DNA from: Ignavibacteriales bacterium
GTDB lineage: Bacteria; Bacteroidota; Ignavibacteria; UBA10030
Assembly: GCA_026390575.1 (NCBI GenBank)
Contig: JAPLFR010000002.1
Span: forward strand, 124,001-188,000
Direction: 5' to 3'
DNA: 64,000 nt
The notes beneath the pieces were generated by a model. It had not been told where the DNA came from. It searched no databases and saw nothing but the letters and a program-made list of their open reading frames with translations. This document shows, piece after piece, positions 1 through 64,000 of the stretch (positions are counted from its first letter, which is position 1; the number at the start of each line of letters is the position of its first letter). The position numbers were made by a program, and so were the translations under genes.

Positions 1-53
1 AACACGATGCGTTTTGGTGTCACAATTTCCAAATGGAAAGACTTATCTGTCAT
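1..53 (-). CDS. atpC: ATP synthase epsilon subunit, N-terminal fragment
   Basis: The first 53 bases read on the minus strand as an ATG followed by MTDKSFHLEIVTPKRIV, which then runs off the window edge. The block LEIVTPxRxV is the conserved N-terminus of the F1 epsilon subunit, which couples rotation of the central stalk to catalysis and can act as an inhibitor. It starts two bases after the atpD stop codon, the usual beta-epsilon order, so the two are almost certainly cotranscribed. Only 17 residues are visible; the call rests on this block and on gene order. Confidence 0.85.
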   Translation of the reverse strand, partial: MTDKSFHLEIVTPKRIV

Positions 54-55
54 AA

Positions 56-1474
<1,419 letters not shown>

Positions 1475-1572
1475 TCAGAGAAAAAAATGTTACAAAACTG
1501 AACTAAATTATGAAAAGATGCCCCCACAATCAATCGTTTTTTCGCATACGCTCTTTTAGCACATAGCAGTAC

Positions 1573-2136
1573 TCAGAGAGAAAAAATGTGAGCTAAAATA
1601 ATTCTGACACCAATAAGAATGAGTAAGACGCCTCCTATTTCCGCCGCTCTTTTGCCGAATTGTCTTGAAAACCTTTGACCAAGCAAAAGACCAATGAATG
1701 ACGTCGCACCAGTAACAACACCGATCACAACTGAGGGATACCAGATGGAAACACGTAGAAGTGCCAAACTTAATCCGATCGCTAATGCATCCAGACTCGT
1801 TGCAACCGAAAGCACGACCAACATCATTCCTCGACTCGGGTCTTGCTGCATAACGCCTTCATCATTTGCTCGCGCAGATTGAATCATGTGGACAGCAACC
1901 CATGTAAGCAATCCAAATACAATCCAATGATCGAAGGATTGAACATAGTGTTCAATGCTGAGACCTGCCAGCCAGCCAAGGATAGGCATAAGAAACTGGA
2001 AAAGTCCAAAATGAAACGATAATCGCAGCATAGACCGATGCCCGCGCGTTGCGCCTGTTGATCCAGCGGCGACCGATACCGCAAATGCATCCGCTGCTAA
2101 ACCGAGCGCTATTAGAACAACCTCAAAAAACGACAT
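1573..2136 (-). CDS. mntP: Manganese efflux pump MntP
   Basis: Integral membrane protein of 187 residues with six predicted hydrophobic segments. It has the two MntP/DUF204 half-repeats: GLAADAFAVSVAAG near the N-terminus and SVATSLDALAIGLS in the middle, each carrying the conserved Asp within the membrane that is needed for Mn(II) export in this family. A strong intrinsic terminator (2165-2186) lies just upstream, so the gene probably has its own promoter in the short space between. I looked for a yybP-ykoY Mn riboswitch upstream and do not see one. Confidence 0.93.
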   Translation of the reverse strand: MSFFEVVLIALGLAADAFAVSVAAGSTGATRGHRSMLRLSFHFGLFQFLMPILGWLAGLSIEHYVQSFDHWIVFGLLTWVAVHMIQSARANDEGVMQQDPSRGMMLVVLSVATSLDALAIGLSLALLRVSIWYPSVVIGVVTGATSFIGLLLGQRFSRQFGKRAAEIGGVLLILIGVRIILAHIFSL

Positions 2137-2164
2137 TGGTTATGTTTGATGGTCTATCAAAGAC

Positions 2165-2186
2165 AAAAAAAAACCGCCTCAGGCGG
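2165..2186 (-). terminator. Intrinsic terminator between the pilin operon and mntP
   Basis: On the minus strand a CCGCC-TGA-GGCGG hairpin is followed directly by nine T residues. It would end transcripts coming from the pilin-like genes at 2357-3429 before mntP. Confidence 0.85.
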
Positions 2187-2208
2187 ATTGATAATAATTT
2201 CATATTAT

Positions 2209-2288
2209 GCTGAAGGTGGAGTTTACGCCAACTTGTCTGCCATCTTTTGGGCAGAAGGCGCATGAGCCTTTCGCTCAGAACCCACGAC
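2209..2288 (-). repeat. tRNA-Thr 3'-half-like repeat with structured insertion (copy 1)
   Basis: Read on the minus strand this is the T-arm and 3' acceptor half of the tRNA-Thr found at 11246-11317 (GTCGTGGGTTC ... CTCCACCTTCAGC), but the T-loop is split by about 55 bases. The insert can fold: TGAGC-GAAAG-GCTCA is one hairpin, and CTGCC/GGCAG inside CGCC/GGCG forms a second. A close copy is at 10963-11046 and a shortened one near 11153-11215. It is not a functional tRNA. Confidence 0.7.
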
Positions 2289-2356
2289 ATGTGAAAGAAT
2301 TGTGAATTATTAAATGTAATGTAAGAACAATCTTTTTCTTGTGCAACAAACACTAT

Positions 2357-2890
2357 CTACTTATTAACATTTGGGGGGAATATTTGAGCTTGCCAGGAGG
2401 ATCTGAGATAATCACCATAAAATTTTGCGTCGTTCTCTATAGTCGCTAGAACAGAGATCGATTTGATCTTCGTCAGATCGGATGTCGTGTGTCCGGTACT
2501 GTCGTAGTATGTGAGATAAAACTTTCTAAAATTTTTTCCTGCTGTGAACGGCGTTCCTCCATTGACCGTTCTCATCAAAAAGAATTTCGTTGATGTGGGC
2601 ATAGGTGCAAGATAATATCTGACCTGCTCGACACTACCATTATTATCGATGTCTCCTACTATCTCAACCCTGCTTGTCTCTGCAATCGTAAAAGGTGTCG
2701 CCGAAGAATTATAGCCAGCCTGTCTCATTTCGGAAGAGAACGTAAAAGACGCCGTACTAAGCTCTCCTTCCAATGCCGCCTTTTCAGTATGTTGATAGAG
2801 TAAGTTTTGCAGTAATAACATTGCTTGGAGAATGATGAGGATGATTACTCCTTTAATAATGTAGGATTGGATGATATCAAAGGGTATCAT
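2357..2890 (-). CDS. Pseudopilin-like membrane-anchored protein
   Basis: 177 residues: a hydrophobic segment at residues 10-30, a helical stretch continuing it, then a polar globular domain with a DIDNNGSVEQVRYYL block. This is the layout of a minor pilin or pseudopilin such as PilW or GspJ, but there is no classic G-F-x-x-x-E prepilin cleavage site. It lies 2 bases after the next upstream gene (2893-3429) and downstream of the GspE/PilB ATPase, so it most likely belongs to the same pilus or secretion machine. The family is not recognised from sequence alone; the role is inferred from context and architecture. Confidence 0.6.
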   Translation of the reverse strand: MIPFDIIQSYIIKGVIILIILQAMLLLQNLLYQHTEKAALEGELSTASFTFSSEMRQAGYNSSATPFTIAETSRVEIVGDIDNNGSVEQVRYYLAPMPTSTKFFLMRTVNGGTPFTAGKNFRKFYLTYYDSTGHTTSDLTKIKSISVLATIENDAKFYGDYLRSSWQAQIFPPNVNK

Positions 2891-2892
2891 AA

Positions 2893-3429
2893 CTAATATG
2901 TTTTTACAGCACTGAAAGAAATTGGTGAAAGGTACACTGGATGTTGCACTGTTACCACTATTCGTTTAAAATATCCTTTTGAAGTACTGACAACATTTAA
3001 ATTGCCGGATTGTACATAGGTCACTGTACATGTTGCTATGAATCCGTTGAGGGCAGGAGTGTTGACTTTCCGTACATATCCATTATAATCATCAAAATCA
3101 TTATAAGAACCTAAGGAACGAAAAGTAGATGTAGTTGTAGCTGTATCCGGTATAGAAACTGAAAATCTGGGTTCAGATCCTTCAGGTCCTAACGCAGATG
3201 GATCAGTAAATTCACTTGGAGGTTGATAGTACGCGGGGTTTACATTTGTACCGAATTTCTTGCTGAGTGCTTCATTCATGAGAGCACTTGCGATTTCACT
3301 GGCTTGATTGAATGCGATACTTCGATATTCATCTTGCTGACTCTGAACGATCAGTCTGTTTGCACTAATCACTAGAATCGTAATCGCAATGAGTGCAGCA
3401 GCCGCCAATATCGATTGTCCTAAATTCAC
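2893..3429 (-). CDS. Pseudopilin-like membrane-anchored protein
   Basis: 178 residues: a hydrophobic helix at residues 5-24, an amphipathic continuation (SQQDEYRSIAFNQASEIASALMNEAL) and a Thr/Ser-rich globular domain. This is the pilin fold layout without a recognisable prepilin peptidase motif, so it may be assembled atypically or may be a minor component. It sits between the GspE/PilB ATPase and the 177-residue protein, nearly abutting the latter. The specific subunit type cannot be assigned. Confidence 0.6.
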   Translation of the reverse strand: MNLGQSILAAAALIAITILVISANRLIVQSQQDEYRSIAFNQASEIASALMNEALSKKFGTNVNPAYYQPPSEFTDPSALGPEGSEPRFSVSIPDTATTTSTFRSLGSYNDFDDYNGYVRKVNTPALNGFIATCTVTYVQSGNLNVVSTSKGYFKRIVVTVQHPVYLSPISFSAVKTY

Positions 3430-3492
3430 TTTGCCTCTTTATAGCATGTTCCTTACTCCCACACAACACATAGATCGGATCAGTTCAGCAGA

Positions 3493-5298
3493 CTAATCGT
3501 CTTCCATAGTCACTGTCGCAACCTCTTCCAACGAAGTAATACCTTGTTTTAGTAATTCAATGCCAGAAGCACGTAGCGTTTGCATGCCGTTCTTCATGGC
3601 GAGCGACCGCAGAGCATCTTCATCGACCAATTGATCAGATTTCAAAATAATCTGACGAATATTTTTACGGAAATATAAAGCTTCGTGAATGGCTATACGT
3701 CCTTTGTATCCATGAACACAGTCACCGCACCCGACGGGTTTATAGATCGTAATTTTTTTCGCCTCCTCTTCTTCAATGCCGAGTTTGACCAATGCTTCCA
3801 GATCAACGTCTTCCAACACTGCTTTACATTTGGAACACAAACGGCGCATCAACCGCTGCGCAAGGATAAGATTGATGGCATAGGCGATCAGGAACGGTTC
3901 CACTCCCATTTTGAAGAGCCGTGAAATAGCGCTTGGCGCATCATTTGTATGTAAAGTGGAAAGAGTGAGGTGCCCTGTGTTTGCCAGTTTGATCGCGATA
4001 TCAGCAGTGATACGATCGCGCATTTCACCGACCATCACAATATCAGGATCATGACGAAGTATCGCCCGCAATGCCCCTTCGAAGTCAAGTTTGGGATTTA
4101 ATTTCACTTGGCGTCCGCCATCAATAAAATATTCCACCGGATCTTCAACGGTCATTATATTGACGGACGGATTCATGACCGTCCTCAGCGCCGCAACGAG
4201 TGTCGTGCTTTTACCGCTTCCGGTTGGTCCGGTGACGATAATGATCCCATGCGGTTTTGCCAGTGCTTTGCGAAGTGCTTCTTCAGCATATGGTTCAAAC
4301 CCTAGCTCTTCGATGCGAATATTGAGATTGGGTTCTTGCAGAATTCTGATCACAATCGATTCATATCGACTCTTCAATTCCTTTCCCACCACTGGAATTA
4401 CTGAAAGTCGGTAACGAACGGTTTTTCGATCGATAATAATCTGGGCAAATCCATCCTGAGCAGTATTGCGTTCAAATCGATCAAGGTTCTTTGCACGATC
4501 TTTCACAACAGCGGACACAGCTTCTGCGCGCGCGTCGGTATAGGTGAACCACAGTGAAAGTTTTCCATCGATTCGAAAATGAAATTCGGTGATCCTTTCG
4601 CCTCGCGGAATGACATGGATATCGCTCGCACCGACGCGAACACCATCGACAAAGATTTTTTCGACGAGGTCAACAAGTCCGCTTTTGCTGATTTCATCTT
4701 CCAGGGCTTGTTCGTATTGTTCCGCTTCCTCCTCGTTTTCATCTTGTAGATAACTTGACTCATCTGCGTGCTGCTGATAGGATGATCGATCGATTGCAAC
4801 ACGCTTCCACAAATCGCTCCACTGTGAATAGGGCAAATAACAAATCTCAAACTTACCATAACGAAATACACGTGCAACGGACACCGCCCCATGACCGGTG
4901 GGATCTGGCGTTGCGACGAGGAGACGATCTGGTCGAATCGGATCGACGGAAAATGGCAGAACGCTGTGCTCGATGGCTTTATCTTTGATCGCATCAGGGA
5001 GTGCATTAAACTCACGTCGGATAAACGCAAGTTGACTATCTTCAATCTTTGTTTTAGAAATATCCAAAATACGAAATGCATAAAACTTAGCAACTTCGAG
5101 ATACAAGAGGTCGCGATCCACCTTGAACGTGTTATAAATGACCCACGGGAGGTTTCGTCTCGTCTTTTGAGTATCCCCGCTCATGATCTTTACTGCCTCA
5201 GACAACATCTCTGAGGTGACTATCCCTTTTTCTACAAGGGCATCACCAAGGTCGTGCTTTTTAAAGCTACCCGTCGTCTCTGACACCTCTGAATTCAT
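3493..5298 (-). CDS. GspE/PilB-type assembly ATPase
   Basis: 601-residue cytoplasmic hexameric ATPase that powers pilin or pseudopilin polymerisation. The N-terminal 150 residues match the T2SSE_N domain (LGDALVEKGIVT). The C-terminal half holds Walker A GPTGSGKST, the Asp box VNIMTVEDPVEY, Walker B DIVMVGEMRD, the His box LSTLHTNDA and a four-cysteine zinc site (CSKC ... CGDC), which is typical of GspE/PilB rather than the retraction ATPase PilT. GspF/PilC precedes it and two pilin-like genes follow. No secretin or prepilin peptidase is in the window, so pilus versus secretion system cannot be decided here. Confidence 0.93.
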   Translation of the reverse strand: MNSEVSETTGSFKKHDLGDALVEKGIVTSEMLSEAVKIMSGDTQKTRRNLPWVIYNTFKVDRDLLYLEVAKFYAFRILDISKTKIEDSQLAFIRREFNALPDAIKDKAIEHSVLPFSVDPIRPDRLLVATPDPTGHGAVSVARVFRYGKFEICYLPYSQWSDLWKRVAIDRSSYQQHADESSYLQDENEEEAEQYEQALEDEISKSGLVDLVEKIFVDGVRVGASDIHVIPRGERITEFHFRIDGKLSLWFTYTDARAEAVSAVVKDRAKNLDRFERNTAQDGFAQIIIDRKTVRYRLSVIPVVGKELKSRYESIVIRILQEPNLNIRIEELGFEPYAEEALRKALAKPHGIIIVTGPTGSGKSTTLVAALRTVMNPSVNIMTVEDPVEYFIDGGRQVKLNPKLDFEGALRAILRHDPDIVMVGEMRDRITADIAIKLANTGHLTLSTLHTNDAPSAISRLFKMGVEPFLIAYAINLILAQRLMRRLCSKCKAVLEDVDLEALVKLGIEEEEAKKITIYKPVGCGDCVHGYKGRIAIHEALYFRKNIRQIILKSDQLVDEDALRSLAMKNGMQTLRASGIELLKQGITSLEEVATVTMEDD

Positions 5299-5371
5299 TA
5301 TCTTACCTGTTCTTATTGATGTATGATCGCTGATCTATACTCAAGAACTTATCGTGTTATGGTTAGTATCT

Positions 5372-6706
5372 TTATTTAAGATGCACATTTGCTGTTTCCG
5401 TTGAGAGAAGTGTAAGAAAAACAAGTGAAACTGTAATCATTAATGTCACGAACATTTCAATAACATTTGACAAATTCTTCATGGCATAACTGTTTTCCAT
5501 TTGATAATAATCGGCAAGTTGAATCGCTGTCGCTTTAACGTTGCCAGTCTCTGCACCTGTTTTGAATCGCGAGATAACCATCTCATTGAAGAATCCCGTT
5601 TCTTCTATCGCTTTTCCGAGTTCCACGCCAAATCGCAGCATATGGGGGATCGCCACAGTACGAATCTGATGTGCCAAGTATGGATTACCAGAAGTATCTC
5701 CCGCAATCTGAATTGCATCAATGTTCTCGCCAGAGGAGGTGTACATAATTCCGAACACCCGGCAAAATATTTCAATGCTCGTATTACGCAAAATGCGGCC
5801 AAAATATGGGACAGTAATGATAAACTTATGGTAATTCAAGCGTCCTTGTACAGAAGTGATGTACAAATAAAAAATAAGACATAGAAGAAAGATAAAGATA
5901 GCAATATATATAAAATATTCTTTAAGCCATGCACTTGCTTCTAATGTGAAAGCGGTCAGTGTTGGAATTGTATCCATTTTGGGTCCTAGCATTTCCATCA
6001 TTTGAGGTAAAAGATACATCACATAAAATCCAATCGCTCCAATCACCGCAAGTGCCGTTACAGCCGGAAGCATAAGGGAACTGCTCAATCCCTTTTTAAA
6101 ATCTGCCTGCCGTTCCACGAGCTGTGCCACACTTTCAAATACTTGTTCCATGTTGCCGCTCTTAGTCGCAATTCCCAGCATGAGGCTTGTATGATATCCA
6201 AACACAGGCGCTTGACGTAGAAATGCCTCTCGTGAATCTATTCCATTCCGCAGGTCATTAATAATTTCACGTAAAGCACTTCGAAGATTTTTTTCCTTTG
6301 TGTGATTTGCCATGAGTAGTAAAACGTCATTAAAAGGAAGCTTCTGCTCGATAAGCTTTGCGGATTGTTTAATGAAGCCCACTACTTCATTCGCGGGAGC
6401 TTTTGTAAAAAAATTACGGCGTCGATGTACCGATTTAATCTTGAATCCCAAGCGTTGAAGAGCAAGAACAACCTCTTCCCGTGAATAAGCACTTTGAGAT
6501 CCTTCGATAGTATTGCTGCCCTGGAGAACTCGATATTGATACGTGACCTTTTGCTTTATGGATTGAATTGTGCTGCCATGCGGAATAAAAGCGATTGCCC
6601 GTTTTTTTGCATGGTCTACTGATGCTGCGACAATTTTTCGTTGTGTGATATTGCCAGACTTATCACGAATCGTTACACGATATTCGTTCGTACTAGATAA
6701 TTGCAT
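5372..6706 (-). CDS. GspF/PilC inner-membrane platform protein
   Basis: 444-residue membrane platform that couples the GspE/PilB ATPase to pilin assembly. After about 100 polar residues it has two T2SSF repeats (near 105-230 and 310-435), including the LPFNDVLLLMA and TSSGENIDAIQIAGD blocks, and three hydrophobic segments in the usual positions, the last ending LVFLTLLSTETANVHLK. The N-terminal extension appears to contain two short related beta-rich modules (EYRVTIRDKSGNI and YQYRVLQGSNTIEG). The gene is 73 bases before the ATPase and likely cotranscribed. Confidence 0.9.
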   Translation of the reverse strand: MQLSSTNEYRVTIRDKSGNITQRKIVAASVDHAKKRAIAFIPHGSTIQSIKQKVTYQYRVLQGSNTIEGSQSAYSREEVVLALQRLGFKIKSVHRRRNFFTKAPANEVVGFIKQSAKLIEQKLPFNDVLLLMANHTKEKNLRSALREIINDLRNGIDSREAFLRQAPVFGYHTSLMLGIATKSGNMEQVFESVAQLVERQADFKKGLSSSLMLPAVTALAVIGAIGFYVMYLLPQMMEMLGPKMDTIPTLTAFTLEASAWLKEYFIYIAIFIFLLCLIFYLYITSVQGRLNYHKFIITVPYFGRILRNTSIEIFCRVFGIMYTSSGENIDAIQIAGDTSGNPYLAHQIRTVAIPHMLRFGVELGKAIEETGFFNEMVISRFKTGAETGNVKATAIQLADYYQMENSYAMKNLSNVIEMFVTLMITVSLVFLTLLSTETANVHLK

Positions 6707-6990
6707 TAAATTCTCATTCTACTGTTTCATACACACTTTGTATAGTATGTAAAAGTAATATAATAAAAATATTACTATGGAGTCTCAAGCTCATTTCATT
6801 AAAGCCATGGGCAATATATCTATTATTGAAGAAATGTGCACGCAAATGAATGCCGGGTGGATTCAGGGGAAAGGAGCATGTACAAGTGCGATTTGCACTA
6901 CTCCCTTTCTGTAATGAATTCAACATTTATTTGATACAAAAAAGAAGTGTGATGTGAAAAAGATCGAGTGTGTTTGCCAGTTCGAGTTTT

Positions 6991-7464
6991 TTAATTAAGC
7001 TCGGAATCGGGGAGTCGATATGGATAGACGTACACTTTTACAACCTGGCACCTTAAAGTAGATGATCCAGAGAAAGAGTATGGGGGTGCCATCGAAACAT
7101 TTTTAATGACCGCAATTTGTTTTGCCGCAACACTTCCAAATTTCGCAGTTACTGTGACACGAGCTTCATTAGCTGCTAATGGCCACGGTCTTTCGATAAG
7201 GTACGAAACAGTATCACCGCCTGCCAAAAGAGCACTCTTGACGAGGGAATATCCGTTGTTGAGGTACCACCAGTATTGTTCACTTTTCATGTTGTAGATA
7301 GCATGGTTGAGACCGGCCGTTGAATTCATTCGCGCTTGTGTATAATAACTTTTCTGATCTCCTATCTGTATGATCCTGTTGTTGACTCCTTGGATCATGA
7401 AAGCATAGAAACCAAATACGATACTAAAACCGCCGACCAATATTACTTTTACATTTCCATTCAC
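6991..7464 (-). CDS. PilX-like minor pilin or membrane-anchored protein
   Basis: 157 residues with an N-terminal membrane segment (residues 7-27), a helix containing an ARMNSTAGLNHAIYNM block that resembles the start of PilX-type minor pilins, and a C-terminal beta-rich domain. It stands between a single-domain response regulator (35 bases upstream) and GspF, suggesting it is part of the pilus cluster. The 284 bases between it and GspF contain no credible gene. Specific subunit identity is not established. Confidence 0.5.
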   Translation of the reverse strand: MNGNVKVILVGGFSIVFGFYAFMIQGVNNRIIQIGDQKSYYTQARMNSTAGLNHAIYNMKSEQYWWYLNNGYSLVKSALLAGGDTVSYLIERPWPLAANEARVTVTAKFGSVAAKQIAVIKNVSMAPPYSFSGSSTLRCQVVKVYVYPYRLPDSELN

Positions 7465-7499
7465 GCTGTCTTACCCCTTAGAGCTCCGCAATGTACGTA

Positions 7500-7850
7500 T
7501 CACTTGAGAGTATCTAAGATGCCTAATAAGTTTTCTTTCCCGACGAATGCTGATGCACCAACCCTGTATGCAGCTTGTCTTATGGCTTTGGTGTCATCCT
7601 GAGAAACAATCATGATTTTTGCTTTAGGAAAATATTGATGAATCATTCCAGTGGCTGTGAGGCCATCTATATAATTCATCTTTACATCCATCACTACCCA
7701 ATCTGGACGGTGAAGGTTATATTCAGCAAGTGCGTCCATGCCATCCGAACATTCGAAGATCTTACTTGTTTTGTGTTTTATGATATCCGCAATCATCGAT
7801 CTCATTTTCGCATTATCATCGACAATTAAAACGCTTAAACTTGGATTCAT
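7500..7850 (-). CDS. Single-domain CheY-like response regulator
   Basis: 116-residue stand-alone receiver domain. The acidic pocket (LIVDDN), phospho-acceptor Asp in WVVMDVKM, the Ser/Thr in MIVSQDD and the Lys in FVGKEN are all present, so it should be phosphorylatable. There is no output domain. It is immediately upstream of the pilin-like gene at 6991-7464 and may control the pilus or secretion machine by protein contact; the cognate kinase could be the one at 8998-9741. Confidence 0.88.
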   Translation of the reverse strand: MNPSLSVLIVDDNAKMRSMIADIIKHKTSKIFECSDGMDALAEYNLHRPDWVVMDVKMNYIDGLTATGMIHQYFPKAKIMIVSQDDTKAIRQAAYRVGASAFVGKENLLGILDTLK

Positions 7851-8028
7851 AATTTCATCTTAGAGCATGTCGGCTTGATTTCTTTGTCACAGTATATTTT
7901 TTTGTCTCAACATGCACAATCGGAGTTCTCCCCTATCTTTTTCCCTAGGTGTTCCCACCTAAGCGAGAAATGGAACAAGAAAGAGACCGGTTAGTATCAG
8001 GGAGGATGAAATCTCTACTTAAAAAAAG

Positions 8029-8298
8029 GTAACTACTCAGCGAATTAGAAAAACAAATTAAATATCGGCATCGTGTGTTGAACTCCTGACGGAGTTCTCC
8101 TTCTTTTGTCGGCTTTTGTTACAAACATGCAACTCCTACGGAGTTCTTTCACTCAAATCTGAATTCCACAAATCCCGTAGGGATTGTACGTTTATAATTC
8201 TTGAAACAAAAAAAATACAGAACTCCATAGGAGTTCTACACGTTCAGGTGAATAAATTCGAGTTACTGTTATGTTTGAATGTTATGCTGAGTAGTTAC
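8029..8298. repeat. MITE-like element with 13-bp terminal inverted repeats
   Basis: A 270-bp non-coding island bounded by perfect 13-bp inverted repeats, GTAACTACTCAGC at 8029-8041 and its complement at 8286-8298, with A-rich flanks (AAAAAAA / AAAAAA) that could be a target duplication. Inside are four short palindromes: 8080-8097 (GAACTCC..GGAGTTC), 8131-8146 (AACTCCTACGGAGTT), 8171-8185 (AATCCCGTAGGGATT) and 8220-8236 (GAACTCCATAGGAGTTC). It has no gene. The layout resembles a miniature inverted-repeat element or a compound REP-like island. Confidence 0.65.
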
Positions 8299-8337
8299 AA
8301 AAAACCTAATTTTTGCACGTTCACCGAACAATGACCC

Positions 8338-8991
8338 TTAGAGAAGAGATCTATTCTCTATAAGGAACCGTAATAGTGCATGACTTCCATGAATGCCCAA
8401 TTTGATACAAATATTTGTACGATGATTTTCGACGGTTTTAGGACTGATGAACAGCTCTTCTGCAATCTGTTTCGTGCTTTTATTCGCTGCAATGAGTTTG
8501 ATAACTTTTCGTTCAGCTATTGTTAAGAGCTCAAGACCTTTCACCTTGTCCGAAAGTGGTGGCGGTGGACCGCTTCTCCTTATCAGGTAATGAGAGAACA
8601 TTGAACAGACATAATAGCGTCCTTCTAGTACTGTCCGTATAGCTTCTGAAATTTCTGTTATCGCATTTTCCTTACTTACGAATCCTTTTACACCAAGAGC
8701 CATTGCGCGGGAAAACAGCTCTTCCTCTTTATGCATGGTAAGAATGATGATCTCAACAGGAAATTTTTGTTTCACAACTGCCTGCGCAAATTCCAGGCCG
8801 TTCATTTTTGGCATGTCCAGATCAAGTATGACTACATCGATAGAATGATCTTTGAGAAATTCGAGTGCTGCCTCACCATTGGATACATCGCCAACGACAT
8901 GCATCTTTGGTTCGGCATCAATGAAGCTGCGCAGACCACTCCGGAATACAGGATGATCATCGACAATGAGAATATGACTAACGTTACTCAT
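8338..8991 (-). CDS. NarL/FixJ-family response regulator
   Basis: 217 residues: receiver domain 1-120 with LIVDDHPVFR, phospho-acceptor in VVILDLDMP and the Lys in VKGFVSKENA, then a LuxR-type helix-turn-helix (LLTIAERKVIKLIAANKSTKQIAEELFISPKTVENHRTNI region, residues 155-200). It is a DNA-binding transcription regulator encoded six bases after a NarX-type kinase, its probable partner. Confidence 0.93.
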   Translation of the reverse strand: MSNVSHILIVDDHPVFRSGLRSFIDAEPKMHVVGDVSNGEAALEFLKDHSIDVVILDLDMPKMNGLEFAQAVVKQKFPVEIIILTMHKEEELFSRAMALGVKGFVSKENAITEISEAIRTVLEGRYYVCSMFSHYLIRRSGPPPPLSDKVKGLELLTIAERKVIKLIAANKSTKQIAEELFISPKTVENHRTNICIKLGIHGSHALLRFLIENRSLL

Positions 8992-8997
8992 TGTACT

Positions 8998-9741
8998 CTA
9001 TCGAGGTATATCGACCACGATCATTGTTCCAGCTCCTGGAGTGGAAACACAATTCATAGTACCTTTAAGCATATTCACTCGCTCTGCTAAAACTATCTGT
9101 CCAAGTCCTTCAAACATTTTTCTCTCCGCCGTCTTTGTTACCATACCTTTGCCATTATCAGAGATGACGAGATGAATCATTGTACCGTTTTTTGTGATCT
9201 TCACATCAGCTTCTTTCGCTTGAGAATGTTTAACGATATTATTGAGAGCTTCCTGAACTAATCTGAAAAGATTAATCTCGGATTCCTTGTCAAAGATATT
9301 ATCCACTTCATCAATGTATACAGTAAAAACGATGGAAGTCATTGAAGCAATCGTTGCAACGAGATGTTTAAGCGCTTGTGTGAGTCCGAGCCGATCCAAC
9401 AAAACTGGGCGCAGGTTATGAGAAATTTTCCGTACCTCTTCCAGTGTTTGAGAAGCAAATGATGATATTTGATGTAATTGTGCAGCCATTTTAGACAGGC
9501 TTTTCTTTGATCGCAATCCTATCAGTGCATAATTCTTTATGATGAGAATATCCTGACCGATACTGTCATGTAATTCAGCCGCAATTCTCTTTCTCTCTTT
9601 TTCCTGAAGATCGATCAGCATATGCGATAATTCGTGCTCTCGTTTTCGTTCTTTTCTGATATAGTAATATTGAACAGCACTACCGATATAGAGAGCGCCT
9701 GCACTTACAAGAAGGATAATATCGAGCCACCATTTATTCAT
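8998..9741 (-). CDS. NarX/DesK-type sensor histidine kinase
   Basis: 247 residues. One N-terminal membrane segment (residues 6-26), then HisKA_3 with the H-box ERKRIAAELHDSIGQD (phospho-His near residue 58) and a HATPase_c domain with the N-box NNIVKHSQAKEADV and G-box SDNGKGM. There is no sensing domain beyond the short membrane anchor, so the input must come from the membrane or a partner. It is paired with the NarL-type regulator immediately downstream. Confidence 0.92.
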   Translation of the reverse strand: MNKWWLDIILLVSAGALYIGSAVQYYYIRKERKREHELSHMLIDLQEKERKRIAAELHDSIGQDILIIKNYALIGLRSKKSLSKMAAQLHQISSFASQTLEEVRKISHNLRPVLLDRLGLTQALKHLVATIASMTSIVFTVYIDEVDNIFDKESEINLFRLVQEALNNIVKHSQAKEADVKITKNGTMIHLVISDNGKGMVTKTAERKMFEGLGQIVLAERVNMLKGTMNCVSTPGAGTMIVVDIPR

Positions 9742-10440
9742 AAGCAGCCTAGAGTATTGTTGCAGAAATGGGTAATGTGATGGACAAGAACATCCTGGAA
9801 TTGTTGCGCCAATGGATACTTCCTGGATGGTTGTTGTTGGTTAGTCGTGGATAAAATAGTTTGAAGAATCTCGGGATCGGATAAGGAAAAAATCGAACGA
9901 GATCGTAATAAGGTTTTACATCCTTGCGAATTATTCCGAGAGCGGAAGCCCCAATCGAAAGGATTAAGCGGTAATCGATATTTGCCATATTTCCCCAAGA
10001 ACCATGCTATCTCATTTCAGAGTTGAATTCCTCTGCACGCGTAGGATAATAGTATTTCCTCGTTCTTTGTTGTGCTGTTTCGTACAATTTTCTAGATGTC
10101 CACTATCGGGAAATCTACGCTTTCGAGATTGTAATGTCAATCTTTATATCGATTTTAAAATGAATCATGGTACCCTCCATCCGATGAAGCTGGATACTTG
10201 TGCATAACAGGGCACGCAGAACAGGATTCGTTCTTTGGTAGACAAGAAAACAGCCCGGCCAACAACCGAGGCTTTTTTGTGCAGTACTATTGATAACGGG
10301 ATCAAGAGTGATGTGAATGGAAAAGCAGCCTCAGTGATAATAATTTTGCTGCTTGAAATTCTAATAATAAACGTGTCGATGCGTTGAAGATGAGATTTGG
10401 ATTATGCTATTTTCTTAGTTTCCAAAAACTCTTAAATCGC
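9742..10440. other. Intergenic stretch without a supported gene
   Basis: About 700 bases. Two overlapping minus-strand reading frames of 79 and 86 codons occupy 9738-9998, but neither has a ribosome site or recognisable protein signature. The only structured element I see is the terminator-like hairpin at 10252-10278. Confidence 0.5.
10252..10278 (-). terminator. Probable bidirectional intrinsic terminator
   Basis: A hairpin AGCC-CGG / CCG-AGGCT with a one-base bulge is followed on the plus strand by six T and on the minus strand by GTTTTCTT. It lies about 160 bases past the end of the response regulator gene at 10441-10833 and probably ends that transcript. Confidence 0.6.
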
Positions 10441-10833
10441 TTAAGAGCAACTTTTTTCTTGTGTTGGTTGAATCTTCAGGACTTTATCGACAATCGCGAT
10501 AAGCCGCTCCAAAGAAAATCCTTTCTCCAGATATTCTATCGCAACACCGGATTTCCACGCTCCTGCGTTGAGCGCGGGAGTCGTCATCATAATAACCGGA
10601 ATCTGGGCTGTCTCTGGATCCTCCTGCAATGACTCCAACATCATAAATCCGTTCAGATTATCCATGATCACATCACTGATGATGAGGTCTGGTATTTGCC
10701 TTTTAGCAAGTTCCAGACCAACAAGACCATTTTCTGCTTCAAGAACCTCAAATCCTCTTTTATGTTTCAATGCAACGGCGATTGATTTCCGGACAGCATC
10801 ATCGTCATCAACGACCAGAATTGTTGTTGCCAT
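10441..10833 (-). CDS. Single-domain response regulator
   Basis: 130-residue receiver (LVVDDDDAVRKS, phospho-acceptor in IISDVIMDNLNG, Thr in MMTTPA, Lys in YLEKGFSLE). I chose the ATG at 10833 rather than 10848 because AGGATT lies eight bases before it and nothing resembling a ribosome site precedes the longer start. No output domain. It stands alone between the terminator at 10252 and the tRNA region, so its partners are unknown. Confidence 0.85.
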   Translation of the reverse strand: MATTILVVDDDDAVRKSIAVALKHKRGFEVLEAENGLVGLELAKRQIPDLIISDVIMDNLNGFMMLESLQEDPETAQIPVIMMTTPALNAGAWKSGVAIEYLEKGFSLERLIAIVDKVLKIQPTQEKSCS

Positions 10834-10962
10834 AGCACCAATCCTCATATATGGGACAGAAAATTCATCTGAAGGAAAGTTTCAAAGTGATGATACCTAA
10901 TAATGCCAAAGAAGAATAATTGCCTTTGATAGATAGTTGAAATTGAATAATCGGGACTTCAA

Positions 10963-11046
10963 GCTGAAAGTGGGAGTTTACGCCAGCATGTCTGCCATCT
11001 TTTTGGCAGAAGGCGCATGAACCTTTCGCTCAGAATCCACGACCTG
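10963..11046 (-). repeat. tRNA-Thr 3'-half-like repeat with structured insertion (copy 2)
   Basis: Nearly the same as the copy at 2209-2288: on the minus strand the T-arm GTGGATTC is split by an insert containing the CTGCC/GGCAG hairpin nested in CGCC/GGCG, then closes with AACTCCCACTTTCAGC. It is bracketed by related inverted sequences ending ATCGGGA (10937-10956 and 11054-11072). Not a functional tRNA. Confidence 0.7.
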
Positions 11047-11078
11047 CGGTTTTTCCCGATAATTTCAATTGATTTTCT

Positions 11079-11152
11079 GAGCTGGTGGTCGGACTTAAAC
11101 CGACGACCCGCAGTTTATCCCGATCCATCGGAACTGCTCTACCACTGAGCTG
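11079..11152 (-). repeat. Degenerate tRNA-like copy with palindromic insert in the anticodon loop
   Basis: On the minus strand a D-arm identical to the nearby tRNA-Thr (GCTCAGTGGTAGAGC) is followed by an anticodon arm whose loop is replaced by CCGATGGATCGGGAT, then by a well-formed T-arm (GTCGG-TTTAAGT-CCGAC). The 5' and 3' acceptor strands do not pair, so it is unlikely to be charged. Confidence 0.65.
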
Positions 11153-11245
11153 TAGGTGGGAGTTTGCACCAGAGGCGCATGAGCCTTTGGCTCAGAACCC
11201 ACGACCTGCGGTTTATCCCGATCCATCGGAACTGCTCTACCACTG
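11153..11245 (-). repeat. Degenerate tRNA-like copy with inserts in both anticodon and T loops
   Basis: Directly downstream of the intact tRNA-Thr on the minus strand. It repeats the D-arm, carries the same CCGATGGATCGGGAT palindrome in the anticodon loop as the copy at 11079, and has a shortened form of the T-loop insert seen at 2209 and 10963 (TGAGCCAAAGGCTCA hairpin kept, inner hairpin lost). Acceptor strand sequence is fused to the next copy. Confidence 0.65.
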
Positions 11246-11317
11246 AGCTGAAGGTGGGAGTTGAACCCACGACCTGCGGTTTACGAAACCGCTGCTCTAC
11301 CACTGAGCTACTTCAGC
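11246..11317 (-). tRNA. tRNA-Thr (anticodon CGT)
   Basis: Full cloverleaf on the minus strand: acceptor GCTGAAG/CTTCAGC, D-arm GCTCAGTGGTAGAGC, anticodon stem GCGGT/ACCGC with loop TTCGTAA, so anticodon CGT decoding ACG, and T-arm GTGGG-TTCAACT-CCCAC. CCA is not encoded. It heads a run of degenerate tRNA-like copies. Confidence 0.92.
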
Positions 11318-11508
11318 AATTTGTTTTCTTTCTGGATTCGACACTTAAAATCTCAACTTAAGTCGTGTCCAATCCTTCAACTATGAAATACCATAGTAAT
11401 ATAAAATATAAAAAAATGGAGAATGATGCAATTCGGCTAGCAGACTTACTATTCTTTTAAAAATCAATTTTAAAGATTCCTAAAAGAACATGTATCACAC
11501 TCAATGTG

Positions 11509-13563
11509 TTAGTCTTCGACAGGATCACTTCCGAGAAGATGACGGAGGAATCGAAGACCATTCACCCATTCGAACAACCATACTTCGACCCACTTGAAAG
11601 GATTCCAAAGATAGAGATACCATCTCTGCCAGATGCGATGAGCATAGGTTCTGGTAAAAGCACTCGCAAACGGATTTCGTTTTCTTAACCAGAGTCTGAC
11701 AGCAGAGGGAATTTTGACTTCAGGTATTTCGACTTGGAGCTTTTTATAGAGTGCAACGAGTTCTTTTCCCTGAACATCCCGCCAATCCATAACCCCTTGT
11801 TTTGTTTTTACGATCAACTCGAACAACCCTTCTTCAATTCTACTCTTCGGGCGGCTCCGGAGCCATACTTCTTCAAGCTGGAAGAAGAGTTTTGCCATCG
11901 CCCCCAATCGGAGTGCAAGAACTTTCGAGCGATTCCACCAGAACGGAATGAGTGCTTCGCGCTGAAATCCTGTCCTGCGATCGTCTCGACGGCGCACAGT
12001 CCAGAAACCGCAGTTCATCGGATGTAAACGCTCGATCCTGGAAGCATACAGGTACCACATGAAGAACGCCAGTTTCTCTCTATAATAGTGGTGGTCGTGT
12101 CTCCAGATCTTCAAAATATTGACCATATGCTTGGTGGAATAGAACTGTTCCCAAGTGTTTCGATATGCTTCCATCAGCTCTTCTTCGGACATGCGTTCCG
12201 GTTTTACAGCAACGTGAGCCGAATCATACATGTTAAAATCCTCATGCATCCATCGCCCCTCCCGCCACCATCTCTGGTGATCTTTTGATCCGGGCAGCGG
12301 CGAAAGAATGTAGAATGAAGCAGAATCGAACATCATGTGTTGAAGCTCGGCAACATCTTGCTTGATACTTTCCGGCGTGTCGAAGGGCAGTCCCAAGATA
12401 TACCCTGCATGGCACGTGATACCCAGAGAGTGGCAGTGAGCAACAATATCTTTGTACTCGGAAACCTGGTTTTGAAATTTATCCTTGGATTTGAGATTCT
12501 CACGGTTCACGCTTTCCACGCCAAAGAATACCTGGTTACATCCAGCCCGTGCCGCGAGTTCAAAGAAATCACCGCCGGACATCTTCCGGGCTGCGAGATC
12601 GCTCTGCATCATAAAGGTGAAAGGGATTTTTTCTTCTTCACGCATGCGGATGAGTTCTGAAAAAAGTTCTCGCCATCGAGGATTTCGTGCAGTGTTATCA
12701 TCTGTAAAGAACGAGTGTGTAACACCTGCCTCGCGATAACTTTGTCTTACAAATTCGACAACCTGCTTTGGTTCCCGATACCGCATTGTTTGACCCTGTA
12801 CATTGATAATAGTACAAAAGTCACAATGAAAGACACAACCGCGCCCCGTATCAATGGTGGTAAATCGGGAGGCAAAATTCTCAAACTCATCTTTCGTGAT
12901 GTGAGGTATTGGAACGTTGAGCAAATCTGGCGTGGGATTAAGAAAATTATAAAGGGGTCGTGCCCTATCTTTGAGAACATCTTCTACAACCGCTGATAAC
13001 CGTCCTCCTTCAACTTCTCCGGCAACAAGTATGATTCCCTTCGACATTGCATTTTTAAGGTCGCGAGTAACACCAATCATAGCAAGCGTACCGCTGACGT
13101 GGAAACCGCCGATCAATACCGGGATTCCATATGGCAGAAACTTCGACGCGATATCCAAAGCCCGCGGAAACTGATTTGTTTGTACACCAACGAGCATGAC
13201 AATGGATTTTACTCCAGGTGCGTGTGAACGATGAAGAATTTCCTTCACAGGTACCCATTCAATGGCTTCATCAATCTTTCGGATATTGAGCGAGACTCCT
13301 TTTAGAAAAGGATCGTTCACAAGATCATGGACAAGCGTTCCGATCTGTGTCAACGTATTGCTGCGGATAACACCGATGCGTGTTTTGATTGGATATCCAT
13401 CGTCCGTGTAATTGGTAGGACGGATGAGCGTCACATCAAGTTGTTGCACTCCGTTCCCTGGAGCTCTTGGATAATCATTGTGGGTACTTTCAATATTATT
13501 CACAGAATTGAGTGTTCGCATTCTTTTACCCTTGAAAAGGTTAGGATTCGATTTCTTACTCAA
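11509..13563 (-). CDS. B12-binding-type radical SAM protein
   Basis: 684 residues. Residues about 45-215 form a B12-binding-like Rossmann domain (VGVQTNQ, VLIGGFHVSG), although the DxHxxG cobalt-ligand motif is not evident. The radical SAM core has the iron-sulfur motif at Cys243, Cys247 and Cys250 (RGCVFHCDFC) followed by FTDDNTARN and GVESVNRENL blocks. The C-terminal 200 residues are rich in Trp/Arg and unassigned. The family includes enzymes that methylate or rearrange unactivated carbons in lipids, tetrapyrroles and natural products; the substrate cannot be inferred, and no biosynthetic partners adjoin it. Confidence 0.88.
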   Translation of the reverse strand: MSKKSNPNLFKGKRMRTLNSVNNIESTHNDYPRAPGNGVQQLDVTLIRPTNYTDDGYPIKTRIGVIRSNTLTQIGTLVHDLVNDPFLKGVSLNIRKIDEAIEWVPVKEILHRSHAPGVKSIVMLVGVQTNQFPRALDIASKFLPYGIPVLIGGFHVSGTLAMIGVTRDLKNAMSKGIILVAGEVEGGRLSAVVEDVLKDRARPLYNFLNPTPDLLNVPIPHITKDEFENFASRFTTIDTGRGCVFHCDFCTIINVQGQTMRYREPKQVVEFVRQSYREAGVTHSFFTDDNTARNPRWRELFSELIRMREEEKIPFTFMMQSDLAARKMSGGDFFELAARAGCNQVFFGVESVNRENLKSKDKFQNQVSEYKDIVAHCHSLGITCHAGYILGLPFDTPESIKQDVAELQHMMFDSASFYILSPLPGSKDHQRWWREGRWMHEDFNMYDSAHVAVKPERMSEEELMEAYRNTWEQFYSTKHMVNILKIWRHDHHYYREKLAFFMWYLYASRIERLHPMNCGFWTVRRRDDRRTGFQREALIPFWWNRSKVLALRLGAMAKLFFQLEEVWLRSRPKSRIEEGLFELIVKTKQGVMDWRDVQGKELVALYKKLQVEIPEVKIPSAVRLWLRKRNPFASAFTRTYAHRIWQRWYLYLWNPFKWVEVWLFEWVNGLRFLRHLLGSDPVED

Positions 13564-13625
13564 AGTTTTTAATACATATTCAAGAAGTTATTGGAGATAG
13601 ATTGATGCATGCGGTCATTATTGCT

Positions 13626-13940
13626 TTAGAATGTTTCTCCGCTTTCTCCTCCATCATCCTGCCAACGATTCTCAGCATCGTGAATTCTTCGAAGCTCGGT
13701 CTCGTCAAATAAATCCCGGGCAGTCTGCATGTCTTTACGCCTGCGGGCATCAGATTCTTGATCATCCGATTCTTTCTCTTGATCTTCTCGTTGATCAAAA
13801 AATTGAATATACGGCGAATCATCGGAGTATTGGTTCATCGAGTTGAGTCCTATCTCCCATCCATGAAGTCCCGGACCGGTATATGGAACGGGTGCTGAAC
13901 TCTCTCGGTTGTGTTTTGCTTGATTATTGTCTTTTTTCAT
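13626..13940 (-). CDS. Hypothetical charged protein
   Basis: 104 residues from the ATG at 13940 (a GTG six bases earlier is possible). It is hydrophilic, with an acidic middle (REDQEKESDDQESDARRRKDM) and no membrane segment or motif I recognise. A PYTGPGLHGWEIG block near the N-terminus looks ordered. It is part of a short run of small hydrophilic proteins (13954-14040, 14050-14394) downstream of the ECF sigma factor and behind one copy of the shared promoter module, so a stress role is possible by context only. Confidence 0.6.
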   Translation of the reverse strand: MKKDNNQAKHNRESSAPVPYTGPGLHGWEIGLNSMNQYSDDSPYIQFFDQREDQEKESDDQESDARRRKDMQTARDLFDETELRRIHDAENRWQDDGGESGETF

Positions 13941-13953
13941 GATCACACTTCAT

Positions 13954-14040
13954 TCATTGTCCTGAGGGAGAAAGCGGTATTGGGGAAATCTGCAAGAGTT
14001 CCTCACGAAGGTTTTTTTTCTGATCATCGTTATTTCCCAT
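13954..14040 (-). CDS. Possible 28-residue small protein
   Basis: An ATG-initiated frame between the two small genes on either side, 9 bases after the stop of the upstream gene and 13 bases before the start of the downstream one. The peptide begins MGNNDDQKKNLREELLQ and is amphipathic. The ribosome site is weak (AAAAAAGATT), so this is tentative. Confidence 0.3.
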   Translation of the reverse strand: MGNNDDQKKNLREELLQISPIPLSPSGQ

Positions 14041-14049
14041 AATCTTTTT

Positions 14050-14394
14050 TCAAGAAAAGTTTTGCTGAGGCGGTGTTGGAGGAATTTTTAGATTCACCTT
14101 GCGCAGAGTTTGCTCCGAGACGGTAGAACGATACAACGGATGATTTTTTACTGTAATATTATAGAGTGGAAAAGCATCTCCGTCGGGTGTTTTCTGCCAC
14201 CCGATGAAGACAGCGTCTGAATTTTCATTCTCCTGATTGTTTGAATTTTGGTTATGATTTCCGTGTTCAGAGATTTCTGAGTCCTGACTATATGGCCGCA
14301 GTCTCGCTACCCAATCCTTCACTACCTGGCGAATTTCTCTTAACGGAGATGAACTATTGCCGTCACGATGTATTTGATAACTTTTATTTTCCAT
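14050..14394 (-). CDS. Hypothetical hydrophilic protein under the shared promoter module
   Basis: 114 residues, Asn/Gln-rich in the middle (EHGNHNQNSNNQENEN), with an ordered C-terminal half (VFIGWQKTPDGDAFPLYNIT). No family is recognised. Directly upstream is a promoter module (14454-14516) whose operator overlaps the stop codon of the ECF sigma factor gene, so this gene can be driven separately from the sigma factor. Confidence 0.65.
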   Translation of the reverse strand: MENKSYQIHRDGNSSSPLREIRQVVKDWVARLRPYSQDSEISEHGNHNQNSNNQENENSDAVFIGWQKTPDGDAFPLYNITVKNHPLYRSTVSEQTLRKVNLKIPPTPPQQNFS

Positions 14395-14453
14395 AGTGAA
14401 TTATCTCTTCAATTCATTCAGAATAAACGATTTGTAACTCTCTTTATGAGAAA

Positions 14454-14516
14454 AAGCATACCAATGATTTTGATTATGAGAAATAGTTCAAAAGGATGAA
14501 AAAGGAATTAATCCCT
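14454..14516 (-). promoter_or_regulatory. Shared stress promoter module, copy 1
   Basis: Minus-strand sense: GGATTAA then CATCCTTT (operator 14490-14516), CTATT at spacing 5, and GTATGC (14456-14461) 30 bases after the operator. It drives the gene at 14050-14394 and overlaps the sigma factor stop codon at 14508-14510. Confidence 0.8.
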
Positions 14517-15137
14517 CTGCATCGTAGTATGAGATTTTATAGCGGATGCAAGAACACAGGACATTGGGTTTAGTGCGCTTGATCCCTTTTTTGCTATATA
14601 TCCATTATCTTTCGCATAATTGAAGAGTCTTTTTTGCAACATTCTTCGACCCCTGTGCAGCCTGGAACGTACGGTACCGACAGGACAAGCAACCATTCGA
14701 GCGATTTCATCATACGTGAGTTCTTCAACATCACTGAGAATGATGACTGTCTTAAAAATATGAGGCAATGCTTCAAGAGAATGCGCAATCTCATCTTCAA
14801 ACATTTCATCAGAGTGCTTTACCTTGAGATAGGTATGGTCAAACGATCCGTCATGAAATGCTTTGTAACAAAAGCGGTTTTCATCATACTCAACTTTATT
14901 CGGTTCCTTAATTTTTTTCCTGTAATTATTGATGTATGAATTTTTCATAATTTGATATAACCATGCCTTGATGTTGGTACCTTCCTCATAGTTGTTCCAG
15001 AACCGGTACGCTTTCAGATATGTATCTTGCAACAGGTCTTTCGCATTCTCAGAATTATTCGTTAGATGCATTGCATAGTTTTGTAAAAGAGTCATATGCG
15101 GTATAGCTGACTGTTCAAAACCCTGGTGATCTTCCAT
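14508..15137 (-). CDS. ECF-family RNA polymerase sigma factor
   Basis: 209 residues. Region 2 is visible at about 35-95 (KDLLQDTYLKAYRFWNNY, GTNIKAWLYQIMKNSYINNYRKK) and region 4 at about 140-185 (LPHIFKTVIILSDVEELTYDEIA, VGTVRSRLHRGRRMLQ). A 30-residue C-terminal extension follows. No anti-sigma factor with a zinc finger or membrane anchor is next to it, so it may be controlled by expression or by a distant partner. Its own upstream region carries the shared promoter module (15187-15251), which suggests it belongs to, and may amplify, the regulon. Confidence 0.93.
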   Translation of the reverse strand: MEDHQGFEQSAIPHMTLLQNYAMHLTNNSENAKDLLQDTYLKAYRFWNNYEEGTNIKAWLYQIMKNSYINNYRKKIKEPNKVEYDENRFCYKAFHDGSFDHTYLKVKHSDEMFEDEIAHSLEALPHIFKTVIILSDVEELTYDEIARMVACPVGTVRSRLHRGRRMLQKRLFNYAKDNGYIAKKGSSALNPMSCVLASAIKSHTTMQRD

Positions 15138-15186
15138 AACCTTTATCCCCTTCGTCCTTCATACAGAATAATTTTCAACTGGAAAT

Positions 15187-15251
15187 AAGTATGTTGACAA
15201 TTTGGTGAACAGGAAATACTCCAAAAGGATGAAAAAGGAATTAATTCTTTT
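15187..15251 (-). promoter_or_regulatory. Shared stress promoter module, copy 2
   Basis: Operator 15223-15251 (minus strand GAATTAA ... CATCCTTT), TATT at the intermediate position, and CATACT at 15188-15193, 31 bases after the operator. It lies 86 bases upstream of the ECF sigma factor start. Confidence 0.78.
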
Positions 15252-15286
15252 GTAAGATAGTGAGACAAGGTACGCTGGAGTAATTG

Positions 15287-15940
15287 TTAGAAAATATCTT
15301 TGTTGTTGGAATAGTTTGCAATCTGAAGACGGCTATGTAATGCCAGCTTTTCCATGACGTTATGCACATGGCTTTTCACTGTGTGGGTAGCAATATTGAG
15401 TTGCTGGGCAATTTCTTTGTTGCTCAAACCATCGGCAATCACTGCCATGATTTCACGCTCACGCTCTGTCATCCGCACTGCTGAAGGTAATTTTCCTTTT
15501 CCTTCTTTCAATGCATATTCGATAATATGTGAAAACAACGACCCGGTCAGCGACGGCGGAAGAACTTTAATTCCTTTGGAAACCGTCCGAATGGTACCCA
15601 GAAATTCCTTCACCGTTGCATCTTTCAGTATGAACCCTGAAGCACCAGCTTCGACCGACTCGATGATGTCCGTCTGCGAGGGAAGGAGGCCCATCCCGAT
15701 CACTTTTAACTCGGGAAAATCTCTCTTCACTCCTTCCAGTACACTCCGCTGTTTATCGCTCCATAAACCTAAGTCCAAAAGTTGAATATGAGGATTTACT
15801 TCGCGTAGAGTCTTCAGAACATTAGTACCGCTTCCAATAGCAGCCACGACTCTCATATCTGGCTGTTTATTGAGCAGGGCTACAAGACCGTCTCGTAAAA
15901 CGCGGTTATCTTCAACAACGAGTATTCTAATTTTTTTCAT
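15287..15940 (-). CDS. NarL-family response regulator, paralogue A
   Basis: 217 residues from the ATG at 15940. The frame extends to 15979, but that extension runs over a 25-bp palindrome, and the paralogue at 18724-19377 starts at the same MKKIRIL. The receiver has VVEDNRVLRDG, phospho-acceptor in LLDLGLWSDK (an unusual context lacking the normal MP pair) and Lys in GFILKDAT. The LuxR helix-turn-helix is at about 150-200 (MTEREREIMAVIADGLSNKEIA). By eye it is around 80% identical to paralogue B on the other side of kaiB-kaiC. No kinase is adjacent. Confidence 0.92.
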   Translation of the reverse strand: MKKIRILVVEDNRVLRDGLVALLNKQPDMRVVAAIGSGTNVLKTLREVNPHIQLLDLGLWSDKQRSVLEGVKRDFPELKVIGMGLLPSQTDIIESVEAGASGFILKDATVKEFLGTIRTVSKGIKVLPPSLTGSLFSHIIEYALKEGKGKLPSAVRMTEREREIMAVIADGLSNKEIAQQLNIATHTVKSHVHNVMEKLALHSRLQIANYSNNKDIF

Positions 15941-15960
15941 TGATGAGTTTGTTATTCCCG

Positions 15961-15985
15961 TCCCGATTGATATAATCAATCGGGA
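15961..15985. repeat. 25-bp palindrome (TCCCGAT family)
   Basis: Perfect 11-bp arms TCCCGATTGAT/ATCAATCGGGA with a 3-base centre. It has the same TCCCGAT..ATCGGGA ends as palindromes at 25388-25416 and 61154-61173 and as the insert in the tRNA-like copies, so a dispersed short-palindrome family is likely. Confidence 0.75.
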
Positions 15986-16156
15986 TGTTCAAAACACAAA
16001 ATCGGCAGGAATGACAGTCCCCTTATTCCATGCTTGCATAACAGCTGTTAATCGTAATGGTTATCTGTTTAATTCGATAATGATCTCACAATCTTAAGCA
16101 CCATATTTTCATGCGGAGATAGTTAAAAACAGAATCGCAAGGTTCAGAGAACACTC

Positions 16157-16285
16157 TTACTGTTGTATGTTGAGTCCTTGGTTCTTGATTTCATTTTTCT
16201 TCTCTCTTTTAGCTGCTTTTTTTTCCTGCATTGTTTTCGCCGGCGCTTTTTTAGAACTTTTTTTACTGCTTTGACCTTTACTCAT
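16157..16285 (-). CDS. Small lysine-rich protein
   Basis: 42 residues beginning MSKGQSSKKSSKKAPAK, followed by an alternating Lys/Glu helix (QEKKAAKREKKNEIK). A strong ribosome site, AGGAGAAG, lies 4-11 bases before the ATG. It is highly basic and probably disordered or nucleic-acid binding. It follows kaiB by 57 bases and is probably the last gene of the kaiC-kaiB transcript. The family is not recognised. Confidence 0.7.
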   Translation of the reverse strand: MSKGQSSKKSSKKAPAKTMQEKKAAKREKKNEIKNQGLNIQQ

Positions 16286-16342
16286 GATCTTCTCCTGTTG
16301 TTGTTTTTGGGGATTTTGATTCTTATCCGCTGCTGCGAATTT

Positions 16343-16699
16343 TTACTTATTCAACATGACGCTATGCTCTACGAGGTCCAATCCCACCAACACACGTTCT
16401 GTATTAGATAGATCGCCAATGATGTTCCGCATTGGTAAGGGTAATTTACGTACTAACGTTGGGATGGCAAGGATTTGATTATCACGGGCGAGCTGCGGCT
16501 TCTTCAGAAGGTCTATCACTTCTAATTGGTATTTACCCTTTAATTGTTCATCACAAATTAATTTGAGATTGTTAAAAGCAATGACGCATTTAGGAGTCTG
16601 CCCGGCAATGTATAAACGTAAGATCCATTTTTCGCTTTTTACTTTGGCTGGCTTTTTTTTCCACCGGCTGGTTTTTGATTTTTCCTGTTTGTTTTTCAT
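16343..16699 (-). CDS. kaiB: KaiB-family protein
   Basis: 118 residues. After a 24-residue Lys-rich tail, residues 25-115 match the thioredoxin-like KaiB fold ([52 protein letters not shown] with the conserved cis-Pro region). In cyanobacteria KaiB switches fold and binds KaiC; in non-photosynthetic bacteria KaiB/KaiC pairs are linked to stress tolerance. It lies 11 bases after kaiC. No KaiA is present. Confidence 0.93.
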
Positions 16700-16710
16700 T
16701 GTACGTTCCT

Positions 16711-18456
16711 TTAAACTTTCATTTTATTCTTGTTTGTACCGGCTATTTTTAGTGAAACATCGCCTTTACGACTCTTCGCCATTTTTGCCTTGTCCTGAGT
16801 TAAACGATCACCTCTTGCTTTTTCAATGCCAATAACTTTGAGCGCTTCTAATTCTTCACCTTCGAATTCAGATCGAAGCAAATTAATCTGTGCTTCCATT
16901 GCTTCACGCTTACGCTCTATTCCAATTTGTTTGCGTACGATTTCCTGCTGATGCAATAATTGTTCCGCATCGTCTTGCGACTCTTGTGATAATCGTGCCG
17001 AACCGGTCAACACACCGCCCGGACCAACATAGACATCAAGCAGTTCGATACCGTGGTTTGTCAATTTAAATTCACGAATCTGATTGGAATGCTCCATACC
17101 ACGGGATTTCAGCACATACAATCCTCTGTTACGTTCTCCCCCAATTTCAATATCACGTAGAAGCAGCCATGTATCTATCAAGGATGAGATGTAAACATCA
17201 GTAATCTCAAAATTTTCACCGGCTGAATTGAGACTTGTGAAAAATGCTGTGATCCGTTTCATCTTCAGAAAATCTACGAGTCGCAGGAGCATTGTTTTGA
17301 CCTCAACGTGGTTCTCACCCGTCACAAATGCATTAATCGGATCGAGGATAACGACTTGAGGGCTAAAGTTGTTGATAAGTTTAATACTTGTCGTCAGGTG
17401 AGTTTCCAGGCCATAGTGTGTCGGGCGTGTTGCATGAAACTGGAGCAACCCCTTCTTCACCCATAGTTCTAAATTTATTCCAATGGAACGCATATTGCGC
17501 ACAAGCTGATTTGGAGATTCTTCGAATGTAAAATAGAGAACGCGTTCTCCCCTCTTGCATGCCTCTTCAACAAATTTCGCTGCAATGCTCGTCTTGCCTG
17601 TACCGGCGGTGCCTGAAACAAGCACTGTGCTGCCGCGGAAGTACCCTTTCCCGGAAAGCATGGTGTCGAGACGCGGAATACCGGTGGAGATTCTTCCGTT
17701 GGATGAAGAGTAATTCAACCCCAGGGAAGTGACAGGCAAAACGGAAAAGCCGTCTTCATCTATAAGAAAGGGATACTCGTTCGTACCATGCGTTGAACCG
17801 CGATATTTAACAACACGCAGCCGCCGTATGGATGATTGATCGGTCACGCGATGATCGAGCAGAATGACACAATCGGATACGTACTCTTCCAAACCCTGAC
17901 GCGTTAAGGTACCATCGCCCCGCTCAGCAGTAATGATTGTTGTGACACCTTTCCTTTTCAGCCATCGGAATAGCCGGCGCAGTTCAGCACGCAGGATCAG
18001 AGGGCTTGGCAATTCTGAAAAGAGCGACTCGACCGTATCCAGTACAACTCGCTTAGCGCCGACACTCTCAATTGCATGATGGATCCTGATAAACAAACCT
18101 TCCAAATCGTATTCACCGCTTTGTTCGACTTCATTTCGTTCAATGTGAACATGCTCAAGCCAAATCTTTTTACGCTTTACAAGGTCGTCCAAATCGAATC
18201 CCAACGAAGCAACATTTGCCGTAAGTTCTTGCTCTGTTTCCTCGAACGAAATAAAGACGCCTGGTTCATTATACTGTATTGCTCCGCGGACGAGAAACTC
18301 CATGGCAAAAAGGGTTTTCCCGCAACCTGCGCCACCGCACACAAGCGTCGGCCTGCCTTTTGGCAATCCCCCGCCCGTGATTTCATCTAATCCCTGAATA
18401 CTTGTGGGAGCTTTCGGAAGGGTTTTACGTTGAGATGCTGCTTCTTTTTTCTTCAT
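16711..18456 (-). CDS. kaiC: KaiC-family double-domain ATPase
   Basis: 581 residues with two RecA-like KaiC domains. CI has Walker A GGAGCGKT at 41-48 and catalytic FEE at 71-73; CII has GTAGTGKT at 282-289 and FEE at 311-313. At the position of the cyanobacterial phosphorylation pair Ser431/Thr432 there is Ser424-Ser425 (VYISSLIDT), so autophosphorylation is possible. A C-terminal charged coiled-coil tail (490-581) replaces the KaiA-binding tail of cyanobacteria. A double promoter module at 18556-18635 precedes it, and NarL-type paralogues flank the kaiC-kaiB unit. Confidence 0.94.
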
Positions 18457-18555
18457 GATATTTTCTCCATACGGTCAGTATTGTTTCGCTTACGAGTTCA
18501 AAATCAACCATTTCTCTTAAAAAGAGAGTTTTGTACTTTGCCGCTACATTTCATC

Positions 18556-18635
18556 AAATTATAGAATATTCTTTTCGACAAAACACTAATCCAAAAGGAT
18601 GAAAAAAGGATTAATCCAAAAGGATTAATCCTTTT
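18556..18635 (-). promoter_or_regulatory. Shared stress promoter module, copy 3 (with extra palindrome)
   Basis: Operator 18593-18617 plus an adjoining perfect 18-bp palindrome, AAAAGGATTAATCCTTTT, at 18618-18635, giving a tandem site. The promoter-like CTATAAT is at 18558-18564, 30 bases from the operator. It lies upstream of kaiC. Confidence 0.82.
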
Positions 18636-18723
18636 AGGGCAGAAACCGTCCTTCAATGAGAGTGGAAGGATACTGTGACAAGAGTTTTGGGGAAATTACT
18701 TAAGCGAGGGAGAATGTATAGAA

Positions 18724-19377
18724 CTAGTTTGTCGTTTCGTCGCGGGTATACTTTGCTATCTGCAAGCGGCTATGTAATGCCAACTTTTCCATGATGTTAT
18801 GAACATGGCTTTTCACTGTATGGGTAGCGATGTTGAGCTGCTGGGCAATTTCTTTGTTGCTCATGCCGTCGGCAATCACTGCAATGATTTCACGTTCACG
18901 CTTCGTCATCTGTATTGCAGCGGTTAAGGTTTTCTTCCCTTTTTTAATCGCATGCTCGACCACATGGGAAAAAAGTGAATTGGCCATTAGCGGCGGAAGA
19001 ACTTTTATTCCCTTGGAAACAGATCGGATGGTGCCAATAAATTCATTGACTGTCGCATCTTTCAGTATGAACCCTGAAGCACCAGCCTCGACTGATTCAA
19101 TGATGTCTGTCTGCGACGGAACGAGGCCCATCCCGATCACTTTTAACTCGGGAAAATCTTTCTTCACTGCTTCCATTATGCTCCGATGTTTTTCGCTCCA
19201 TAAACCCAGGTCTAAAAGTTTAATATGAGGTTTTACTTCACGTATAGTCTTGAGAACATTATTCCCGCTTCCGATAGCAGCCACAACTTTCATATCCGGC
19301 TGTTTATTGAGCAAGGCAATAAGTCCATCTCGTAAAACGCGATTATCTTCAACGAGGAGTATTCTGATCTTTTTCAT
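18724..19377 (-). CDS. NarL-family response regulator, paralogue B
   Basis: 217 residues, colinear with paralogue A (15287-15940) with no gaps. The receiver pocket is LLVEDNRVLRDG, phospho-acceptor in LLDLGLWSEK, Lys in GFILKDAT, and the recognition helix ATHTVKSHVHNIMEKLALHSR is the same except for one conservative change, so both probably bind the same DNA site. It sits upstream of the kaiC promoter region. An extremely AT-rich stretch (about 19430-19490) precedes it and may act as an UP-type promoter element. Confidence 0.92.
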   Translation of the reverse strand: MKKIRILLVEDNRVLRDGLIALLNKQPDMKVVAAIGSGNNVLKTIREVKPHIKLLDLGLWSEKHRSIMEAVKKDFPELKVIGMGLVPSQTDIIESVEAGASGFILKDATVNEFIGTIRSVSKGIKVLPPLMANSLFSHVVEHAIKKGKKTLTAAIQMTKREREIIAVIADGMSNKEIAQQLNIATHTVKSHVHNIMEKLALHSRLQIAKYTRDETTN

Positions 19378-19681
19378 TTAACGGGTCAATTTCTTGGCAC
19401 AATGCCCCATTCCTCTTATAAAATTCGTAAAAAAAAATCAAAAATCAATAAAATATATATAAAAAATATATAAAATATTAAAATATTTAGGTAAACTTTT
19501 ATGGAGGCTGTATTTTTATAATGAAGGAGGAACTGGGGATTTCAAAAAGAAAAACCAACATTAGTGAACTACTCCGATTTATTCATGGCACAGCATGCTA
19601 TACATCTGCCAAATTAATCATAATGGTTTTGAGTGCGATCTATCGTGCCGAAGCGGAAATATATGGCGATGCAAATGGAAT
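19378..19681. other. AT-rich intergenic region
   Basis: About 300 bases, with 19430-19490 almost pure A/T. A plus-strand frame (19521-19799) runs into the 3' end of the DnaJ-like gene and has no recognisable signature, so I regard the stretch as promoter and leader DNA for the gene at 18724-19377. Confidence 0.5.
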
Positions 19682-20608
19682 TTATTTCCGCAACGACGAT
19701 AATTGCTTGAATAATTCAATTTCTCGTTCACTCAGATGGTCGGGAAGTTGTATTACAACAGTCACATACATGTTTCCGAATTCGTTCTTCGTGCCATAGA
19801 CCGGCATTCCAAGCCCCAGAAGTCTTAGCACTTTGCCGTTGTGTGTTTCCCTGGTAATATCTACATCGACTGTTCCTTTGATTGTTTTGATCCGTGCCTT
19901 GCCGCCGAGCATGGCGGTGTATAATTCGACCGGTCTATCGCAGTAGAGATCATTTCCCCGGCGCTGAAATTCTGCATGCGGTGCAACTCTGATTGTGATG
20001 TATAGATCTCCATTCGGGCCTCCGTTTGACCCGCGGCCGCCCTTGCCTGCTACTCTCAATACTTGCCCGTCTGCAATACCCGGCTTCATTGTTATCTTGA
20101 TTGTCTGATCATGAATCTTCAGGAGCCGTTCCGAACCATGGTAGGCTTCTTCAAGCGTAAGCGTTGTTTCGGCTTCAAAGTCCTCTCCTTTGCTTGCCCT
20201 GCTCCTTCTCCCGCCCTTTCCTCCGCTCTGCTGCCCAAAAATAGATTCGAAGATGTTCCCAAGACCCTCTTCGCCGAACATCGCACTGAACTCTTCTTGA
20301 CTCATGGTATGTTCTCGTCCGCCGCGGCCGCCCGTGTACTTCGACCAATCGAATCCTCCCGGCTGTTGTCCGGCTTCTTCGTATTGTTTCCAATCCGCTC
20401 CAAACTGATCATACTTTTTCCGTTTCACAGGATCGCTGAGAATTCCATTTGCTTCGTTTATATCTTTAAATTTTTCCTCTGCGGCTTTGTCTCCCTTGGT
20501 CTTGTCGGGATGATATTTGTTGGCAAGCTTGCGATATGCCTTCTTGATTTCATCCTGAGTCGCCGTCTTTCCAACACCCAATATTTTGTAGTAATCTTTA
20601 TATGTCAT
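19682..20608 (-). CDS. cbpA: CbpA-type DnaJ co-chaperone
   Basis: 308 residues: J-domain 1-70 with the HPD motif at 33-35, a Gly-rich linker ([14 protein letters not shown] ... GGKGGRRSR), then two DnaJ C-terminal substrate-binding domains. The four zinc-finger repeats of DnaJ are absent, hence the CbpA (type II) assignment. It stimulates DnaK ATPase and delivers substrates. It follows grpE, but dnaK is not in the window, so this is an accessory heat-shock set. It is the last gene of a likely four-gene operon starting at 23352. Confidence 0.93.
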
Positions 20609-20692
20609 TGTGTTGCAGCCCTCTCGTCAATTTCCTTTAGTGCGGTGTTTCCACAGCGCGTCGTGAACATTTTTTGTCGCAGAAATTCCAAG

Positions 20693-21190
20693 CTATTCGG
20701 CAATGCACACCTGTGCCGGACGCAGCAATTCTTTTTTCCAGAAATAACCGCGGCGCATGTCATCAATGATAATGCCATGGTCAACCCCTTTACGTTTCAC
20801 CATAGCTACGGCCTCATGTAGTTCCGGATCGAATTTCTCACCAATACTCACGAGAGGGCGAACATCTTCTTTCTTCAGCAAAGCAAGAAATTTCTGATGG
20901 ATCATCTTGATACCATCGGCAATCGGCCGTTCGTCTTCACTCGTCGACTGCAACGCATGTTCAATATCGTCGATGATATCGAGAAACGAAAGCAAAATTT
21001 TACGGATCGCTGTTTCTGCAAACTTGTTACCGTCACGCTCAATGCGGCGACGGTAATTCTTGAACTCTGCCAGCGTGCGCAGATGCCGATCACGTTCATT
21101 GGTCAACTCCTCTTCTAATCTCTGGATTTCTGTTGCCAAATCAGCTGGCGGCAGCAGGTTCTGTTCGTGTTCTTGTGCAATTATAGACAT
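20693..21190 (-). CDS. grpE: GrpE nucleotide-exchange factor
   Basis: 165 residues: a long N-terminal coiled coil (LATEIQRLEEELTNERDRHLRTLAEFKNY, residues 20-60), a helical middle, and the C-terminal beta domain with the VRPLVSIGEKFDPELHEAV and RRGYFWKKELLRPAQVCIAE blocks typical of GrpE. It exchanges nucleotide on DnaK. It sits between a CurA-type oxidoreductase and cbpA. The genome probably has another grpE with dnaK elsewhere; this copy looks stress-dedicated. Confidence 0.93.
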   Translation of the reverse strand: MSIIAQEHEQNLLPPADLATEIQRLEEELTNERDRHLRTLAEFKNYRRRIERDGNKFAETAIRKILLSFLDIIDDIEHALQSTSEDERPIADGIKMIHQKFLALLKKEDVRPLVSIGEKFDPELHEAVAMVKRKGVDHGIIIDDMRRGYFWKKELLRPAQVCIAE

Positions 21191-21210
21191 GGTTCACCTT
21201 CTCAAAACGA

Positions 21211-22221
21211 TCAACTGACCTTCACAAGCTGTTTACCAATATTTTCTCCTGCAAATAATCCGATGAAGGCTTTCGGTGCATTTTCCAATCCTTCAACCAC
21301 GGTTTCTGCGTACTTCAGTTTCTTTTCCTTCAGCCACACACCCATTTGATGTATTCCTTCTTCGAACCGATCTTCATAATTATGAATGATAAAGCCCTTC
21401 ATGAGAGCGCTGAATGTTAGCAAGCGAGGCTGAAGTCGCGGACCCATCGGAATCTGCGCCTCATTATACAATGATATTTGTCCACACAGGGGAATGCGTG
21501 CATTATTGTTTATTAAGGAAATGACCGCGTCCGAAATCTCTCCACCAACATTATCAAAGAAAATATCAACGCCATTCGGACAAGCTTCTTTCAGGGCTTT
21601 CCTCAGATGAGGAGTAGTCTTATAATTGAGTGCACTATCAAATCCCAGTTCGTCAATCAAATACTTGGTTTTCTTGTCAGACCCAGCGATGCCGACCACA
21701 TGGCAGCCGTGAATCTTGGCAATCTGCCCTACGATCGTTCCTACCGCACCCGCTGCGCCTGAGACAACAACTGTTTCACCCTGCTTTGGCCGTCCAATAT
21801 CCAATAATCCGAAGTATGCCGTTAGCCCGGGCATTCCCAATACTCCCAGTGCGGTGCTTACTGGAGCAATTTCAGGATTTATCTTTCGGAGTTCCTTCTC
21901 GCCGGCTATGGAATAGTCCTGCCAACCGAGATTTCCGACGACAAAATCCCCCTCGATAAAGTTATTTGATTTTGACTCGACGACTTCTCCAACAACACCG
22001 CCAGTTAAAACTTCATTAAGCTGAAAAGGTGCGACGTAGGATCTCCGATCGTTCATCCTGCCTCTCATGTAAGGATCAACGGAAAGAATTCGTGTCCGCA
22101 GCAATACCTGTTCGTTCATCGGCAGAGGTATTGCGGATCTAACCAATTTGAAACAACTCTCATCCGGCATACCGACTGGCCTCTTGATGAAGATAATTTG
22201 TTTGTTGATTTGTTCTTTCAT
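21211..22221 (-). CDS. NADP-dependent oxidoreductase (CurA/prostaglandin reductase type)
   Basis: 336 residues from the ATG at 22221; a TTG at 22245 abutting the preceding stop would add eight residues, and neither start has a clear ribosome site. It is a zinc-free medium-chain reductase: VDPYMRGRM substrate block, the NADP-binding AGAVGTIVGQIAKIHG loop, and DIFFDNVGGEISDAV. Relatives reduce alpha,beta-unsaturated carbonyls. It is translationally adjacent to an old-yellow-enzyme homologue, so the two probably detoxify reactive electrophiles together. Confidence 0.9.
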   Translation of the reverse strand: MKEQINKQIIFIKRPVGMPDESCFKLVRSAIPLPMNEQVLLRTRILSVDPYMRGRMNDRRSYVAPFQLNEVLTGGVVGEVVESKSNNFIEGDFVVGNLGWQDYSIAGEKELRKINPEIAPVSTALGVLGMPGLTAYFGLLDIGRPKQGETVVVSGAAGAVGTIVGQIAKIHGCHVVGIAGSDKKTKYLIDELGFDSALNYKTTPHLRKALKEACPNGVDIFFDNVGGEISDAVISLINNNARIPLCGQISLYNEAQIPMGPRLQPRLLTFSALMKGFIIHNYEDRFEEGIHQMGVWLKEKKLKYAETVVEGLENAPKAFIGLFAGENIGKQLVKVS

Positions 22222-22245
22222 AGGATGTCCGTTTTTCTCATTCAA

Positions 22246-23352
22246 TCAGATTGACAGGTTTCTTCTATGAGCGTGAACAGGATAGTCTGTATATCCCTTT
22301 ACGCCCGGAGAATAAAATGTAGTCATATCAAGTTCTTTTGAGAGCGGCCAGTCGTGCACAAATCGTTCAACGAGATCAGGATTATTAATAAATGGCCTGC
22401 CAAATGCGATAAGGTCCGCAAGTCCTCCTTGTAATTCTATTTCAGCGCGTTCTTTTGTATATCCGCCGCCGAGAATAATTGTGCCGTGAAATCTTTCGCG
22501 GATTGCCTTTTTTATTTCGAGGGGCACTTCCGGCGCTCCCATGCTGCTATGGTCTACTATATGAAGATACAATAACCCTATGCGATTGAGCTGTTCAGAA
22601 AGATATTTATATGTGCTGTCTATTTCAGGATAGTGAGGCATATCGCTTGCTACACCGTACGGAGATAAGCGTATACCGACCTTCCATTTTCCAATTGCAT
22701 CAACTGCACCTCCGACTACTTCTAACAAGAAACGGCAGCGATTTTCTATACTGCCACCGTAGTTATCATTTCTTATATTACTCACAGGAGATAAAAATTG
22801 TTCTATGAGATATCCATTAGCACCATGAAGCTCTATACCATCAAACCCCGCTTGTATTGCGTTCGTTCCAGCAGATATGTATTCTTGTTTTGTATGTTTT
22901 ATTTCTTCAATGTCCATAGCTGTTGGGACAGGATAATCCTGCAATCCCAGAGCATCAGTCCACATTTGTCCGGTGGGCTTCACAGCAGAAGGTGCAATAA
23001 TTTTTGCACTTTCGAGCATATTCGCTGAATGACTGATGCGCCCGGTATGCATAAGCTGAACAAATATTTTTCCTTCTTTGGCATGCACGGCATTTGTGAT
23101 TTTCTTCCAACCTTCTATCTGGACTCCGCTGAAGATGCCGGGAATTCTGGCATAACCAAGTCCGTTTGGCGAAGGGGATGTCCCTTCGGTAATGATAAGT
23201 CCCGCAGCAGCACGCTGTCCATAGAATTCAGCCATCAATTCGTTTGGGATATTGCTCATAGCTCTGGAGCGCGTCATTGGCGCCATAACAACTCGATTTT
23301 TTAGTTCAATGTTTCCCAGTTTATACGGGTTCAATAATTTAGTATTTTTCAT
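22246..23352 (-). CDS. Old yellow enzyme family NADH:flavin oxidoreductase
   Basis: 368-residue FMN-dependent TIM barrel. It shows KNRVVMAPMTRSRA at the N-terminus, the active-site HGANGYLIEQFLSP segment with the His-Asn pair, and the phosphate-binding GGGYTKE and AFGRPFINNPDL blocks. It is closest in layout to NemA/OYE enzymes that reduce enones, nitro compounds and electrophiles. It is first in the operon with the CurA-like reductase, GrpE and CbpA, and carries the shared promoter module 163 bases upstream. Confidence 0.94.
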   Translation of the reverse strand: MKNTKLLNPYKLGNIELKNRVVMAPMTRSRAMSNIPNELMAEFYGQRAAAGLIITEGTSPSPNGLGYARIPGIFSGVQIEGWKKITNAVHAKEGKIFVQLMHTGRISHSANMLESAKIIAPSAVKPTGQMWTDALGLQDYPVPTAMDIEEIKHTKQEYISAGTNAIQAGFDGIELHGANGYLIEQFLSPVSNIRNDNYGGSIENRCRFLLEVVGGAVDAIGKWKVGIRLSPYGVASDMPHYPEIDSTYKYLSEQLNRIGLLYLHIVDHSSMGAPEVPLEIKKAIRERFHGTIILGGGYTKERAEIELQGGLADLIAFGRPFINNPDLVERFVHDWPLSKELDMTTFYSPGVKGYTDYPVHAHRRNLSI

Positions 23353-23994
23353 TTCATTTCTCCTTGTTTAATATCTTATACAACACATTTATTCAAGCGG
23401 CAATTCGTTTACGGTGGCCTGAAAAATATAACATAATCATTATCTATGGCTCTTCAAGACGAACACCCACGATATTTTAATTATACCAATGAATGGATTG
23501 TGAAGTAATAGACCGAAAGGATGGAAAAGGAGTTAATCCTTTTTCGAAGAGTCTGAATTAAATCTGGCACATAAATGTAAGGTGTTATTAGGTTGCACCG
23601 GGTTTTTAAGAATTCGCTATCAACACGATCTTTAACGAGGTTGGTATTCTCGAAATGATTTGCATAATCTCATCTTTAGGGCACACGCCTGAAGCAATGA
23701 GTTCGATAACTATTCTGATTCCTCCACACTATACGTTCCACTGATTCTTACTTTTCCCGAATTTTTATCTTTGCCTTCGGAGAATACCAAACTCCTTTTA
23801 TAATTGGTAACTGCCTAACGATTGTGATAAGCTGCAGCAACCTGAGCTGTTCGATAAACGGTATTCATTGAAATAATGAGGTTCATCGCATGAACATATA
23901 TATGTTTTTTCCAACGAGAATATTTTATTTCCTCAGGTTATAGCTCAAACAATAATCTTGTTGCTGTCACGTTTTCGATGCGAGCATTCGATCA
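23353..23994. other. Intergenic region carrying only the promoter module
   Basis: 642 bases. Apart from the promoter module at 23479-23545 I see no gene, RNA or obvious repeat; the part from 23546 to 23994 looks like decayed non-coding sequence downstream of the gene at 23995-25203. Confidence 0.5.
23479..23545 (-). promoter_or_regulatory. Shared stress promoter module, copy 4
   Basis: Operator 23515-23544 (GGATTAACTCC ... CATCCTTT on the minus strand), CTATT at spacing 5, GTATAATT at 23479-23486 exactly 30 bases away. Drives the oxidoreductase-grpE-cbpA operon. Confidence 0.8.
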
Positions 23995-25203
23995 TTAAAA
24001 CGAAAAACCTACCTGCGCAACTAATAACAATCGCCCCTTTTTTTGAATAGGTAAAAACGGTGCCAACTCCAGGCCAATGTTAATTTTTTTTGTAAAACCG
24101 ATATTGACTATTCGTACCATTTCCGCCAAATCCAAAAACATCGACAACGCAAAACCTCCTCGACCGGTTCCAACATCAACCGGTGAATTCACTCCAAACA
24201 TTCCTATCCCCATGCTGACAGGAAATCGATTTCCTGTCCCTGGATCAATATAATAGAACCGCACCATTGCGCTGTAGTTACCATATTGAATCGTATCATT
24301 GGCTCGTGTATCGTACAACACTTTGGGAATGGCGAGTGAAAATCCTAATTCGATTCTTGGGCCTCTCACCCGAAAATATTGTGTCATACTATTGGAACGA
24401 TCCACTGCGCCGATTTTAATGGAGTAATCGGGTTCGATATGGACGCCAAGAATTGCCCAGTCAGGCAGTGAATCTACCGGCACTAATACTTTTTCAAGTT
24501 CTTCGGAACGGATATTGGCAAACGCGCCGTAAGCGGCACGGTACTGAATAAACATTGCGCGATCTTTGTAGGGATCGCCATGACTTCTATATGTTACTAC
24601 GCGTCGTTCGTACGATGGAGCCGCTATGCCGTCTCGCAACAGTATTGTTGTTGTTATTCTCACAAACTGTGGCCCCATGTCAAGCCGAATGCTGTCGCGT
24701 TGAAACCGCACCATGAGATTTCGAACTTGCTCACGATCCAGTGTAACTGCCGTCCGGATATTATTGCTGCCGGCATCGGGTATCACGCTGACGTATCTAT
24801 TGAGTTGTTCGACGTCTTGGTGTTCTTCCACGGTGACAACGCATGCCGTTTCATACCGAAATCGCCGCCCCCCGGCGTCCGTTACTCTAAGGCTGACGGG
24901 ATATGATCCCGGTGTTACAGCTTGAGGAATAAAAGCAATGTACCTGCGTCGCCCAATTGATTTGAACGTTGTTCCTTCGATAAGAAGTATCGGAGTAATG
25001 ATTCCCGCTGTCGAAGTATCGTTTCGTTGAATTGCCAGAATAACCGTGTCACCCGGAAAGTAGATCGACTTGTCGACAGAGATATTAACACTCTCATCCT
25101 CGAGCGTAGACTGAATGAGTACCGTAGTCCTCAACTGTGCTTGAGCACTGAGTATTCCGATAACACAAAGCAGAATACATTTAGCGAATTTTGTTTTCAA
25201 CAT
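23995..25203 (-). CDS. Exported protein, probable outer-membrane beta-rich protein
   Basis: 402 residues from the ATG at 25203. The frame opens at 25266, but that would overlap the promoter module, and 25203 gives a good signal peptide (MLKTKFAKCILLCVIGILSAQAQ). An Ig-like first domain (SIYFPGDTVILAIQR, YPVSLRVTDAGGRRF) is followed by a middle domain and a beta-strand-rich C-terminus ending in VGFSF, typical of outer-membrane barrels with terminal Phe. The family is not recognised. It is preceded by its own stress promoter module. Confidence 0.7.
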   Translation of the reverse strand: MLKTKFAKCILLCVIGILSAQAQLRTTVLIQSTLEDESVNISVDKSIYFPGDTVILAIQRNDTSTAGIITPILLIEGTTFKSIGRRRYIAFIPQAVTPGSYPVSLRVTDAGGRRFRYETACVVTVEEHQDVEQLNRYVSVIPDAGSNNIRTAVTLDREQVRNLMVRFQRDSIRLDMGPQFVRITTTILLRDGIAAPSYERRVVTYRSHGDPYKDRAMFIQYRAAYGAFANIRSEELEKVLVPVDSLPDWAILGVHIEPDYSIKIGAVDRSNSMTQYFRVRGPRIELGFSLAIPKVLYDTRANDTIQYGNYSAMVRFYYIDPGTGNRFPVSMGIGMFGVNSPVDVGTGRGGFALSMFLDLAEMVRIVNIGFTKKINIGLELAPFLPIQKKGRLLLVAQVGFSF

Positions 25204-25236
25204 ATCGTCTCTTTCGCGATCAATATGATTGCTTCC

Positions 25237-25301
25237 TATAGTACAAAGAACTGTAAGACACAACAATCAGCCGAAAGGATGAAAGAGTAGTTAATCCTTT
25301 T
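25237..25301 (-). promoter_or_regulatory. Shared stress promoter module, copy 5
   Basis: Operator 25273-25301 (GGATTAACTACTC ... CATCCTTT), intermediate GATT, and GTACTAT at 25238-25244, 30 bases after the operator. It forces the choice of the downstream start at 25203 for the following gene. Confidence 0.75.
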
Positions 25302-25387
25302 ATGGAGAGCGTAAATATTTTTCGGCATTACGAAAGGATCAGATACCACACGTTCTACTTGTTGCGTAAGGCCCATAGCGACCCCTC

Positions 25388-25437
25388 TGTCCCGATGAAT
25401 GTCGTTCATCGGGACATCTCCCCTCGGTGAGGGGAGA
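25388..25437. repeat. Two adjacent long hairpins
   Basis: TGTCCCGATGAA/TTCATCGGGACA (25388-25416, TCCCGAT palindrome family) is followed immediately by TCTCCCCTC-GGT-GAGGGGAGA (25417-25437), whose 9-bp stem is perfect. They are non-coding, between an envelope protein gene and an RNase gene. Confidence 0.75.
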
Positions 25438-25577
25438 AAAATATGAGTTTAAATTTCTTCCACTTTCTAAGGGGAAGTGGCTCGAACGACGAAATCGGTC
25501 GAGACGATGGGGTCAGTTATCATACTTTCCACTTGTTTCACTTCTGCACTTCTGTTATTTTTCGAGCGTTAAGAAAC

Positions 25578-25610
25578 ACCTCTCCGATCGCTTAAAGCGG
25601 TCGGAGAGGT
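25578..25610 (-). terminator. Long hairpin after the RNase gene, possible terminator
   Basis: ACCTCTCCGA/TCGGAGAGGT with an inner CGCTT/AAGCG extension, 105 bases past the stop of the gene at 25716-27191. On the minus strand it is followed by GTTTCTT rather than a clean T run, so termination is plausible but not certain. Confidence 0.5.
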
Positions 25611-25715
25611 AATGCAATCCTTCTATTTCTCCAAACTGGTTAAACCATGGTAGTAAATTGTGTTTGCTTTATTCTTCAATCTGCTGAATCACTGTACTGT
25701 TGTGAACTTTGCTTC

Positions 25716-27191
25716 TTATTCTATTTTTTTAAAATCAATATATCCCCGCTCTACATCTGTGTGCAGTAACTGAACGCGGCATCTTTGTCCAACATCTAAG
25801 CTTTCAAAGCCGTTTACTACTCTTCCTTCAATGGGTGGATGCAGAAGACGCACCCATGTACCTTTATTAGAAGCACCGGTAACAATGGCATCGAATTTTT
25901 CTCCAATCTTTGATTCCAACACCATGGCAGCCGCGGATTTTTCAACCTGCCGTTCAACTTTTTTCGCTGCATCCTCTTCTTCGGTGCAGTGCTTTGCAAG
26001 CACAACCAATTCATCGTTTGTATAAGGCAAGGATTGTCCACTCATTGCTGCTTTGAGCAACCGCTGCGTAATCAAATCGGGATATCGACGGTTCGGTGCT
26101 GTGGAGTGAGCATAATCTTTGACTGCAAGACCGAAGTGTCCGGCAGAGCTGCCGCCCGGAAGCTCGACGACGTATTCACCGGGGCCTAAGAGTTTGATGA
26201 CACTGAGACAAAGATCGGGAAATCGTAGAGGATCGGCTGCTTTCGCCGACACTAAAAATTGATCCAATGCTTTTGAGTCGGGCTGCTGAGGCAGTGTGAA
26301 TTTTTGCTCCGAGGCGATCTCAACGATCCGATCCCATCGTTTGGGTACGCGGACAACGCGTCGCAGCGATGGAAACTTTTTAGATGCGAGGTATCGTGCG
26401 GTGACACCGTTTGCCGCAATCATGAAATCCTCTATGAGATCTTTGGCGCTGTTCCTTCTATCAACTTCTAAGTCCTTGACCTCATCTCCTTCGAATACGG
26501 GACGAGCTTCTATTGTTTCGAGATCAAGCGCACCATGTATATGCCGAAGGGATTTCAGCATTCGCGCAACGCGATCCTGGAGTCGAACATTTTCGACGAG
26601 ACCGTTCACCGTGTTGATTGCTTGAGGCATCGGCCCGCTCCCCTCCAGCCAACCTGCAACGCCGTTGTAGGTAAGCTTTGCTCGATTACGTACCATTGCT
26701 TGATATATGTCCGAACCTTTCAGCGATCCATCAGGACCAATAATCATTTCAACAATGACGGCAAGACGGTCTGAATCAAAATTAAGAGATGTGAAATCGG
26801 TCGAGAGTTTCTCAGGCAGCATCGGGAATATTTCCGCCGCAGTATAGATCGAGGTGGTGTTGTGTTTCGCATGATCGTCAAGCGCCGACTGCTTCTTAAC
26901 GATGGCATCAACATCAGCAATGGCGACAAGAATATTCACAGCTTCTCCGGACATTGGTATGGCGACGGTAAGTTGATCCAGATCGAGCGAATCGTCATTA
27001 TCAATGGAGCACCAGGCAAGATTTCTGAGATCACGCGTCGATTCTTCAATTTTTATTGCAGGTCCATGGATTCCGTCGAGCTCGGCGGTTGCCTGAGATG
27101 AAAAATCCGGAAGAAGCCCTCTTTCCATCATCACACGGCGTGCAATTCTTCGCAGGATGGAACGGTGCTGTTTGTCATCTGTATTTATCAT
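25716..27191 (-). CDS. RNase II/R-family 3'-5' exoribonuclease
   Basis: 491 residues. The RNB catalytic domain is at about 45-370 with the metal-binding aspartate cluster AWCSIDNDDSLDLDQL, the HNTTSIYTAAEIFPMLPEKLS segment and the HSTAPNRRYPDLITQRLL block containing the active-site Arg. A C-terminal S1-like domain follows (FDAIVTGASNKGTWVRL). There is no N-terminal cold-shock pair, so it is shorter than RNase R and resembles compact RNase II forms. It degrades RNA processively from the 3' end. No shared promoter module precedes it. Confidence 0.92.
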   Translation of the reverse strand: MINTDDKQHRSILRRIARRVMMERGLLPDFSSQATAELDGIHGPAIKIEESTRDLRNLAWCSIDNDDSLDLDQLTVAIPMSGEAVNILVAIADVDAIVKKQSALDDHAKHNTTSIYTAAEIFPMLPEKLSTDFTSLNFDSDRLAVIVEMIIGPDGSLKGSDIYQAMVRNRAKLTYNGVAGWLEGSGPMPQAINTVNGLVENVRLQDRVARMLKSLRHIHGALDLETIEARPVFEGDEVKDLEVDRRNSAKDLIEDFMIAANGVTARYLASKKFPSLRRVVRVPKRWDRIVEIASEQKFTLPQQPDSKALDQFLVSAKAADPLRFPDLCLSVIKLLGPGEYVVELPGGSSAGHFGLAVKDYAHSTAPNRRYPDLITQRLLKAAMSGQSLPYTNDELVVLAKHCTEEEDAAKKVERQVEKSAAAMVLESKIGEKFDAIVTGASNKGTWVRLLHPPIEGRVVNGFESLDVGQRCRVQLLHTDVERGYIDFKKIE

Positions 27192-27227
27192 ATTATCGCC
27201 CTCAAAAATTTTCCATAGTTTGTTCTT

Positions 27228-27353
27228 TCAGAATTTCAGCATCTTGTAAAGAATCGATTTGGATATTTTCGCCGTGATCATATATGCCATAATGCCTATC
27301 CCTATGTGGAGACAGAGTACCACCGCGATGGCACCGTTCCTATGTGCTTTCAT
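27228..27353 (-). CDS. Small membrane protein
   Basis: 41 residues from the ATG at 27353, with a ribosome site (AGAGG) seven bases upstream. It has a short basic N-terminus MKAHRNG, one hydrophobic helix (AIAVVLCLHIGIGIMAYMI) and a basic tail KISKSILYKMLKF, so N- and C-termini flank a single membrane span. The longer frame to 27440 has no supporting signal. No family is recognised. It lies 36 bases upstream of the RNase gene. Confidence 0.5.
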   Translation of the reverse strand: MKAHRNGAIAVVLCLHIGIGIMAYMITAKISKSILYKMLKF

Positions 27354-27536
27354 ATTATACCTCTTATTCAAATATATCGATTTGGGTAAATGGCCAGTCT
27401 TCGGTGGTCTGTTTAACTGATCGCAGCCCTCTCTCCCCAAACTCGGACGATCGTTTGGTCGGGCCGGTGTTATCTGCCGCAGAGATATTTTATGAGAGAC
27501 CAGTATTCTACTTCTTTTATTTTGTCATTTAGCTAG

Positions 27537-27592
27537 TACTGAACTTAAAAATTCAATACGCGGATTTTCTGCTCGGCTCTCATCGTGTCATT
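27537..27592 (-). pseudogene. Remnant of an OmpA-domain C-terminus
   Basis: Minus-strand translation gives DESRAENPRIEFL, matching the end of the intact OmpA-like protein at 28563-29825 (EEGRAQNRRMEFY). Upstream, AYNDT matches ADNKT in a different frame, so a frameshift has occurred. The DNA (TACTGAAC..ATTC..) and the region beyond it (GGTCTGTT, GATCGTTTG, TCGGG) also align with 28438-28625. The rest of the gene is gone. Confidence 0.6.
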
Positions 27593-27714
27593 ATAGGCGG
27601 CGGATGAGTTCTCCGCTTCACTTTAGTATCATCGTCCACGCCGCCGTTCGTTTCTATTTTCACCAGACCGGTGTGATATTTATATTCCTGGAGGATCAAT
27701 AGCAGGTGATCGTT

Positions 27715-28398
27715 CTATTTCACGACAACCTCAAAAAGAACTCGCATGTTAGCTTTCGCTGCCTTTGAGTTACTGTCACCGGGTTTCACTTCATACACAG
27801 CCGGTTTTGTCCTGCCATATCCGATTACCGTGATTCTTTCGGGTGCAACGCCTTTTTCGATCAGGTAATCTCTGACTGTATTCGCTCTTTGTTCGCTTAA
27901 GATTTGGTTGTCTTTTTCCGAGCCTTCCGCAGATGTATAGCCGGCCATACGAACATGCATTTTGGGATTTTCATTCAGGACCTGCACATTCATATCCAGC
28001 ATCGCCTTCGCATCCTCGGTAAGGATAGATTTATTATAATCGAAATGCGTATCCCCAAAGACGATCACCTTCTCATCAACCTTTGGATCGAGCACAACCA
28101 TCATAACCTTCAGATCTGACAGGCTCTTTTCAGACAGTTGCATCGTAGCTGGTTTCTTGAACAGCGTCACTAAAAGAATCGCCGCAATAACACATAATAT
28201 TCCAACAATGCCAACAATGGCAAAAAGAATATTTTTCATTTGTTTCGTACGCCTTAACCTGGAGCGTTTTCCCGTTTGTCGTTCGGCCTCAAGCCAATCA
28301 ATAAAATCATTGCCGTCCTTAAAGCCTTGTTTCTCATAGAGTTCATATATCTGAATCTTTAATTCCTTATTCTCTTCATTCAAATCTTTGTATTCCAT
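27715..28398 (-). CDS. DUF2934 and OmpA-domain membrane protein
   Basis: 227 residues from the ATG at 28398 (AGAAGGA eight bases upstream; another start at 28446 is possible). The N-terminal 45 residues resemble DUF2934 (IQIYELYEKQGFKDG, DWLEAER), then one membrane helix (NILFAIVGIVGILCVIAAILLV, near 55-77), then an OmpA/MotB peptidoglycan-binding domain (VFGDTHFDYNKSIL, AGYTSAEGSEKDNQILSEQRA, VIGYGRTKP). It is an inner-membrane anchored wall-binding protein downstream of, and probably cotranscribed with, the outer-membrane OmpA protein. Confidence 0.85.
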   Translation of the reverse strand: MEYKDLNEENKELKIQIYELYEKQGFKDGNDFIDWLEAERQTGKRSRLRRTKQMKNILFAIVGIVGILCVIAAILLVTLFKKPATMQLSEKSLSDLKVMMVVLDPKVDEKVIVFGDTHFDYNKSILTEDAKAMLDMNVQVLNENPKMHVRMAGYTSAEGSEKDNQILSEQRANTVRDYLIEKGVAPERITVIGYGRTKPAVYEVKPGDSNSKAAKANMRVLFEVVVK

Positions 28399-28488
28399 GG
28401 CGTCATATCCTTCTGTTGATGAAATTTTATTTGCGTGAGTGACCATCCTTCGACGGTCTGTTCAATTGACCCAAGGTTGTATATCACT

Positions 28489-28518
28489 CCCGCCCGAACG
28501 ATCGTTTGTTCGGGCGGG
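28489..28518 (-). terminator. GC-rich hairpin between two OmpA-type genes
   Basis: Perfect 11-bp stem CCCGCCCGAAC/GTTCGGGCGGG with an 8-base loop, 45 bases after the stop of the gene at 28563-29825. No T run follows, so it may stabilise the mRNA or attenuate rather than terminate. A decayed duplicate is at about 27452-27475. Confidence 0.55.
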
Positions 28519-28562
28519 AATAATCTGCTTCGTGCGTTTTTTAAATCCTCGTTCTTCAACTA

Positions 28563-29825
28563 TTACTGAACATAGAATTCCATGCGCCGATTCTGTGCTC
28601 GACCCTCTTCCGTCTTGTTATCGGCAACAGGTTCTTTTTCACCTTTCCCGACAGTTCTCATGCGGTTCGATGCAATGCCTTTTTTGACGAGCCAGTTCTT
28701 TACTGCCTGCGCCCGCTTCAATGAGAGTGTCTGATTAAATTTGTCACTTCCCACATTGTCCGTATGCCCGGTAATTACTACTCGCGCATCAGGATTCGCG
28801 ATCATCGCGCGATATGCCCGCCATAGTATTGTCTCAGAATATTGCGTGAGTGTCGCTTTATTGAACTCAAAATTGACACCTTTCAGAACGACGGTCTTAC
28901 CTTTAATAAGTACGAAAACGGTATCGGTCTCCTTTTGTACTACCACTTGCACTGGCCGTGGTGCTGCTTTGGCCATGTCTTTCAATCGTTGTGCCTCTGC
29001 CGCCGTCTTGATCGAATCCTGTATACGCTGTGCCTCGGCAGCTTCCCGCACACGTCGTGCCTCGGCAGCGGCAGCTTCCTGTACACGTTTTGCTTCGGCA
29101 GCGTTCGCTTCCTTTACACGTTTTGCTTCGGCAGCGTTTGCTTCCTGTACACGCCGTGCCTCAGCAGCGGCTAACTCTTCGTTTCTTATACGGCTTGCTT
29201 CTTTCTCTGCCGCCTTATTATCAGGACCAAAAATAGTACAGCTTACTCCTGCAAAGAGTCCCCACCATGCATCATTTCCAGAACCAATTTTAGAATTTGG
29301 AACCCAAGTGGAAACAATGGTATTGGTGAATGCATAATTAAAATTCGTATTGACATCAAACTGCAGCCAATCATTCACTGCATACTCTGCTCCAAGAGTA
29401 ATCGGCACATATCCTGCATAACCATTCTTTTCAACATTGGGATTGCGAAGTGTCACATTTGCAAAGTAGTATGTAATACCCAATCCGGCACCGAGATAAG
29501 GGTGCAATTGATCGTCATAAAACGAGTACGGTGAATAGAGAGCTTGATATTCGACGCCCCACATATCTGTTTGATAGTATTGTCCTTTAATACCGCCATA
29601 CATACCGGAAAGTTCACCATCAAAGTCGCCTGAAATATTATGTCGAAGGTAAAGTTTTCCTGTGGGATCAAGTGCATTGTCAGTCATCTTTGTCAATCCC
29701 TGCATAGATCCAGCTGCAATCCCAAACCGAACCCCTCTATCCTTAAATTGCCCGAATACTTGGGCTGAAAAGAGTGTTACCATAATCAATATGGCCGCAC
29801 CGAAAATGTAAATATTTTTTTTCAT
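28563..29825 (-). CDS. OmpA-family outer-membrane protein
   Basis: 420 residues: signal peptide 1-25, an eight-strand-type N-terminal barrel to about 205 (PYLGAGLGITYYFANVTL), a helical linker of five to six 11-residue repeats based on AAEAKRVQEAN (about 215-290), then a peptidoglycan-binding OmpA domain (GVNFEFNKATLT, TGHTDNVGSDKFNQTLSLKRA, EEGRAQNRRMEF). It anchors the outer membrane to the wall. AGGAG precedes the ATG by seven bases. The promoter module is 303 bases upstream of the start, the longest such distance here. Confidence 0.93.
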   Translation of the reverse strand: MKKNIYIFGAAILIMVTLFSAQVFGQFKDRGVRFGIAAGSMQGLTKMTDNALDPTGKLYLRHNISGDFDGELSGMYGGIKGQYYQTDMWGVEYQALYSPYSFYDDQLHPYLGAGLGITYYFANVTLRNPNVEKNGYAGYVPITLGAEYAVNDWLQFDVNTNFNYAFTNTIVSTWVPNSKIGSGNDAWWGLFAGVSCTIFGPDNKAAEKEASRIRNEELAAAEARRVQEANAAEAKRVKEANAAEAKRVQEAAAAEARRVREAAEAQRIQDSIKTAAEAQRLKDMAKAAPRPVQVVVQKETDTVFVLIKGKTVVLKGVNFEFNKATLTQYSETILWRAYRAMIANPDARVVITGHTDNVGSDKFNQTLSLKRAQAVKNWLVKKGIASNRMRTVGKGEKEPVADNKTEEGRAQNRRMEFYVQ

Positions 29826-30601
29826 TTGTATCTCCTATAATTAGTGTGTTTTTATAAATACATCGGTTGTTTTGATACATCAAATGCATTCACCTGCAAT
29901 ACAAATCCCTCACTATCCGATTGTCAGTTGAAGATTGCATCAAAGAGATCCAGAGAACTAAAATTGAGGTTAGGAAGATTCTTTGACCCTGTGCCGATAC
30001 TCTACTGAGAATCTCGAGTGAACCGGGATTGATCTTCAATATAATTGTCGGAATGTTCCATTTATTTTCTTTCCACAAACTTTCGTTCCCATGACAATTA
30101 CAGGGTTGCTTCTTCCATACCGCAACAAATCATACTCATGATTTAAGAAACTAGAAATAGACCAAAAGGATGAAAAAGGGGTTAATCCTTTTATCTGATA
30201 GGAAGTGTCCTTCTAAGAAATTCCGGAGCAGGCGAGCCGTGTATTCATTGGTCATTCAAGATATTGGCAAGACAGTGGAAGACCATAATTCAAATCAATT
30301 ATTTAACACTACGGCAAAAAGGCGGTAAAAGGACTAACGAGAAATGTGAATACTATCTGAAAAGTGAAGTACCCATGATGTGCAACCATCCCGAATTCTT
30401 TGTTGCATATCGGAATTTTTGTCAAATGTCTGCTTGTAAGTAGGATTTGGGATACTGATACGGTAACAAGCAACTTGTTTATGGTAACTTGTAACCGATT
30501 ATTTTCCATCGATCACTCAGAGTTGTTTTATCAAACATAAAAATAACTCGTAACTTGCTATTCCTAAAATAAAATTTAGATGTTTAATAGATCCTCAGAC
30601 T
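29826..30601. other. Long leader and intergenic region
   Basis: 776 bases. It holds the promoter module at 30128-30192, leaving an untranslated leader of about 300 bases for the OmpA-like gene. Reading frames inside are short and lack ribosome sites except one of 19 codons at about 30060. Near 30420-30560 there are repeated ACTTGTA/GTAACTTG words but no clear structure. Confidence 0.5.
30128..30192 (-). promoter_or_regulatory. Shared stress promoter module, copy 6
   Basis: Operator 30164-30192 (GGATTAACCCC ... CATCCTTT), CTATT at spacing 5, GTATGATTT at 30127-30135 exactly 30 bases away. It drives the OmpA-like gene pair. Confidence 0.8.
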
Positions 30602-30982
30602 CTATTTTATAAAGTGCTGCCTGATTTTTACCACAATTTGGTTATCTGTCATCTTATCAGCCGTTTCAATGCCGACAATGTTGCCATGGAGTTTTTCATT
30701 CTCAAGTTTTTTTTTCAATTCACCCTTTGCTTCACCGGGACCGAAGATTAAAATAGATTCGGCAGTGCGAATATATGAAATCACTTCATCATAATAATTG
30801 TTCAGATGACCCGTAAAACGATTGTCACGATGGTCCTCCGCCGATTCTTCTTCCATCCCGCCAGAATACCGGACATGTTTTTCCATGTTTGATGATATTC
30901 TTTTTATTTCGGCTCCGTCGTCTGACAGACTAAAAATCACAGCCTTCTTATGGTCAATCCATAATCCTACTTTTCTTTTCAT
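30602..30982 (-). CDS. eRF1/Dom34-like (BaeRF-type) small protein
   Basis: 126 residues matching the third-domain fold of archaeo-eukaryotic release factors: VGLWIDHKKAVIFSL at the N-terminus and the diagnostic ILIFGPGEAKGELKKKLEN block (about 75-95), ending in KIRQHF. Bacterial members of this group are proposed to act in ribosome or tRNA-linked stress responses; there is no GGQ catalytic loop here. It lies 18 bases after the GH130 gene and is probably cotranscribed. Confidence 0.75.
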   Translation of the reverse strand: MKRKVGLWIDHKKAVIFSLSDDGAEIKRISSNMEKHVRYSGGMEEESAEDHRDNRFTGHLNNYYDEVISYIRTAESILIFGPGEAKGELKKKLENEKLHGNIVGIETADKMTDNQIVVKIRQHFIK

Positions 30983-31000
30983 AGATATTGCCTTTCCAAC

Positions 31001-31990
31001 TCATTGTATCGTCTTACCGATAATTTGTGTAGGTGGTACATTAAATTTTTCTCCGTGTTGTTCAAGCCACTCCAGCATGGCACGCACGCTGCCCGTGGCT
31101 AGAGCAATGTTCGAATCCGCTACTCCGTAATATAAACGAAGCGTGTCGCCATCAGAAGCAATAGTGTATCCGCACGGAAAAACTACGTCATCCACATCGC
31201 CGCGCCGTTCGTAGGATTCCTCCGGACCGAACATCCATTCGTTGCTGCGTTTTAAGCAGTACTCCGGTGTGTTTAAATCAAACAGTGCAAGTCCTAACCG
31301 GTAAATAGAGCCGGACGCTGTCTGCCGTACGCCGTGATAAATCACCAGCCATCCTTGCGGTGTTTCGATTGGCGGGGGTGAAAGGCCTATTTTGTTTGCA
31401 TCCCACCACGCACCCTTCCGGGCTACCAGCATCAGTTTGTGATTTCCCCAAAACCGAAGATCGGGAGAATACGATACCCACATGTGAGCGCCCTGAGCGC
31501 TTACCGGGCGATGGATTAACACCCAACGACCGTCGATACGACGAGGCAGTAGAGCCGCGTCCTTATCATCCGGCTGCATGATCAATCCGTAACGCTCGAA
31601 AGAATCAAAATGTTCTGTGAGCGCCAGGGCTACACCGGGACCATCACGCGTATAAGCGGTATAGACGACAGCATACTTTTTTAATTCGGGAACATACGTT
31701 ATGCGCGGATCCTCAATACCCCAGAGTTCTTCAGGGAAGTGTTCAGGATCTGGCATCAAAGTCGGATGGGAGTCAATCTGCCAGTTATCTACACCGTTGG
31801 CAGAGCGGGCAGCACAGAGATGTGAATGTCCGCGCCGATCCTCCACCCGGCATAAGAGCAAGGTGGTTCCATCCGCCAGCATTGTTGCGCCGGGATTAAA
31901 CACGCTATTGATGGGATACGGCCAATTGGCAGCAGTCAATATTGGATTAAGCTTATAACGGAAAAAGATTTCCGGATGTCGGTTGTTCAT
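31001..31990 (-). CDS. GH130-family glycoside phosphorylase or hydrolase
   Basis: 329-residue five-bladed propeller enzyme. Family features include NSVFNPGATMLADGTTLLLCRVEDRRG, the catalytic Asp region WGIEDPRITYV, and the late FPCGYTIASDGDTLRLYYGVADSNIALATG segment. GH130 enzymes act on beta-mannosides, usually by reversible phosphorolysis. It overlaps the stop/start of a GT4-type glycosyltransferase by 4 bases, so the two are translationally coupled and likely handle the same mannose-containing glycan. Exact linkage is not predictable. Confidence 0.92.
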   Translation of the reverse strand: MNNRHPEIFFRYKLNPILTAANWPYPINSVFNPGATMLADGTTLLLCRVEDRRGHSHLCAARSANGVDNWQIDSHPTLMPDPEHFPEELWGIEDPRITYVPELKKYAVVYTAYTRDGPGVALALTEHFDSFERYGLIMQPDDKDAALLPRRIDGRWVLIHRPVSAQGAHMWVSYSPDLRFWGNHKLMLVARKGAWWDANKIGLSPPPIETPQGWLVIYHGVRQTASGSIYRLGLALFDLNTPEYCLKRSNEWMFGPEESYERRGDVDDVVFPCGYTIASDGDTLRLYYGVADSNIALATGSVRAMLEWLEQHGEKFNVPPTQIIGKTIQ

Positions 31991-34278
31991 TGAGGTTGTG
32001 CTTCCATAGATAAAAGTGTGTTTTCAGCCATTCGCAGGTCCAGCAGCGCCTGCAGAAAAGCTAATGTTGATTCCGCACCCTGATTTTCGTTCGGGCGGTC
32101 GGGATGCAGACCGTCACGACAGCCGCCCGTTTTCGGATCGTAGATAGGAAGATTCAGATCGTTGCGCCCAAGGAACCACTCGAACGCGCGCTGCGCTTCC
32201 TTGCGCCAGTGCTTGTCTCCTGTCACCCTGTATGCTTCAAGGCATGCAGAGACCATGGTTTGTGCCTCAACAGGCTGCTGATCAAACCTGGCGCGCTCAC
32301 CGCCGCGCTTATAAAAACCGTTCGATCCAATGGGAACAAAGTATCCACCGTCTGCATCTGCTCGCTGCAAGTCTGCCAGCCAAATGAGCGACTCCAATCC
32401 GGCATCAAGCATGAGTTTATTCGTCATCAGGTGACCGCACATAATCAATGCATGCGGAAGCACTGCGTTGCAATACGCAAGTCCTTCTTCGTACCATCGC
32501 CATTCGTTCGATCGGTTCGCTTGATATAGCGTCAGCAGCCGACCTGCCAAATCATCCCGTACCTGACTTGCCATGCGATCACCGGCAAACCGTCGCAGAT
32601 AATCATGGATTCCGATGAGCGCAAATGCCCAGGCACGCGGGCTCGTGGTATCACGAATAGCGGGTAATGCCTGCTCAAACATCCAGCCGGCCATATTGTG
32701 GAGAGCGATCGTAGTTGATCGGCCCAGCACTGCGCCCAATGCCCTCAAAGCGCGGCCGTGACTATCTTCTGAACCACTGTCTTCCAACCAGTGACGTTCG
32801 TAATTCAAGAAGTTGCGGAAGCGTCCGGTCTCAAGATTGAAAGCATACCAAATAAAAGCGAGATAGCGTGAAGCAAGTTTGAATGCCTCTTCACTTCCCA
32901 GATCTTCCAGAAGAGGGATAATCATCAAGGCGCGGGCATTGTCGTCGGTGGTATAACCCTCGCGGTAGTTCGGTACCGTGAAATTTGCATGCTGCAAGAT
33001 GCCCGTCTCATCCGTGAGGTGACGCAGGTGATCCAGCTTTAATGGGGGAAGCTCACCCGGAGCTTCATCCAGCGCTTTAACGATAAATCCGGGACGGCTG
33101 AAATGCCGACGTTCGGATCGGGCGCGTTGAAAACTTTCCATATAGCGTCGTGCTACCTGCGGCCAGATCATATCCCTTCCAAACATATATGCCCGCTTCC
33201 GCATGGCATGCCGCTTGGACTCATTGTCTAATAAGTCAATCACTTGTTCAGCTAACGCCGATGGATCGTTGAACGGAACCAACACTCCCCGGTCGTCGGC
33301 TAACATCTCTTCAGCGTACCAATACGGTGTTGAAATCACCGCCTTGCCCGCTCCGAGTGTGTAGGCGAGAGTGCCTGAAGTGATCTGCGCTGCATTGAGA
33401 TACGGTGTGATGTAAATATCCGCTGCACCTATGAATTCGACAAGTTCCTCCAAGCTGACAAACCTGTTATAGAACATCACATGACCTTCTACGCCTTTTT
33501 CCTGAGCCATCCATTGAAGCGACAGCCGATACGTCTCACCTTCATGTTGAATGACATGAGGATGAGTTGCACCGAGAATAATGTAGACGACATTCGGATA
33601 GCGATTCACAATAGCGGGTAAAGCAGCGATGACGTTCTCAATCCCCTTGCTTGCCGAGAGCAATCCGAAGCTCAGCAGAACGATCTTGCCCTCGACGCCA
33701 AACAGGTCTTTGTGAAAACTCGGATCGACAAAGGGCACATCGGGGATTCCATGCGGTATAAGATCAATCTTCTCCGGCACTACCCCGTAGACATTTTGGA
33801 GAAATTCTGAACCGCGCTTACTCATAACGACCAAACGATCCGACATTTCAGCTATTTCTTTCAATACCCTGTGTTGATCCTGATCGGGATCACGGAGGAT
33901 CGTATGCAGAGTCGTCACAATGGGCATACGTAATTCTCGCAGCAGGGCGAGTATGTGTCTACCTGCACGACCGCCGAAAATTCCATATTCATGCTGCAGG
34001 CACACGAGATCAACGCGATTAATATTCAGGAAGTCTGCAGCACGCCGGTACGAATTTACATCCTTTTCCATCAGTTCAAATCGTACACGCGGTGGATATG
34101 CATAACCGGCTTCGATGTCATTGACGGGAAGGGCAATGCATGTTGAATCGGTGAATTCAGCAGCGACTGCCTCGCATAAATCAGTAGTGAAGGTGGCAAT
34201 ACCACACTGGCGTGGCAAGTAATTCCCAATGAACGCAATACGTTTAATTGTTGAGCCGTGTTCTGTGTTGTCTTCCAT
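31987..34278 (-). CDS. GT4 glycosyltransferase with C-terminal alpha-barrel domain
   Basis: 763 residues. Residues 1-390 are a GT-B fold GT4 transferase (GNYLPRQCGIATFTTDL, LLSFGLLSASKGIENVI donor-site block, GKAVISTPYWYAEEMLADDRG). Residues 400-750 are Trp/Ala-rich helical repeats (FTVPNYREGYTTDDNARALM, NENQGAESTLAFLQALL) resembling an alpha/alpha toroid found in glycosidases. Such fusions accompany GH130 genes and probably synthesise or trim a mannose-type oligosaccharide in the cytoplasm. Base composition looks higher in G+C than surrounding genes, as in its GH130 partner. Confidence 0.88.
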   Translation of the reverse strand: MEDNTEHGSTIKRIAFIGNYLPRQCGIATFTTDLCEAVAAEFTDSTCIALPVNDIEAGYAYPPRVRFELMEKDVNSYRRAADFLNINRVDLVCLQHEYGIFGGRAGRHILALLRELRMPIVTTLHTILRDPDQDQHRVLKEIAEMSDRLVVMSKRGSEFLQNVYGVVPEKIDLIPHGIPDVPFVDPSFHKDLFGVEGKIVLLSFGLLSASKGIENVIAALPAIVNRYPNVVYIILGATHPHVIQHEGETYRLSLQWMAQEKGVEGHVMFYNRFVSLEELVEFIGAADIYITPYLNAAQITSGTLAYTLGAGKAVISTPYWYAEEMLADDRGVLVPFNDPSALAEQVIDLLDNESKRHAMRKRAYMFGRDMIWPQVARRYMESFQRARSERRHFSRPGFIVKALDEAPGELPPLKLDHLRHLTDETGILQHANFTVPNYREGYTTDDNARALMIIPLLEDLGSEEAFKLASRYLAFIWYAFNLETGRFRNFLNYERHWLEDSGSEDSHGRALRALGAVLGRSTTIALHNMAGWMFEQALPAIRDTTSPRAWAFALIGIHDYLRRFAGDRMASQVRDDLAGRLLTLYQANRSNEWRWYEEGLAYCNAVLPHALIMCGHLMTNKLMLDAGLESLIWLADLQRADADGGYFVPIGSNGFYKRGGERARFDQQPVEAQTMVSACLEAYRVTGDKHWRKEAQRAFEWFLGRNDLNLPIYDPKTGGCRDGLHPDRPNENQGAESTLAFLQALLDLRMAENTLLSMEAQPQ

Positions 34279-34418
34279 TTTTTCTTATTCAATCGTGAGA
34301 ATGGACTTGAAAGATTTTTACGGTATCTGGTTCAGAGTCATACAACAACTCTTTACTAAGACATAAAAGGATTCCAATGATTTTGTCAAAGAGCATTACT
34401 CGAAAGTTTGTTCCGCGT

Positions 34419-34721
34419 TCATTTCCTTGACGGCTCATTTAACTTCATCGATATTCTACCCGACTTCTTCTTGTGGAAAGTCTTTTGCATTATGATCAAT
34501 TCGTGATTTAACTTTTTCAATTGCTCGGCGGTTCTTTTGTATTTATCCATTTGATGTCTCGCTTCCTCTTTGGCAATCCCATATTTCTCCTGCAGCTTTC
34601 CAACAAGCTCCTCGTACTCACCCGCGACTGTTGCTAGTTCGTCGTTCATTATTTTCCCCCAATGGGTCACAGCTGTGCCCCTCCGCTGTTTCTATTGTCC
34701 TTCTATGCGATCCCAATTCAT
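34419..34721 (-). pseudogene. CsbD-family stress protein interrupted by an in-frame TAG
   Basis: From the ATG at 34721 the frame reads MNWDRIEGQ, then TAG (34692-34694), then KQRRGTAVTHWGKIMNDEL and the full CsbD core AGEYEELVGKLQEKYGIAKEEA. The CsbD consensus has Trp at the stop position (GxWKQ), so one TGG-to-TAG change explains it. Translation could restart at the GTG at 34670 or the ATG at 34649, giving a shortened protein. CsbD is a small hydrophilic general-stress protein in many bacteria. The shared promoter module lies 130 bases upstream. Confidence 0.82.
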
Positions 34722-34814
34722 GTATCTTGTTCCATTCTTCCTAAAAGATTCATATAAGCCGTTCAATGATCATTCTTTGAGGTTCAATTCATTTTCTGCA
34801 GCGATAGACAAACA

Positions 34815-34878
34815 CAATACACCTATAATTACATCAAATGGTAATAGCCCAAAAGTATGATAAAGTACTTAATCCCTT
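34815..34878 (-). promoter_or_regulatory. Shared stress promoter module, copy 7
   Basis: Operator 34851-34878 (GGATTAAGTAC ... CATACTTT, one substitution in the CATCCTTT arm), CTATT at spacing 5, GTGTAT at 34817-34822, 30 bases away. It is the most divergent arm, and it stands in front of the interrupted csbD gene, as if both were decaying. Confidence 0.72.
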
Positions 34879-34914
34879 ACGAAAGAAGGTTGATGAGCCT
34901 GCAACGCACTATTC

Positions 34915-36114
34915 TTATCGACCCCGTTTCTTTTCGTCCTCCTGTTTCTTTTCATCTTGCATAGACTGATTGGTCCTGGGCTGCGATAGCTGCGACTTAA
35001 CATTCTTCCTGGTTGGAGCTACATTCTGCGGCTGTTTCTCCCTATTATTGTTTGGATTTACATTGGGTGATTGCTTTTCTTTCCCTATGCTGTTGGACGG
35101 CTGAACAATCTGTGATTTCGGCAGCTGGTTCGTACGAATATTCTTCATTGGATTTACTACAGGCTGCCGGTTCCCAGTATTTCTATCTGGAGCGGGTATT
35201 GGTTTGATCGCTTTCGATTGCTGAACATTCTGCGATTTCGGTGGCTGCGCGATTCGGTCATTTTTCGCTGGATGTCCGTCCGGCGGCCGGTTTCCCGCGT
35301 TTCTTACTGATGGGGGTTTTACATCATTCAATTTCATCACTTTGGATGGGGCAGGTTTCTGTCCATTGGTATTTCCTCTTTGCACTTGAGGCCTGTAAAT
35401 TTTCAGTTCGCCATTGTTTAATTGATACCCCGGCTTAGTGTTTTCTCGAATAACAACTGATGGAACCACTGTGCGCGTAACCTTTTGAACATCATTTCTA
35501 TCAGGACCTGCAATGTACGTGGCGTTTCGTTTGTCATCTTTTCGTGTATTCACTATCACCGTCGAATTATTGATGATCGTAACGTTTTTGGTTCGATTGA
35601 CATAACGACGGCTCACATCGGGCCTTGTTATATCCCTCTCTCCTACAAATGTCCAGCGTTCGTTTCGTTCACGGTAATCGCTGCCAAAGGCTATACTTAT
35701 ACTGATGCCGGGTCGTAAAGGTGCCCAACCGTAATAACCGGGAGATCTTCTCCACGATACCCACGCAGGACCCCATTCATTATCAGGAACCCAAAACCAA
35801 CCGTACACATTATCGTAATCCCAGCGACCATAATGGAACGCTGCCCATCCCCAGGGATAATCGGAAATCCAAGTCCAACCGTCATCGGTAAATATCCAGT
35901 GGCCGGAAGTCGCATAGGGACTGAATCCGGGATCTCCATTTGGTATCCAAACGTATCCGTAGTTAGGATAGTCTACCCACATGCCGTATGGGCTCAATTC
36001 ATCATAGAAGAGTTGAAAACTTACAGATCCCTGCTGCGCATGTGCTACTTGCGGTATTATCCATGCACACGTATTCAAAACTACAAACAAGGCAACGAAC
36101 TTTAAGGATCTCAT
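34915..36114 (-). CDS. DUF6600 family exported protein
   Basis: 399 residues: signal peptide 1-26, then an aromatic repeat domain with the FYDELSPYGMWVDYPNYGYVW start and repeated Trp-Pro/Trp-Gly units (DDGWTWISDYPWGWAAFHYGRW, VPDNEWGPAWVSWR) characteristic of DUF6600. The C-terminal 170 residues are low complexity, rich in Pro, Asn, Gln and Lys, with repeated NRQPV/NRPPD-like words. It is periplasmic or surface exposed; function unknown. No promoter module was found directly upstream. Confidence 0.85.
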   Translation of the reverse strand: MRSLKFVALFVVLNTCAWIIPQVAHAQQGSVSFQLFYDELSPYGMWVDYPNYGYVWIPNGDPGFSPYATSGHWIFTDDGWTWISDYPWGWAAFHYGRWDYDNVYGWFWVPDNEWGPAWVSWRRSPGYYGWAPLRPGISISIAFGSDYRERNERWTFVGERDITRPDVSRRYVNRTKNVTIINNSTVIVNTRKDDKRNATYIAGPDRNDVQKVTRTVVPSVVIRENTKPGYQLNNGELKIYRPQVQRGNTNGQKPAPSKVMKLNDVKPPSVRNAGNRPPDGHPAKNDRIAQPPKSQNVQQSKAIKPIPAPDRNTGNRQPVVNPMKNIRTNQLPKSQIVQPSNSIGKEKQSPNVNPNNNREKQPQNVAPTRKNVKSQLSQPRTNQSMQDEKKQEDEKKRGR

Positions 36115-36214
36115 TGTTGTGTCCTTTTATATTATAATGAATAGATAAGTAATTCTTGATTTTCTATGCTTCACTTGAACCGAAGAAATAATTTCCACAT
36201 AGAGCGGCAGCTCT

Positions 36215-36568
36215 CTATGTTGTTGTCGTAAATTCTTTCATCTCATCGAATTGCCGCAGGTCCGTCTCACCCGTCTCCTCAACTTCCTGCACTATCAACC
36301 GATTGACCTCATTGATGATCAGCAGAAGGTCACCTTCGATCTCATCGGTATCCTGGTCAAACCTCCGCAGCATGATTATTTCTCTGATACGGTAACGATA
36401 GAGTGCGTTCATTTGATCAGCAGGAGATAAGAGCGGATTCCTTTCTGTAGCTTCCTTGCGCAGGGATTCAAGACTCGGCTGTTTATACAATTGATGAACA
36501 TTGCGATATTTTTCGATGATGATCCATATGATCACTGTCGCAATGGTGAAACTGATGAATATTGCCAT
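36215..36568 (-). CDS. Hypothetical single-span membrane protein
   Basis: 117 residues: one N-terminal membrane segment (residues 3-19), then a mostly helical cytoplasmic part with conserved-looking RNPLLSPADQMNALYRYRIREI and an acidic end. No family is recognised. It sits between DUF6600 and a secreted AMIN-like protein, probably in one transcript. Confidence 0.6.
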   Translation of the reverse strand: MAIFISFTIATVIIWIIIEKYRNVHQLYKQPSLESLRKEATERNPLLSPADQMNALYRYRIREIIMLRRFDQDTDEIEGDLLLIINEVNRLIVQEVEETGETDLRQFDEMKEFTTTT

Positions 36569-36602
36569 ACAGTTACCTCTTTAGTTTCGCTTTCAATTGA
36601 AA

Positions 36603-37256
36603 TCACCATACTTCTCTTCGTGTCATGCTGACATGCATAACAGGCGGCGTTTCTATTCTGGCACGTGCGTATATCCTTTCGATCATGTGCACTGCAACAA
36701 GGATATTATTACTGCCTTTGATCTGTAAGAGTTCTGCTACTCTTATCTTTCCCTCTAGCCTGAACGTCAATTGCACGGAGGATCGAGATTGGAATATTAA
36801 TACATCTTTAACATATCTTGGCATTTTAATAATTTTGATACCGGTTAAATCGACTATTGCATTCACGATTGTGACGGACAGCCACGTATCATTTCCTTCA
36901 CTTTTTAACCAACTTTCGAAATGGGGCAGATTTTTGCTGCATTGAATTTGAATTAAATAGCCGTTGGATTTCTCTTCATAATTCAATCCGGTTATATCAA
37001 ATATCGGCAACGGGATTTGGCTGCCGGCATATTTTACTTTATTGGAAGAGTTACAGGAAATATCGATGCTTTTTCTTGGGAACAGAAAATGACGATCATC
37101 ATCCATCCTATAAACAAGCGATGCTTCCGAAATAGCACCCACACGGATCGGTTCAACTATATTCCGACCAAGTTCAAATTTACGCTCTTGAGCAATGGAC
37201 ACATATATAGCAAGAGACAGATAAAGTGTAGTAACCGTAGAATAAAAATATTTCAT
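36603..37256 (-). CDS. Exported AMIN-like protein
   Basis: 217 residues with a signal peptide (about 1-22, ending SIAQ). The C-terminal 110 residues resemble an AMIN domain by alternating strands (GYLIQIQCSKNL, DTWLSVTIVNAIVDLTGI, VQLTFRLEGKI, NILVAVHMIE). AMIN domains target periplasmic proteins to peptidoglycan or secretin complexes. The resemblance is weak and no downstream enzyme domain is present. Confidence 0.5.
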   Translation of the reverse strand: MKYFYSTVTTLYLSLAIYVSIAQERKFELGRNIVEPIRVGAISEASLVYRMDDDRHFLFPRKSIDISCNSSNKVKYAGSQIPLPIFDITGLNYEEKSNGYLIQIQCSKNLPHFESWLKSEGNDTWLSVTIVNAIVDLTGIKIIKMPRYVKDVLIFQSRSSVQLTFRLEGKIRVAELLQIKGSNNILVAVHMIERIYARARIETPPVMHVSMTRREVW

Positions 37257-37418
37257 ATATATTTCTTCCTTGAGGAGGGGCCGTCTGGATTTTAGTCGTT
37301 TGACGTAAACCCTTTCCCATGGTCAAGCTATTCTTTATCATCCTATCGCAGTGCGCGGGACAACAGCGCCAACGGTTCGGCTGGACCCACCCGTTAAACA
37401 TGGAGCTTAATCTCGGAA

Positions 37419-37450
37419 TCGAAGAAAAGCTTTTCTTAGTTTTTCTTCGA
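37419..37450 (-). terminator. Hairpin overlapping the DUF3185 stop codon
   Basis: TCGAAGAAAA/TTTTTCTTCGA stem with an 11-base loop spans the stop codon at 37436. It is a plausible end to the lmo0937-DUF3185 transcript, though no T run follows. Confidence 0.45.
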
Positions 37451-37642
37451 CAGGTGCCAGAGACCCACAGACCCAAGAGCGATCCCGACGACGCCTCCAA
37501 CGAGCATCCAAGTTGCCTTGTCGGTTGCCGAACCGGTGAAGAAACGAGAAACGTCAGAGCTGAATGAATCCGATTCATGAATGCCGAGAATAAGAAACAG
37601 GATACCACAGGCAAGAAGTGCGAGCGAGACTGCTTTGTTCAT
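37436..37642 (-). CDS. DUF3185 small membrane protein
   Basis: 68 residues with two membrane helices (LALLACGILFLILGI at 7-21 and MLVGGVVGIALGSVGLWHL at 46-64) joined by a polar loop with DSFSSDVSRFFTGSATDK, the DUF3185 layout. The gene is 42 bases downstream of an lmo0937-type gene and shares its promoter module. Often found with envelope-stress genes; molecular role unknown. Confidence 0.82.
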   Translation of the reverse strand: MNKAVSLALLACGILFLILGIHESDSFSSDVSRFFTGSATDKATWMLVGGVVGIALGSVGLWHLSKKN

Positions 37643-37684
37643 AAATAATCCTTTTGATTTTCCATACCTGAATCCATGGAATGG

Positions 37685-37834
37685 TCACAGAGGTTTTCGT
37701 CCTCTAATAACGTTGACCAAGATGACCACGATAGCGATTACCAAGAGAACGTGAATAAAACCGCCCATGGTGGTGGAGGTGATGAGTCCCAGCAACCACA
37801 AGATGATTAGAATAACAGCAATAGTTAATAACAT
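37685..37834 (-). CDS. Lmo0937-family small membrane protein
   Basis: 49 residues, almost entirely two hydrophobic helices: MLLTIAVILIILWLLGLIT and FIHVLLVIAIVVILVNVI around TTMGG, ending RGRKPL. This is the standard form of the lmo0937/YqaE-like stress-linked family. A good ribosome site, AAAGGAT, precedes the ATG by 8 bases, and the shared promoter module is 80 bases further upstream. Too short for most gene finders. Confidence 0.85.
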   Translation of the reverse strand: MLLTIAVILIILWLLGLITSTTMGGFIHVLLVIAIVVILVNVIRGRKPL

Positions 37835-37913
37835 AGACAGTATCCTTTCTTTTATAAAAATGAATCCGTCAAGAGTGGAGAGGATGTCAGTACCCTCTTC
37901 TGAAATTCACAGG

Positions 37914-37979
37914 TAGCATACAGATATTTTTTTGAAACAGTAATCGCTCGAAAGGATGAAAGAGTAGTTAATTCTTTTT
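37914..37979 (-). promoter_or_regulatory. Shared stress promoter module, copy 8
   Basis: Operator 37950-37979 (GAATTAACTAC ... CATCCTTT), intermediate GATT, GTATGC at 37916-37921, 30 bases away. It drives the lmo0937-type and DUF3185 genes. Confidence 0.8.
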
Positions 37980-38082
37980 AGACAGAACCTGTCCTTTGTT
38001 GAGGATAGAAGTATCCCCATAGATACTTTCATAGTAATGATGGCTAAGAAAAAAATCAGGCGTTGAATATTCCATTTTTCCA

Positions 38083-38526
38083 CTAACGCACAATCTCTAC
38101 TGAACATGTTGCATGGAGCGACACAGCTTGAGATACCGAACCCAGTAAAAAGCCTGAAACAGCTCCATGACCATGTGAGCCGACAACGATCAAATTGGCA
38201 CCAAATTTTTTGGCTGCTTCCAGTATAACACTCTTTGGAGAACCTTCGATAGCAGCGGTTGATATTGACAGTTTAGGTCTTTTTTTATGAACAAGAGCGG
38301 CTGCATCTTCAACTGCTTTTTTTGCCGATCGCTGCGAATAATCATCCACTATAGCATGATATTCAGACAATGGACCCATTATTGGATCAGTATTCATCAT
38401 ATACAAAGAGCTATCATAAGCAGAAATAATTCGTACTTTGGTATTGGGAGCAAAGGTTCTTCCTGCAAATTCCGTAATCATTTTTTTGCTATGCGCAGAG
38501 CCATCTGTAGCTAATAGTATTTTCAT
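38083..38526 (-). CDS. Universal stress protein UspA family
   Basis: 147 residues, single Usp domain: ILLATDGSAHSKKMI at the N-terminus, and the ATP-binding motif GSHGHGAVSGFLLGSVSQAV (G-2x-G-9x-G-S type) at about 115-135. Cytoplasmic; binds ATP and is induced by growth arrest or stress in most bacteria. It has its own promoter module 73 bases upstream of the start. Confidence 0.94.
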   Translation of the reverse strand: MKILLATDGSAHSKKMITEFAGRTFAPNTKVRIISAYDSSLYMMNTDPIMGPLSEYHAIVDDYSQRSAKKAVEDAAALVHKKRPKLSISTAAIEGSPKSVILEAAKKFGANLIVVGSHGHGAVSGFLLGSVSQAVSLHATCSVEIVR

Positions 38527-38563
38527 ATGTTTCCTTTTTCTATGTTATTATTAATTACAGAAC

Positions 38564-38627
38564 AAATGTAGACGTTGAAAAAAAAGAATTCAATCGAGCA
38601 AAGGGATGAAAAAGTAATTAATCCTTT
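38564..38627 (-). promoter_or_regulatory. Shared stress promoter module, copy 9
   Basis: Operator 38599-38627 (GGATTAATTAC ... CATCCCTTT), intermediate GATT, CTACAT at 38566-38571, 29 bases away. It lies upstream of the universal stress protein gene. Confidence 0.75.
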
Positions 38628-38786
38628 ATAGTGGAAACATACCGACAGAATGAATATCTTTCAGCTGTCTGTTCACCTCGGTGAAATCATACCCTTTTTA
38701 TAGCCTGAACAAATTTGCATCTAGCCCTTTTTGTTCGCAGCCGTGTCCAAGCTTTATGAAGCACATCATGCGTGCCTCTCTATGAG

Positions 38787-39398
38787 TTACTGTTCTATTT
38801 CTTTATCAACTTGCCCCGGGATTAAATCAAACACAAGCGGGATAAAAAATAGTAATACAGCGTATTTCGGTACGAGGAAGGAAACTGGAATAGCGAGCAA
38901 ATAAAAAAATGTCGGCAATAAAATCCTTGTCCGTACACTATTGAACACTACTGATGTCACATGCGGCTTAAGAAATTTTTTCTTCCGCGAATAATAGAGC
39001 ATAAGCAGATGACACAGACTTGCACTTAAAAGGTTGATACTGTAAAATATAATGCTCACTTTATCGTCGGTATAATTGTTGAGCAAACTTGCAGAAAAAG
39101 GGATAACTGAAATAATCATTAAAAGCAGGATGTTGATCCAAAGAAGTATCCTGTCTGTTTTAGCGGTAAAGTGATGCTGAATATGAGTCCCTACCCAATA
39201 TGTCCCGAGAATGAGAAAACTTAACAGGTAGATCATCAATGGGATGAATATTCTCGCGAAGAATATCTTGGTTTCGTTGGAAGAATCGAGTCCAACGGGG
39301 ACTTTAATTCCTAAAATCAAAATGGTCATAGCAATGGCGTAGACGCCATCGGTTAAATTTTCTATTCGAAAAGTATTAAATCCGTTTGAGGTTGCCAT
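38787..39398 (-). CDS. TMEM175-family potassium channel-like protein
   Basis: 203 residues with six hydrophobic segments. The first carries NLTDGVYAIAMTILILGIKVP, the bacterial TMEM175 (DUF1211) signature of the form F-S-D-G-x-x-A-I-A-x-T. Bacterial members form tetrameric potassium-permeable channels. No promoter module is found upstream, and it is separated from the usp gene by 260 bases. Confidence 0.88.
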   Translation of the reverse strand: MATSNGFNTFRIENLTDGVYAIAMTILILGIKVPVGLDSSNETKIFFARIFIPLMIYLLSFLILGTYWVGTHIQHHFTAKTDRILLWINILLLMIISVIPFSASLLNNYTDDKVSIIFYSINLLSASLCHLLMLYYSRKKKFLKPHVTSVVFNSVRTRILLPTFFYLLAIPVSFLVPKYAVLLFFIPLVFDLIPGQVDKEIEQ

Positions 39399-39469
39399 CG
39401 TAAAATTATTTCCTTATGAAATATTAATTACTTTCGCCATGATTTTTATGAACGTCAAGCGTACCGCTG

Positions 39470-41155
39470 TTATGCGTTCGTGAGCGGCGGCCGTGCATTT
39501 GCCGTAGCGACGCGCCTGCCCCAGGAAATCAGTTGCCGGGTACAGTCATCTCGGTCGATCGCGCATTCGATCAAGGTAGGACCTTCAATATTCTGTTTGG
39601 CCTGCTGGATAGCTGCAGCAAGTTCATCCGCCGTGCCGGCGTGCAGGCCCTTTCCGGATCCATTGTCCGCATTAAAAACATCGATCAGACCGGCATAGTC
39701 CCAGTTCTTGATGTTGTTATACGGACCATCATGAATTTCTACTTCGATAGTGTAACCCCGGTTGTTTATCAGGAAAATAATGACCGGCAGCTTATGGAGA
39801 ATCATCTGCGCTACTTCTTGTGCAGTCATCTGAAACGAACCATCGCCGATCATAACAATTATATTGCGTTGCGGTGCTGCCAGGGCGTAACCAAATGAAG
39901 CCGGTACCGACCAGCCGATGTGTCCCCATTGCATTTCAATCTCGAAGTTGGCGCCACGGGGTAATTTCATATACATACCATTAAACCAAGAATCTCCCGT
40001 ATCAACGAACAGCGTCGACTCTGTCGTAAGCATCGCCTGTACTTGCACAAAGATCTCGTGACGAGTCAGTTTACCTTGTGCCGACACAACCGCCTGAGGT
40101 GCGTTGAGGGCTTGGAAACGTGCGTATTGAACCATGGTAGCCGGATTTTTCTGTACCTTGTCGGCAAGTGCGGAAAGGAAGTCTGCCATCCGGATGTTAC
40201 TGAAGTCGTGACCGGGAAGAATAATCCTGTCAATGCGCGCTTCGATCATGTTTTTAGCGGCAGGCATTGATGTCCAGCCAACAGTGCTGTAGTCAGTAAA
40301 CACTGCACCCGCACACAGCAATCCGTCTGTCCAATCAAGAAGTTCGTTACATCCATGGGTGCTTACTTCACCGAGTGCGATGCCCGCGAACTGCGGATGG
40401 TCTTCCGGAAAAAATCCTTTGGCCGATGGCATCACTGCCACTGCGCTGCCGAGTGCTTCAGCGAGTTTAAGAAACGACGCTTGTGCGCCTGCGGTACGAA
40501 GCTTTGGTCCTGCAAGCAACATGGGTTTGGAACGAGATGCAAGGAACGCAACAGTAGCTTCCACAGCCGATTGCAGAGTGTCCGGGTCGCTTGGAACAGC
40601 CTGCGTCAGGGAACTAATAGGTCCTGGCGATGCACAAGCGGAACCAGCCAGATTACAAGGAATCTCGATATACGCAGGCTTGTGTTCACGCAGCGCAGTT
40701 CGAATAGCATGGTCAATCAGAAAGGGTGCATCATCAGCCGATGTAACTGCGACGGCAGCACAGGTGAGGTGTTCGGCAATCTTACGTTGATACGAAAAAT
40801 CGTGTGCACCCAACGTGTGATGCAGCAAGTGCTGAGCACCTGCGTCATTGGTGTTAGGTCCGCCCGAAATAAGAATCACAGGTAAATTTTCTGCGTAGGC
40901 ACCGCCAATTCCGTTCAGTGCGGAGAGCGCCCCCACACTGAAGGTGACGACACAGGCTGCCGCACCATGAGCGCGTGCATAACCTTCGGCAGCAAATGAT
41001 GCGTTGAGTTCGTTAGCGCAGCCGATTTGCAGCATATCTGAATTGGAGAGCAGTTGATCGAGCAGAGCTAGATTGTAATCGCCTGGCACCACGAAATGGT
41101 GCTTCAAGCCAATTTGCGTTAACCTTGCGGCAAGGTAACTTCCGACAGTATGCAA
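39470..41155 (-). CDS. pdc: Pyruvate decarboxylase-type thiamine diphosphate enzyme
   Basis: 561 residues. It begins HTVGSYLAARLTQIGLKHHF, very like the Zymomonas enzyme, with catalytic Glu49, the His112-His113 pair in LLHHTLGAHDF, and the cofactor motif GDGSFQM ... INNRGYTIE near 430-460. It converts pyruvate to acetaldehyde. Bacterial pyruvate decarboxylases are rare; an indolepyruvate or branched 2-keto acid decarboxylase is the alternative, but the His-His pair and N-terminus favour pyruvate. A Zn alcohol dehydrogenase gene lies 18 bases upstream, suggesting an acetaldehyde-to-ethanol route. Confidence 0.87.
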   Translation of the reverse strand: MHTVGSYLAARLTQIGLKHHFVVPGDYNLALLDQLLSNSDMLQIGCANELNASFAAEGYARAHGAAACVVTFSVGALSALNGIGGAYAENLPVILISGGPNTNDAGAQHLLHHTLGAHDFSYQRKIAEHLTCAAVAVTSADDAPFLIDHAIRTALREHKPAYIEIPCNLAGSACASPGPISSLTQAVPSDPDTLQSAVEATVAFLASRSKPMLLAGPKLRTAGAQASFLKLAEALGSAVAVMPSAKGFFPEDHPQFAGIALGEVSTHGCNELLDWTDGLLCAGAVFTDYSTVGWTSMPAAKNMIEARIDRIILPGHDFSNIRMADFLSALADKVQKNPATMVQYARFQALNAPQAVVSAQGKLTRHEIFVQVQAMLTTESTLFVDTGDSWFNGMYMKLPRGANFEIEMQWGHIGWSVPASFGYALAAPQRNIIVMIGDGSFQMTAQEVAQMILHKLPVIIFLINNRGYTIEVEIHDGPYNNIKNWDYAGLIDVFNADNGSGKGLHAGTADELAAAIQQAKQNIEGPTLIECAIDRDDCTRQLISWGRRVATANARPPLTNA

Positions 41156-41173
41156 TTGAATGTCCCTTTTTAA

Positions 41174-42256
41174 TTAATTGACTGCCCCTGTTGAGCTTGG
41201 ACTATCGTGATTCTCATTTGTCACGATTACCTTCAACGCCCGTTCTTTTGCGGCATTTCCAAATATGTCATACGCCTTCATGATCTCGAGGAACGGAAAG
41301 CGATGAGTGATTAGTCGGTTCGGTTGGAGTTTCCCCGAGACAACAGTTTTAAGAAGCATTGGTGTCGTGACGGTATCGCCAAGGCGGGTCGTGATGGTGA
41401 CATTATGCGACCAGAGTCTCTCTAAGTGCAGTTCGACACTTTTTCCATGTACTCCGATATTAGCAATATGTCCGCCAACGGCGACTATTGATTGGCAGAT
41501 ATCGAATGTTGAAGGAGTGCCAACAGCCTCTATGGCCACATCAACACCCCTGTTGTTTGTCAGCATCATCACCTTCTCAACACTTTTTCCATCGCTGCTG
41601 TTGATCACCTTCGTTGCACCAAATTTCTTCGAGGCGTCAAGTCGGTTTTCATCCAGATCGATCATTATAATTTCGGCAGGCGAATAAAACTGGGCAGTCA
41701 GGAGCGCCGCCATTCCGATCGGACCTGCACCGACAATCGCTACGCTGTCCCCCGGTTTCACCTGACCGTTCAGGATGCCGCACTCAAAGCCAGTGGGTAG
41801 TATGTCACTTAACATAACCATAGCTTCCTCGTCGGCACCCGTTGGGATGTGGTGCAAACTAGTATCCGCATAAGGAATTCTCACATACTCAGCGTGCGTC
41901 CCATCGATTGTATTTCCGAGAATCCATCCGCCTTTTTCACAGTGGGAGTACATCGCCTTCTTGCAGTAATAGCACTTCCCGCAGGAGGTAATGAACGATA
42001 TCACTACTTTATCGCCCGGGCGAAAACTCGAAACACTCGCCCCAACTTCTTGAATAACTCCAACTCCTTCGTGTCCCAACGTACGCCCAATGGTTACAGT
42101 CGGTACATTTCCTTTCATAATATGGAGATCTGTCCCACAAATAGTCGTGTGAATGATTTTAATTAAAGCATCTGTTGACTCTTTTACAGAAGGCATCGGT
42201 TTTTCTTCAAGGGCCCGCTTACCAGGGCCATGATACACTAACGCTTTCATACTCAT
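41174..42256 (-). CDS. Zinc-dependent alcohol dehydrogenase
   Basis: 360 residues from the ATG at 42256, preceded by an AAAGAAAG purine run (the frame extends to 42283). It has the catalytic-zinc block TTICGTDLHIMKG, GHEGVGVIQEVG, the structural-zinc cysteines SCGKCYYCKKAMYSHC, and the NAD-binding VGAGPIGMAALLTA. It has the form of secondary-alcohol and threonine-type dehydrogenases such as Adh of Thermoanaerobacter. Next to pdc, acetaldehyde reduction is likely. Product name is by family and context. Confidence 0.9.
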   Translation of the reverse strand: MSMKALVYHGPGKRALEEKPMPSVKESTDALIKIIHTTICGTDLHIMKGNVPTVTIGRTLGHEGVGVIQEVGASVSSFRPGDKVVISFITSCGKCYYCKKAMYSHCEKGGWILGNTIDGTHAEYVRIPYADTSLHHIPTGADEEAMVMLSDILPTGFECGILNGQVKPGDSVAIVGAGPIGMAALLTAQFYSPAEIIMIDLDENRLDASKKFGATKVINSSDGKSVEKVMMLTNNRGVDVAIEAVGTPSTFDICQSIVAVGGHIANIGVHGKSVELHLERLWSHNVTITTRLGDTVTTPMLLKTVVSGKLQPNRLITHRFPFLEIMKAYDIFGNAAKERALKVIVTNENHDSPSSTGAVN

Positions 42257-42372
42257 TATTTCTTTCTTTATGTGGTGCACCATTGTGATTTCAATTGTAA
42301 TTGATATGCACTCGCATTCAACAGATGACGATTATTCATGTTACCATTGTTGAGTAGTCGTTAAGCAGAGTT

Positions 42373-42675
42373 CTACTTCGACTTCTTGATTATTTTATTA
42401 ACTTCCTCCGCCCCTTCTCCATATAACTTCTCTTCATTTGGAGCCAGCTCGCGGAGGAGTCGGAGGAACTCTCCGGCATGAATAAGTTCTTCATTGCCGA
42501 TATCCTTCAGGACCGCGATGGCGATTTTATTGTCCGTTGACTCGGCAAGCTGCGTGTATAATTGAATCGCTTCGTACTCCGCAGCAACCATGAACCGGAT
42601 TGCCCGGATGAGTTCCGTATCTGTAAGTTTCCTATTATTCGCTAATCCAGAAAAAGACGATCCAAACTCTGCCAT
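42373..42675 (-). CDS. Ferritin-like diiron protein (encapsulin-cargo type)
   Basis: 100 residues: MAEFGSSFSGLANNRKLTD leader and a two-helix ferritin-like unit with iron ligands in EYEAIQLYTQLAE and EELIHAGEFLRLL (E...E-x-x-H pattern). It resembles stand-alone and encapsulin-associated ferritin-like proteins that assemble as dimers to make the diiron site. No encapsulin shell gene is in the window. It sits between an alpha/beta hydrolase and the alcohol dehydrogenase. Confidence 0.78.
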   Translation of the reverse strand: MAEFGSSFSGLANNRKLTDTELIRAIRFMVAAEYEAIQLYTQLAESTDNKIAIAVLKDIGNEELIHAGEFLRLLRELAPNEEKLYGEGAEEVNKIIKKSK

Positions 42676-42779
42676 GACTATTCTCCTTTTTTTAGTGTTT
42701 TTTCGATTTTACATTCAATATTAAAACCAACAAGCGTGCAGCAACAACGCTGACAACAATGTCCAATAGAGCAACGAGA

Positions 42780-43601
42780 CTAAGCTTTGAGAAAATCCAG
42801 CAGGTCAATGTTGAGCTGGTCCTTGTGTGTGTCTGCTAAACCATGGGGACCACCTGGATAAATCTTCAGTGTCGCGTTCTTGATGAGCTTCGATGAAAGT
42901 ATGGCCGAGGCCGCAATCGGTACAATCTGGTCGTCATCGCCGTGGATGATCAAAGTCGGTATATCAAATTTCTTTAGATCTTCGGTGAAATCCGTCTCGG
43001 AAAATGCTTTGATGCAATCTAGTTCGTTCTTGAGACCACCCTGCATCCCCTGCAACCAGAACGCATTCCGCATTCCCTCCGTAACCTTGTGGTCCTTGCG
43101 ATTGGCACCATAGAACGGTATAGTTAAGTTTTTGAAGAACTGCGAGCGGTCGGCAGCGACACCAGCGCGGATTTTGTCAAACGCGTCAATCGGCAGTCCG
43201 CCGGGATTGGTCTTCGTCTTCAGCATCAGTGGTGTCACTGAACCCATGAGAATAACTTTTGCGATGCGGGATGTTCCATGACGGCCAATATAACGGGCGA
43301 CCTCACCGCCTCCCGTGGAATGGCCAATCATCGTAACGCCTTTCAGATCGAGCGCTTCTAATAATTCCGCCAGGTCCTCAGCATAGGTATCCATCTCGTT
43401 GCCGATCCACGGCTGGCTTGATCGGCCATGGCCACGACGGTCATGCGCAATGCAGCGATAGCCATGGGACGATAGAAAGACCATCTGGTACTCCCAAGCA
43501 TCAGCATTCAGCGGCCAGCCATGGCTGAAGACAACGGCTTGACCCGAGCCCCAATCTTTGTAGTAAATTTGCGTATTGTCTTTGGTGATTATCGTACTCA
43601 T
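42780..43601 (-). CDS. Alpha/beta hydrolase (non-heme haloperoxidase-like)
   Basis: 273 residues from the ATG at 43601. Nucleophile elbow GHSTGGG (Ser near 96), the acid residue in [11 protein letters not shown] and His in [11 protein letters not shown] complete the triad. The oxyanion segment [12 protein letters not shown] is typical of cofactor-free chloroperoxidase/perhydrolase relatives, often esterases in vivo. It is the first gene behind promoter module copy 10 and may be read through into the ferritin-like and alcohol dehydrogenase genes. Confidence 0.88.
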
Positions 43602-44092
43602 TTTAGTCCATTCTTTCGTTATTACCCCGCGACGCAAGAGCGTCCGAGGCTATTATTTTTTATATTTTGATCTGTTACACTTGTGGTCTATCGGTGTCTT
43701 ACGGTAAGACACAACGAACGATTGAGTTCTCTTTTTTCCTCCATGATTCGCCAAAGCCTTCAATTATTTTTACGAAATAATTGACTCCTATGTCTGCAAG
43801 CATACCGATGATTTTGTCAAACGGAAATAGCTCGAAAGGATGATAAAGTAGTTAATTCTTTTTCGGGAGGCGGCCGCACAACGTTCTCTTTCGGAGAGGC
43901 ATTCAAGTTAGACTAGCAATTGTCAAGTTACTTTCTAAAACGTGGCAAGCAAGAAATACCCAAGAGTACCGCAGTGTTATTTTACAAAGCACTCTTTCAT
44001 TTAGTTCACAATTATCTTTTAAACATCGTAAGGACATTCCTTAGATTATTTTCGTCATTATTTGGGATTGTTAACGATGATGCCGCATACGA
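43602..44092. other. Intergenic region with promoter module
   Basis: 491 bases between the receiver-kinase gene and the hydrolase gene. It holds the promoter module at 43799-43862. I see no small gene or RNA in the remainder. Confidence 0.5.
43799..43862 (-). promoter_or_regulatory. Shared stress promoter module, copy 10
   Basis: Operator 43834-43862 (GAATTAACTAC ... CATCCTTT), CTATT at spacing 5, GTATGCTT at 43798-43805 exactly 30 bases away. It agrees with the consensus at all three blocks. Confidence 0.82.
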
Positions 44093-45244
44093 TCAAGCCA
44101 CTTCTTTTTTCTTTCCCAGCGGCAACGCAAATGAAAATGTACTTCCAATTCCTTCCTGGCTTTCAACCCAAATTACACCTCCGTGCGCTTCGACGATACT
44201 TCGACAGATGGCCAGCCCTAGTCCGGTTCCTTTTAATGTTATCTCTGAATTTCCAGATGTCTGACGGTATTTTTCAAACAGGGAAGCAATTTCTTTCGCC
44301 GGAATGCCCGGGCCGGTATCTGTGATACTGACGAGCGCCACAGGATCGGATATCCCCCGACTCACGAGATCCTGTTGAGGACCCTCGATGTACGTCGTTG
44401 TAAGTGTGATCTTGCCGCCGATCATTGTAAACTTGACAGCATTTCCCACCAAATTATCAATCACTTGTTCAAGTTTTTTAGCGTCGGCTATGATTTGTAT
44501 TGAAGATGAAACCGGTTTCATTACTAACGTTAGAGATTTTTTTGCCAACAACGGCCGCAATCGTGCTACAGCACGTTTCACCACCTCAAGCAAATCTATC
44601 TCTGTGGTGTTTAACTTGACATATTCTGCTTCAAGTTTCGAGAGATCGAGTATATCATCGATAATTGATTTCATATGATTGCTCGATTCCATCATAATCT
44701 GCAGTATTTCTTGCTGGGTATTTTTCATTACAGGATCAGTGAGGAGCATCTCCAAAAAACCTGCAATCCCGAGCAGCGGACCACGGAGATCGTGTACAAG
44801 CATGGAAAAATAATCGTTCTGTAACTGCCGCAATCGTTTTTCCGCCGTTGTGAGGCGAAGAATGGAACGGACACGCACAAGCAACTCACGAGCGTCGATT
44901 GGTTTATAAAGATACTCATTGACGCCAAGCTCAAAGCCGCGTTCCATATCCTGGGCATCGCGCATATGCCCTGTTAAAAAGATGACAGGCAGATCGTGCG
45001 TATGTTTGTGAGCACGGATAAGTGTCAGGACGGTAAATCCGTCCATCTCAGGCATGTGAATGTCCAGCAGCGTTAAATCACAGTGTTCTTGTTCCAATAC
45101 GTTGAAAGCCGCTCCTCCACTGGAAGCAGTCGTAACTCTATAACCGCTCCGCCGAAGCAATTCTGCAACTGTATCTCTATGGTCCTGTTCGTCGTCGACA
45201 ACCAGGATGTGAGTCGCCTGTTCTTGTTCTTGAACCTTTTTCAT
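44093..45244 (-). CDS. Receiver-histidine kinase hybrid
   Basis: 383 residues from the ATG at 45244 (a TTG at 45256 is an alternative). N-terminal receiver (ILVVDDEQDHRD, phospho-acceptor in LTLLDIHMPEM, Lys in YLYKPID), then HisKA with FSMLVHDLRGPLLGIAGF and HATPase_c with the DTGPGIP and GTGLGLAI boxes. It is soluble, with no membrane span. A receiver before a kinase suggests it relays a signal from another kinase. Promoter operator copy 11 precedes it, so the kinase itself may be in the regulon. Confidence 0.93.
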   Translation of the reverse strand: MKKVQEQEQATHILVVDDEQDHRDTVAELLRRSGYRVTTASSGGAAFNVLEQEHCDLTLLDIHMPEMDGFTVLTLIRAHKHTHDLPVIFLTGHMRDAQDMERGFELGVNEYLYKPIDARELLVRVRSILRLTTAEKRLRQLQNDYFSMLVHDLRGPLLGIAGFLEMLLTDPVMKNTQQEILQIMMESSNHMKSIIDDILDLSKLEAEYVKLNTTEIDLLEVVKRAVARLRPLLAKKSLTLVMKPVSSSIQIIADAKKLEQVIDNLVGNAVKFTMIGGKITLTTTYIEGPQQDLVSRGISDPVALVSITDTGPGIPAKEIASLFEKYRQTSGNSEITLKGTGLGLAICRSIVEAHGGVIWVESQEGIGSTFSFALPLGKKKEVA

Positions 45245-45256
45245 AAGATTATGCAA

Positions 45257-45660
45257 TTAATTTTAATTTATTTTATTAACCGGGTCTTAGTGTGGAGAGA
45301 AATTGTTCCTTTGCATTAAGCATGTTAACCTGCTATTGTTTTGTTTTATCGGATATAGCTCGAAAGGATGATAAAGTAGTTAATCCTTTCTGAAGGAGTA
45401 TATATGCTCTTTTCATAGAGAGTTTTAGATTAGCGTTTTCCGGGATAACTTAACGAAGAAATGCAGCAGATTAATAAAAGGTCCGGCTAACTCACGGGTC
45501 TCAAGTATCTCAATTATTTGTTAATGCTTCATCATTATCGGGATGCACGTCCTGCGTGATCGTACTGTCCATTAATAGTTATCCTATTGCACTTTTACCC
45601 GAGCGGAGCGAACCAGAAATTTCAGCGAAGTCAATCGTGATTTGTGTGTGATTATCGTGT
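45257..45660. other. Intergenic region with operator copy 11
   Basis: 404 bases. Apart from the operator at 45362-45390 it contains a partial TCGGGAT word near 45540 but no supported gene or RNA. Confidence 0.5.
45362..45390 (-). promoter_or_regulatory. Shared stress promoter operator, copy 11 (no clear second block)
   Basis: GGATTAACTAC ... CATCCTTT with CTATA at the intermediate position. At the usual 30-base distance the sequence is GCAGGT rather than GTATNNT; a TTAACAT lies four bases further on. It is 118 bases upstream of the receiver-kinase start. Confidence 0.7.
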
Positions 45661-46986
45661 TCATTGTTTTTCTACTTTTTTTTCAGTGAGTGCCGTCGAC
45701 CTTTCCGGTCCGTTGGTGTTCCCGCTCTCGATGGTCGTCCTGACCGCCTCTGGCGGATGACTTTCTTCCTCTCGTCGATCATCTGAAATCGAAGCGGCAA
45801 TAGCTGCAGCTTGCTCTACAGGCACACCTACTGTCCGGCGCAGATACTCTTTCTCTGCGCGCTCGTCACCGACGCGCTGATCCACATCTGCAACCCGTTC
45901 TTGCTTACCCGGAAGCTCAATTCGAAGTTCTTCGATGAGCATCATAATGGTTGCTGCAATAGGGAGCGCGAGGAGCGCGCCGAGGATCCCCATCACCGTC
46001 CCGCCCGCAAGGAGCGCGAAGAGCACGATAGACGACGGAAGGCGCAGCGCACGTCCGTAAATACGAGGAACAAGCACACGGCTCTCGAATTCCTCATACG
46101 CGAGCATGATCAACAAGATAACGGTCACGACCACCGGGCCACGCGCCAGCGCCGCAACGACCATCGGTGCTATAGAAAGGATTGCGCCGATATATGGTAG
46201 AATATCTGCTATGCCCGCAAACACAGCAAGCGCCAACGCATTTGGCACGCCGCATAACACCAGAAGGACGAACGAAAAGATCGCAATGGACAGGCACGTA
46301 ATCAGTTGCCCACGAATGTAAGCGCCGACAATTGTCTCCAGATTCATCATAACGCGAGCTAAGCGGATATGGTGCGATCGAGGAACGACCGCGAAAAGCC
46401 AGCCACGGAGCCGGTCGCGGTCGATCATGATGTAGAGCGCGAGAAAGATGGCGCTGATGCCATACGCAGTAATTTCGAAAATGCGCATTGAGATGGCGAG
46501 GACCGTTGTGCTGATGGCACTCGATATAGCCTCGTACTTAATGTCCCGCAGCCAGCCCGCTATTGGCGCTGTCAGATTGGAACGGGCGAGATAATCCGAA
46601 AGTTGTGCACGGAATACAGGTTCTTGGTCAATAAGTGCCGAGGCCTGTACCAACAACGACGGTATCGTCAGAATTAAGGCGAGAATCACGACGACAAAGA
46701 AGAGTGTGAAAACGATGACGATCCCAAGGGTGTGCTTGACACGCCGTGCCTCCATCCAGCTGACAGATGGACTCATTGTCCCGACGATCAGGAGAGCGAC
46801 GACGAGCACTAGGAAAACCGGCCAAAGCTGGATCAGCAACCACAAGCAGGCTACAACAAGGATGAGCTGGATCATAGTCTTAGACGATACCTCGAAGCGC
46901 ATAACACGTATTTTCTTGTCAGTCGAGGGCCTGTGCTCGGGGAGTGGCGGATCGGTGACCGCATTTGATTGGATCTCTTTTTTCAT
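45661..46986 (-). CDS. AI-2E family transporter
   Basis: 441-residue membrane protein with a central AI-2E_transport (PerM/TqsA-like) domain: multiple hydrophobic segments from about 35, including LVVACLWLLIQLWPVFLVL, the amphipathic middle and PYIGAILSIAPMVVAAL with the conserved Pro-Gly region, then LLAGGTVMGILGALLALPIA. The C-terminal 80 residues are charged and disordered. Members are putative exporters or Na/H-type carriers. Base composition is noticeably richer in G+C than flanking genes. Its start overlaps a 46-codon small frame by 4 bases. Confidence 0.88.
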   Translation of the reverse strand: MKKEIQSNAVTDPPLPEHRPSTDKKIRVMRFEVSSKTMIQLILVVACLWLLIQLWPVFLVLVVALLIVGTMSPSVSWMEARRVKHTLGIVIVFTLFFVVVILALILTIPSLLVQASALIDQEPVFRAQLSDYLARSNLTAPIAGWLRDIKYEAISSAISTTVLAISMRIFEITAYGISAIFLALYIMIDRDRLRGWLFAVVPRSHHIRLARVMMNLETIVGAYIRGQLITCLSIAIFSFVLLVLCGVPNALALAVFAGIADILPYIGAILSIAPMVVAALARGPVVVTVILLIMLAYEEFESRVLVPRIYGRALRLPSSIVLFALLAGGTVMGILGALLALPIAATIMMLIEELRIELPGKQERVADVDQRVGDERAEKEYLRRTVGVPVEQAAAIAASISDDRREEESHPPEAVRTTIESGNTNGPERSTALTEKKVEKQ

Positions 46987-47123
46987 TTTCTTTTCCTTTG
47001 CGTCACAGTTTCAGCCAGTAGCGTTGCCGCACACACCAGCACAAGCATCGCAACACGCTTCGTGCCGTGGCACCCGATGTAGCGGGTACTCTCTCCACTG
47101 TCTTTTGCGGTAATCGCGTTCAT
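46983..47123 (-). CDS. Possible small protein coupled to the AI-2E transporter
   Basis: A 46-codon ATG frame beginning MNAITAKDSGESTRYIGC, with a hydrophobic middle (VAMLVLVCAATLLA) and a basic tail. Its TGA overlaps the transporter ATG as ATGA, as in translational coupling. The ribosome site is weak. It could be a leader peptide or a small membrane protein. Confidence 0.35.
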   Translation of the reverse strand: MNAITAKDSGESTRYIGCHGTKRVAMLVLVCAATLLAETVTQRKRK

Positions 47124-47143
47124 GGCAAGATTTCTTTCGTTGA

Positions 47144-47839
47144 TTAAGAGAGGTTGCCGCGGTGTTGTTTTTCGCTTTTTCGCAGCGCTTCCTCAGTACT
47201 TTTGCGAACGGCTATCTCAGCCGAAAGTTCCGCAGTTCTTTCCGTTACTAATTCTTCTAAACGTTCATTAAGTTTTCTTAAATCATCCTGTGCCTTTACC
47301 AGTTCATCGTTTCTCTGAACTGCCGCTTCATACGTTGAGATGAGCAGCGTAAGTATTTGCTGATGATCCACTGTAATAACCCGTTTCTTACCTCCAACGA
47401 GTACTTCCAATTCAACTTTAATCGTTTCGCTTTTGTGAATTTCCCTATCGGAAAGGATCTGTTCAATTTGTGAAACAAGATACTCTTCCCGAAATGGTTT
47501 GGTCAGGAAATTATCAGCTCCACAAGAAATAGCTTCCATCACATCTTCTGTTCGAGAAAAGGCTGTCAGCAGAATAACGGGAATGTTAGTAGTCTTCTCA
47601 CGAGATTTTATTTCTTTGCACAGATCGTAGCCATTCATTACCGGCATTTGGATATCGGTGATAACCAAGGAAGGATTATGTTCAATGACCATTCCTATGG
47701 CTTCTTTGCCATCTTTAGCAACAAGTACCTTGTACTTGTGTTTCTCAAGAAAATACTTCAATTGTTCAGCCTGAGTCGGACTGTCCTCGGCTATTAGAAT
47801 TTGATCAATCTCTTTTACGACATTCTTTTTAGTTTTCAT
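47144..47839 (-). CDS. Response regulator with coiled coil, truncated output
   Basis: 231 residues. Receiver 13-130 with ILIAEDSPTQAEQ, phospho-acceptor in LVITDIQMPVMNG and Lys in FLTKPFREE. Then a coiled coil (DELVKAQDDLRKLNERLEELV) and an ending, EALRKSEKQHRGNL, that looks like the first turn of a PAS domain cut short. It probably derives from a receiver-PAS-kinase that lost its C-terminus. It overlaps cheB by 4 bases and is the last gene of the chemosensory operon. Confidence 0.85.
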   Translation of the reverse strand: MKTKKNVVKEIDQILIAEDSPTQAEQLKYFLEKHKYKVLVAKDGKEAIGMVIEHNPSLVITDIQMPVMNGYDLCKEIKSREKTTNIPVILLTAFSRTEDVMEAISCGADNFLTKPFREEYLVSQIEQILSDREIHKSETIKVELEVLVGGKKRVITVDHQQILTLLISTYEAAVQRNDELVKAQDDLRKLNERLEELVTERTAELSAEIAVRKSTEEALRKSEKQHRGNLS

Positions 47840-48897
47840 ACAATCACCTTTTCATTTTTATTTATTAGCGCTGTGAGAGCAACTATAATCTCTTCCGGTG
47901 AAAGAATATACGTTGCCGCATGAAGTTTTATTGCTTCACCGGGCATACCGTATATAATAGAGCTCTCTTCATCCTGTGCAAAAGTAACCGCCCCTTTTTC
48001 TTTCATTATTTTCAATTCATCTGCTCCATCCCGCCCCATTCCTGTGAGTAATATACCAACTGCATGGGAACCGAAATTTTGTGCTACTGAACGAAAAAGG
48101 TAGGCAACCGAAGGACGCAGACCATTTTCCAAGTCATTGTGGTTGAGTACAATTTTAGGCCCTCGTTCAATTCCCATGTGAAAATCATCCGGAGCGACGT
48201 ATCCGTGTCCCGGCAGCGGGTATTCACCATCGGAAGCAATATGTAATGGAAAATTGGTTGTATTCTGTAACCATTCAACAAATCCCGCTGTGAAACCTTT
48301 TGAGATGTGTTGAACAATGAATATTGGAACCGGAAGATCTTTAGGTAATCCGGAAAGTATTGTTTGCAAGACATTAGGGCCGCCTGTAGATGCACCGATA
48401 GCAATGATTTGAATATCCGATTCCGCTCGAAAATATTTTCCGATTGACGGTTTCGTAGTCTCTTGTCCTGTTGAAGTTCGAGCGATACGTTTAACCAACT
48501 TCACTTCGGACATGAGTTTTAATGTCTGGGTTAACTGCTGTGTCTCTTTTTCATAATCGGGGTGATCTGCACTCGGCGGTTGTTGTATTATCGCTAAAGC
48601 TCCTGCCTCAATCATGCGAAAAGAAACTGCCGCATCATTCGCCGCAACACTGCCAGTCACTATAACAATAGGTGTTGGTGTTGTTTCCATAATAATGCGT
48701 GTTGCCTCAAGACCGTCTAATTTTGGCATCTTCCAACCCATTGCAATAACATCCGGATGTAATTGCTTTACAGCTTCCAGAGCTTCTTCACCATCAGACG
48801 CGACACCGACAACTGTCAACATCGGATCTGAACTGATTGCGTGTCTGAGTACTTGCTGCATGACAAGTGAATTTTCCGCGATGAGAACTTTGATCAT
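47836..48897 (-). CDS. cheB: CheB methylesterase with non-phosphorylatable receiver
   Basis: 353 residues. The esterase half is intact: Ser in IGASTGGPNVLQ, His in IVQHISKGFTAGF and Asp in GMGRDGADEL. The receiver has lost its key residues: the acidic pair is Glu8-Asn9 (LIAENS), the phospho-acceptor is Gly54 (IAMGWKMP) and the Lys is Gln106 (IIQQPP). The enzyme therefore probably acts without phospho-control, or the receiver is a fixed docking domain. It follows cheA in a compact operon. Confidence 0.94.
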   Translation of the reverse strand: MIKVLIAENSLVMQQVLRHAISSDPMLTVVGVASDGEEALEAVKQLHPDVIAMGWKMPKLDGLEATRIIMETTPTPIVIVTGSVAANDAAVSFRMIEAGALAIIQQPPSADHPDYEKETQQLTQTLKLMSEVKLVKRIARTSTGQETTKPSIGKYFRAESDIQIIAIGASTGGPNVLQTILSGLPKDLPVPIFIVQHISKGFTAGFVEWLQNTTNFPLHIASDGEYPLPGHGYVAPDDFHMGIERGPKIVLNHNDLENGLRPSVAYLFRSVAQNFGSHAVGILLTGMGRDGADELKIMKEKGAVTFAQDEESSIIYGMPGEAIKLHAATYILSPEEIIVALTALINKNEKVIV

Positions 48898-48948
48898 TTT
48901 TATGACTCTCGAATATTTCTATAAGTTTGTTCCTGCTCAGTGCTGCAG

Positions 48949-51309
48949 TTATAAAAGTCTTTTTATTACTTCTAATAAATTACTCTGGTCAAAACTACTC
49001 TTGACAATATACGCATTGGCACCAACATCGATCCCGTGCTCGCGGTCTTCTCTCGATTCAAGTGCTGTCACCAAAACAACAGGCACCTCCGATAATTTTT
49101 TATCTTTACGAATTTTTGCTGTGAGTTCAAATCCGTTCATTCGCGGCATATCAACATCCGAGACGATGAGATCGAATTCTCCTTCGAGAGCTTTCGTCAC
49201 CGCGTCAACACCGTCTACTGCGGTGATAACATCATATCCCGCGGTTTCGAGTATATTCTTTATGAGTGTTCTGGATGTAATTGAATCGTCGGTCACTAAA
49301 ACTTTATAGACTTTTACCTCTTCCTGTACTTCATTTTTTGTTATTCTTTTCATCGAAACAGAATTCAATGCTGATTTCATCAAATCCGAAACATTAATGA
49401 CCGGAACTACTGTGCCGGAACCAAGAACTGCGGCTCCGCTTATATTCCGTACACTTTGTAATTGCCTGCCTAATTTTTTTACAAGGATCTGATGTTCATC
49501 AATTATTTCATCAACCTTAAAACCGATACGATAATTACCTTGCGTAAGAACAACAATTTGGATGAAGTGCGGAAAAGATGGTGTGTTCCCTTTTTGTGAC
49601 GAGGGTGCTTTCGTCCTATTAGGTAATCCCAGTACATCGCTTAAGCTTATGATCCAAATAATTTCTTGATCGACCAGAATAGTTTCCCGATTTTCTACCG
49701 TCTTTATCTCCTCGTTGCTAACCCTAAGGGCACGTGCGACATTCCCTGTCGGTATAATGAAGAAGTGTTCTGCGGTTTTTACTAAAACCCCTCTCACGGT
49801 AGACAAAGCGAGTGGCAGAATAAGGCGGAAGGTAGTGCCAATATCCGGCTGACTTTCGACGAAAACCTTTCCGCCAAGGTTTTCTACTTTCTCGCGAACA
49901 ATAGCCAAACCCAGTCCGCGTCCGGAGATGTCTGTGATCATCGGACTTGTCGTAATTCCGGATTTAAATATTAAATCTAAAGATTCCTGAGTACTTATTC
50001 TTTCTCCATGCTCTTTTGAAACGACGCCTGCTTTGACAGCGGCAGAAATTACTTTTTCACCATTGATACCTGCACCGTCATCTGAGATACGTATTTCAAG
50101 GTTACGGCCATCGATCACTGTAAATGTGAGTGCTATAGTTCCCAGGGACGGTTTTTTTAATTCCACCCGTTTTTCCGGTTTCATTATTCCATGGTCAATA
50201 CAATTTCTCAATAAATGTATCAACGGATCTTTCAGTTCTTCCAAAATCCGCTTGTCAACTTCAATCTCTTTACCATGAGTTATTAATTCTACTTCTTTAC
50301 CTTGAGTGCGGGAAAGATCACGAACGAGTCTTGGAAATACTTCAATAATTGTAGATACGGGCAGCATCAAAATATTTTTCATTGATTCTACGTGATCATC
50401 AATCATTCGTCCAAGTGAACGCTGGTCGTTTTCTATTGCATGAGTAACGGTCACTATATTCCGCTCTGTTTCATCCAGCCGTTCATTCGTCCAATGAATC
50501 ATCTCTTTTACTTGAAGTCCGTTATCGCTGGATCGCTGGACATCTAATTTTCTTAATTCCGTTTTCCATACTCCGACAAAATTACAAATACTTTTTAGTT
50601 CAACCGTTCTTTGAACAGAGGCTATTTTAGATTGAATCATTTGCTCAGCCTGTAAAAACAGCGGATCCAGTTTTGACGCTTGTATTCTCACGGTTTCCAA
50701 GTGCAATGGTTTCTCATCAACTGATTCAGCCTGTGCAGATTCTCTTTTTGCAGACAGCGCACCTTGCGCGATTTCTCTCGATGCTTTTTCTTCACTTACT
50801 AACTTTTTATCAAACAATACCCCGTTCACACGCTGAGTCTGTTGCTTGGTCTTATTAGGACGATTTTTAACAATTGTTATTTGCTCTTTCTTTTTTTTAT
50901 TTGATTGATCTTCATCTGCGATGGAGAGTAACGTTCTTATTAATTCTCTATCATCACTCACTGATTTACTCCCGGTGCTGGAAATCATTTTCGAAAGGGC
51001 GTCCAGCGATTTATGGACAAGATCAAATTGATCGGCAGAGAAATAGATTTGTTTGTATTTTAACTTCGCGAACAAGCTCTCCAATACCTGGCACAGTGAT
51101 TCGATATCCTTTCTATTGACAGAACGGGCAGCCCCTTTTAAACTATGTGCCTCACGATAAATAGTTTCAATCAATTCCGGCGACATTGTATTTTGGGGAT
51201 TCTTCTCCAACTCGATTAAACCGGAAGAGAGTACATTGATATGCTCTTCCGCCTCAACTTGAAACATTGCTTGAAGTCGTTTTAAAAACTCTTCTTCTTT
51301 TGTTTTCAT
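48949..51309 (-). CDS. cheA: CheA-type hybrid histidine kinase
   Basis: 786 residues: Hpt domain with phospho-His55 in REAHSLKGAAR, a variable linker, dimerisation and HATPase domains (LLRNCIDHGI, SDDGAGING, GRGLGLAIV), a CheW-like domain near 520-645, and a C-terminal receiver (VTDDSITSRTLI, LIVSDVDMPRMNG, IVKSSFDQ). This CheA-receiver fusion is common in chemosensory systems not dedicated to flagella. No obvious CheY-binding P2 domain is visible. Confidence 0.95.
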   Translation of the reverse strand: MKTKEEEFLKRLQAMFQVEAEEHINVLSSGLIELEKNPQNTMSPELIETIYREAHSLKGAARSVNRKDIESLCQVLESLFAKLKYKQIYFSADQFDLVHKSLDALSKMISSTGSKSVSDDRELIRTLLSIADEDQSNKKKKEQITIVKNRPNKTKQQTQRVNGVLFDKKLVSEEKASREIAQGALSAKRESAQAESVDEKPLHLETVRIQASKLDPLFLQAEQMIQSKIASVQRTVELKSICNFVGVWKTELRKLDVQRSSDNGLQVKEMIHWTNERLDETERNIVTVTHAIENDQRSLGRMIDDHVESMKNILMLPVSTIIEVFPRLVRDLSRTQGKEVELITHGKEIEVDKRILEELKDPLIHLLRNCIDHGIMKPEKRVELKKPSLGTIALTFTVIDGRNLEIRISDDGAGINGEKVISAAVKAGVVSKEHGERISTQESLDLIFKSGITTSPMITDISGRGLGLAIVREKVENLGGKVFVESQPDIGTTFRLILPLALSTVRGVLVKTAEHFFIIPTGNVARALRVSNEEIKTVENRETILVDQEIIWIISLSDVLGLPNRTKAPSSQKGNTPSFPHFIQIVVLTQGNYRIGFKVDEIIDEHQILVKKLGRQLQSVRNISGAAVLGSGTVVPVINVSDLMKSALNSVSMKRITKNEVQEEVKVYKVLVTDDSITSRTLIKNILETAGYDVITAVDGVDAVTKALEGEFDLIVSDVDMPRMNGFELTAKIRKDKKLSEVPVVLVTALESREDREHGIDVGANAYIVKSSFDQSNLLEVIKRLL

Positions 51310-51323
51310 CGATATAACCAGCG

Positions 51324-52937
51324 TTATATTTTATACTGCTCAACAAGCTGTAATAATTTTAGCCCTAATTCATTTATATCCTTTGCGGCATTCCCTGTTT
51401 CCTTCATACTTACCGCATTCTCTGTTCCGGCTTGATTAATGTTTTTCATCGCTAAACCGATTTGATCCATCCCAACTACTTGTTGTTGACTCGATGCAAC
51501 AATCTGAGAGGCCGCTTCAACCGCTTTGATGCTGCTCGCCGCTAAATTTTTTATTGCTTCGCCGGCTTGTGTTGATTGCTTTACTCCATTTTCTACAGCC
51601 TTACTGGTTTGTTCTGTAGCCATGACCGCCGCATTCGTGGCTTTCTGTATGTCACTTAATATATTACGCACTTGTATTGTGGCTTGTTTTGACTGCTGTG
51701 CAAGAGATTTAATTTCTTGAGCGACAACTGCAAATCCTTTCCCTTGCTCTCCGGCTTTTGCTGCTTCGATAGCGGCATTTACTGCCAGCAAATTTGATTG
51801 ATCGGCTACGTCGGTAACTGTAGCAATGATGCCGCCAATCTGCTGGCTCTGTTCGCTCAAGCGAACAATGGTATTTGCAACTGCCTCCATTTGGTTTTGA
51901 ATATCATCCATTCCGTTGACAGTTTCATCAACGGCTTTTTGACCGCTCTGAGTTACTTGAGCAGCCTGTTGAGCATTCTCTGAAACACGGCTTGCTTTTT
52001 GGCTGGAAAGTTGAGCCGCTTGTCGAACTGCTTCAACAGTTGCGGTCGTTTCTCTAATAGCAGAGGCTGTTTCAGCAATTCCTGATGCCACCTGAGTGGT
52101 GGCCGCCAGAATCTGGGTTGAGGAAACAGTCAGGATATTCACTGTTTTCCTTACTTCTTTCAGTACATTGGAGAGGTCGGTGTTCGTTATAATTAATTCT
52201 GCCGCACGTTTTTCTTTCTCTTCATTTTGAAAGATGAGCTCTTTGTTGGCAATGATTAACTCTGCCGCACGTTTTTCTTTCTCTGCGTTTTGAAAGGCGA
52301 GCTCTTTGTTGGCAATGATTAACTCTTCTGCCCGTTTTTCTTTCTCTTCGTTTTGAAAGATGAGTTCTTTGTTGGCAATAATTAACTCTGCTGCCCGTTT
52401 TTCTTTCTCTTCGTTTTGAAAGGCAAGCTCTTTGTTGGCAACAATTAACTCTGCTGCCCGTTTTTCTTTCTCTCCGTTTTGAAAGATGAGCTCTTTGTTG
52501 GCAATAATTAATTCTGCTGCCCGTTTTTCTTTCTCTTCGTTTTGGAAGATGAGCTCTTTGTTGGCAATAATGAGCTCTGCTGCCCGTTTTTCTTTCTCTT
52601 CGTTTTGAAAGGCAAGCTCTTTGTTGGCAATAATTAACTCTGCTGCCCGTTTTTCTTTCTCTTCGCTTTGGAAGGCGAGTTCTTTGTCGGCAATGATTAA
52701 CTCTGCTGCCCGTTTTTCTTTCTCTTCGCTTTGGAAGGCGAGCTCTTTGTCGGCAATGATTAACTCCGCTGCCCGTTTTTCTTTCTCTTTGCTTTGGAAG
52801 GCGAGTTCTTTGTCGGCAATGATTAACTCCGCTGCCCGTTTTTCTTTTTCTTCGCTTTGGAAGGCAAGCTCTTTGTCGGCATTGATTAATTCTGCCGAAC
52901 GTTTTTTGCTTCCCATTAGATTAAAGAAATTTTTCAT
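51324..52937 (-). CDS. Soluble chemoreceptor with 21-residue coiled-coil repeats
   Basis: 537 residues without membrane spans. Residues 12-263 are twelve tandem 21-residue units of the form [20 protein letters not shown] (the last one diverged), exactly three heptads each, predicting one long rod. The C-terminal half is an MCP signalling domain: the hairpin-tip [21 protein letters not shown] and [19 protein letters not shown] blocks. No ligand or HAMP domain is present, so input may be through the rod or a partner. It overlaps cheW by 4 bases. Confidence 0.93.
52149..52904 (-). repeat. Tandem 63-bp coding repeats in the chemoreceptor gene
   Basis: Twelve in-phase 63-bp units encode the 21-residue coiled-coil repeat. 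Early units (ADKEL/QSEEK) and later ones (ANKEL/QNEEK) form two subfamilies, indicating expansion by unequal exchange. Copy number probably varies between strains. Confidence 0.9.
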
Positions 52938-53599
52938 TGGTTTTTCCTTTTATTAATTGATTCTTCATTCATTTCTTCGTTAACGATAATTTTTTCGTCG
53001 TTTAAAATACTTTCCGCATCAAGCAAAACAATATGCTCTTTTGTCACGCCTTTCAGATACTTTTTACCGATCCCTATGACACTCGGCGGAGCTGCCATGA
53101 TCTCTTTAAGTGCCACAGATTGTGTCCCCTCCACAACATCAGCCAGAATACCAAACTCCATCCGTTCGTTATATATGATTATTACTTTATTCAGTTCTCC
53201 CAGACCTTTTTCCTGCAGATTGAAGAATTTTTTAAGATCAATGACCGAAACAATCTGTCCGCGGACGTTAATAATTCCCAAGACAAATGAGGGTGTACCG
53301 GGCAGTGTTGTCATATCTTTTAGAGGATATACTTCGCGAACAAATGCGGTTTCGATTCCGTATGTTTCATATGCCAAACGGAACAGAATAATTTCGACAC
53401 ATTCTTGCCGAACGGTTTCATCGTTCCCCCGTAGCGCCAACACGTGCGCTCTTTTCTTTAAGAGAGCACGTTTTTCTTCCGGCAAGAGAATTTCCTTTTG
53501 TTCAATTACTTCCTGCAAAGAAGTTACTTTGCGCTTGATTTCGTCCCAATTAATTTTTGTGGTGTGCTTTTGCCCGGGTGTCATTTGATGTAGTTTCAT
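52934..53599 (-). CDS. CheW-type coupling protein with N-terminal extension
   Basis: 221 residues: about 60 basic, helical residues, then a CheW domain ([53 protein letters not shown]). It couples receptor to CheA. A 4-base overlap with the chemoreceptor on one side and with cheR on the other indicates translational coupling. Confidence 0.92.
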
Positions 53600-55092
53600 A
53601 CCAGATCTCTTGTTTGATCCGCAGCAATAATTATTTCTTTGAATCTACCGGCAGTTAGTCCTTCGGATTCAAAGAGGATTTCATCCTGGTTATGTGTATT
53701 TAAAATCGTTAAAACAATTTCAGTGCATTTATTCGCGCTTTTAATATTACCAAGACGTTGATAAATATTTCCTAAGGAATAGTGCGAGAGAACAAAGTTG
53801 GGATCTAAAAATATTGCGCGTTTTAGCGAGATTACTGCTTCATCCAACTGATTATTTTCCTGCAAGATCGCTGCGTAGAGATAGTACAAGCCGGGGTTGA
53901 GTTTGTCTGCCGCGATTGCCTTTTCACATGTTTGTAATGCCATGTCAATCTTTCCCTGGTTTGCATACGCCCGAATGAAAAGAATCCGTTCTTCTGATGT
54001 TTGATCATCTTGTTGAAGCATCTCGGTGACTTCCGTGTAATTACCCTGCGCATACAACGCCAAGGCCTTGTCAACCACTGAATGAATTTGAAGTGGGATT
54101 TCTGCTTCAGGAAGGATTTCGTTTTCGATTCCCCGAAGTTGTGGTTTTATCTCTTTGATTATCTTGATCGGACTTACCTGCCAAGTATATCCCCTAGGTG
54201 TACGAACTGATACCTCGGCAGGAATCTGCTGATGTACTTTCGGATTATTCGATGACTTTTGAAAAAGAACCATCCCTGGAAAATTCACTGCTGTAAATTC
54301 TGACAAGCTCGGAAGAGAGAGTTCGCTTGCTGAAACCACCAGGTAACCGTTTTGTACGAGAGAGTTGAACAAACCGTTCACGACTTGACTGCAACGCTTC
54401 TCCGAAAAATACATGAGGACGTTACGGCAAAATATGAAATCCATGGCATTCGTATTATTGAGTAACGATGGAAAAACATCGTCAGCCAAGTTCAGATATT
54501 CAAATTTCACCATGCGTTTGATCTCGGGAATTATCTCGAATATGTCTTTCTCTTTGAGTGAAACGTATTTTTCTTTTAGCCACCGAGGTGAATTACGGAA
54601 TGACCATTCACTAAACAAACCGGCTGGTGCTCTGTGTAATATTCGGCGGTTGATATCTGTTGCAAGAATTGTAATGTTCCAATCTTTTATCTGTGGAATT
54701 GCCCTGTGAAGAGCTATAGCAATTGAATATGGTTCTTCACCGGTTGAGCACCCGGCGCTCCATATTCTTATTCTCTTGCCTTCTTGCCGGGAACGAATCA
54801 GTTCGGGAATAATGCTTTGTTCTAATGCTTCAAAAGTTTCGGGTTCACGCCAGAAATATGTTTCGTTGATGGCAAGATGGGCGGTCAATATTTCTACATG
54901 CTCGTGTGTCATGGGTAAAGACATAATACGCTGTATAAAATTTTCTACTCCCGTATAGCCAAATTCTGTTGCAGCAGCAGTAATATTACGCTCTAAATCA
55001 CTCCATCGTTCTTTAGGAAAATTCAACGCGAGATGTTCAGCAACAAATTCGCTAATTTGCAATAACGTATTTTCCGGAAGAGTATGCTTCAT
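53596..55092 (-). CDS. cheR: CheR methyltransferase with TPR repeats
   Basis: 498 residues: CheR N-terminal helical domain, SAM-dependent methyltransferase core (RIWSAGCSTGEEPYSIAIAL, DFIFCRNVLMYFSE) to about 275, then a linker and three to four tetratricopeptide repeats (330-470, NPGLYYLYAAILQENNQLDEA, FVLSHYSLGNIYQRLGNI). CheR-TPR proteins methylate receptors in alternative chemosensory pathways. Overlaps both neighbours by 4 bases. Confidence 0.94.
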   Translation of the reverse strand: MKHTLPENTLLQISEFVAEHLALNFPKERWSDLERNITAAATEFGYTGVENFIQRIMSLPMTHEHVEILTAHLAINETYFWREPETFEALEQSIIPELIRSRQEGKRIRIWSAGCSTGEEPYSIAIALHRAIPQIKDWNITILATDINRRILHRAPAGLFSEWSFRNSPRWLKEKYVSLKEKDIFEIIPEIKRMVKFEYLNLADDVFPSLLNNTNAMDFIFCRNVLMYFSEKRCSQVVNGLFNSLVQNGYLVVSASELSLPSLSEFTAVNFPGMVLFQKSSNNPKVHQQIPAEVSVRTPRGYTWQVSPIKIIKEIKPQLRGIENEILPEAEIPLQIHSVVDKALALYAQGNYTEVTEMLQQDDQTSEERILFIRAYANQGKIDMALQTCEKAIAADKLNPGLYYLYAAILQENNQLDEAVISLKRAIFLDPNFVLSHYSLGNIYQRLGNIKSANKCTEIVLTILNTHNQDEILFESEGLTAGRFKEIIIAADQTRDLV

Positions 55093-55568
55093 TTCTCACT
55101 TTCGGTAAGAGCACCATCCAGTACTCGTTCTTCATCAAGAGAAAGAAATTTTTCAAGATCAGTGATCAGTACAATACCATGTTCGATGGTCGCAACACCA
55201 GACAAATACTCTGTAAATGGGAACGACTCTTCTGCATCTAGTACCTGATGTTGTTCAAGGTCATACACACCATTGACCGAATCCACTACAAGCACGACAC
55301 GCCGTTGAGAAGTCCGCGCAATAATGAATTGATCTTCTAAGTGGATATCGCGATGCGGCAACCGGAAGAGCTTGCGAATATCAATAACGGGAATGATCTC
55401 TCCGTGATAATTTATAACGCCTGAAACAACTTGGGGTGCTTTCGGTAAAGGCGTTATCTCCACCGCACGTTCAACTTTTACAACTTCAGATAAATAAAGA
55501 GCATAACGCGGTTCTTCAAGACTGAACAGAACAATTTTCTGTTTATCAATATGCTTGAAATTATCCAC
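55089..55568 (-). CDS. CheW-type coupling protein
   Basis: 159 residues, single CheW domain (LFSLEEPRYALYLSEVVKVERAV, GVINYHGEIIPVIDIRKLF, VVDSVNGVYDLE). First gene of the chemosensory operon, overlapping cheR by 4 bases. Two CheW proteins for one CheA suggests different receptor arrays or an adaptor role. Confidence 0.93.
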   Translation of the reverse strand: MDNFKHIDKQKIVLFSLEEPRYALYLSEVVKVERAVEITPLPKAPQVVSGVINYHGEIIPVIDIRKLFRLPHRDIHLEDQFIIARTSQRRVVLVVDSVNGVYDLEQHQVLDAEESFPFTEYLSGVATIEHGIVLITDLEKFLSLDEERVLDGALTESEK

Positions 55569-55732
55569 CGTTTATTCCTGAGAATATATTCGAAGACCGA
55601 ACCATCACGCTTTTGATTTCCTGGATACCTCTATATGAAAGATCGTAGCGTTCACTGATAACAATATGCCTATGATAACTAGTGATGCCGTTGAGAGTTT
55701 GGATACGGAACATACTTTTTACATTTAAAAAT

Positions 55733-56635
55733 TCACCACAGCAGCCAGCTATTATGTGCTTTCTCTATAAGTGTTTTCAACCCTGCTGTACCTTCTTTCA
55801 AATTAATAAACAGAGAATCGAAATTTTTCCCCGCCGTCGAATCCATGAGCAATCTACCAATTGTTCCATCTCCTGCTGTTGAATCCATGAGCAGCTTACC
55901 GATTGTTCCTTTACCTGATTCCATATTGTGTGAAATCTTTGATAAATCACTTGTAATGTTGGCCGTATTTTCCGTCGTCTGTTTTAGTGATGCCAGAGCA
56001 TCGTCAATGTCATTTACTTTCTCCATAAGTATTTTAAATCCGGCTGAGCCGTTCTTCAAATTGGTGAACGTAGAATCGACATTTTGGCTCATCGATTGAT
56101 CCATTAACAGCCTTCCTATTGTTCCTTTTCCTAATTGAATATTTTTTGTAATCTTCGACAAATCACTTGTGATAGTGGTTGTATTATCAATCGTTTTCTT
56201 CATTGATACCATAAAATCGTCCACACCCAAGGACGGGACTGTTTGAACGATATCATTGTTTTCTATTTCCTTTTCTCCGCCTGTGCCGGGATACATAATG
56301 ATCGTTTTATTCCCCATAAGACCCTCCGAGCCAATACCTGCGACCGCATCCTTCTTTATAAACTTACGAGTGCTTTCATCAATGAGTATTTCTACTCTCA
56401 CGGAGGTATCGCTCACGATACTAATCATGTCTACAGTTCCCACATTTATTCCTGAGAGCCGCACGTTATTTCCTGGCTGAAGTCCGGCAACATCCTTGAA
56501 TACCCCGCTGATGCGAAATGTGCTTCTGAATAATTGCCGTCCTGCGCCGATAAAATATATTCCGACAATGAATACCATCATTCCAATAGAAATAAATATC
56601 CCCAATTTGATCTTATTGCTTGTATCTTTTCTCAT
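55733..56635 (-). CDS. MlaD-type MCE-domain protein
   Basis: 300 residues: one N-terminal membrane helix (residues 12-30), an MCE domain at about 40-120 (FRISGVFKDVAGLQPGNNVRLSGINVG), then a helical C-terminus with repeated GTIGRLLMDxxA units (three copies) each followed by an FxNLK segment. MCE proteins form periplasmic tubes that move phospholipids between the membranes. Last gene of a permease-ATPase-MCE operon. Confidence 0.92.
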   Translation of the reverse strand: MRKDTSNKIKLGIFISIGMMVFIVGIYFIGAGRQLFRSTFRISGVFKDVAGLQPGNNVRLSGINVGTVDMISIVSDTSVRVEILIDESTRKFIKKDAVAGIGSEGLMGNKTIIMYPGTGGEKEIENNDIVQTVPSLGVDDFMVSMKKTIDNTTTITSDLSKITKNIQLGKGTIGRLLMDQSMSQNVDSTFTNLKNGSAGFKILMEKVNDIDDALASLKQTTENTANITSDLSKISHNMESGKGTIGKLLMDSTAGDGTIGRLLMDSTAGKNFDSLFINLKEGTAGLKTLIEKAHNSWLLW

Positions 56636-56664
56636 TTTATCAGCTCTTTAAGTTTTGTAATCGA

Positions 56665-57444
56665 TTATTCAAAAAACGACCGTATCCAGATATCTGTTGA
56701 ATTCTTGAGCTCGTCGAATGATCCTTCAGCTTCACACATTCCATCTTTGATCACTACGATTCGATCTGCTGTGAGTCTTGCACATTCCATATCGTGTGTG
56801 ATTACGACAGAAGAGGTATTATATTTTTGTTGTACTTCCAGAATGAGTTTGCTTATTTCTTTTGATGTAATGGGATCGAGTCCGGTTGTCGGTTCATCAT
56901 ACAGCATGATTTCCGGTTTCAGGATCAACGTTCTGGCCAATCCCAGCCGTTTACGCATACCGCCGGAAAGTTCTGTCGGCGTCTTATCGATTGCTTTCGC
57001 TAGACCTACATTCTCCAAAGCTTCTTTTATCATCGAGTCCATATTTTCTTTTGGTATTGAACGCTGCTGCCTTCTCAGCGGAAACTGAAGATTCTCCCTT
57101 ACTGACATGGAATCATACAAGGCAGCACTTTGAAAGAGAAAACCAATCTTTTTACGTGTTTCAATGAGCTCCTTTTCCGAGAGTTGAGATATATCTTTTC
57201 CAAAAATAGCAAGCGAGCCATAGTCACAATCAAGCAATCCTACGATACATTTTATAAGTACTGATTTACCGGTTCCAGATTTTCCAAGGATAACGAGGTT
57301 CTCTCCTTTATGAATCACTAAATTAATATCCCGCAGCACGATATTATTCTCGAACGATTTCCTTAGATGCACCATCTCAACTACGATAGAATTGTTTTGC
57401 ATAGAATCTTGATCGATATTTTTCGGTACTGCATTCTCTGTCAT
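56665..57444 (-). CDS. MlaF-type ABC transporter ATPase
   Basis: 259 residues with Walker A GKSGTGKS, signature LSGGMRKRLGLARTLIL, Walker B IMLYDEPTTGLD and the switch His in VVITHDMECA. The GGMRKR signature is typical of the Mla/Mkl lipid-transport subfamily. Located 18 bases after the permease. Confidence 0.93.
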   Translation of the reverse strand: MTENAVPKNIDQDSMQNNSIVVEMVHLRKSFENNIVLRDINLVIHKGENLVILGKSGTGKSVLIKCIVGLLDCDYGSLAIFGKDISQLSEKELIETRKKIGFLFQSAALYDSMSVRENLQFPLRRQQRSIPKENMDSMIKEALENVGLAKAIDKTPTELSGGMRKRLGLARTLILKPEIMLYDEPTTGLDPITSKEISKLILEVQQKYNTSSVVITHDMECARLTADRIVVIKDGMCEAEGSFDELKNSTDIWIRSFFE

Positions 57445-57461
57445 TCTTTTGCTTACTTGAT

Positions 57462-58280
57462 TTAGTATTGATACAAACTTGTAAGTTGTACCGCTATCAT
57501 ATCTATTATAAAGACCAATAACGATGCGAATACGACGGCTGAGTTTGCCGCTTTTCCCACTCCTTCCGTTCCAGTATTTGCATAATAGCCTTTATAACAT
57601 CCTATCAGACCGATTGCAAATCCGAAGAAAAATGTTTTGATGATCGCCGGGAGCAAATCGCTATATTCGAGACTCTGAAATACCTGCAAAAAGAAAAAGG
57701 AGGCACTGACATGTCCATTCAAGTTGACGCCGACAAATGATCCTAATAAACCAACGGCATCGGCCATCACCGCCAAGAGAGGAAGCATCAATGTTGCCGC
57801 GAGTACTCTTGTTACGACAAGAAATTTATACGGATTAGTACCCGATACCTGCATCGCATCGATCTGTTCGGTCACCTTCATTGATGCCAGTTCTGCACCA
57901 ATTCCGGAACCAACTTTCCCGGCAAAAATCAAACCCGTGATCACCGGTCCTATTTCCCGTATGAGGGATATGGCGACCATCGCAGGCAGCATGGAAACCG
58001 CGCCAAACTTATTCAAAGTGGGTCGTGACTGAATAGTAAACACTAGCCCAATGATAAAGCCGGTAATAGCAACCAACGGAAAAGACTTGTAGCCGATCAG
58101 AAACGATTGTTTCAACAGTTCATTGAACTCATAGGGAGGCTTCAACACTTCTTTGAAAAAGCGCAATGTAAAAGATGCCAGCGACGATACTTCGATAAAG
58201 AATTTTCCAAATATCGACGCTAAAAAATCCTCTTCAATTTTTTCACGGGTGATCGATCTTATTTTTATTTTAGGTTCCAT
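57462..58280 (-). CDS. MlaE-type ABC transporter permease
   Basis: 272 residues with five to six membrane helices and the MlaE/YrbE family block IREIGPVITGLIFAGKVGSGIGAELASMKVTEQIDAM (about 105-145). With the downstream ATPase and MCE protein it forms the inner-membrane core of an Mla-like phospholipid transporter. MlaA, MlaB and MlaC are absent from the window. Confidence 0.93.
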   Translation of the reverse strand: MEPKIKIRSITREKIEEDFLASIFGKFFIEVSSLASFTLRFFKEVLKPPYEFNELLKQSFLIGYKSFPLVAITGFIIGLVFTIQSRPTLNKFGAVSMLPAMVAISLIREIGPVITGLIFAGKVGSGIGAELASMKVTEQIDAMQVSGTNPYKFLVVTRVLAATLMLPLLAVMADAVGLLGSFVGVNLNGHVSASFFFLQVFQSLEYSDLLPAIIKTFFFGFAIGLIGCYKGYYANTGTEGVGKAANSAVVFASLLVFIIDMIAVQLTSLYQY

Positions 58281-58354
58281 TGTTCGTCATGTCTTTCAAT
58301 ATCTCAATAATCCATCCAGCGGCTCAATAATTTCTCAATCATAGAAAGAATCGT

Positions 58355-59455
58355 TTAGGGCGATCCAGTGATCTTCCAGCATTCCCATCCAGAATGGTTG
58401 GGTACGTGTTTTGATCGTCCGAAACGGGACGGCTTGTAGTACACTTCTACTCCCCGGTTCATATCGGGCTGGATGAACTCAGGGATACTGGAGCAATCGC
58501 AGTGTTCGCGAGAAGCCGCCGGATATTCTTTCACCTTGGACAGAGACCGATTGTAGATTGTGTCAACAGTTCGAACGTATGTTTGCACGATGCTTGCATC
58601 GTACGTTGCAACGCTCACAGCGGTATACACTGTTGCGGCGAGTGTGTCAAAAGCATCGCGTGCAAACTTTTTCGTCCAAGCTTCAATTGTTTCATTAGAC
58701 GCAGCAGAATCCGATTGTCCGAATGATGGAATGGTGAAATACGAAAGATGAAGATTATCCGGCGACGCGACAATATACCGCGCATAGGGTGCGATTGCAG
58801 ATATTGTGTACGGCGTGCCATTGTAGCATGTCGAAAGAACAACAAGGTCGAATGGGCGGTGCGCACCCTGAAATTCCCGCAAACACTCGGCAAGCGTATC
58901 GACCGTGAATGGTCTATCTGCATAAGACGCATTGTAGTCTTCGCCGTCGAATTCCGGGATTTCATGTCCGAAAAAGAACACAATTTTTTTCACATCCTTC
59001 CCTTCGGCTGTATGAAAGCGCCTGTACATTTCAGTTTCGTATCCAAAGGATGAGTTGCGCTCATCCCGCCAATACCGTTCGTGAACATCGAGCCGACCGT
59101 TTCTGTAGTAGAAAAATTCACCGTCGCGCTGCGGGAAGAACACGAACGTGTGTCTTTTTCGTTTTTCATGAAAAATGAAAACTTCGGTATGAAGGTTACC
59201 TTCTGCAATCGACCGTGCTTTTAATACCGTTACTTCATCCGCATTGCGCGGCTTGCCGAATGCATCGTGATAGAGATAATCTCCGTCTCCGTGTATGAAA
59301 AAAACGAGCGAATACTTCAGCAGGCCATCAGGGCGTCGACCATGCGGCACGTCATACTGCAGAGCCGGTTCCGTACTACACGACAAAAGCATTATGGTGA
59401 ACAGAGGACAAGTGGCTCGATAGGCATATGCCCAATGCCATCGCAAGACTTTCAT
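58355..59455 (-). CDS. Caspase-fold (clostripain C11-like) lipoprotein
   Basis: 366 residues from the ATG at 59455 (the frame opens at 59482; neither start has a good ribosome site). The N-terminus ends in a lipobox, LFTIMLLSC, so Cys26 is probably acylated. The catalytic pair fits the caspase-hemoglobinase fold: His164 in FFFGHEIPEF and Cys210 in LVVLSTCYNG, at the ends of hydrophobic strands. Clostripain-type peptidases cleave after Arg or Lys. The gene stands 74 bases before the Mla operon. Confidence 0.8.
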   Translation of the reverse strand: MKVLRWHWAYAYRATCPLFTIMLLSCSTEPALQYDVPHGRRPDGLLKYSLVFFIHGDGDYLYHDAFGKPRNADEVTVLKARSIAEGNLHTEVFIFHEKRKRHTFVFFPQRDGEFFYYRNGRLDVHERYWRDERNSSFGYETEMYRRFHTAEGKDVKKIVFFFGHEIPEFDGEDYNASYADRPFTVDTLAECLREFQGAHRPFDLVVLSTCYNGTPYTISAIAPYARYIVASPDNLHLSYFTIPSFGQSDSAASNETIEAWTKKFARDAFDTLAATVYTAVSVATYDASIVQTYVRTVDTIYNRSLSKVKEYPAASREHCDCSSIPEFIQPDMNRGVEVYYKPSRFGRSKHVPNHSGWECWKITGSP

Positions 59456-59686
59456 AAGTGATCGAATGGGCTGACATTTCATAGAAGGCCGTTCGTAATT
59501 GTCTGGTTGATGAGTTTACTTATTTCTTTTTCCCCGGCACAAACAATGTCCCGCTCATGATGATCAGCCCGACATCAGCTACTTTTTCTTATGTCCCAAA
59601 GCAGAAACTGGTATTAAACAGCCATCACAAACCGAATGACCTGAACGTTGATTCCGGATGTTTTGATGATACCTTACCTACTTTGT

Positions 59687-59929
59687 TCACCGTTTCAGTT
59701 TTCGCGTTAATTTATCGGCTTCGTCTTTAACGATATCTATTGTTTCGGTTATGTTTTCCATTAAATCATCTGCTTTGGACTTGAGTTCATTCATATAGTC
59801 GGCAGTGGTGTTGACAATTTTTTTCCTCGTGTGTTTGCCTTGAGCCGGTGCGAACAACATACCCACCACGGCTCCCCCCGCAAACAATCCGAGCCCGCTC
59901 CAAAAAACCTTAGCTGAATTCATAGTCAT
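59687..59929 (-). CDS. YtxH-domain small protein
   Basis: 80 residues: membrane or hydrophobic glycine-rich start (FWSGLGLFAGGAVVGMLFAPAQGK), then the YtxH KHTRKKI motif and a long amphipathic helix (ELKSKADDLMENITETIDIVKDEADKL). YtxH proteins are general-stress proteins. Its start lies inside the end of the second YtxH gene, so the two are coupled. Confidence 0.88.
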   Translation of the reverse strand: MTMNSAKVFWSGLGLFAGGAVVGMLFAPAQGKHTRKKIVNTTADYMNELKSKADDLMENITETIDIVKDEADKLTRKLKR

Positions 59930-60200
59930 TACCTTTCTTTGGTTCGTTCATTGACATCCTATCGTTCTTTTGTTGTTGTATTAATTGTCTTCTCAAGTTA
60001 GCAACATCGTCCCGCACTGATTCAATTCTCTGCGTCATCGTGTCGACCAGTTCATCAACAGTATTTTGTATTTCATTATCAAATGTGTTTGCTTTATGAG
60101 CAATTCTTTTACGCGTGACCGATCCTTTTGCCGGGGCGAACAGTACACCCATCAAGGCTCCAGCCGCCATTGCTCCTATGAATACTCTCATTGATACCAT
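59910..60200 (-). CDS. YtxH-domain small protein, second copy
   Basis: 96 residues from the ATG at 60200, chosen over the 60380 frame start because AAAGGAGAG precedes it and the N-terminus then matches its neighbour (MRVFIGAMAAGALMGVLFAPAKGS, then TRKRI). The coiled-coil tail is DNEIQNTVDELVDTMTQRIE. Its last codons overlap the 80-residue YtxH gene by 20 bases. Confidence 0.88.
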   Translation of the reverse strand: MVSMRVFIGAMAAGALMGVLFAPAKGSVTRKRIAHKANTFDNEIQNTVDELVDTMTQRIESVRDDVANLRRQLIQQQKNDRMSMNEPKKGNDYEFS

Positions 60201-60462
60201 AATGCTCTCCTTTCCCATTGATTTAAAAAATGTGACTATGAAGCCCCAGTCACAATCAACTGCAGTATCCCTCCATGGAAAATCGGGACTGCAGAATTGG
60301 ATGATATTGCTGTCATCCGTCCTGACTATACTAATAAATTCAAGATCAACTTTTTTACCGTCATCCAACTTGCCGGGCAACGCATCATACCTCAGGGGCG
60401 AAGTTACTTAGCTGATAAAGGTCAGCATAGTCGATCTTTTTTGTATGGGCAGATCCCAATTC

Positions 60463-60897
60463 TTATCGCAGAAGCAGCACAACGAGAACGATGATCAGGA
60501 TCAGCGCGAGGAGGCTGATTGATATCCCTTCAGCTTGCTCCACATCCTGGGCCGTATAATCAGCAAACGCATTAAGCTGCTCATCGGGTACGCGTGTATA
60601 ACCTTCGGCTCCCGAGAGTTCCTTCTGCTTTTCCTGAATCGATGATTCGAAACGGATGATCGCTTTCCGATCGTTCTCAGAAATCAGCGGCGACCGCTGG
60701 ACTGCAACGAGCGAACGAGACATTGCAGAAAGAGATGTGCTGAGAATTTCTCGCTTCTCTTGCGGACTGGATGCTGCTTTCACACGAAGAGCTGCATCGT
60801 TGAAATATTTTTTAAATTCATCTCTTCCCTGTCCGTACCCTATTCCAACAAAAAGACAAACCATGACAGTATATGCAAATACATTGCGCAGTGACAT
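60463..60897 (-). CDS. Hypothetical exported protein with C-terminal membrane helix
   Basis: 144 residues: signal peptide 1-22, a helical soluble middle, then a strongly hydrophobic C-terminal segment (SISLLALILIIVLVVLLLR). Possibly tail-anchored in the periplasm. No family is recognised. The gene has its own promoter module and precedes the YtxH pair, 263 bases away. Confidence 0.6.
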   Translation of the reverse strand: MSLRNVFAYTVMVCLFVGIGYGQGRDEFKKYFNDAALRVKAASSPQEKREILSTSLSAMSRSLVAVQRSPLISENDRKAIIRFESSIQEKQKELSGAEGYTRVPDEQLNAFADYTAQDVEQAEGISISLLALILIIVLVVLLLR

Positions 60898-60986
60898 TCG
60901 ATTACCCTTTCATATCACGAATGAATAAAAAGTTGACTATCTCACTAACCAGGTACCATGACTCATAAAACAAATAACATTGTAAT

Positions 60987-61050
60987 AAAGATACTACTTC
61001 AATGATGAAACGTAATCGTCCAAAGGGATGAAAAAGGAATTAACCCTTTG
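60987..61050 (-). promoter_or_regulatory. Shared stress promoter module, copy 12
   Basis: Operator 61022-61050 (GGGTTAATTCC ... CATCCCTTT), intermediate GATT, GTATCTTTA ending at 60994, 29 bases away. Upstream of the gene at 60463-60897. Confidence 0.77.
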
Positions 61051-61089
61051 GGGTTAGCTGACGCACAGCTAACCGATAACTGCAAGCAG

Positions 61090-61138
61090 GAGAAGGGAAA
61101 GAAGCTCATTGAGACACTGTTTACTCCTTTCCCCTCTC
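61090..61138 (-). terminator. Hairpin-rich 3' flank of an ice-binding-like gene
   Basis: GAGAAGGGAAAG pairs with CTTTCCCCTCTC around a GAGACAC core. It is 60 bases past the stop at 61199, and a matching structure follows the paralogous gene (62539-62580). Probably an RNA stem that ends or protects the transcript. Confidence 0.5.
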
Positions 61139-61153
61139 AAAAGACCATACTTG

Positions 61154-61173
61154 ATCCCGATATCTATCGGGAT
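61154..61173. repeat. 20-bp palindrome (TCCCGAT family)
   Basis: Perfect ATCCCGATA-TC-TATCGGGAT, just after the stop of the gene at 61199-62275 on the minus strand. Confidence 0.75.
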
Positions 61174-61198
61174 TCAGATAGGCAACTCTGCTCTATCC

Positions 61199-62275
61199 TC
61201 ACTTCATTAAGACCAGCTTCTTCACCGAAACGAAGGATCCTGATTCCAGACGATAGAAATACACACCGCTTGCAAGACTGAGTCGTTCCTCGCTTGTATT
61301 GAATGGCACGGTGTAACTGCCGGCTTCCTGGCGAGTGTTCACGAGCGTAGCAACTTCCCCACCAAGCATATTGAAAATCTTTAGAGAAACCATTCCAGCC
61401 TTCTCAAGACTGTATTGAATCTTCGTGGATGGATTGAATGGATTGGGATAGTTCTGCGAGAGCGTGAATTTTTGCGGTGCTGCTCCTGTCTCAACAGCAG
61501 TTGCTGTCGCCGGCTGAGTGACAGCATTGGCATCTAATGTAACCGCAGTCTGTGCCAACATTCTACCATTGATTGATGCACCGGTGTTCAGTGCAATAAG
61601 CGTTTGACACATTATGATTCCCTCGAAGTGCGAGGTTGTACCAAGCGTCACTTGTCCAGCGACCTGCCAGAATATGTTCTTGGCCTGTGCACCACCGCTC
61701 AATATAACAGCCTTCGCATTAGCGAGTGTAATATCTCCTGATGTCTGGAAAATCCAAATATCGTTTTGTCCACCGGAAATAGTTACATCCGTTAGTATTA
61801 CAATACTGGTAGTCCATTTGTAAACCCCAGGAGTGAGTGTTTTCCCGCCAATACTTCCAGTACCCAGTTCTGTAGAATCAGGAGCCCTGCCTGCGGCGTC
61901 TGTGTATGCAGTGAGCATGTCACCTACAGCTGTTGTTAAGATTGTTGGAGTTGGAGGATCATAATCTGCTGCGTATATTTTTCCCGTCACGAGAGACGAT
62001 ATCGCAAATGTCGTCGGAGGGGCTGTTATTCCAAATCCGGTGATGAAACTCGCAGCGGCTGGGCTCAGTGCAATATCACCGACTATTGCGGTAGTTCCGG
62101 TGGATGAGATTCCTGTCTTTGCTAGAATCACATAATTACCGGCTGTTCCCAGGTTTACCTGTGCCGGGCCTAATTGAGACACGGCGACGGCATACACCAT
62201 CAAGATAATCGTCAACGTCGAGCCGAACAGGCGTACCCATCGACTTAGTTTATTTATGGAATTTGTTGTTTTCAT
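61199..62275 (-). CDS. Ice-binding-type (DUF3494) secreted protein, copy B
   Basis: 358 residues: signal peptide 1-32, a DUF3494 right-handed beta-solenoid domain (about 35-255; LSPAAASFITGFGITA, VTISGGQNDIWIFQTSGDI, KNIFWQVAGQVTLGTTSHFEGIIM), and a C-terminal type IX sorting tail (NYPNPFNPSTKIQYSL, GVYFYRL ... VSVKKLVLMK). It is exported across the outer membrane and may be cell-surface attached. DUF3494 proteins bind ice or act as adhesins; which applies is not decided. Paralogous to 62661-63764. Confidence 0.92.
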   Translation of the reverse strand: MKTTNSINKLSRWVRLFGSTLTIILMVYAVAVSQLGPAQVNLGTAGNYVILAKTGISSTGTTAIVGDIALSPAAASFITGFGITAPPTTFAISSLVTGKIYAADYDPPTPTILTTAVGDMLTAYTDAAGRAPDSTELGTGSIGGKTLTPGVYKWTTSIVILTDVTISGGQNDIWIFQTSGDITLANAKAVILSGGAQAKNIFWQVAGQVTLGTTSHFEGIIMCQTLIALNTGASINGRMLAQTAVTLDANAVTQPATATAVETGAAPQKFTLSQNYPNPFNPSTKIQYSLEKAGMVSLKIFNMLGGEVATLVNTRQEAGSYTVPFNTSEERLSLASGVYFYRLESGSFVSVKKLVLMK

Positions 62276-62429
62276 AAAATTCTCCTGTAATTAATAAAAG
62301 AAAAATAGTTTTGTTTGCTTTCCACTAGGCTTTGTTTGATTATACACCTTCCTTTCGTATAAATTTTTCGTCCAGATTGTCAAATCCGGCACTTCGAGAA
62401 GAGTATTATTTCTCTGCTGAATGTGATAG

Positions 62430-62494
62430 AGATATACTCATAATTTCATAAGAAGGTAATAGGTCTAAAGGATGAAAAAGGGACTAATCCTTTA
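62430..62494 (-). promoter_or_regulatory. Shared stress promoter module, copy 13
   Basis: Operator 62466-62494 (GGATTAGTCCC ... CATCCTTT), CTATT at spacing 5, GTATAT at 62432-62437, 30 bases away. It drives copy B of the ice-binding-like gene, 191 bases downstream. Confidence 0.8.
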
Positions 62495-62538
62495 GTTGTT
62501 AGCGGATACATCACAAAACGATAATAGCAAACATAAAG

Positions 62539-62580
62539 TAGGGAAAGAAGCTCAGTGAGACACTGTTTCCTCCTTCCCTA
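62539..62580 (-). terminator. Hairpin-rich 3' flank of the paralogous ice-binding-like gene
   Basis: TAGGGAA/TTCCCTA arms enclose a second perfect CAGTG-AGA-CACTG hairpin. The core GAAAGAAGCTCA.TGAGACACTGTTT is shared with 61090-61138. Confidence 0.5.
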
Positions 62581-62660
62581 CTCATCCCCGAAGGAATCCT
62601 TTGAATAAATCATATGTGATCCCGGTAACTCTCGAAGCTCTAAACGGTTCCGCTGTGCGC

Positions 62661-63764
62661 TTACTTTATGAGAACGAATTTCTTAACCGAAACGAAAGAT
62701 CCGGATTCTCCCGAAGGGATGGCATTCGCCACAAGACGGTAGAAGTACACACCGCTCGCAAAGCTGAGTCTTCCCTCGTTGGTATTAAACGATACACTGT
62801 AACTGCCGGCTTCCTGATGGGAGTTTACGAGCGTAACAATTTCATCGCCAAGCAAATTGTAAACCTTTAGGGAGACCATACCGGCATTCTTGATACTGTA
62901 TTGAATCTTCGTAGATGGGTTGAACGGATTTGGATAATTCTGCGAAAGTGAAAATTCTGTTGGCGCCGATCCAATTTCTACAGCAGTCGTACTTGCCGGC
63001 CTGACGATTGTACTAGATGCTATTGTAACCGCAGCAATACGTGCCAAAGCTCTGCCATCCAGCGTTGCGCCGGTATTCAGTGAGATTGATTGATCCGCCA
63101 TAATGGTTCCCTTGAAGACAGAGGTCGTTCCAAGTACGGCTGAAGTGCCGACCTGCCAAAAGATGTTGGAAGCTTGAGCGCCTCCGGCGAGAATGACCTG
63201 GACATTGTTGTTCAAATTGAGATCAGACCCTATTTGGAATATCCAGACATCAGTTGAGCTGCCCGAGAGAGTGACGTTTGACGATATCGAACAAGTGCTC
63301 GTGAATTTATAGAGTCCGGCTATGAGGGTTAACCCGCCGATATCTCCGGATCCGGGATTTAAAAAAGTACCGGTTGGTACTGGTGTTCGTTCAGCGGCGT
63401 CGTTGTACGCTATGGTTAAGTCGCCCTGAGCAGTGGTTAATAAAGTAGCAGCAGGCATCGAACCTGCAGGACCAGTAACATCGACTGCGTATATCGTCCC
63501 TGTGACTTCTAGAGCCCCAAAGCCAGTGATACCACTGCCTGCGGCCGGACTCAAACCAATATCCCCGGTAACAGCAGAAGTCGGAACGTTAGAGATTAAC
63601 GAACCAGCCAAAATCGCGAACGTTCCGGTCGATCCAAGATTTACCGGCACTAGTGATTGAGACACGGCGACGGTATGCACCATCAAGAAAATCGCTAACG
63701 CTGAACCGAGCAGGCGTACCCATCGGCCTAAATTATTTGTTAAATTTGTTGTGTGAGTCTTCAT
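62661..63764 (-). CDS. Ice-binding-type (DUF3494) secreted protein, copy A
   Basis: 367 residues with the same plan as copy B: signal peptide 1-33, DUF3494 solenoid (LSPAAGSGITGFGALEV, VTLSGSSTDVWIFQIGSDL, SNIFWQVGTSAVLGTTSVF), then the type IX tail NYPNPFNPSTKIQYS with a short insertion (VANAIPSGESG) before VSVKKFVLIK. By eye around 60% identical to copy B with matching 5' and 3' flanks, so tandem duplication took promoter, gene and terminator together. Confidence 0.92.
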   Translation of the reverse strand: MKTHTTNLTNNLGRWVRLLGSALAIFLMVHTVAVSQSLVPVNLGSTGTFAILAGSLISNVPTSAVTGDIGLSPAAGSGITGFGALEVTGTIYAVDVTGPAGSMPAATLLTTAQGDLTIAYNDAAERTPVPTGTFLNPGSGDIGGLTLIAGLYKFTSTCSISSNVTLSGSSTDVWIFQIGSDLNLNNNVQVILAGGAQASNIFWQVGTSAVLGTTSVFKGTIMADQSISLNTGATLDGRALARIAAVTIASSTIVRPASTTAVEIGSAPTEFSLSQNYPNPFNPSTKIQYSIKNAGMVSLKVYNLLGDEIVTLVNSHQEAGSYSVSFNTNEGRLSFASGVYFYRLVANAIPSGESGSFVSVKKFVLIK

Positions 63765-63909
63765 ATAATCTCCATGTGTTTAATTAAAAATGAAAAAGTA
63801 AGTTAACTATTCATTTGACTTTGTTTGTCCTTCCATTCAATCCCAGCTCACTGCGTAATTTCCTTTCCGGCATTTCGAGAAGTGAAATAGTACCTGCTGA
63901 ACGTGATAC

Positions 63910-63975
63910 AGATATACCGATAATTTCTTAGGGAGGGAATAGCTCTAAAGGATGAAAAAGTAATTAACCCCTTGA
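63910..63975 (-). promoter_or_regulatory. Shared stress promoter module, copy 14
   Basis: Operator 63946-63975 (GGGTTAATTAC ... CATCCTTT), CTATT at spacing 5, GTATATCT at 63910-63917, 30 bases away. It drives copy A of the ice-binding-like gene, 182 bases downstream. Confidence 0.8.
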
Positions 63976-64000
63976 GGTGAGCTGACACGTACGAACCGGT

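Follow-up and report, generated by a model that had tools for sequence, protein, structure and literature searches.

A 64-kb window of an Ignavibacteriales genome, by which we mean the whole stretch of DNA analysed here, carries 14 copies of a promoter module, all on the minus strand and each with an open reading frame (ORF) downstream. The most likely reader of this module, as predicted from sequence, is a NarL-type response regulator with an altered receiver switch, because, of the genes tested, it alone goes nearly everywhere the module goes. We place at roughly 0.8 the probability of the explanation as a whole, namely that the module would be a NarL-activated sigma70-type promoter of a stress-type regulon. 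An earlier note on this DNA had named a pair of NarL-type proteins, an ECF sigma factor and a receiver-histidine kinase as candidate readers; the co-occurrence and locus data presented below favour the first and speak against the other two.

Anatomy and specificity of the module

The module joins a sigma70-type promoter, TT(G)-N17-TAnnnT, to an operator at fixed spacing (Table 1). The operator holds an inverted repeat, AAAGGAT-TA-ATCCTTT, of two heptamers separated by 2 bp, whose central TA lies at -62/-61, at fixed spacing from the -10 element, placing the dyad near -61.5; a third half-site, ATCCTTT, follows one helical turn downstream at about -49 to -43, adjoining the -35 region (positions count from inferred starts). 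With the starts so placed, the dyad would lie at the distance known for class I activator-dependent promoters. In 59 modules of loci L093-L151, chosen by the operator core alone, the -35 profile is T 0.97, T 0.87, G 0.64 and the -10 profile is T 0.75 at -12, A 0.82 at -11 and T 0.87 at -7. Many of the distant copies have a poor left half-site.

A module pattern allowing at most 3 mismatches finds 7 matches in the window against 0 in 100 shuffles, a wider pattern finds 22 in the genome itself (14 of them inside the window) against 0 for the reversed pattern, and the reversed module pattern has 0 matches across 98 genomes of the order. Among 107 proteins encoded just downstream of modules (at least 80 aa and at most 330 nt from the inferred start, after removal of duplicates, of Gemmatimonadota loci and of any sequence containing X), 13 are CsbD-like, 7 are KaiC and 6 contain Sigma70_r2, all as raw counts. 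In the window, genes for Usp, ice-binding and OmpA proteins are also associated with modules.

Table 1. Modules and principal genes of the window, by position
Feature	Coordinates	Strand	Remarks
Module	14452..14519	-	overlaps 3' end of ECF gene; upstream of 114-aa ORF 14050-14394 (no Pfam match at E<=1e-3)
ECF sigma factor	14508..15137	-	Sigma70_r2 4.6e-14, Sigma70_r4_2 1.1e-13
Module, full	15185..15252	-	operator and -35/-10 region; upstream of ECF gene
NarL1	15287..15940	-	NarL-type response regulator, pseudo-receiver without Thr/Ser switch
kaiB	16343..16699	-	PF07689 3e-26
kaiC	16711..18456	-	NCBIfam PRK09302 742 bits
kaiC promoter module	18555..18639	-	doubled GGATTAATCC palindrome; TATAAT -10
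NarL2	18724..19377	-	NarL1 paralogue
dnaJ-type gene	19682..20608	-	upstream of NarL2
Module	23477..23544	-	upstream of OYE-ADH-grpE-dnaJ-NarL2 gene run
Module	25235..25302	-	at 5' end of ORF 23995-25266, whose mechanical TTG start falls inside the module, with an ATG further down
Module	30126..30193	-	upstream of 62-aa ORF and OmpA-domain gene 28563-29825
Module	34813..34880	-	upstream of 83-aa ORF; 531 nt on, glycosyltransferase 31987-34278
Module	37912..37979	-	upstream of ORFs 37685-37834 and 37180-37614
Module	38562..38629	-	upstream of universal stress protein gene 38083-38526
Module	43796..43863	-	upstream of alpha/beta hydrolase gene 42780-43637
Receiver-histidine kinase	44093..45256	-	receiver, HisKA and HATPase
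Module, weak -10	45324..45391	-	upstream of receiver-histidine kinase
Module	60984..61051	-	upstream of ORF 60463-60897
Module	62428..62495	-	upstream of ice-binding-like protein gene 61199-62275
Module	63908..63975	-	upstream of second ice-binding-like protein gene 62661-63764

Co-occurrence with a NarL-type subfamily

Within the order, the subfamily to which the NarL pair of the window belongs occurs in 44 of 98 genomes and the module in 45: both are present in 42, the module only in 3, NarL only in 2 and neither in 51 (p 1.3e-21), where a module-positive genome is one with a model match at E<=1e-3 and the tables were compiled by hand from search results. This scoring counts G053, G064 and G077 (best E about 0.005) as negative; with these as positive the table reads 42/6/2/48 (p 1.3e-18). 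Concordance within genera is 61/66, a value equalled by 2 of 20000 within-genus shuffles. Because modules from 32 of the scanned genomes had served to train the model, R1, held-out and pattern repeats were run. The 66 genomes outside its training give 11/2/2/51 (p 5e-9), while a pattern derived from the window's own genome has at least 3 matches in 24 genomes, 23 of them NarL-positive (p 2.4e-9), and, at one match or more, gives 28/5/16/49 (p 1.9e-8; NarL-negative are G030, G037, G038, G042 and G052).

The two are also neighbours. A same-strand module lies at most 300 nt 3' of NarL for 36 of the 45 genes examined in the order, and seven NarL-positive genomes hold one module, which sits beside NarL in all four examined (G014, G035, G051 and G054). 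The earlier note had held that genomes with many modules but neither the NarL pair nor this ECF factor would count against it; as regards NarL, such cases are found only in weak form, as three genomes with two to four modules at E<=1e-3 (G025 with 4, G030 with 3, G092 with 2). A subfamily gene or hidden piece of one was sought in these three and none was found, all matches being 24-31% identical; as explanations we can offer guesses only, either a gap in the assembly or loss and decay. Of the NarL-positive genomes without a model match, G066 has a best E of 0.012 and G019 has none at E<=1, with a weak module-like site of 14.6 matrix bits 138 nt behind its NarL.

Linkage of module and NarL is frequent, so that an island gained or lost as one could raise their co-occurrence, and NarL might be a bystander on a gene island whose actual reader is some other NarL-linked DNA-binding protein. 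The clustering of NarL and modules, with 14 of the 22 own-genome pattern matches inside the window, is as this proposal would have it; however, the genes neighbouring NarL vary between lineages, modules also occur on other contigs, and the linked gene KaiC accompanies the module in only some of its genomes (see below). In three single-module genomes, too, the next gene differs, being CsbD-like in G035, an 81-aa ORF without a match in G014 and, in G054, a gene whose protein has a sub-threshold B12-binding match. On the gene families compared here we consider a bystander NarL unlikely, and retain the NarL-type protein as the predicted reader.

A wider NarL set, made of the best 80 matches, extends the comparison. 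Among the matches listed, 46 of 49 non-Gemmatimonadota subfamily loci have a module in their flanks, and none of 16 distant NarL loci does; L096, L115 and L143 are the three subfamily loci that lack one. At least six of the 49 belong to genomes that had also contributed to the matrix (L089, L090, L091, L092, L101 and L151). A same-strand module lies at most 300 nt 3' of NarL in 30 of these 49 listed loci, and 0 modules are found once the sequence of the 49 is block-shuffled or reversed. Support for the pairing thins outside the order. Gemmatimonadota aside, the scores of all 10 listed loci from other phyla lie at 24-45 bits, and in 8 of these 10 listed loci the module is at most 160 nt behind NarL; model matches, 1-4 copies per genome, occur in 8 of the ten genomes at E<=0.01 and in 6 at E<=1e-3, and the NarL-adjacent sites in G101 and G102 reach E 0.012 and 0.19 only. 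Gemmatimonadota have a module in 1 of 14 NarL loci among the matches listed, and 2 of 9 genomes have one weak match. A Gemmatimonadota version of the operator was considered, and the matrix finds no module in 13 of the 14 listed loci. The HTH regions of Gemmatimonadota members look like those of other subfamily members despite the missing modules.

A receiver without its Thr/Ser switch

NarL1 and NarL2 are NarL/FixJ (LuxR-type) proteins (PF00072 1.5e-12 in both; PF00196 2.2e-20 and 2.7e-20), identical at 173 of 217 residues overall and, within the HTH region, at 50 of 60. As the earlier note observed, they flank kaiC-kaiB with near-identical recognition helices; the 17 residues around the helix differ by one V/I exchange. 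The closest solved sequences are VraR 5hev (1.7e-40) and NarL 1a04 (5.2e-40), and the pair falls below the equivalog cut-offs of the NCBIfam models listed, the best being PRK10651 NarL at 125 of 250 bits.

In 63 subfamily members among the matches listed, the receiver Thr/Ser column reads D in 46, G in 14, and Y, N and a gap in one each; Thr/Ser is thus found in 0 of the 62 readable listed members, whereas distant NarL controls have T in 7 of 7. The phospho-Asp is retained in 60 and the Lys in 61 of the 63 listed receivers. With its five-residue receiver active site incomplete, the subfamily falls outside the canonical response regulator definition and within that of an atypical response regulator with a pseudo-receiver, in which at least one of five conserved receiver residues is missing, as worded in the accessible part of PMC12632262. 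As the Thr/Ser switch is lost and the other active-site residues are kept, activation is probably by a route other than ordinary phosphorylation. In 12 NarL loci compared, no conserved kinase was noticed adjoining, as judged from ORF ends with a part of the ORFs scanned.

An obligate heterodimer of the pair seems not to be needed: 18 of 44 NarL-positive genomes, draft assemblies, hold one subfamily match (E<=1e-38), and five of these have 10-16 modules, although G004, one of the five, also contains a 72-residue piece of a second NarL copy.

The earlier proposal that the regulon counts its regulators among its own members is borne out by position in the case of the ECF factor and of the kinase, and only indirectly for NarL, which lies downstream of module-driven genes: NarL1 comes after module-kaiC-kaiB and NarL2 after module-OYE-ADH-grpE-dnaJ. 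The gaps ahead of NarL1 and NarL2 contain no module (best matrix scores -16.9 and -26.2), so that their autoregulation would need read-through. Direct NarL autoregulation is not seen within the order, where 0 of 45 genes examined have a module at most 300 nt upstream; in the wider non-Gemmatimonadota set, a module is upstream of NarL in 7 of 49 loci among the matches listed. A dnaJ gene is also upstream of NarL in L070, L071 and L074.

The ECF factor and the kinase as regulon members by position

The ECF gene does have a module of its own, a full copy with an inferred start about 44 nt before the ATG, and sigma factors recur behind modules, as the Sigma70_r2 count above indicates. Both points could be taken to mean that the ECF factor is the master regulator, reading the module's second block, and a module-specific ECF clade may exist among the paralogues. 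Yet 60 of the 61 genomes compared hold the family at E<=1e-15, and 53 do so at E<1e-50; its presence shows no dependence on the module (25/1/28/7, p 0.12), and G048 has modules with only a weak ECF match of 36% identity. Moreover, ECF factors prefer motifs other than TT(G)-N17-TAnnnT, and by the commonly known consensus the module shows no ECF-type -35/-10. The earlier match of the second block to a sigma factor thus stands for a sigma70-type factor only, and an ECF reader appears quite improbable. The top NCBIfam match of the protein is SigH_actino at 150 bits, below the model cut-off of 251.55.

The kinase, too, has its upstream module, as had been noted, with CAGGTT, a poor hexamer, as the -10. 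That upstream copy is what speaks for the kinase as the module's core regulator or as its signal input; however, homologues of at least 49% identity occur in 7 of 98 genomes (its own counted), five of these without modules, and at E<=1e-60 its occurrence is uncorrelated with the module (22/23/30/23, p 0.54), making this the least probable of the alternatives. With the ECF factor nearly everywhere and the kinase uncorrelated, both are regulon members by position and probably not readers.

kaiC-kaiB and the proposed regulon

The kaiC promoter had been credited with the strongest, doubled operator. It is doubled, with GGATTAATCC palindromes at 18608-18617 and 18622-18631, but its matrix score is the lowest of the 14 (36.5 vs 46.3-55.2 bits; 32.3 vs 44.2-57.0 in a second scoring). 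KaiC (E<=1e-100) is present in 24 of 98 genomes, all 24 NarL-positive, while 21 of the 45 module genomes, some of them fragmented assemblies, are without a match at that threshold, which argues against KaiC as an obligate partner and against the module as a Kai clock output.

In the mechanism that we favour, a dimer of the NarL subfamily would bind the AAAGGAT-TA-ATCCTTT repeat, centred some 61.5 bp before the inferred start, in a predicted contact from about -70 to -42 that would depend on AAAGGATTA or ATCCTTT, and would recruit RNA polymerase to the weak TT(G)-N17-TAnnnT promoters, acting as an activator rather than a repressor. The regulon would comprise CsbD-like proteins, kaiC-kaiB, a universal stress protein, ice-binding proteins, the ECF factor and the kinase, the last two as targets that may extend the network. 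A broader proposition, for and against which we see the odds as even, is that of an undescribed stress regulon of Ignavibacteria along with Zixibacteria, Calditrichota, KSB1 and Latescibacterota, read by one NarL family in which Asp or Gly replaces Thr/Ser, working without ordinary phosphorylation and, in part of the lineages, driving kaiC-kaiB, ECF and itself.

Relationship to known systems

These results narrow three candidate regulators to a single pair open to testing, together with a protein family and its predicted site, in uncultured lineages; as the site is long and its geometry fixed, sequence alone suffices to read the regulon across tens of genomes. The altered receiver further offers a natural case for response regulators that work without the usual switch residue. 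Titles and abstract openings of the literature on Ignavibacteria, KaiC, CsbD, general stress and atypical response regulators, a body mostly exclusive of subscription papers and preprints, make no mention of the module or the NarL subfamily.

With NarL, VraR, DevR and DesR the subfamily shares the receiver and GerE domains, and the 7-2-7 binding site of NarL fits the module's inverted heptamers 2 bp apart; unlike in these proteins, almost every member has Asp or Gly in place of the receiver Thr/Ser. BldM and WhiI are likewise NarL-type. As described in the accessible part of PMC4125116, these orphan atypical response regulators of Streptomyces control many target genes, with BldM acting as a homodimer or as a heterodimer with WhiI, a mode that is a possible model for NarL1 and NarL2. 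In contrast to those developmental regulons, the promoter geometry here is fixed, the targets are stress-type by name, and the 18 genomes noted above have a single subfamily match. With KaiC-KaiB systems outside cyanobacteria, among which some Bacteroidetes encode only KaiB2/KaiC2-like proteins, as given in the accessible part of PMC5520375 (whose main text has 0 occurrences of 'luxr'), the present system has in common the kaiC-kaiB pair, here placed under the module; it differs from them in that Kai is optional, being present in 24 of 45 module genomes.

Co-occurrence of the module and its candidate regulators

The earlier note proposed that a kinase-NarL activator, the ECF sigma factor, or both could read the repeated promoter module, pointed to the NarL-type pair flanking kaiC-kaiB (NarL1, NarL2), and suggested a co-occurrence comparison of the module with each regulator. 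The proteins that it named match their descriptions in domain and family searches. We ran the comparison across 98 genomes of the order (61 for the ECF family), and it is the NarL subfamily (NarL1, NarL2 and their relatives) that tracks the module, not the ECF factor or the receiver-kinase. This subfamily is set apart by score (members at least 146 bits, short gene pieces aside; next matches at most 118.5) and is present in 44 of the 98 genomes, while a sequence-only model finds the module in 45 (E<=1e-3). Both occur in 42 genomes, the module only in three, NarL only in two and neither in 51 (p 1.3e-21); the corresponding genus-level table reads 27/0/2/26. In nine genera (g3, g9, g21, g22, g24, g25, g26, g27, g31), genomes with both occur alongside genomes with neither (one or more of each), and g15 and g19 each include one genome with NarL but without a model match. 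When NarL was permuted within genera, the observed concordance of 61/66 was reached in 2 of 20000 trials. Because the model had been trained on some of the tested genomes, the test was repeated in two ways: a module pattern built from own-genome copies gave at least three matches in 23 NarL-positive vs one NarL-negative genome (p 2.4e-9), and the 66 genomes that fed nothing to the model gave 11/2/2/51 (both/module only/NarL only/neither; p 5e-9). KaiC occurs in 24 genomes, every one of them NarL-positive. No association with the module is seen for the ECF family (25/1/28/7; 61 genomes, p 0.12) or for the receiver-kinase (98 genomes, p 0.54).

Among the strongest doubts about NarL as the module reader are the three module-only genomes, G025, G030 and G092, which hold four, three and two copies, respectively (2-4 vs a median of eight in NarL-positive genomes), and in which we found no NarL subfamily gene or fragment, only related sequences of 24-31% identity. 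Conversely, G066 has a NarL gene but lacks a module (best E of the model 0.012), and in G019 the NarL gene is followed at 138 nt by only a weak module-like site (14.6 matrix bits), which gets no model score at E<=1.

The association beyond the order

Scanning a species-genome collection with the NarL alignment yielded, from the best 80 matches, 79 loci: 63 of the subfamily (at least 43% identity) and 16 distant NarL-type loci (at most 36%). Titles among the matches listed include Ignavibacteria, Zixibacteriota, Latescibacterota, Krumholzibacteriia, Calditrichaeota, KSB1, Chitinivibrionia, Balneolales, a deltaproteobacterium and Gemmatimonadota. With modules called at >14 bits in the retrieved flanking sequence (4 kb at most), and loci whose titles name Gemmatimonadota or its orders set aside, 46 of 49 subfamily loci have one, lying at most 300 nt behind the NarL gene in 30 and at most 300 nt in front of it in seven, as against 0/16 distant loci and none in shuffled and reversed sequence. 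All ten loci titled to other phyla carry a module (24-45 bits). Genome-wide support in these phyla is thinner: the model finds the module in eight of the ten genomes at E<=0.01 and six at E<=1e-3, in 1-4 copies; the NarL-adjacent sites of G101 and G102 reach model E values of only 0.012 and 0.19. Five genomes of distant NarL controls gave no matches.

Another of the strongest doubts is that a different DNA-binding protein, linked to the NarL gene, may read the module. Gemmatimonadota, where a module is recognisable in just 1/14 subfamily loci, likewise count among the strongest doubts about NarL as the reader; GGACTAG-like stretches in some of these loci may represent a diverged operator.

Positions of the features discussed
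Sequence	Position	Feature
Window	2213-2291, 10968-11283	Intergenic repeated stretches; tRNA-like piece by sequence look alone (GGAACTGCTCTACCACTGAGCT)
Window	8338-9741	Second NarL-type regulator beside HisKA_3 kinase; outside the NarL subfamily
Window	14452-63975	Span of 14 of the 22 own-genome pattern matches
Window	14508-15137	ECF factor
Window	15287-15940	NarL1
Window	18724-19377	NarL2
Window	25265	ORF whose mechanical TTG start falls within its module
Window	44093-45256	Receiver-kinase
Window	52047-52976	Eleven copies at 63-nt steps, inside ORF 51324-52937
Window	61199-63975	Two ice-binding-like genes and their module promoters; tandem duplication by appearance
L072 (G004:C64:106994-107209)	14942-15213	72-residue piece of second NarL copy adjoining kaiC module; by appearance a paralogue that has decayed or been interrupted
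L119	583-1215	Subfamily member, altered recognition helix (VRRHVHD vs VKSHVHN)
L119	513	Module copy with deviating third half-site beside altered-helix NarL; single case
L168, L169 (G025); L086, L171 (G030); C61, C49 (G092)		Intact-looking modules without NarL subfamily gene or piece
L107, L117, L123, L125, L127, L128, L131, L132, L134, L136, L138, L140, L148, L149		Gemmatimonadota loci with NarL subfamily gene; no recognisable module, one weak exception

Anatomy of the module

The aligned modules share a 38-base core, AAAAGGATTAAyyCCTTTTTCATCCTTTnGGnC(T/G)ATT in reading direction, with TAnnnT 21 bases further on. Setting this hexamer as -12 to -7, start sites being inferred, places the central TA of AAAGGAT-TA-AnnCCTT at -62/-61, the third ATCCTTT at -49 to -43 and a TT at -35/-34. 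In 59 wider modules (L093-L151, chosen by core matrix alone, first-set copies removed), the -10 profile is T-12 0.75, A-11 0.82 and T-7 0.87, and that of the -35 T 0.97, T 0.87, G 0.64 and A 0.49. The 85 modules of the order do not share this G at the third -35 position (C 0.36, A 0.31). Where a -10 can be recognised, the spacing equals exactly 21 in 53/71 modules (order) and 23/44 (wider set). Judged from these profiles, the module is a sigma70-type promoter with a putative upstream operator. The second block fits a sigma factor, as the earlier note held, but one of sigma70 type, an ECF factor being unnecessary for it.

Content and organization of the regulon

All 14 module copies in the window lie on the minus strand with an open reading frame behind each; inferred leaders measure 32 to 155 nt for nearly all, and some modules precede a short ORF with a larger gene 294-531 nt off. 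The core pattern (at most three mismatches) matches seven times in the window vs zero in 100 shuffles. A wider pattern matches 22 times in the 3.8-Mb own genome, 14 of them in the window on one strand only, and not at all when reversed. This clustering, together with that in Stygiobacter (G109), whose 13 modules all fall in a single 32-kb stretch, makes the regulon look island-like.

Raw Pfam counts (no control set, hence not enrichment; 25 of 53 families listed) for 107 proteins directly behind modules are CsbD-like 13, Response_reg 8, KaiC 7, GerE 7, B12-binding 7, Sigma70_r2 6, Radical_SAM 5, and ice-binding, AI-2E transporter and LysE 2 each. Among the window's targets are genes for a universal stress protein, an OmpA-domain protein and two ice-binding-like proteins, as well as a run of genes from an old yellow enzyme through to grpE and dnaJ; going by gene names, this would be a stress-type regulon. 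That it includes its own regulators holds, by position, for the ECF factor and the kinase, which follow modules directly, and only indirectly for NarL1 and NarL2, which sit behind kaiC-kaiB and dnaJ, respectively. Neither of these two has its own module in the window, and among NarL genes inspected across the order 0/45 have one, though seven wider loci (from the best 80 matches) do.

NarL subfamily members as atypical response regulators

The receiver keeps its acidic pocket, with the phosphorylatable Asp in 60 and the Lys in 61 of 63 members. The switch position holds neither Thr nor Ser in any of them (46 Asp, 14 Gly, one Tyr, one Asn, one gap), which by the definition in PMC12632262 makes these proteins, as predicted from their residues, atypical response regulators with a pseudo-receiver. 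No conserved partner kinase adjoining NarL was noticed in the 12 loci compared. According to the same paper, pseudo-receivers that retain the Asp may act as less efficient response regulators, and positive autoregulation is described for a constitutively active pseudo-receiver regulator (PMC12632262).
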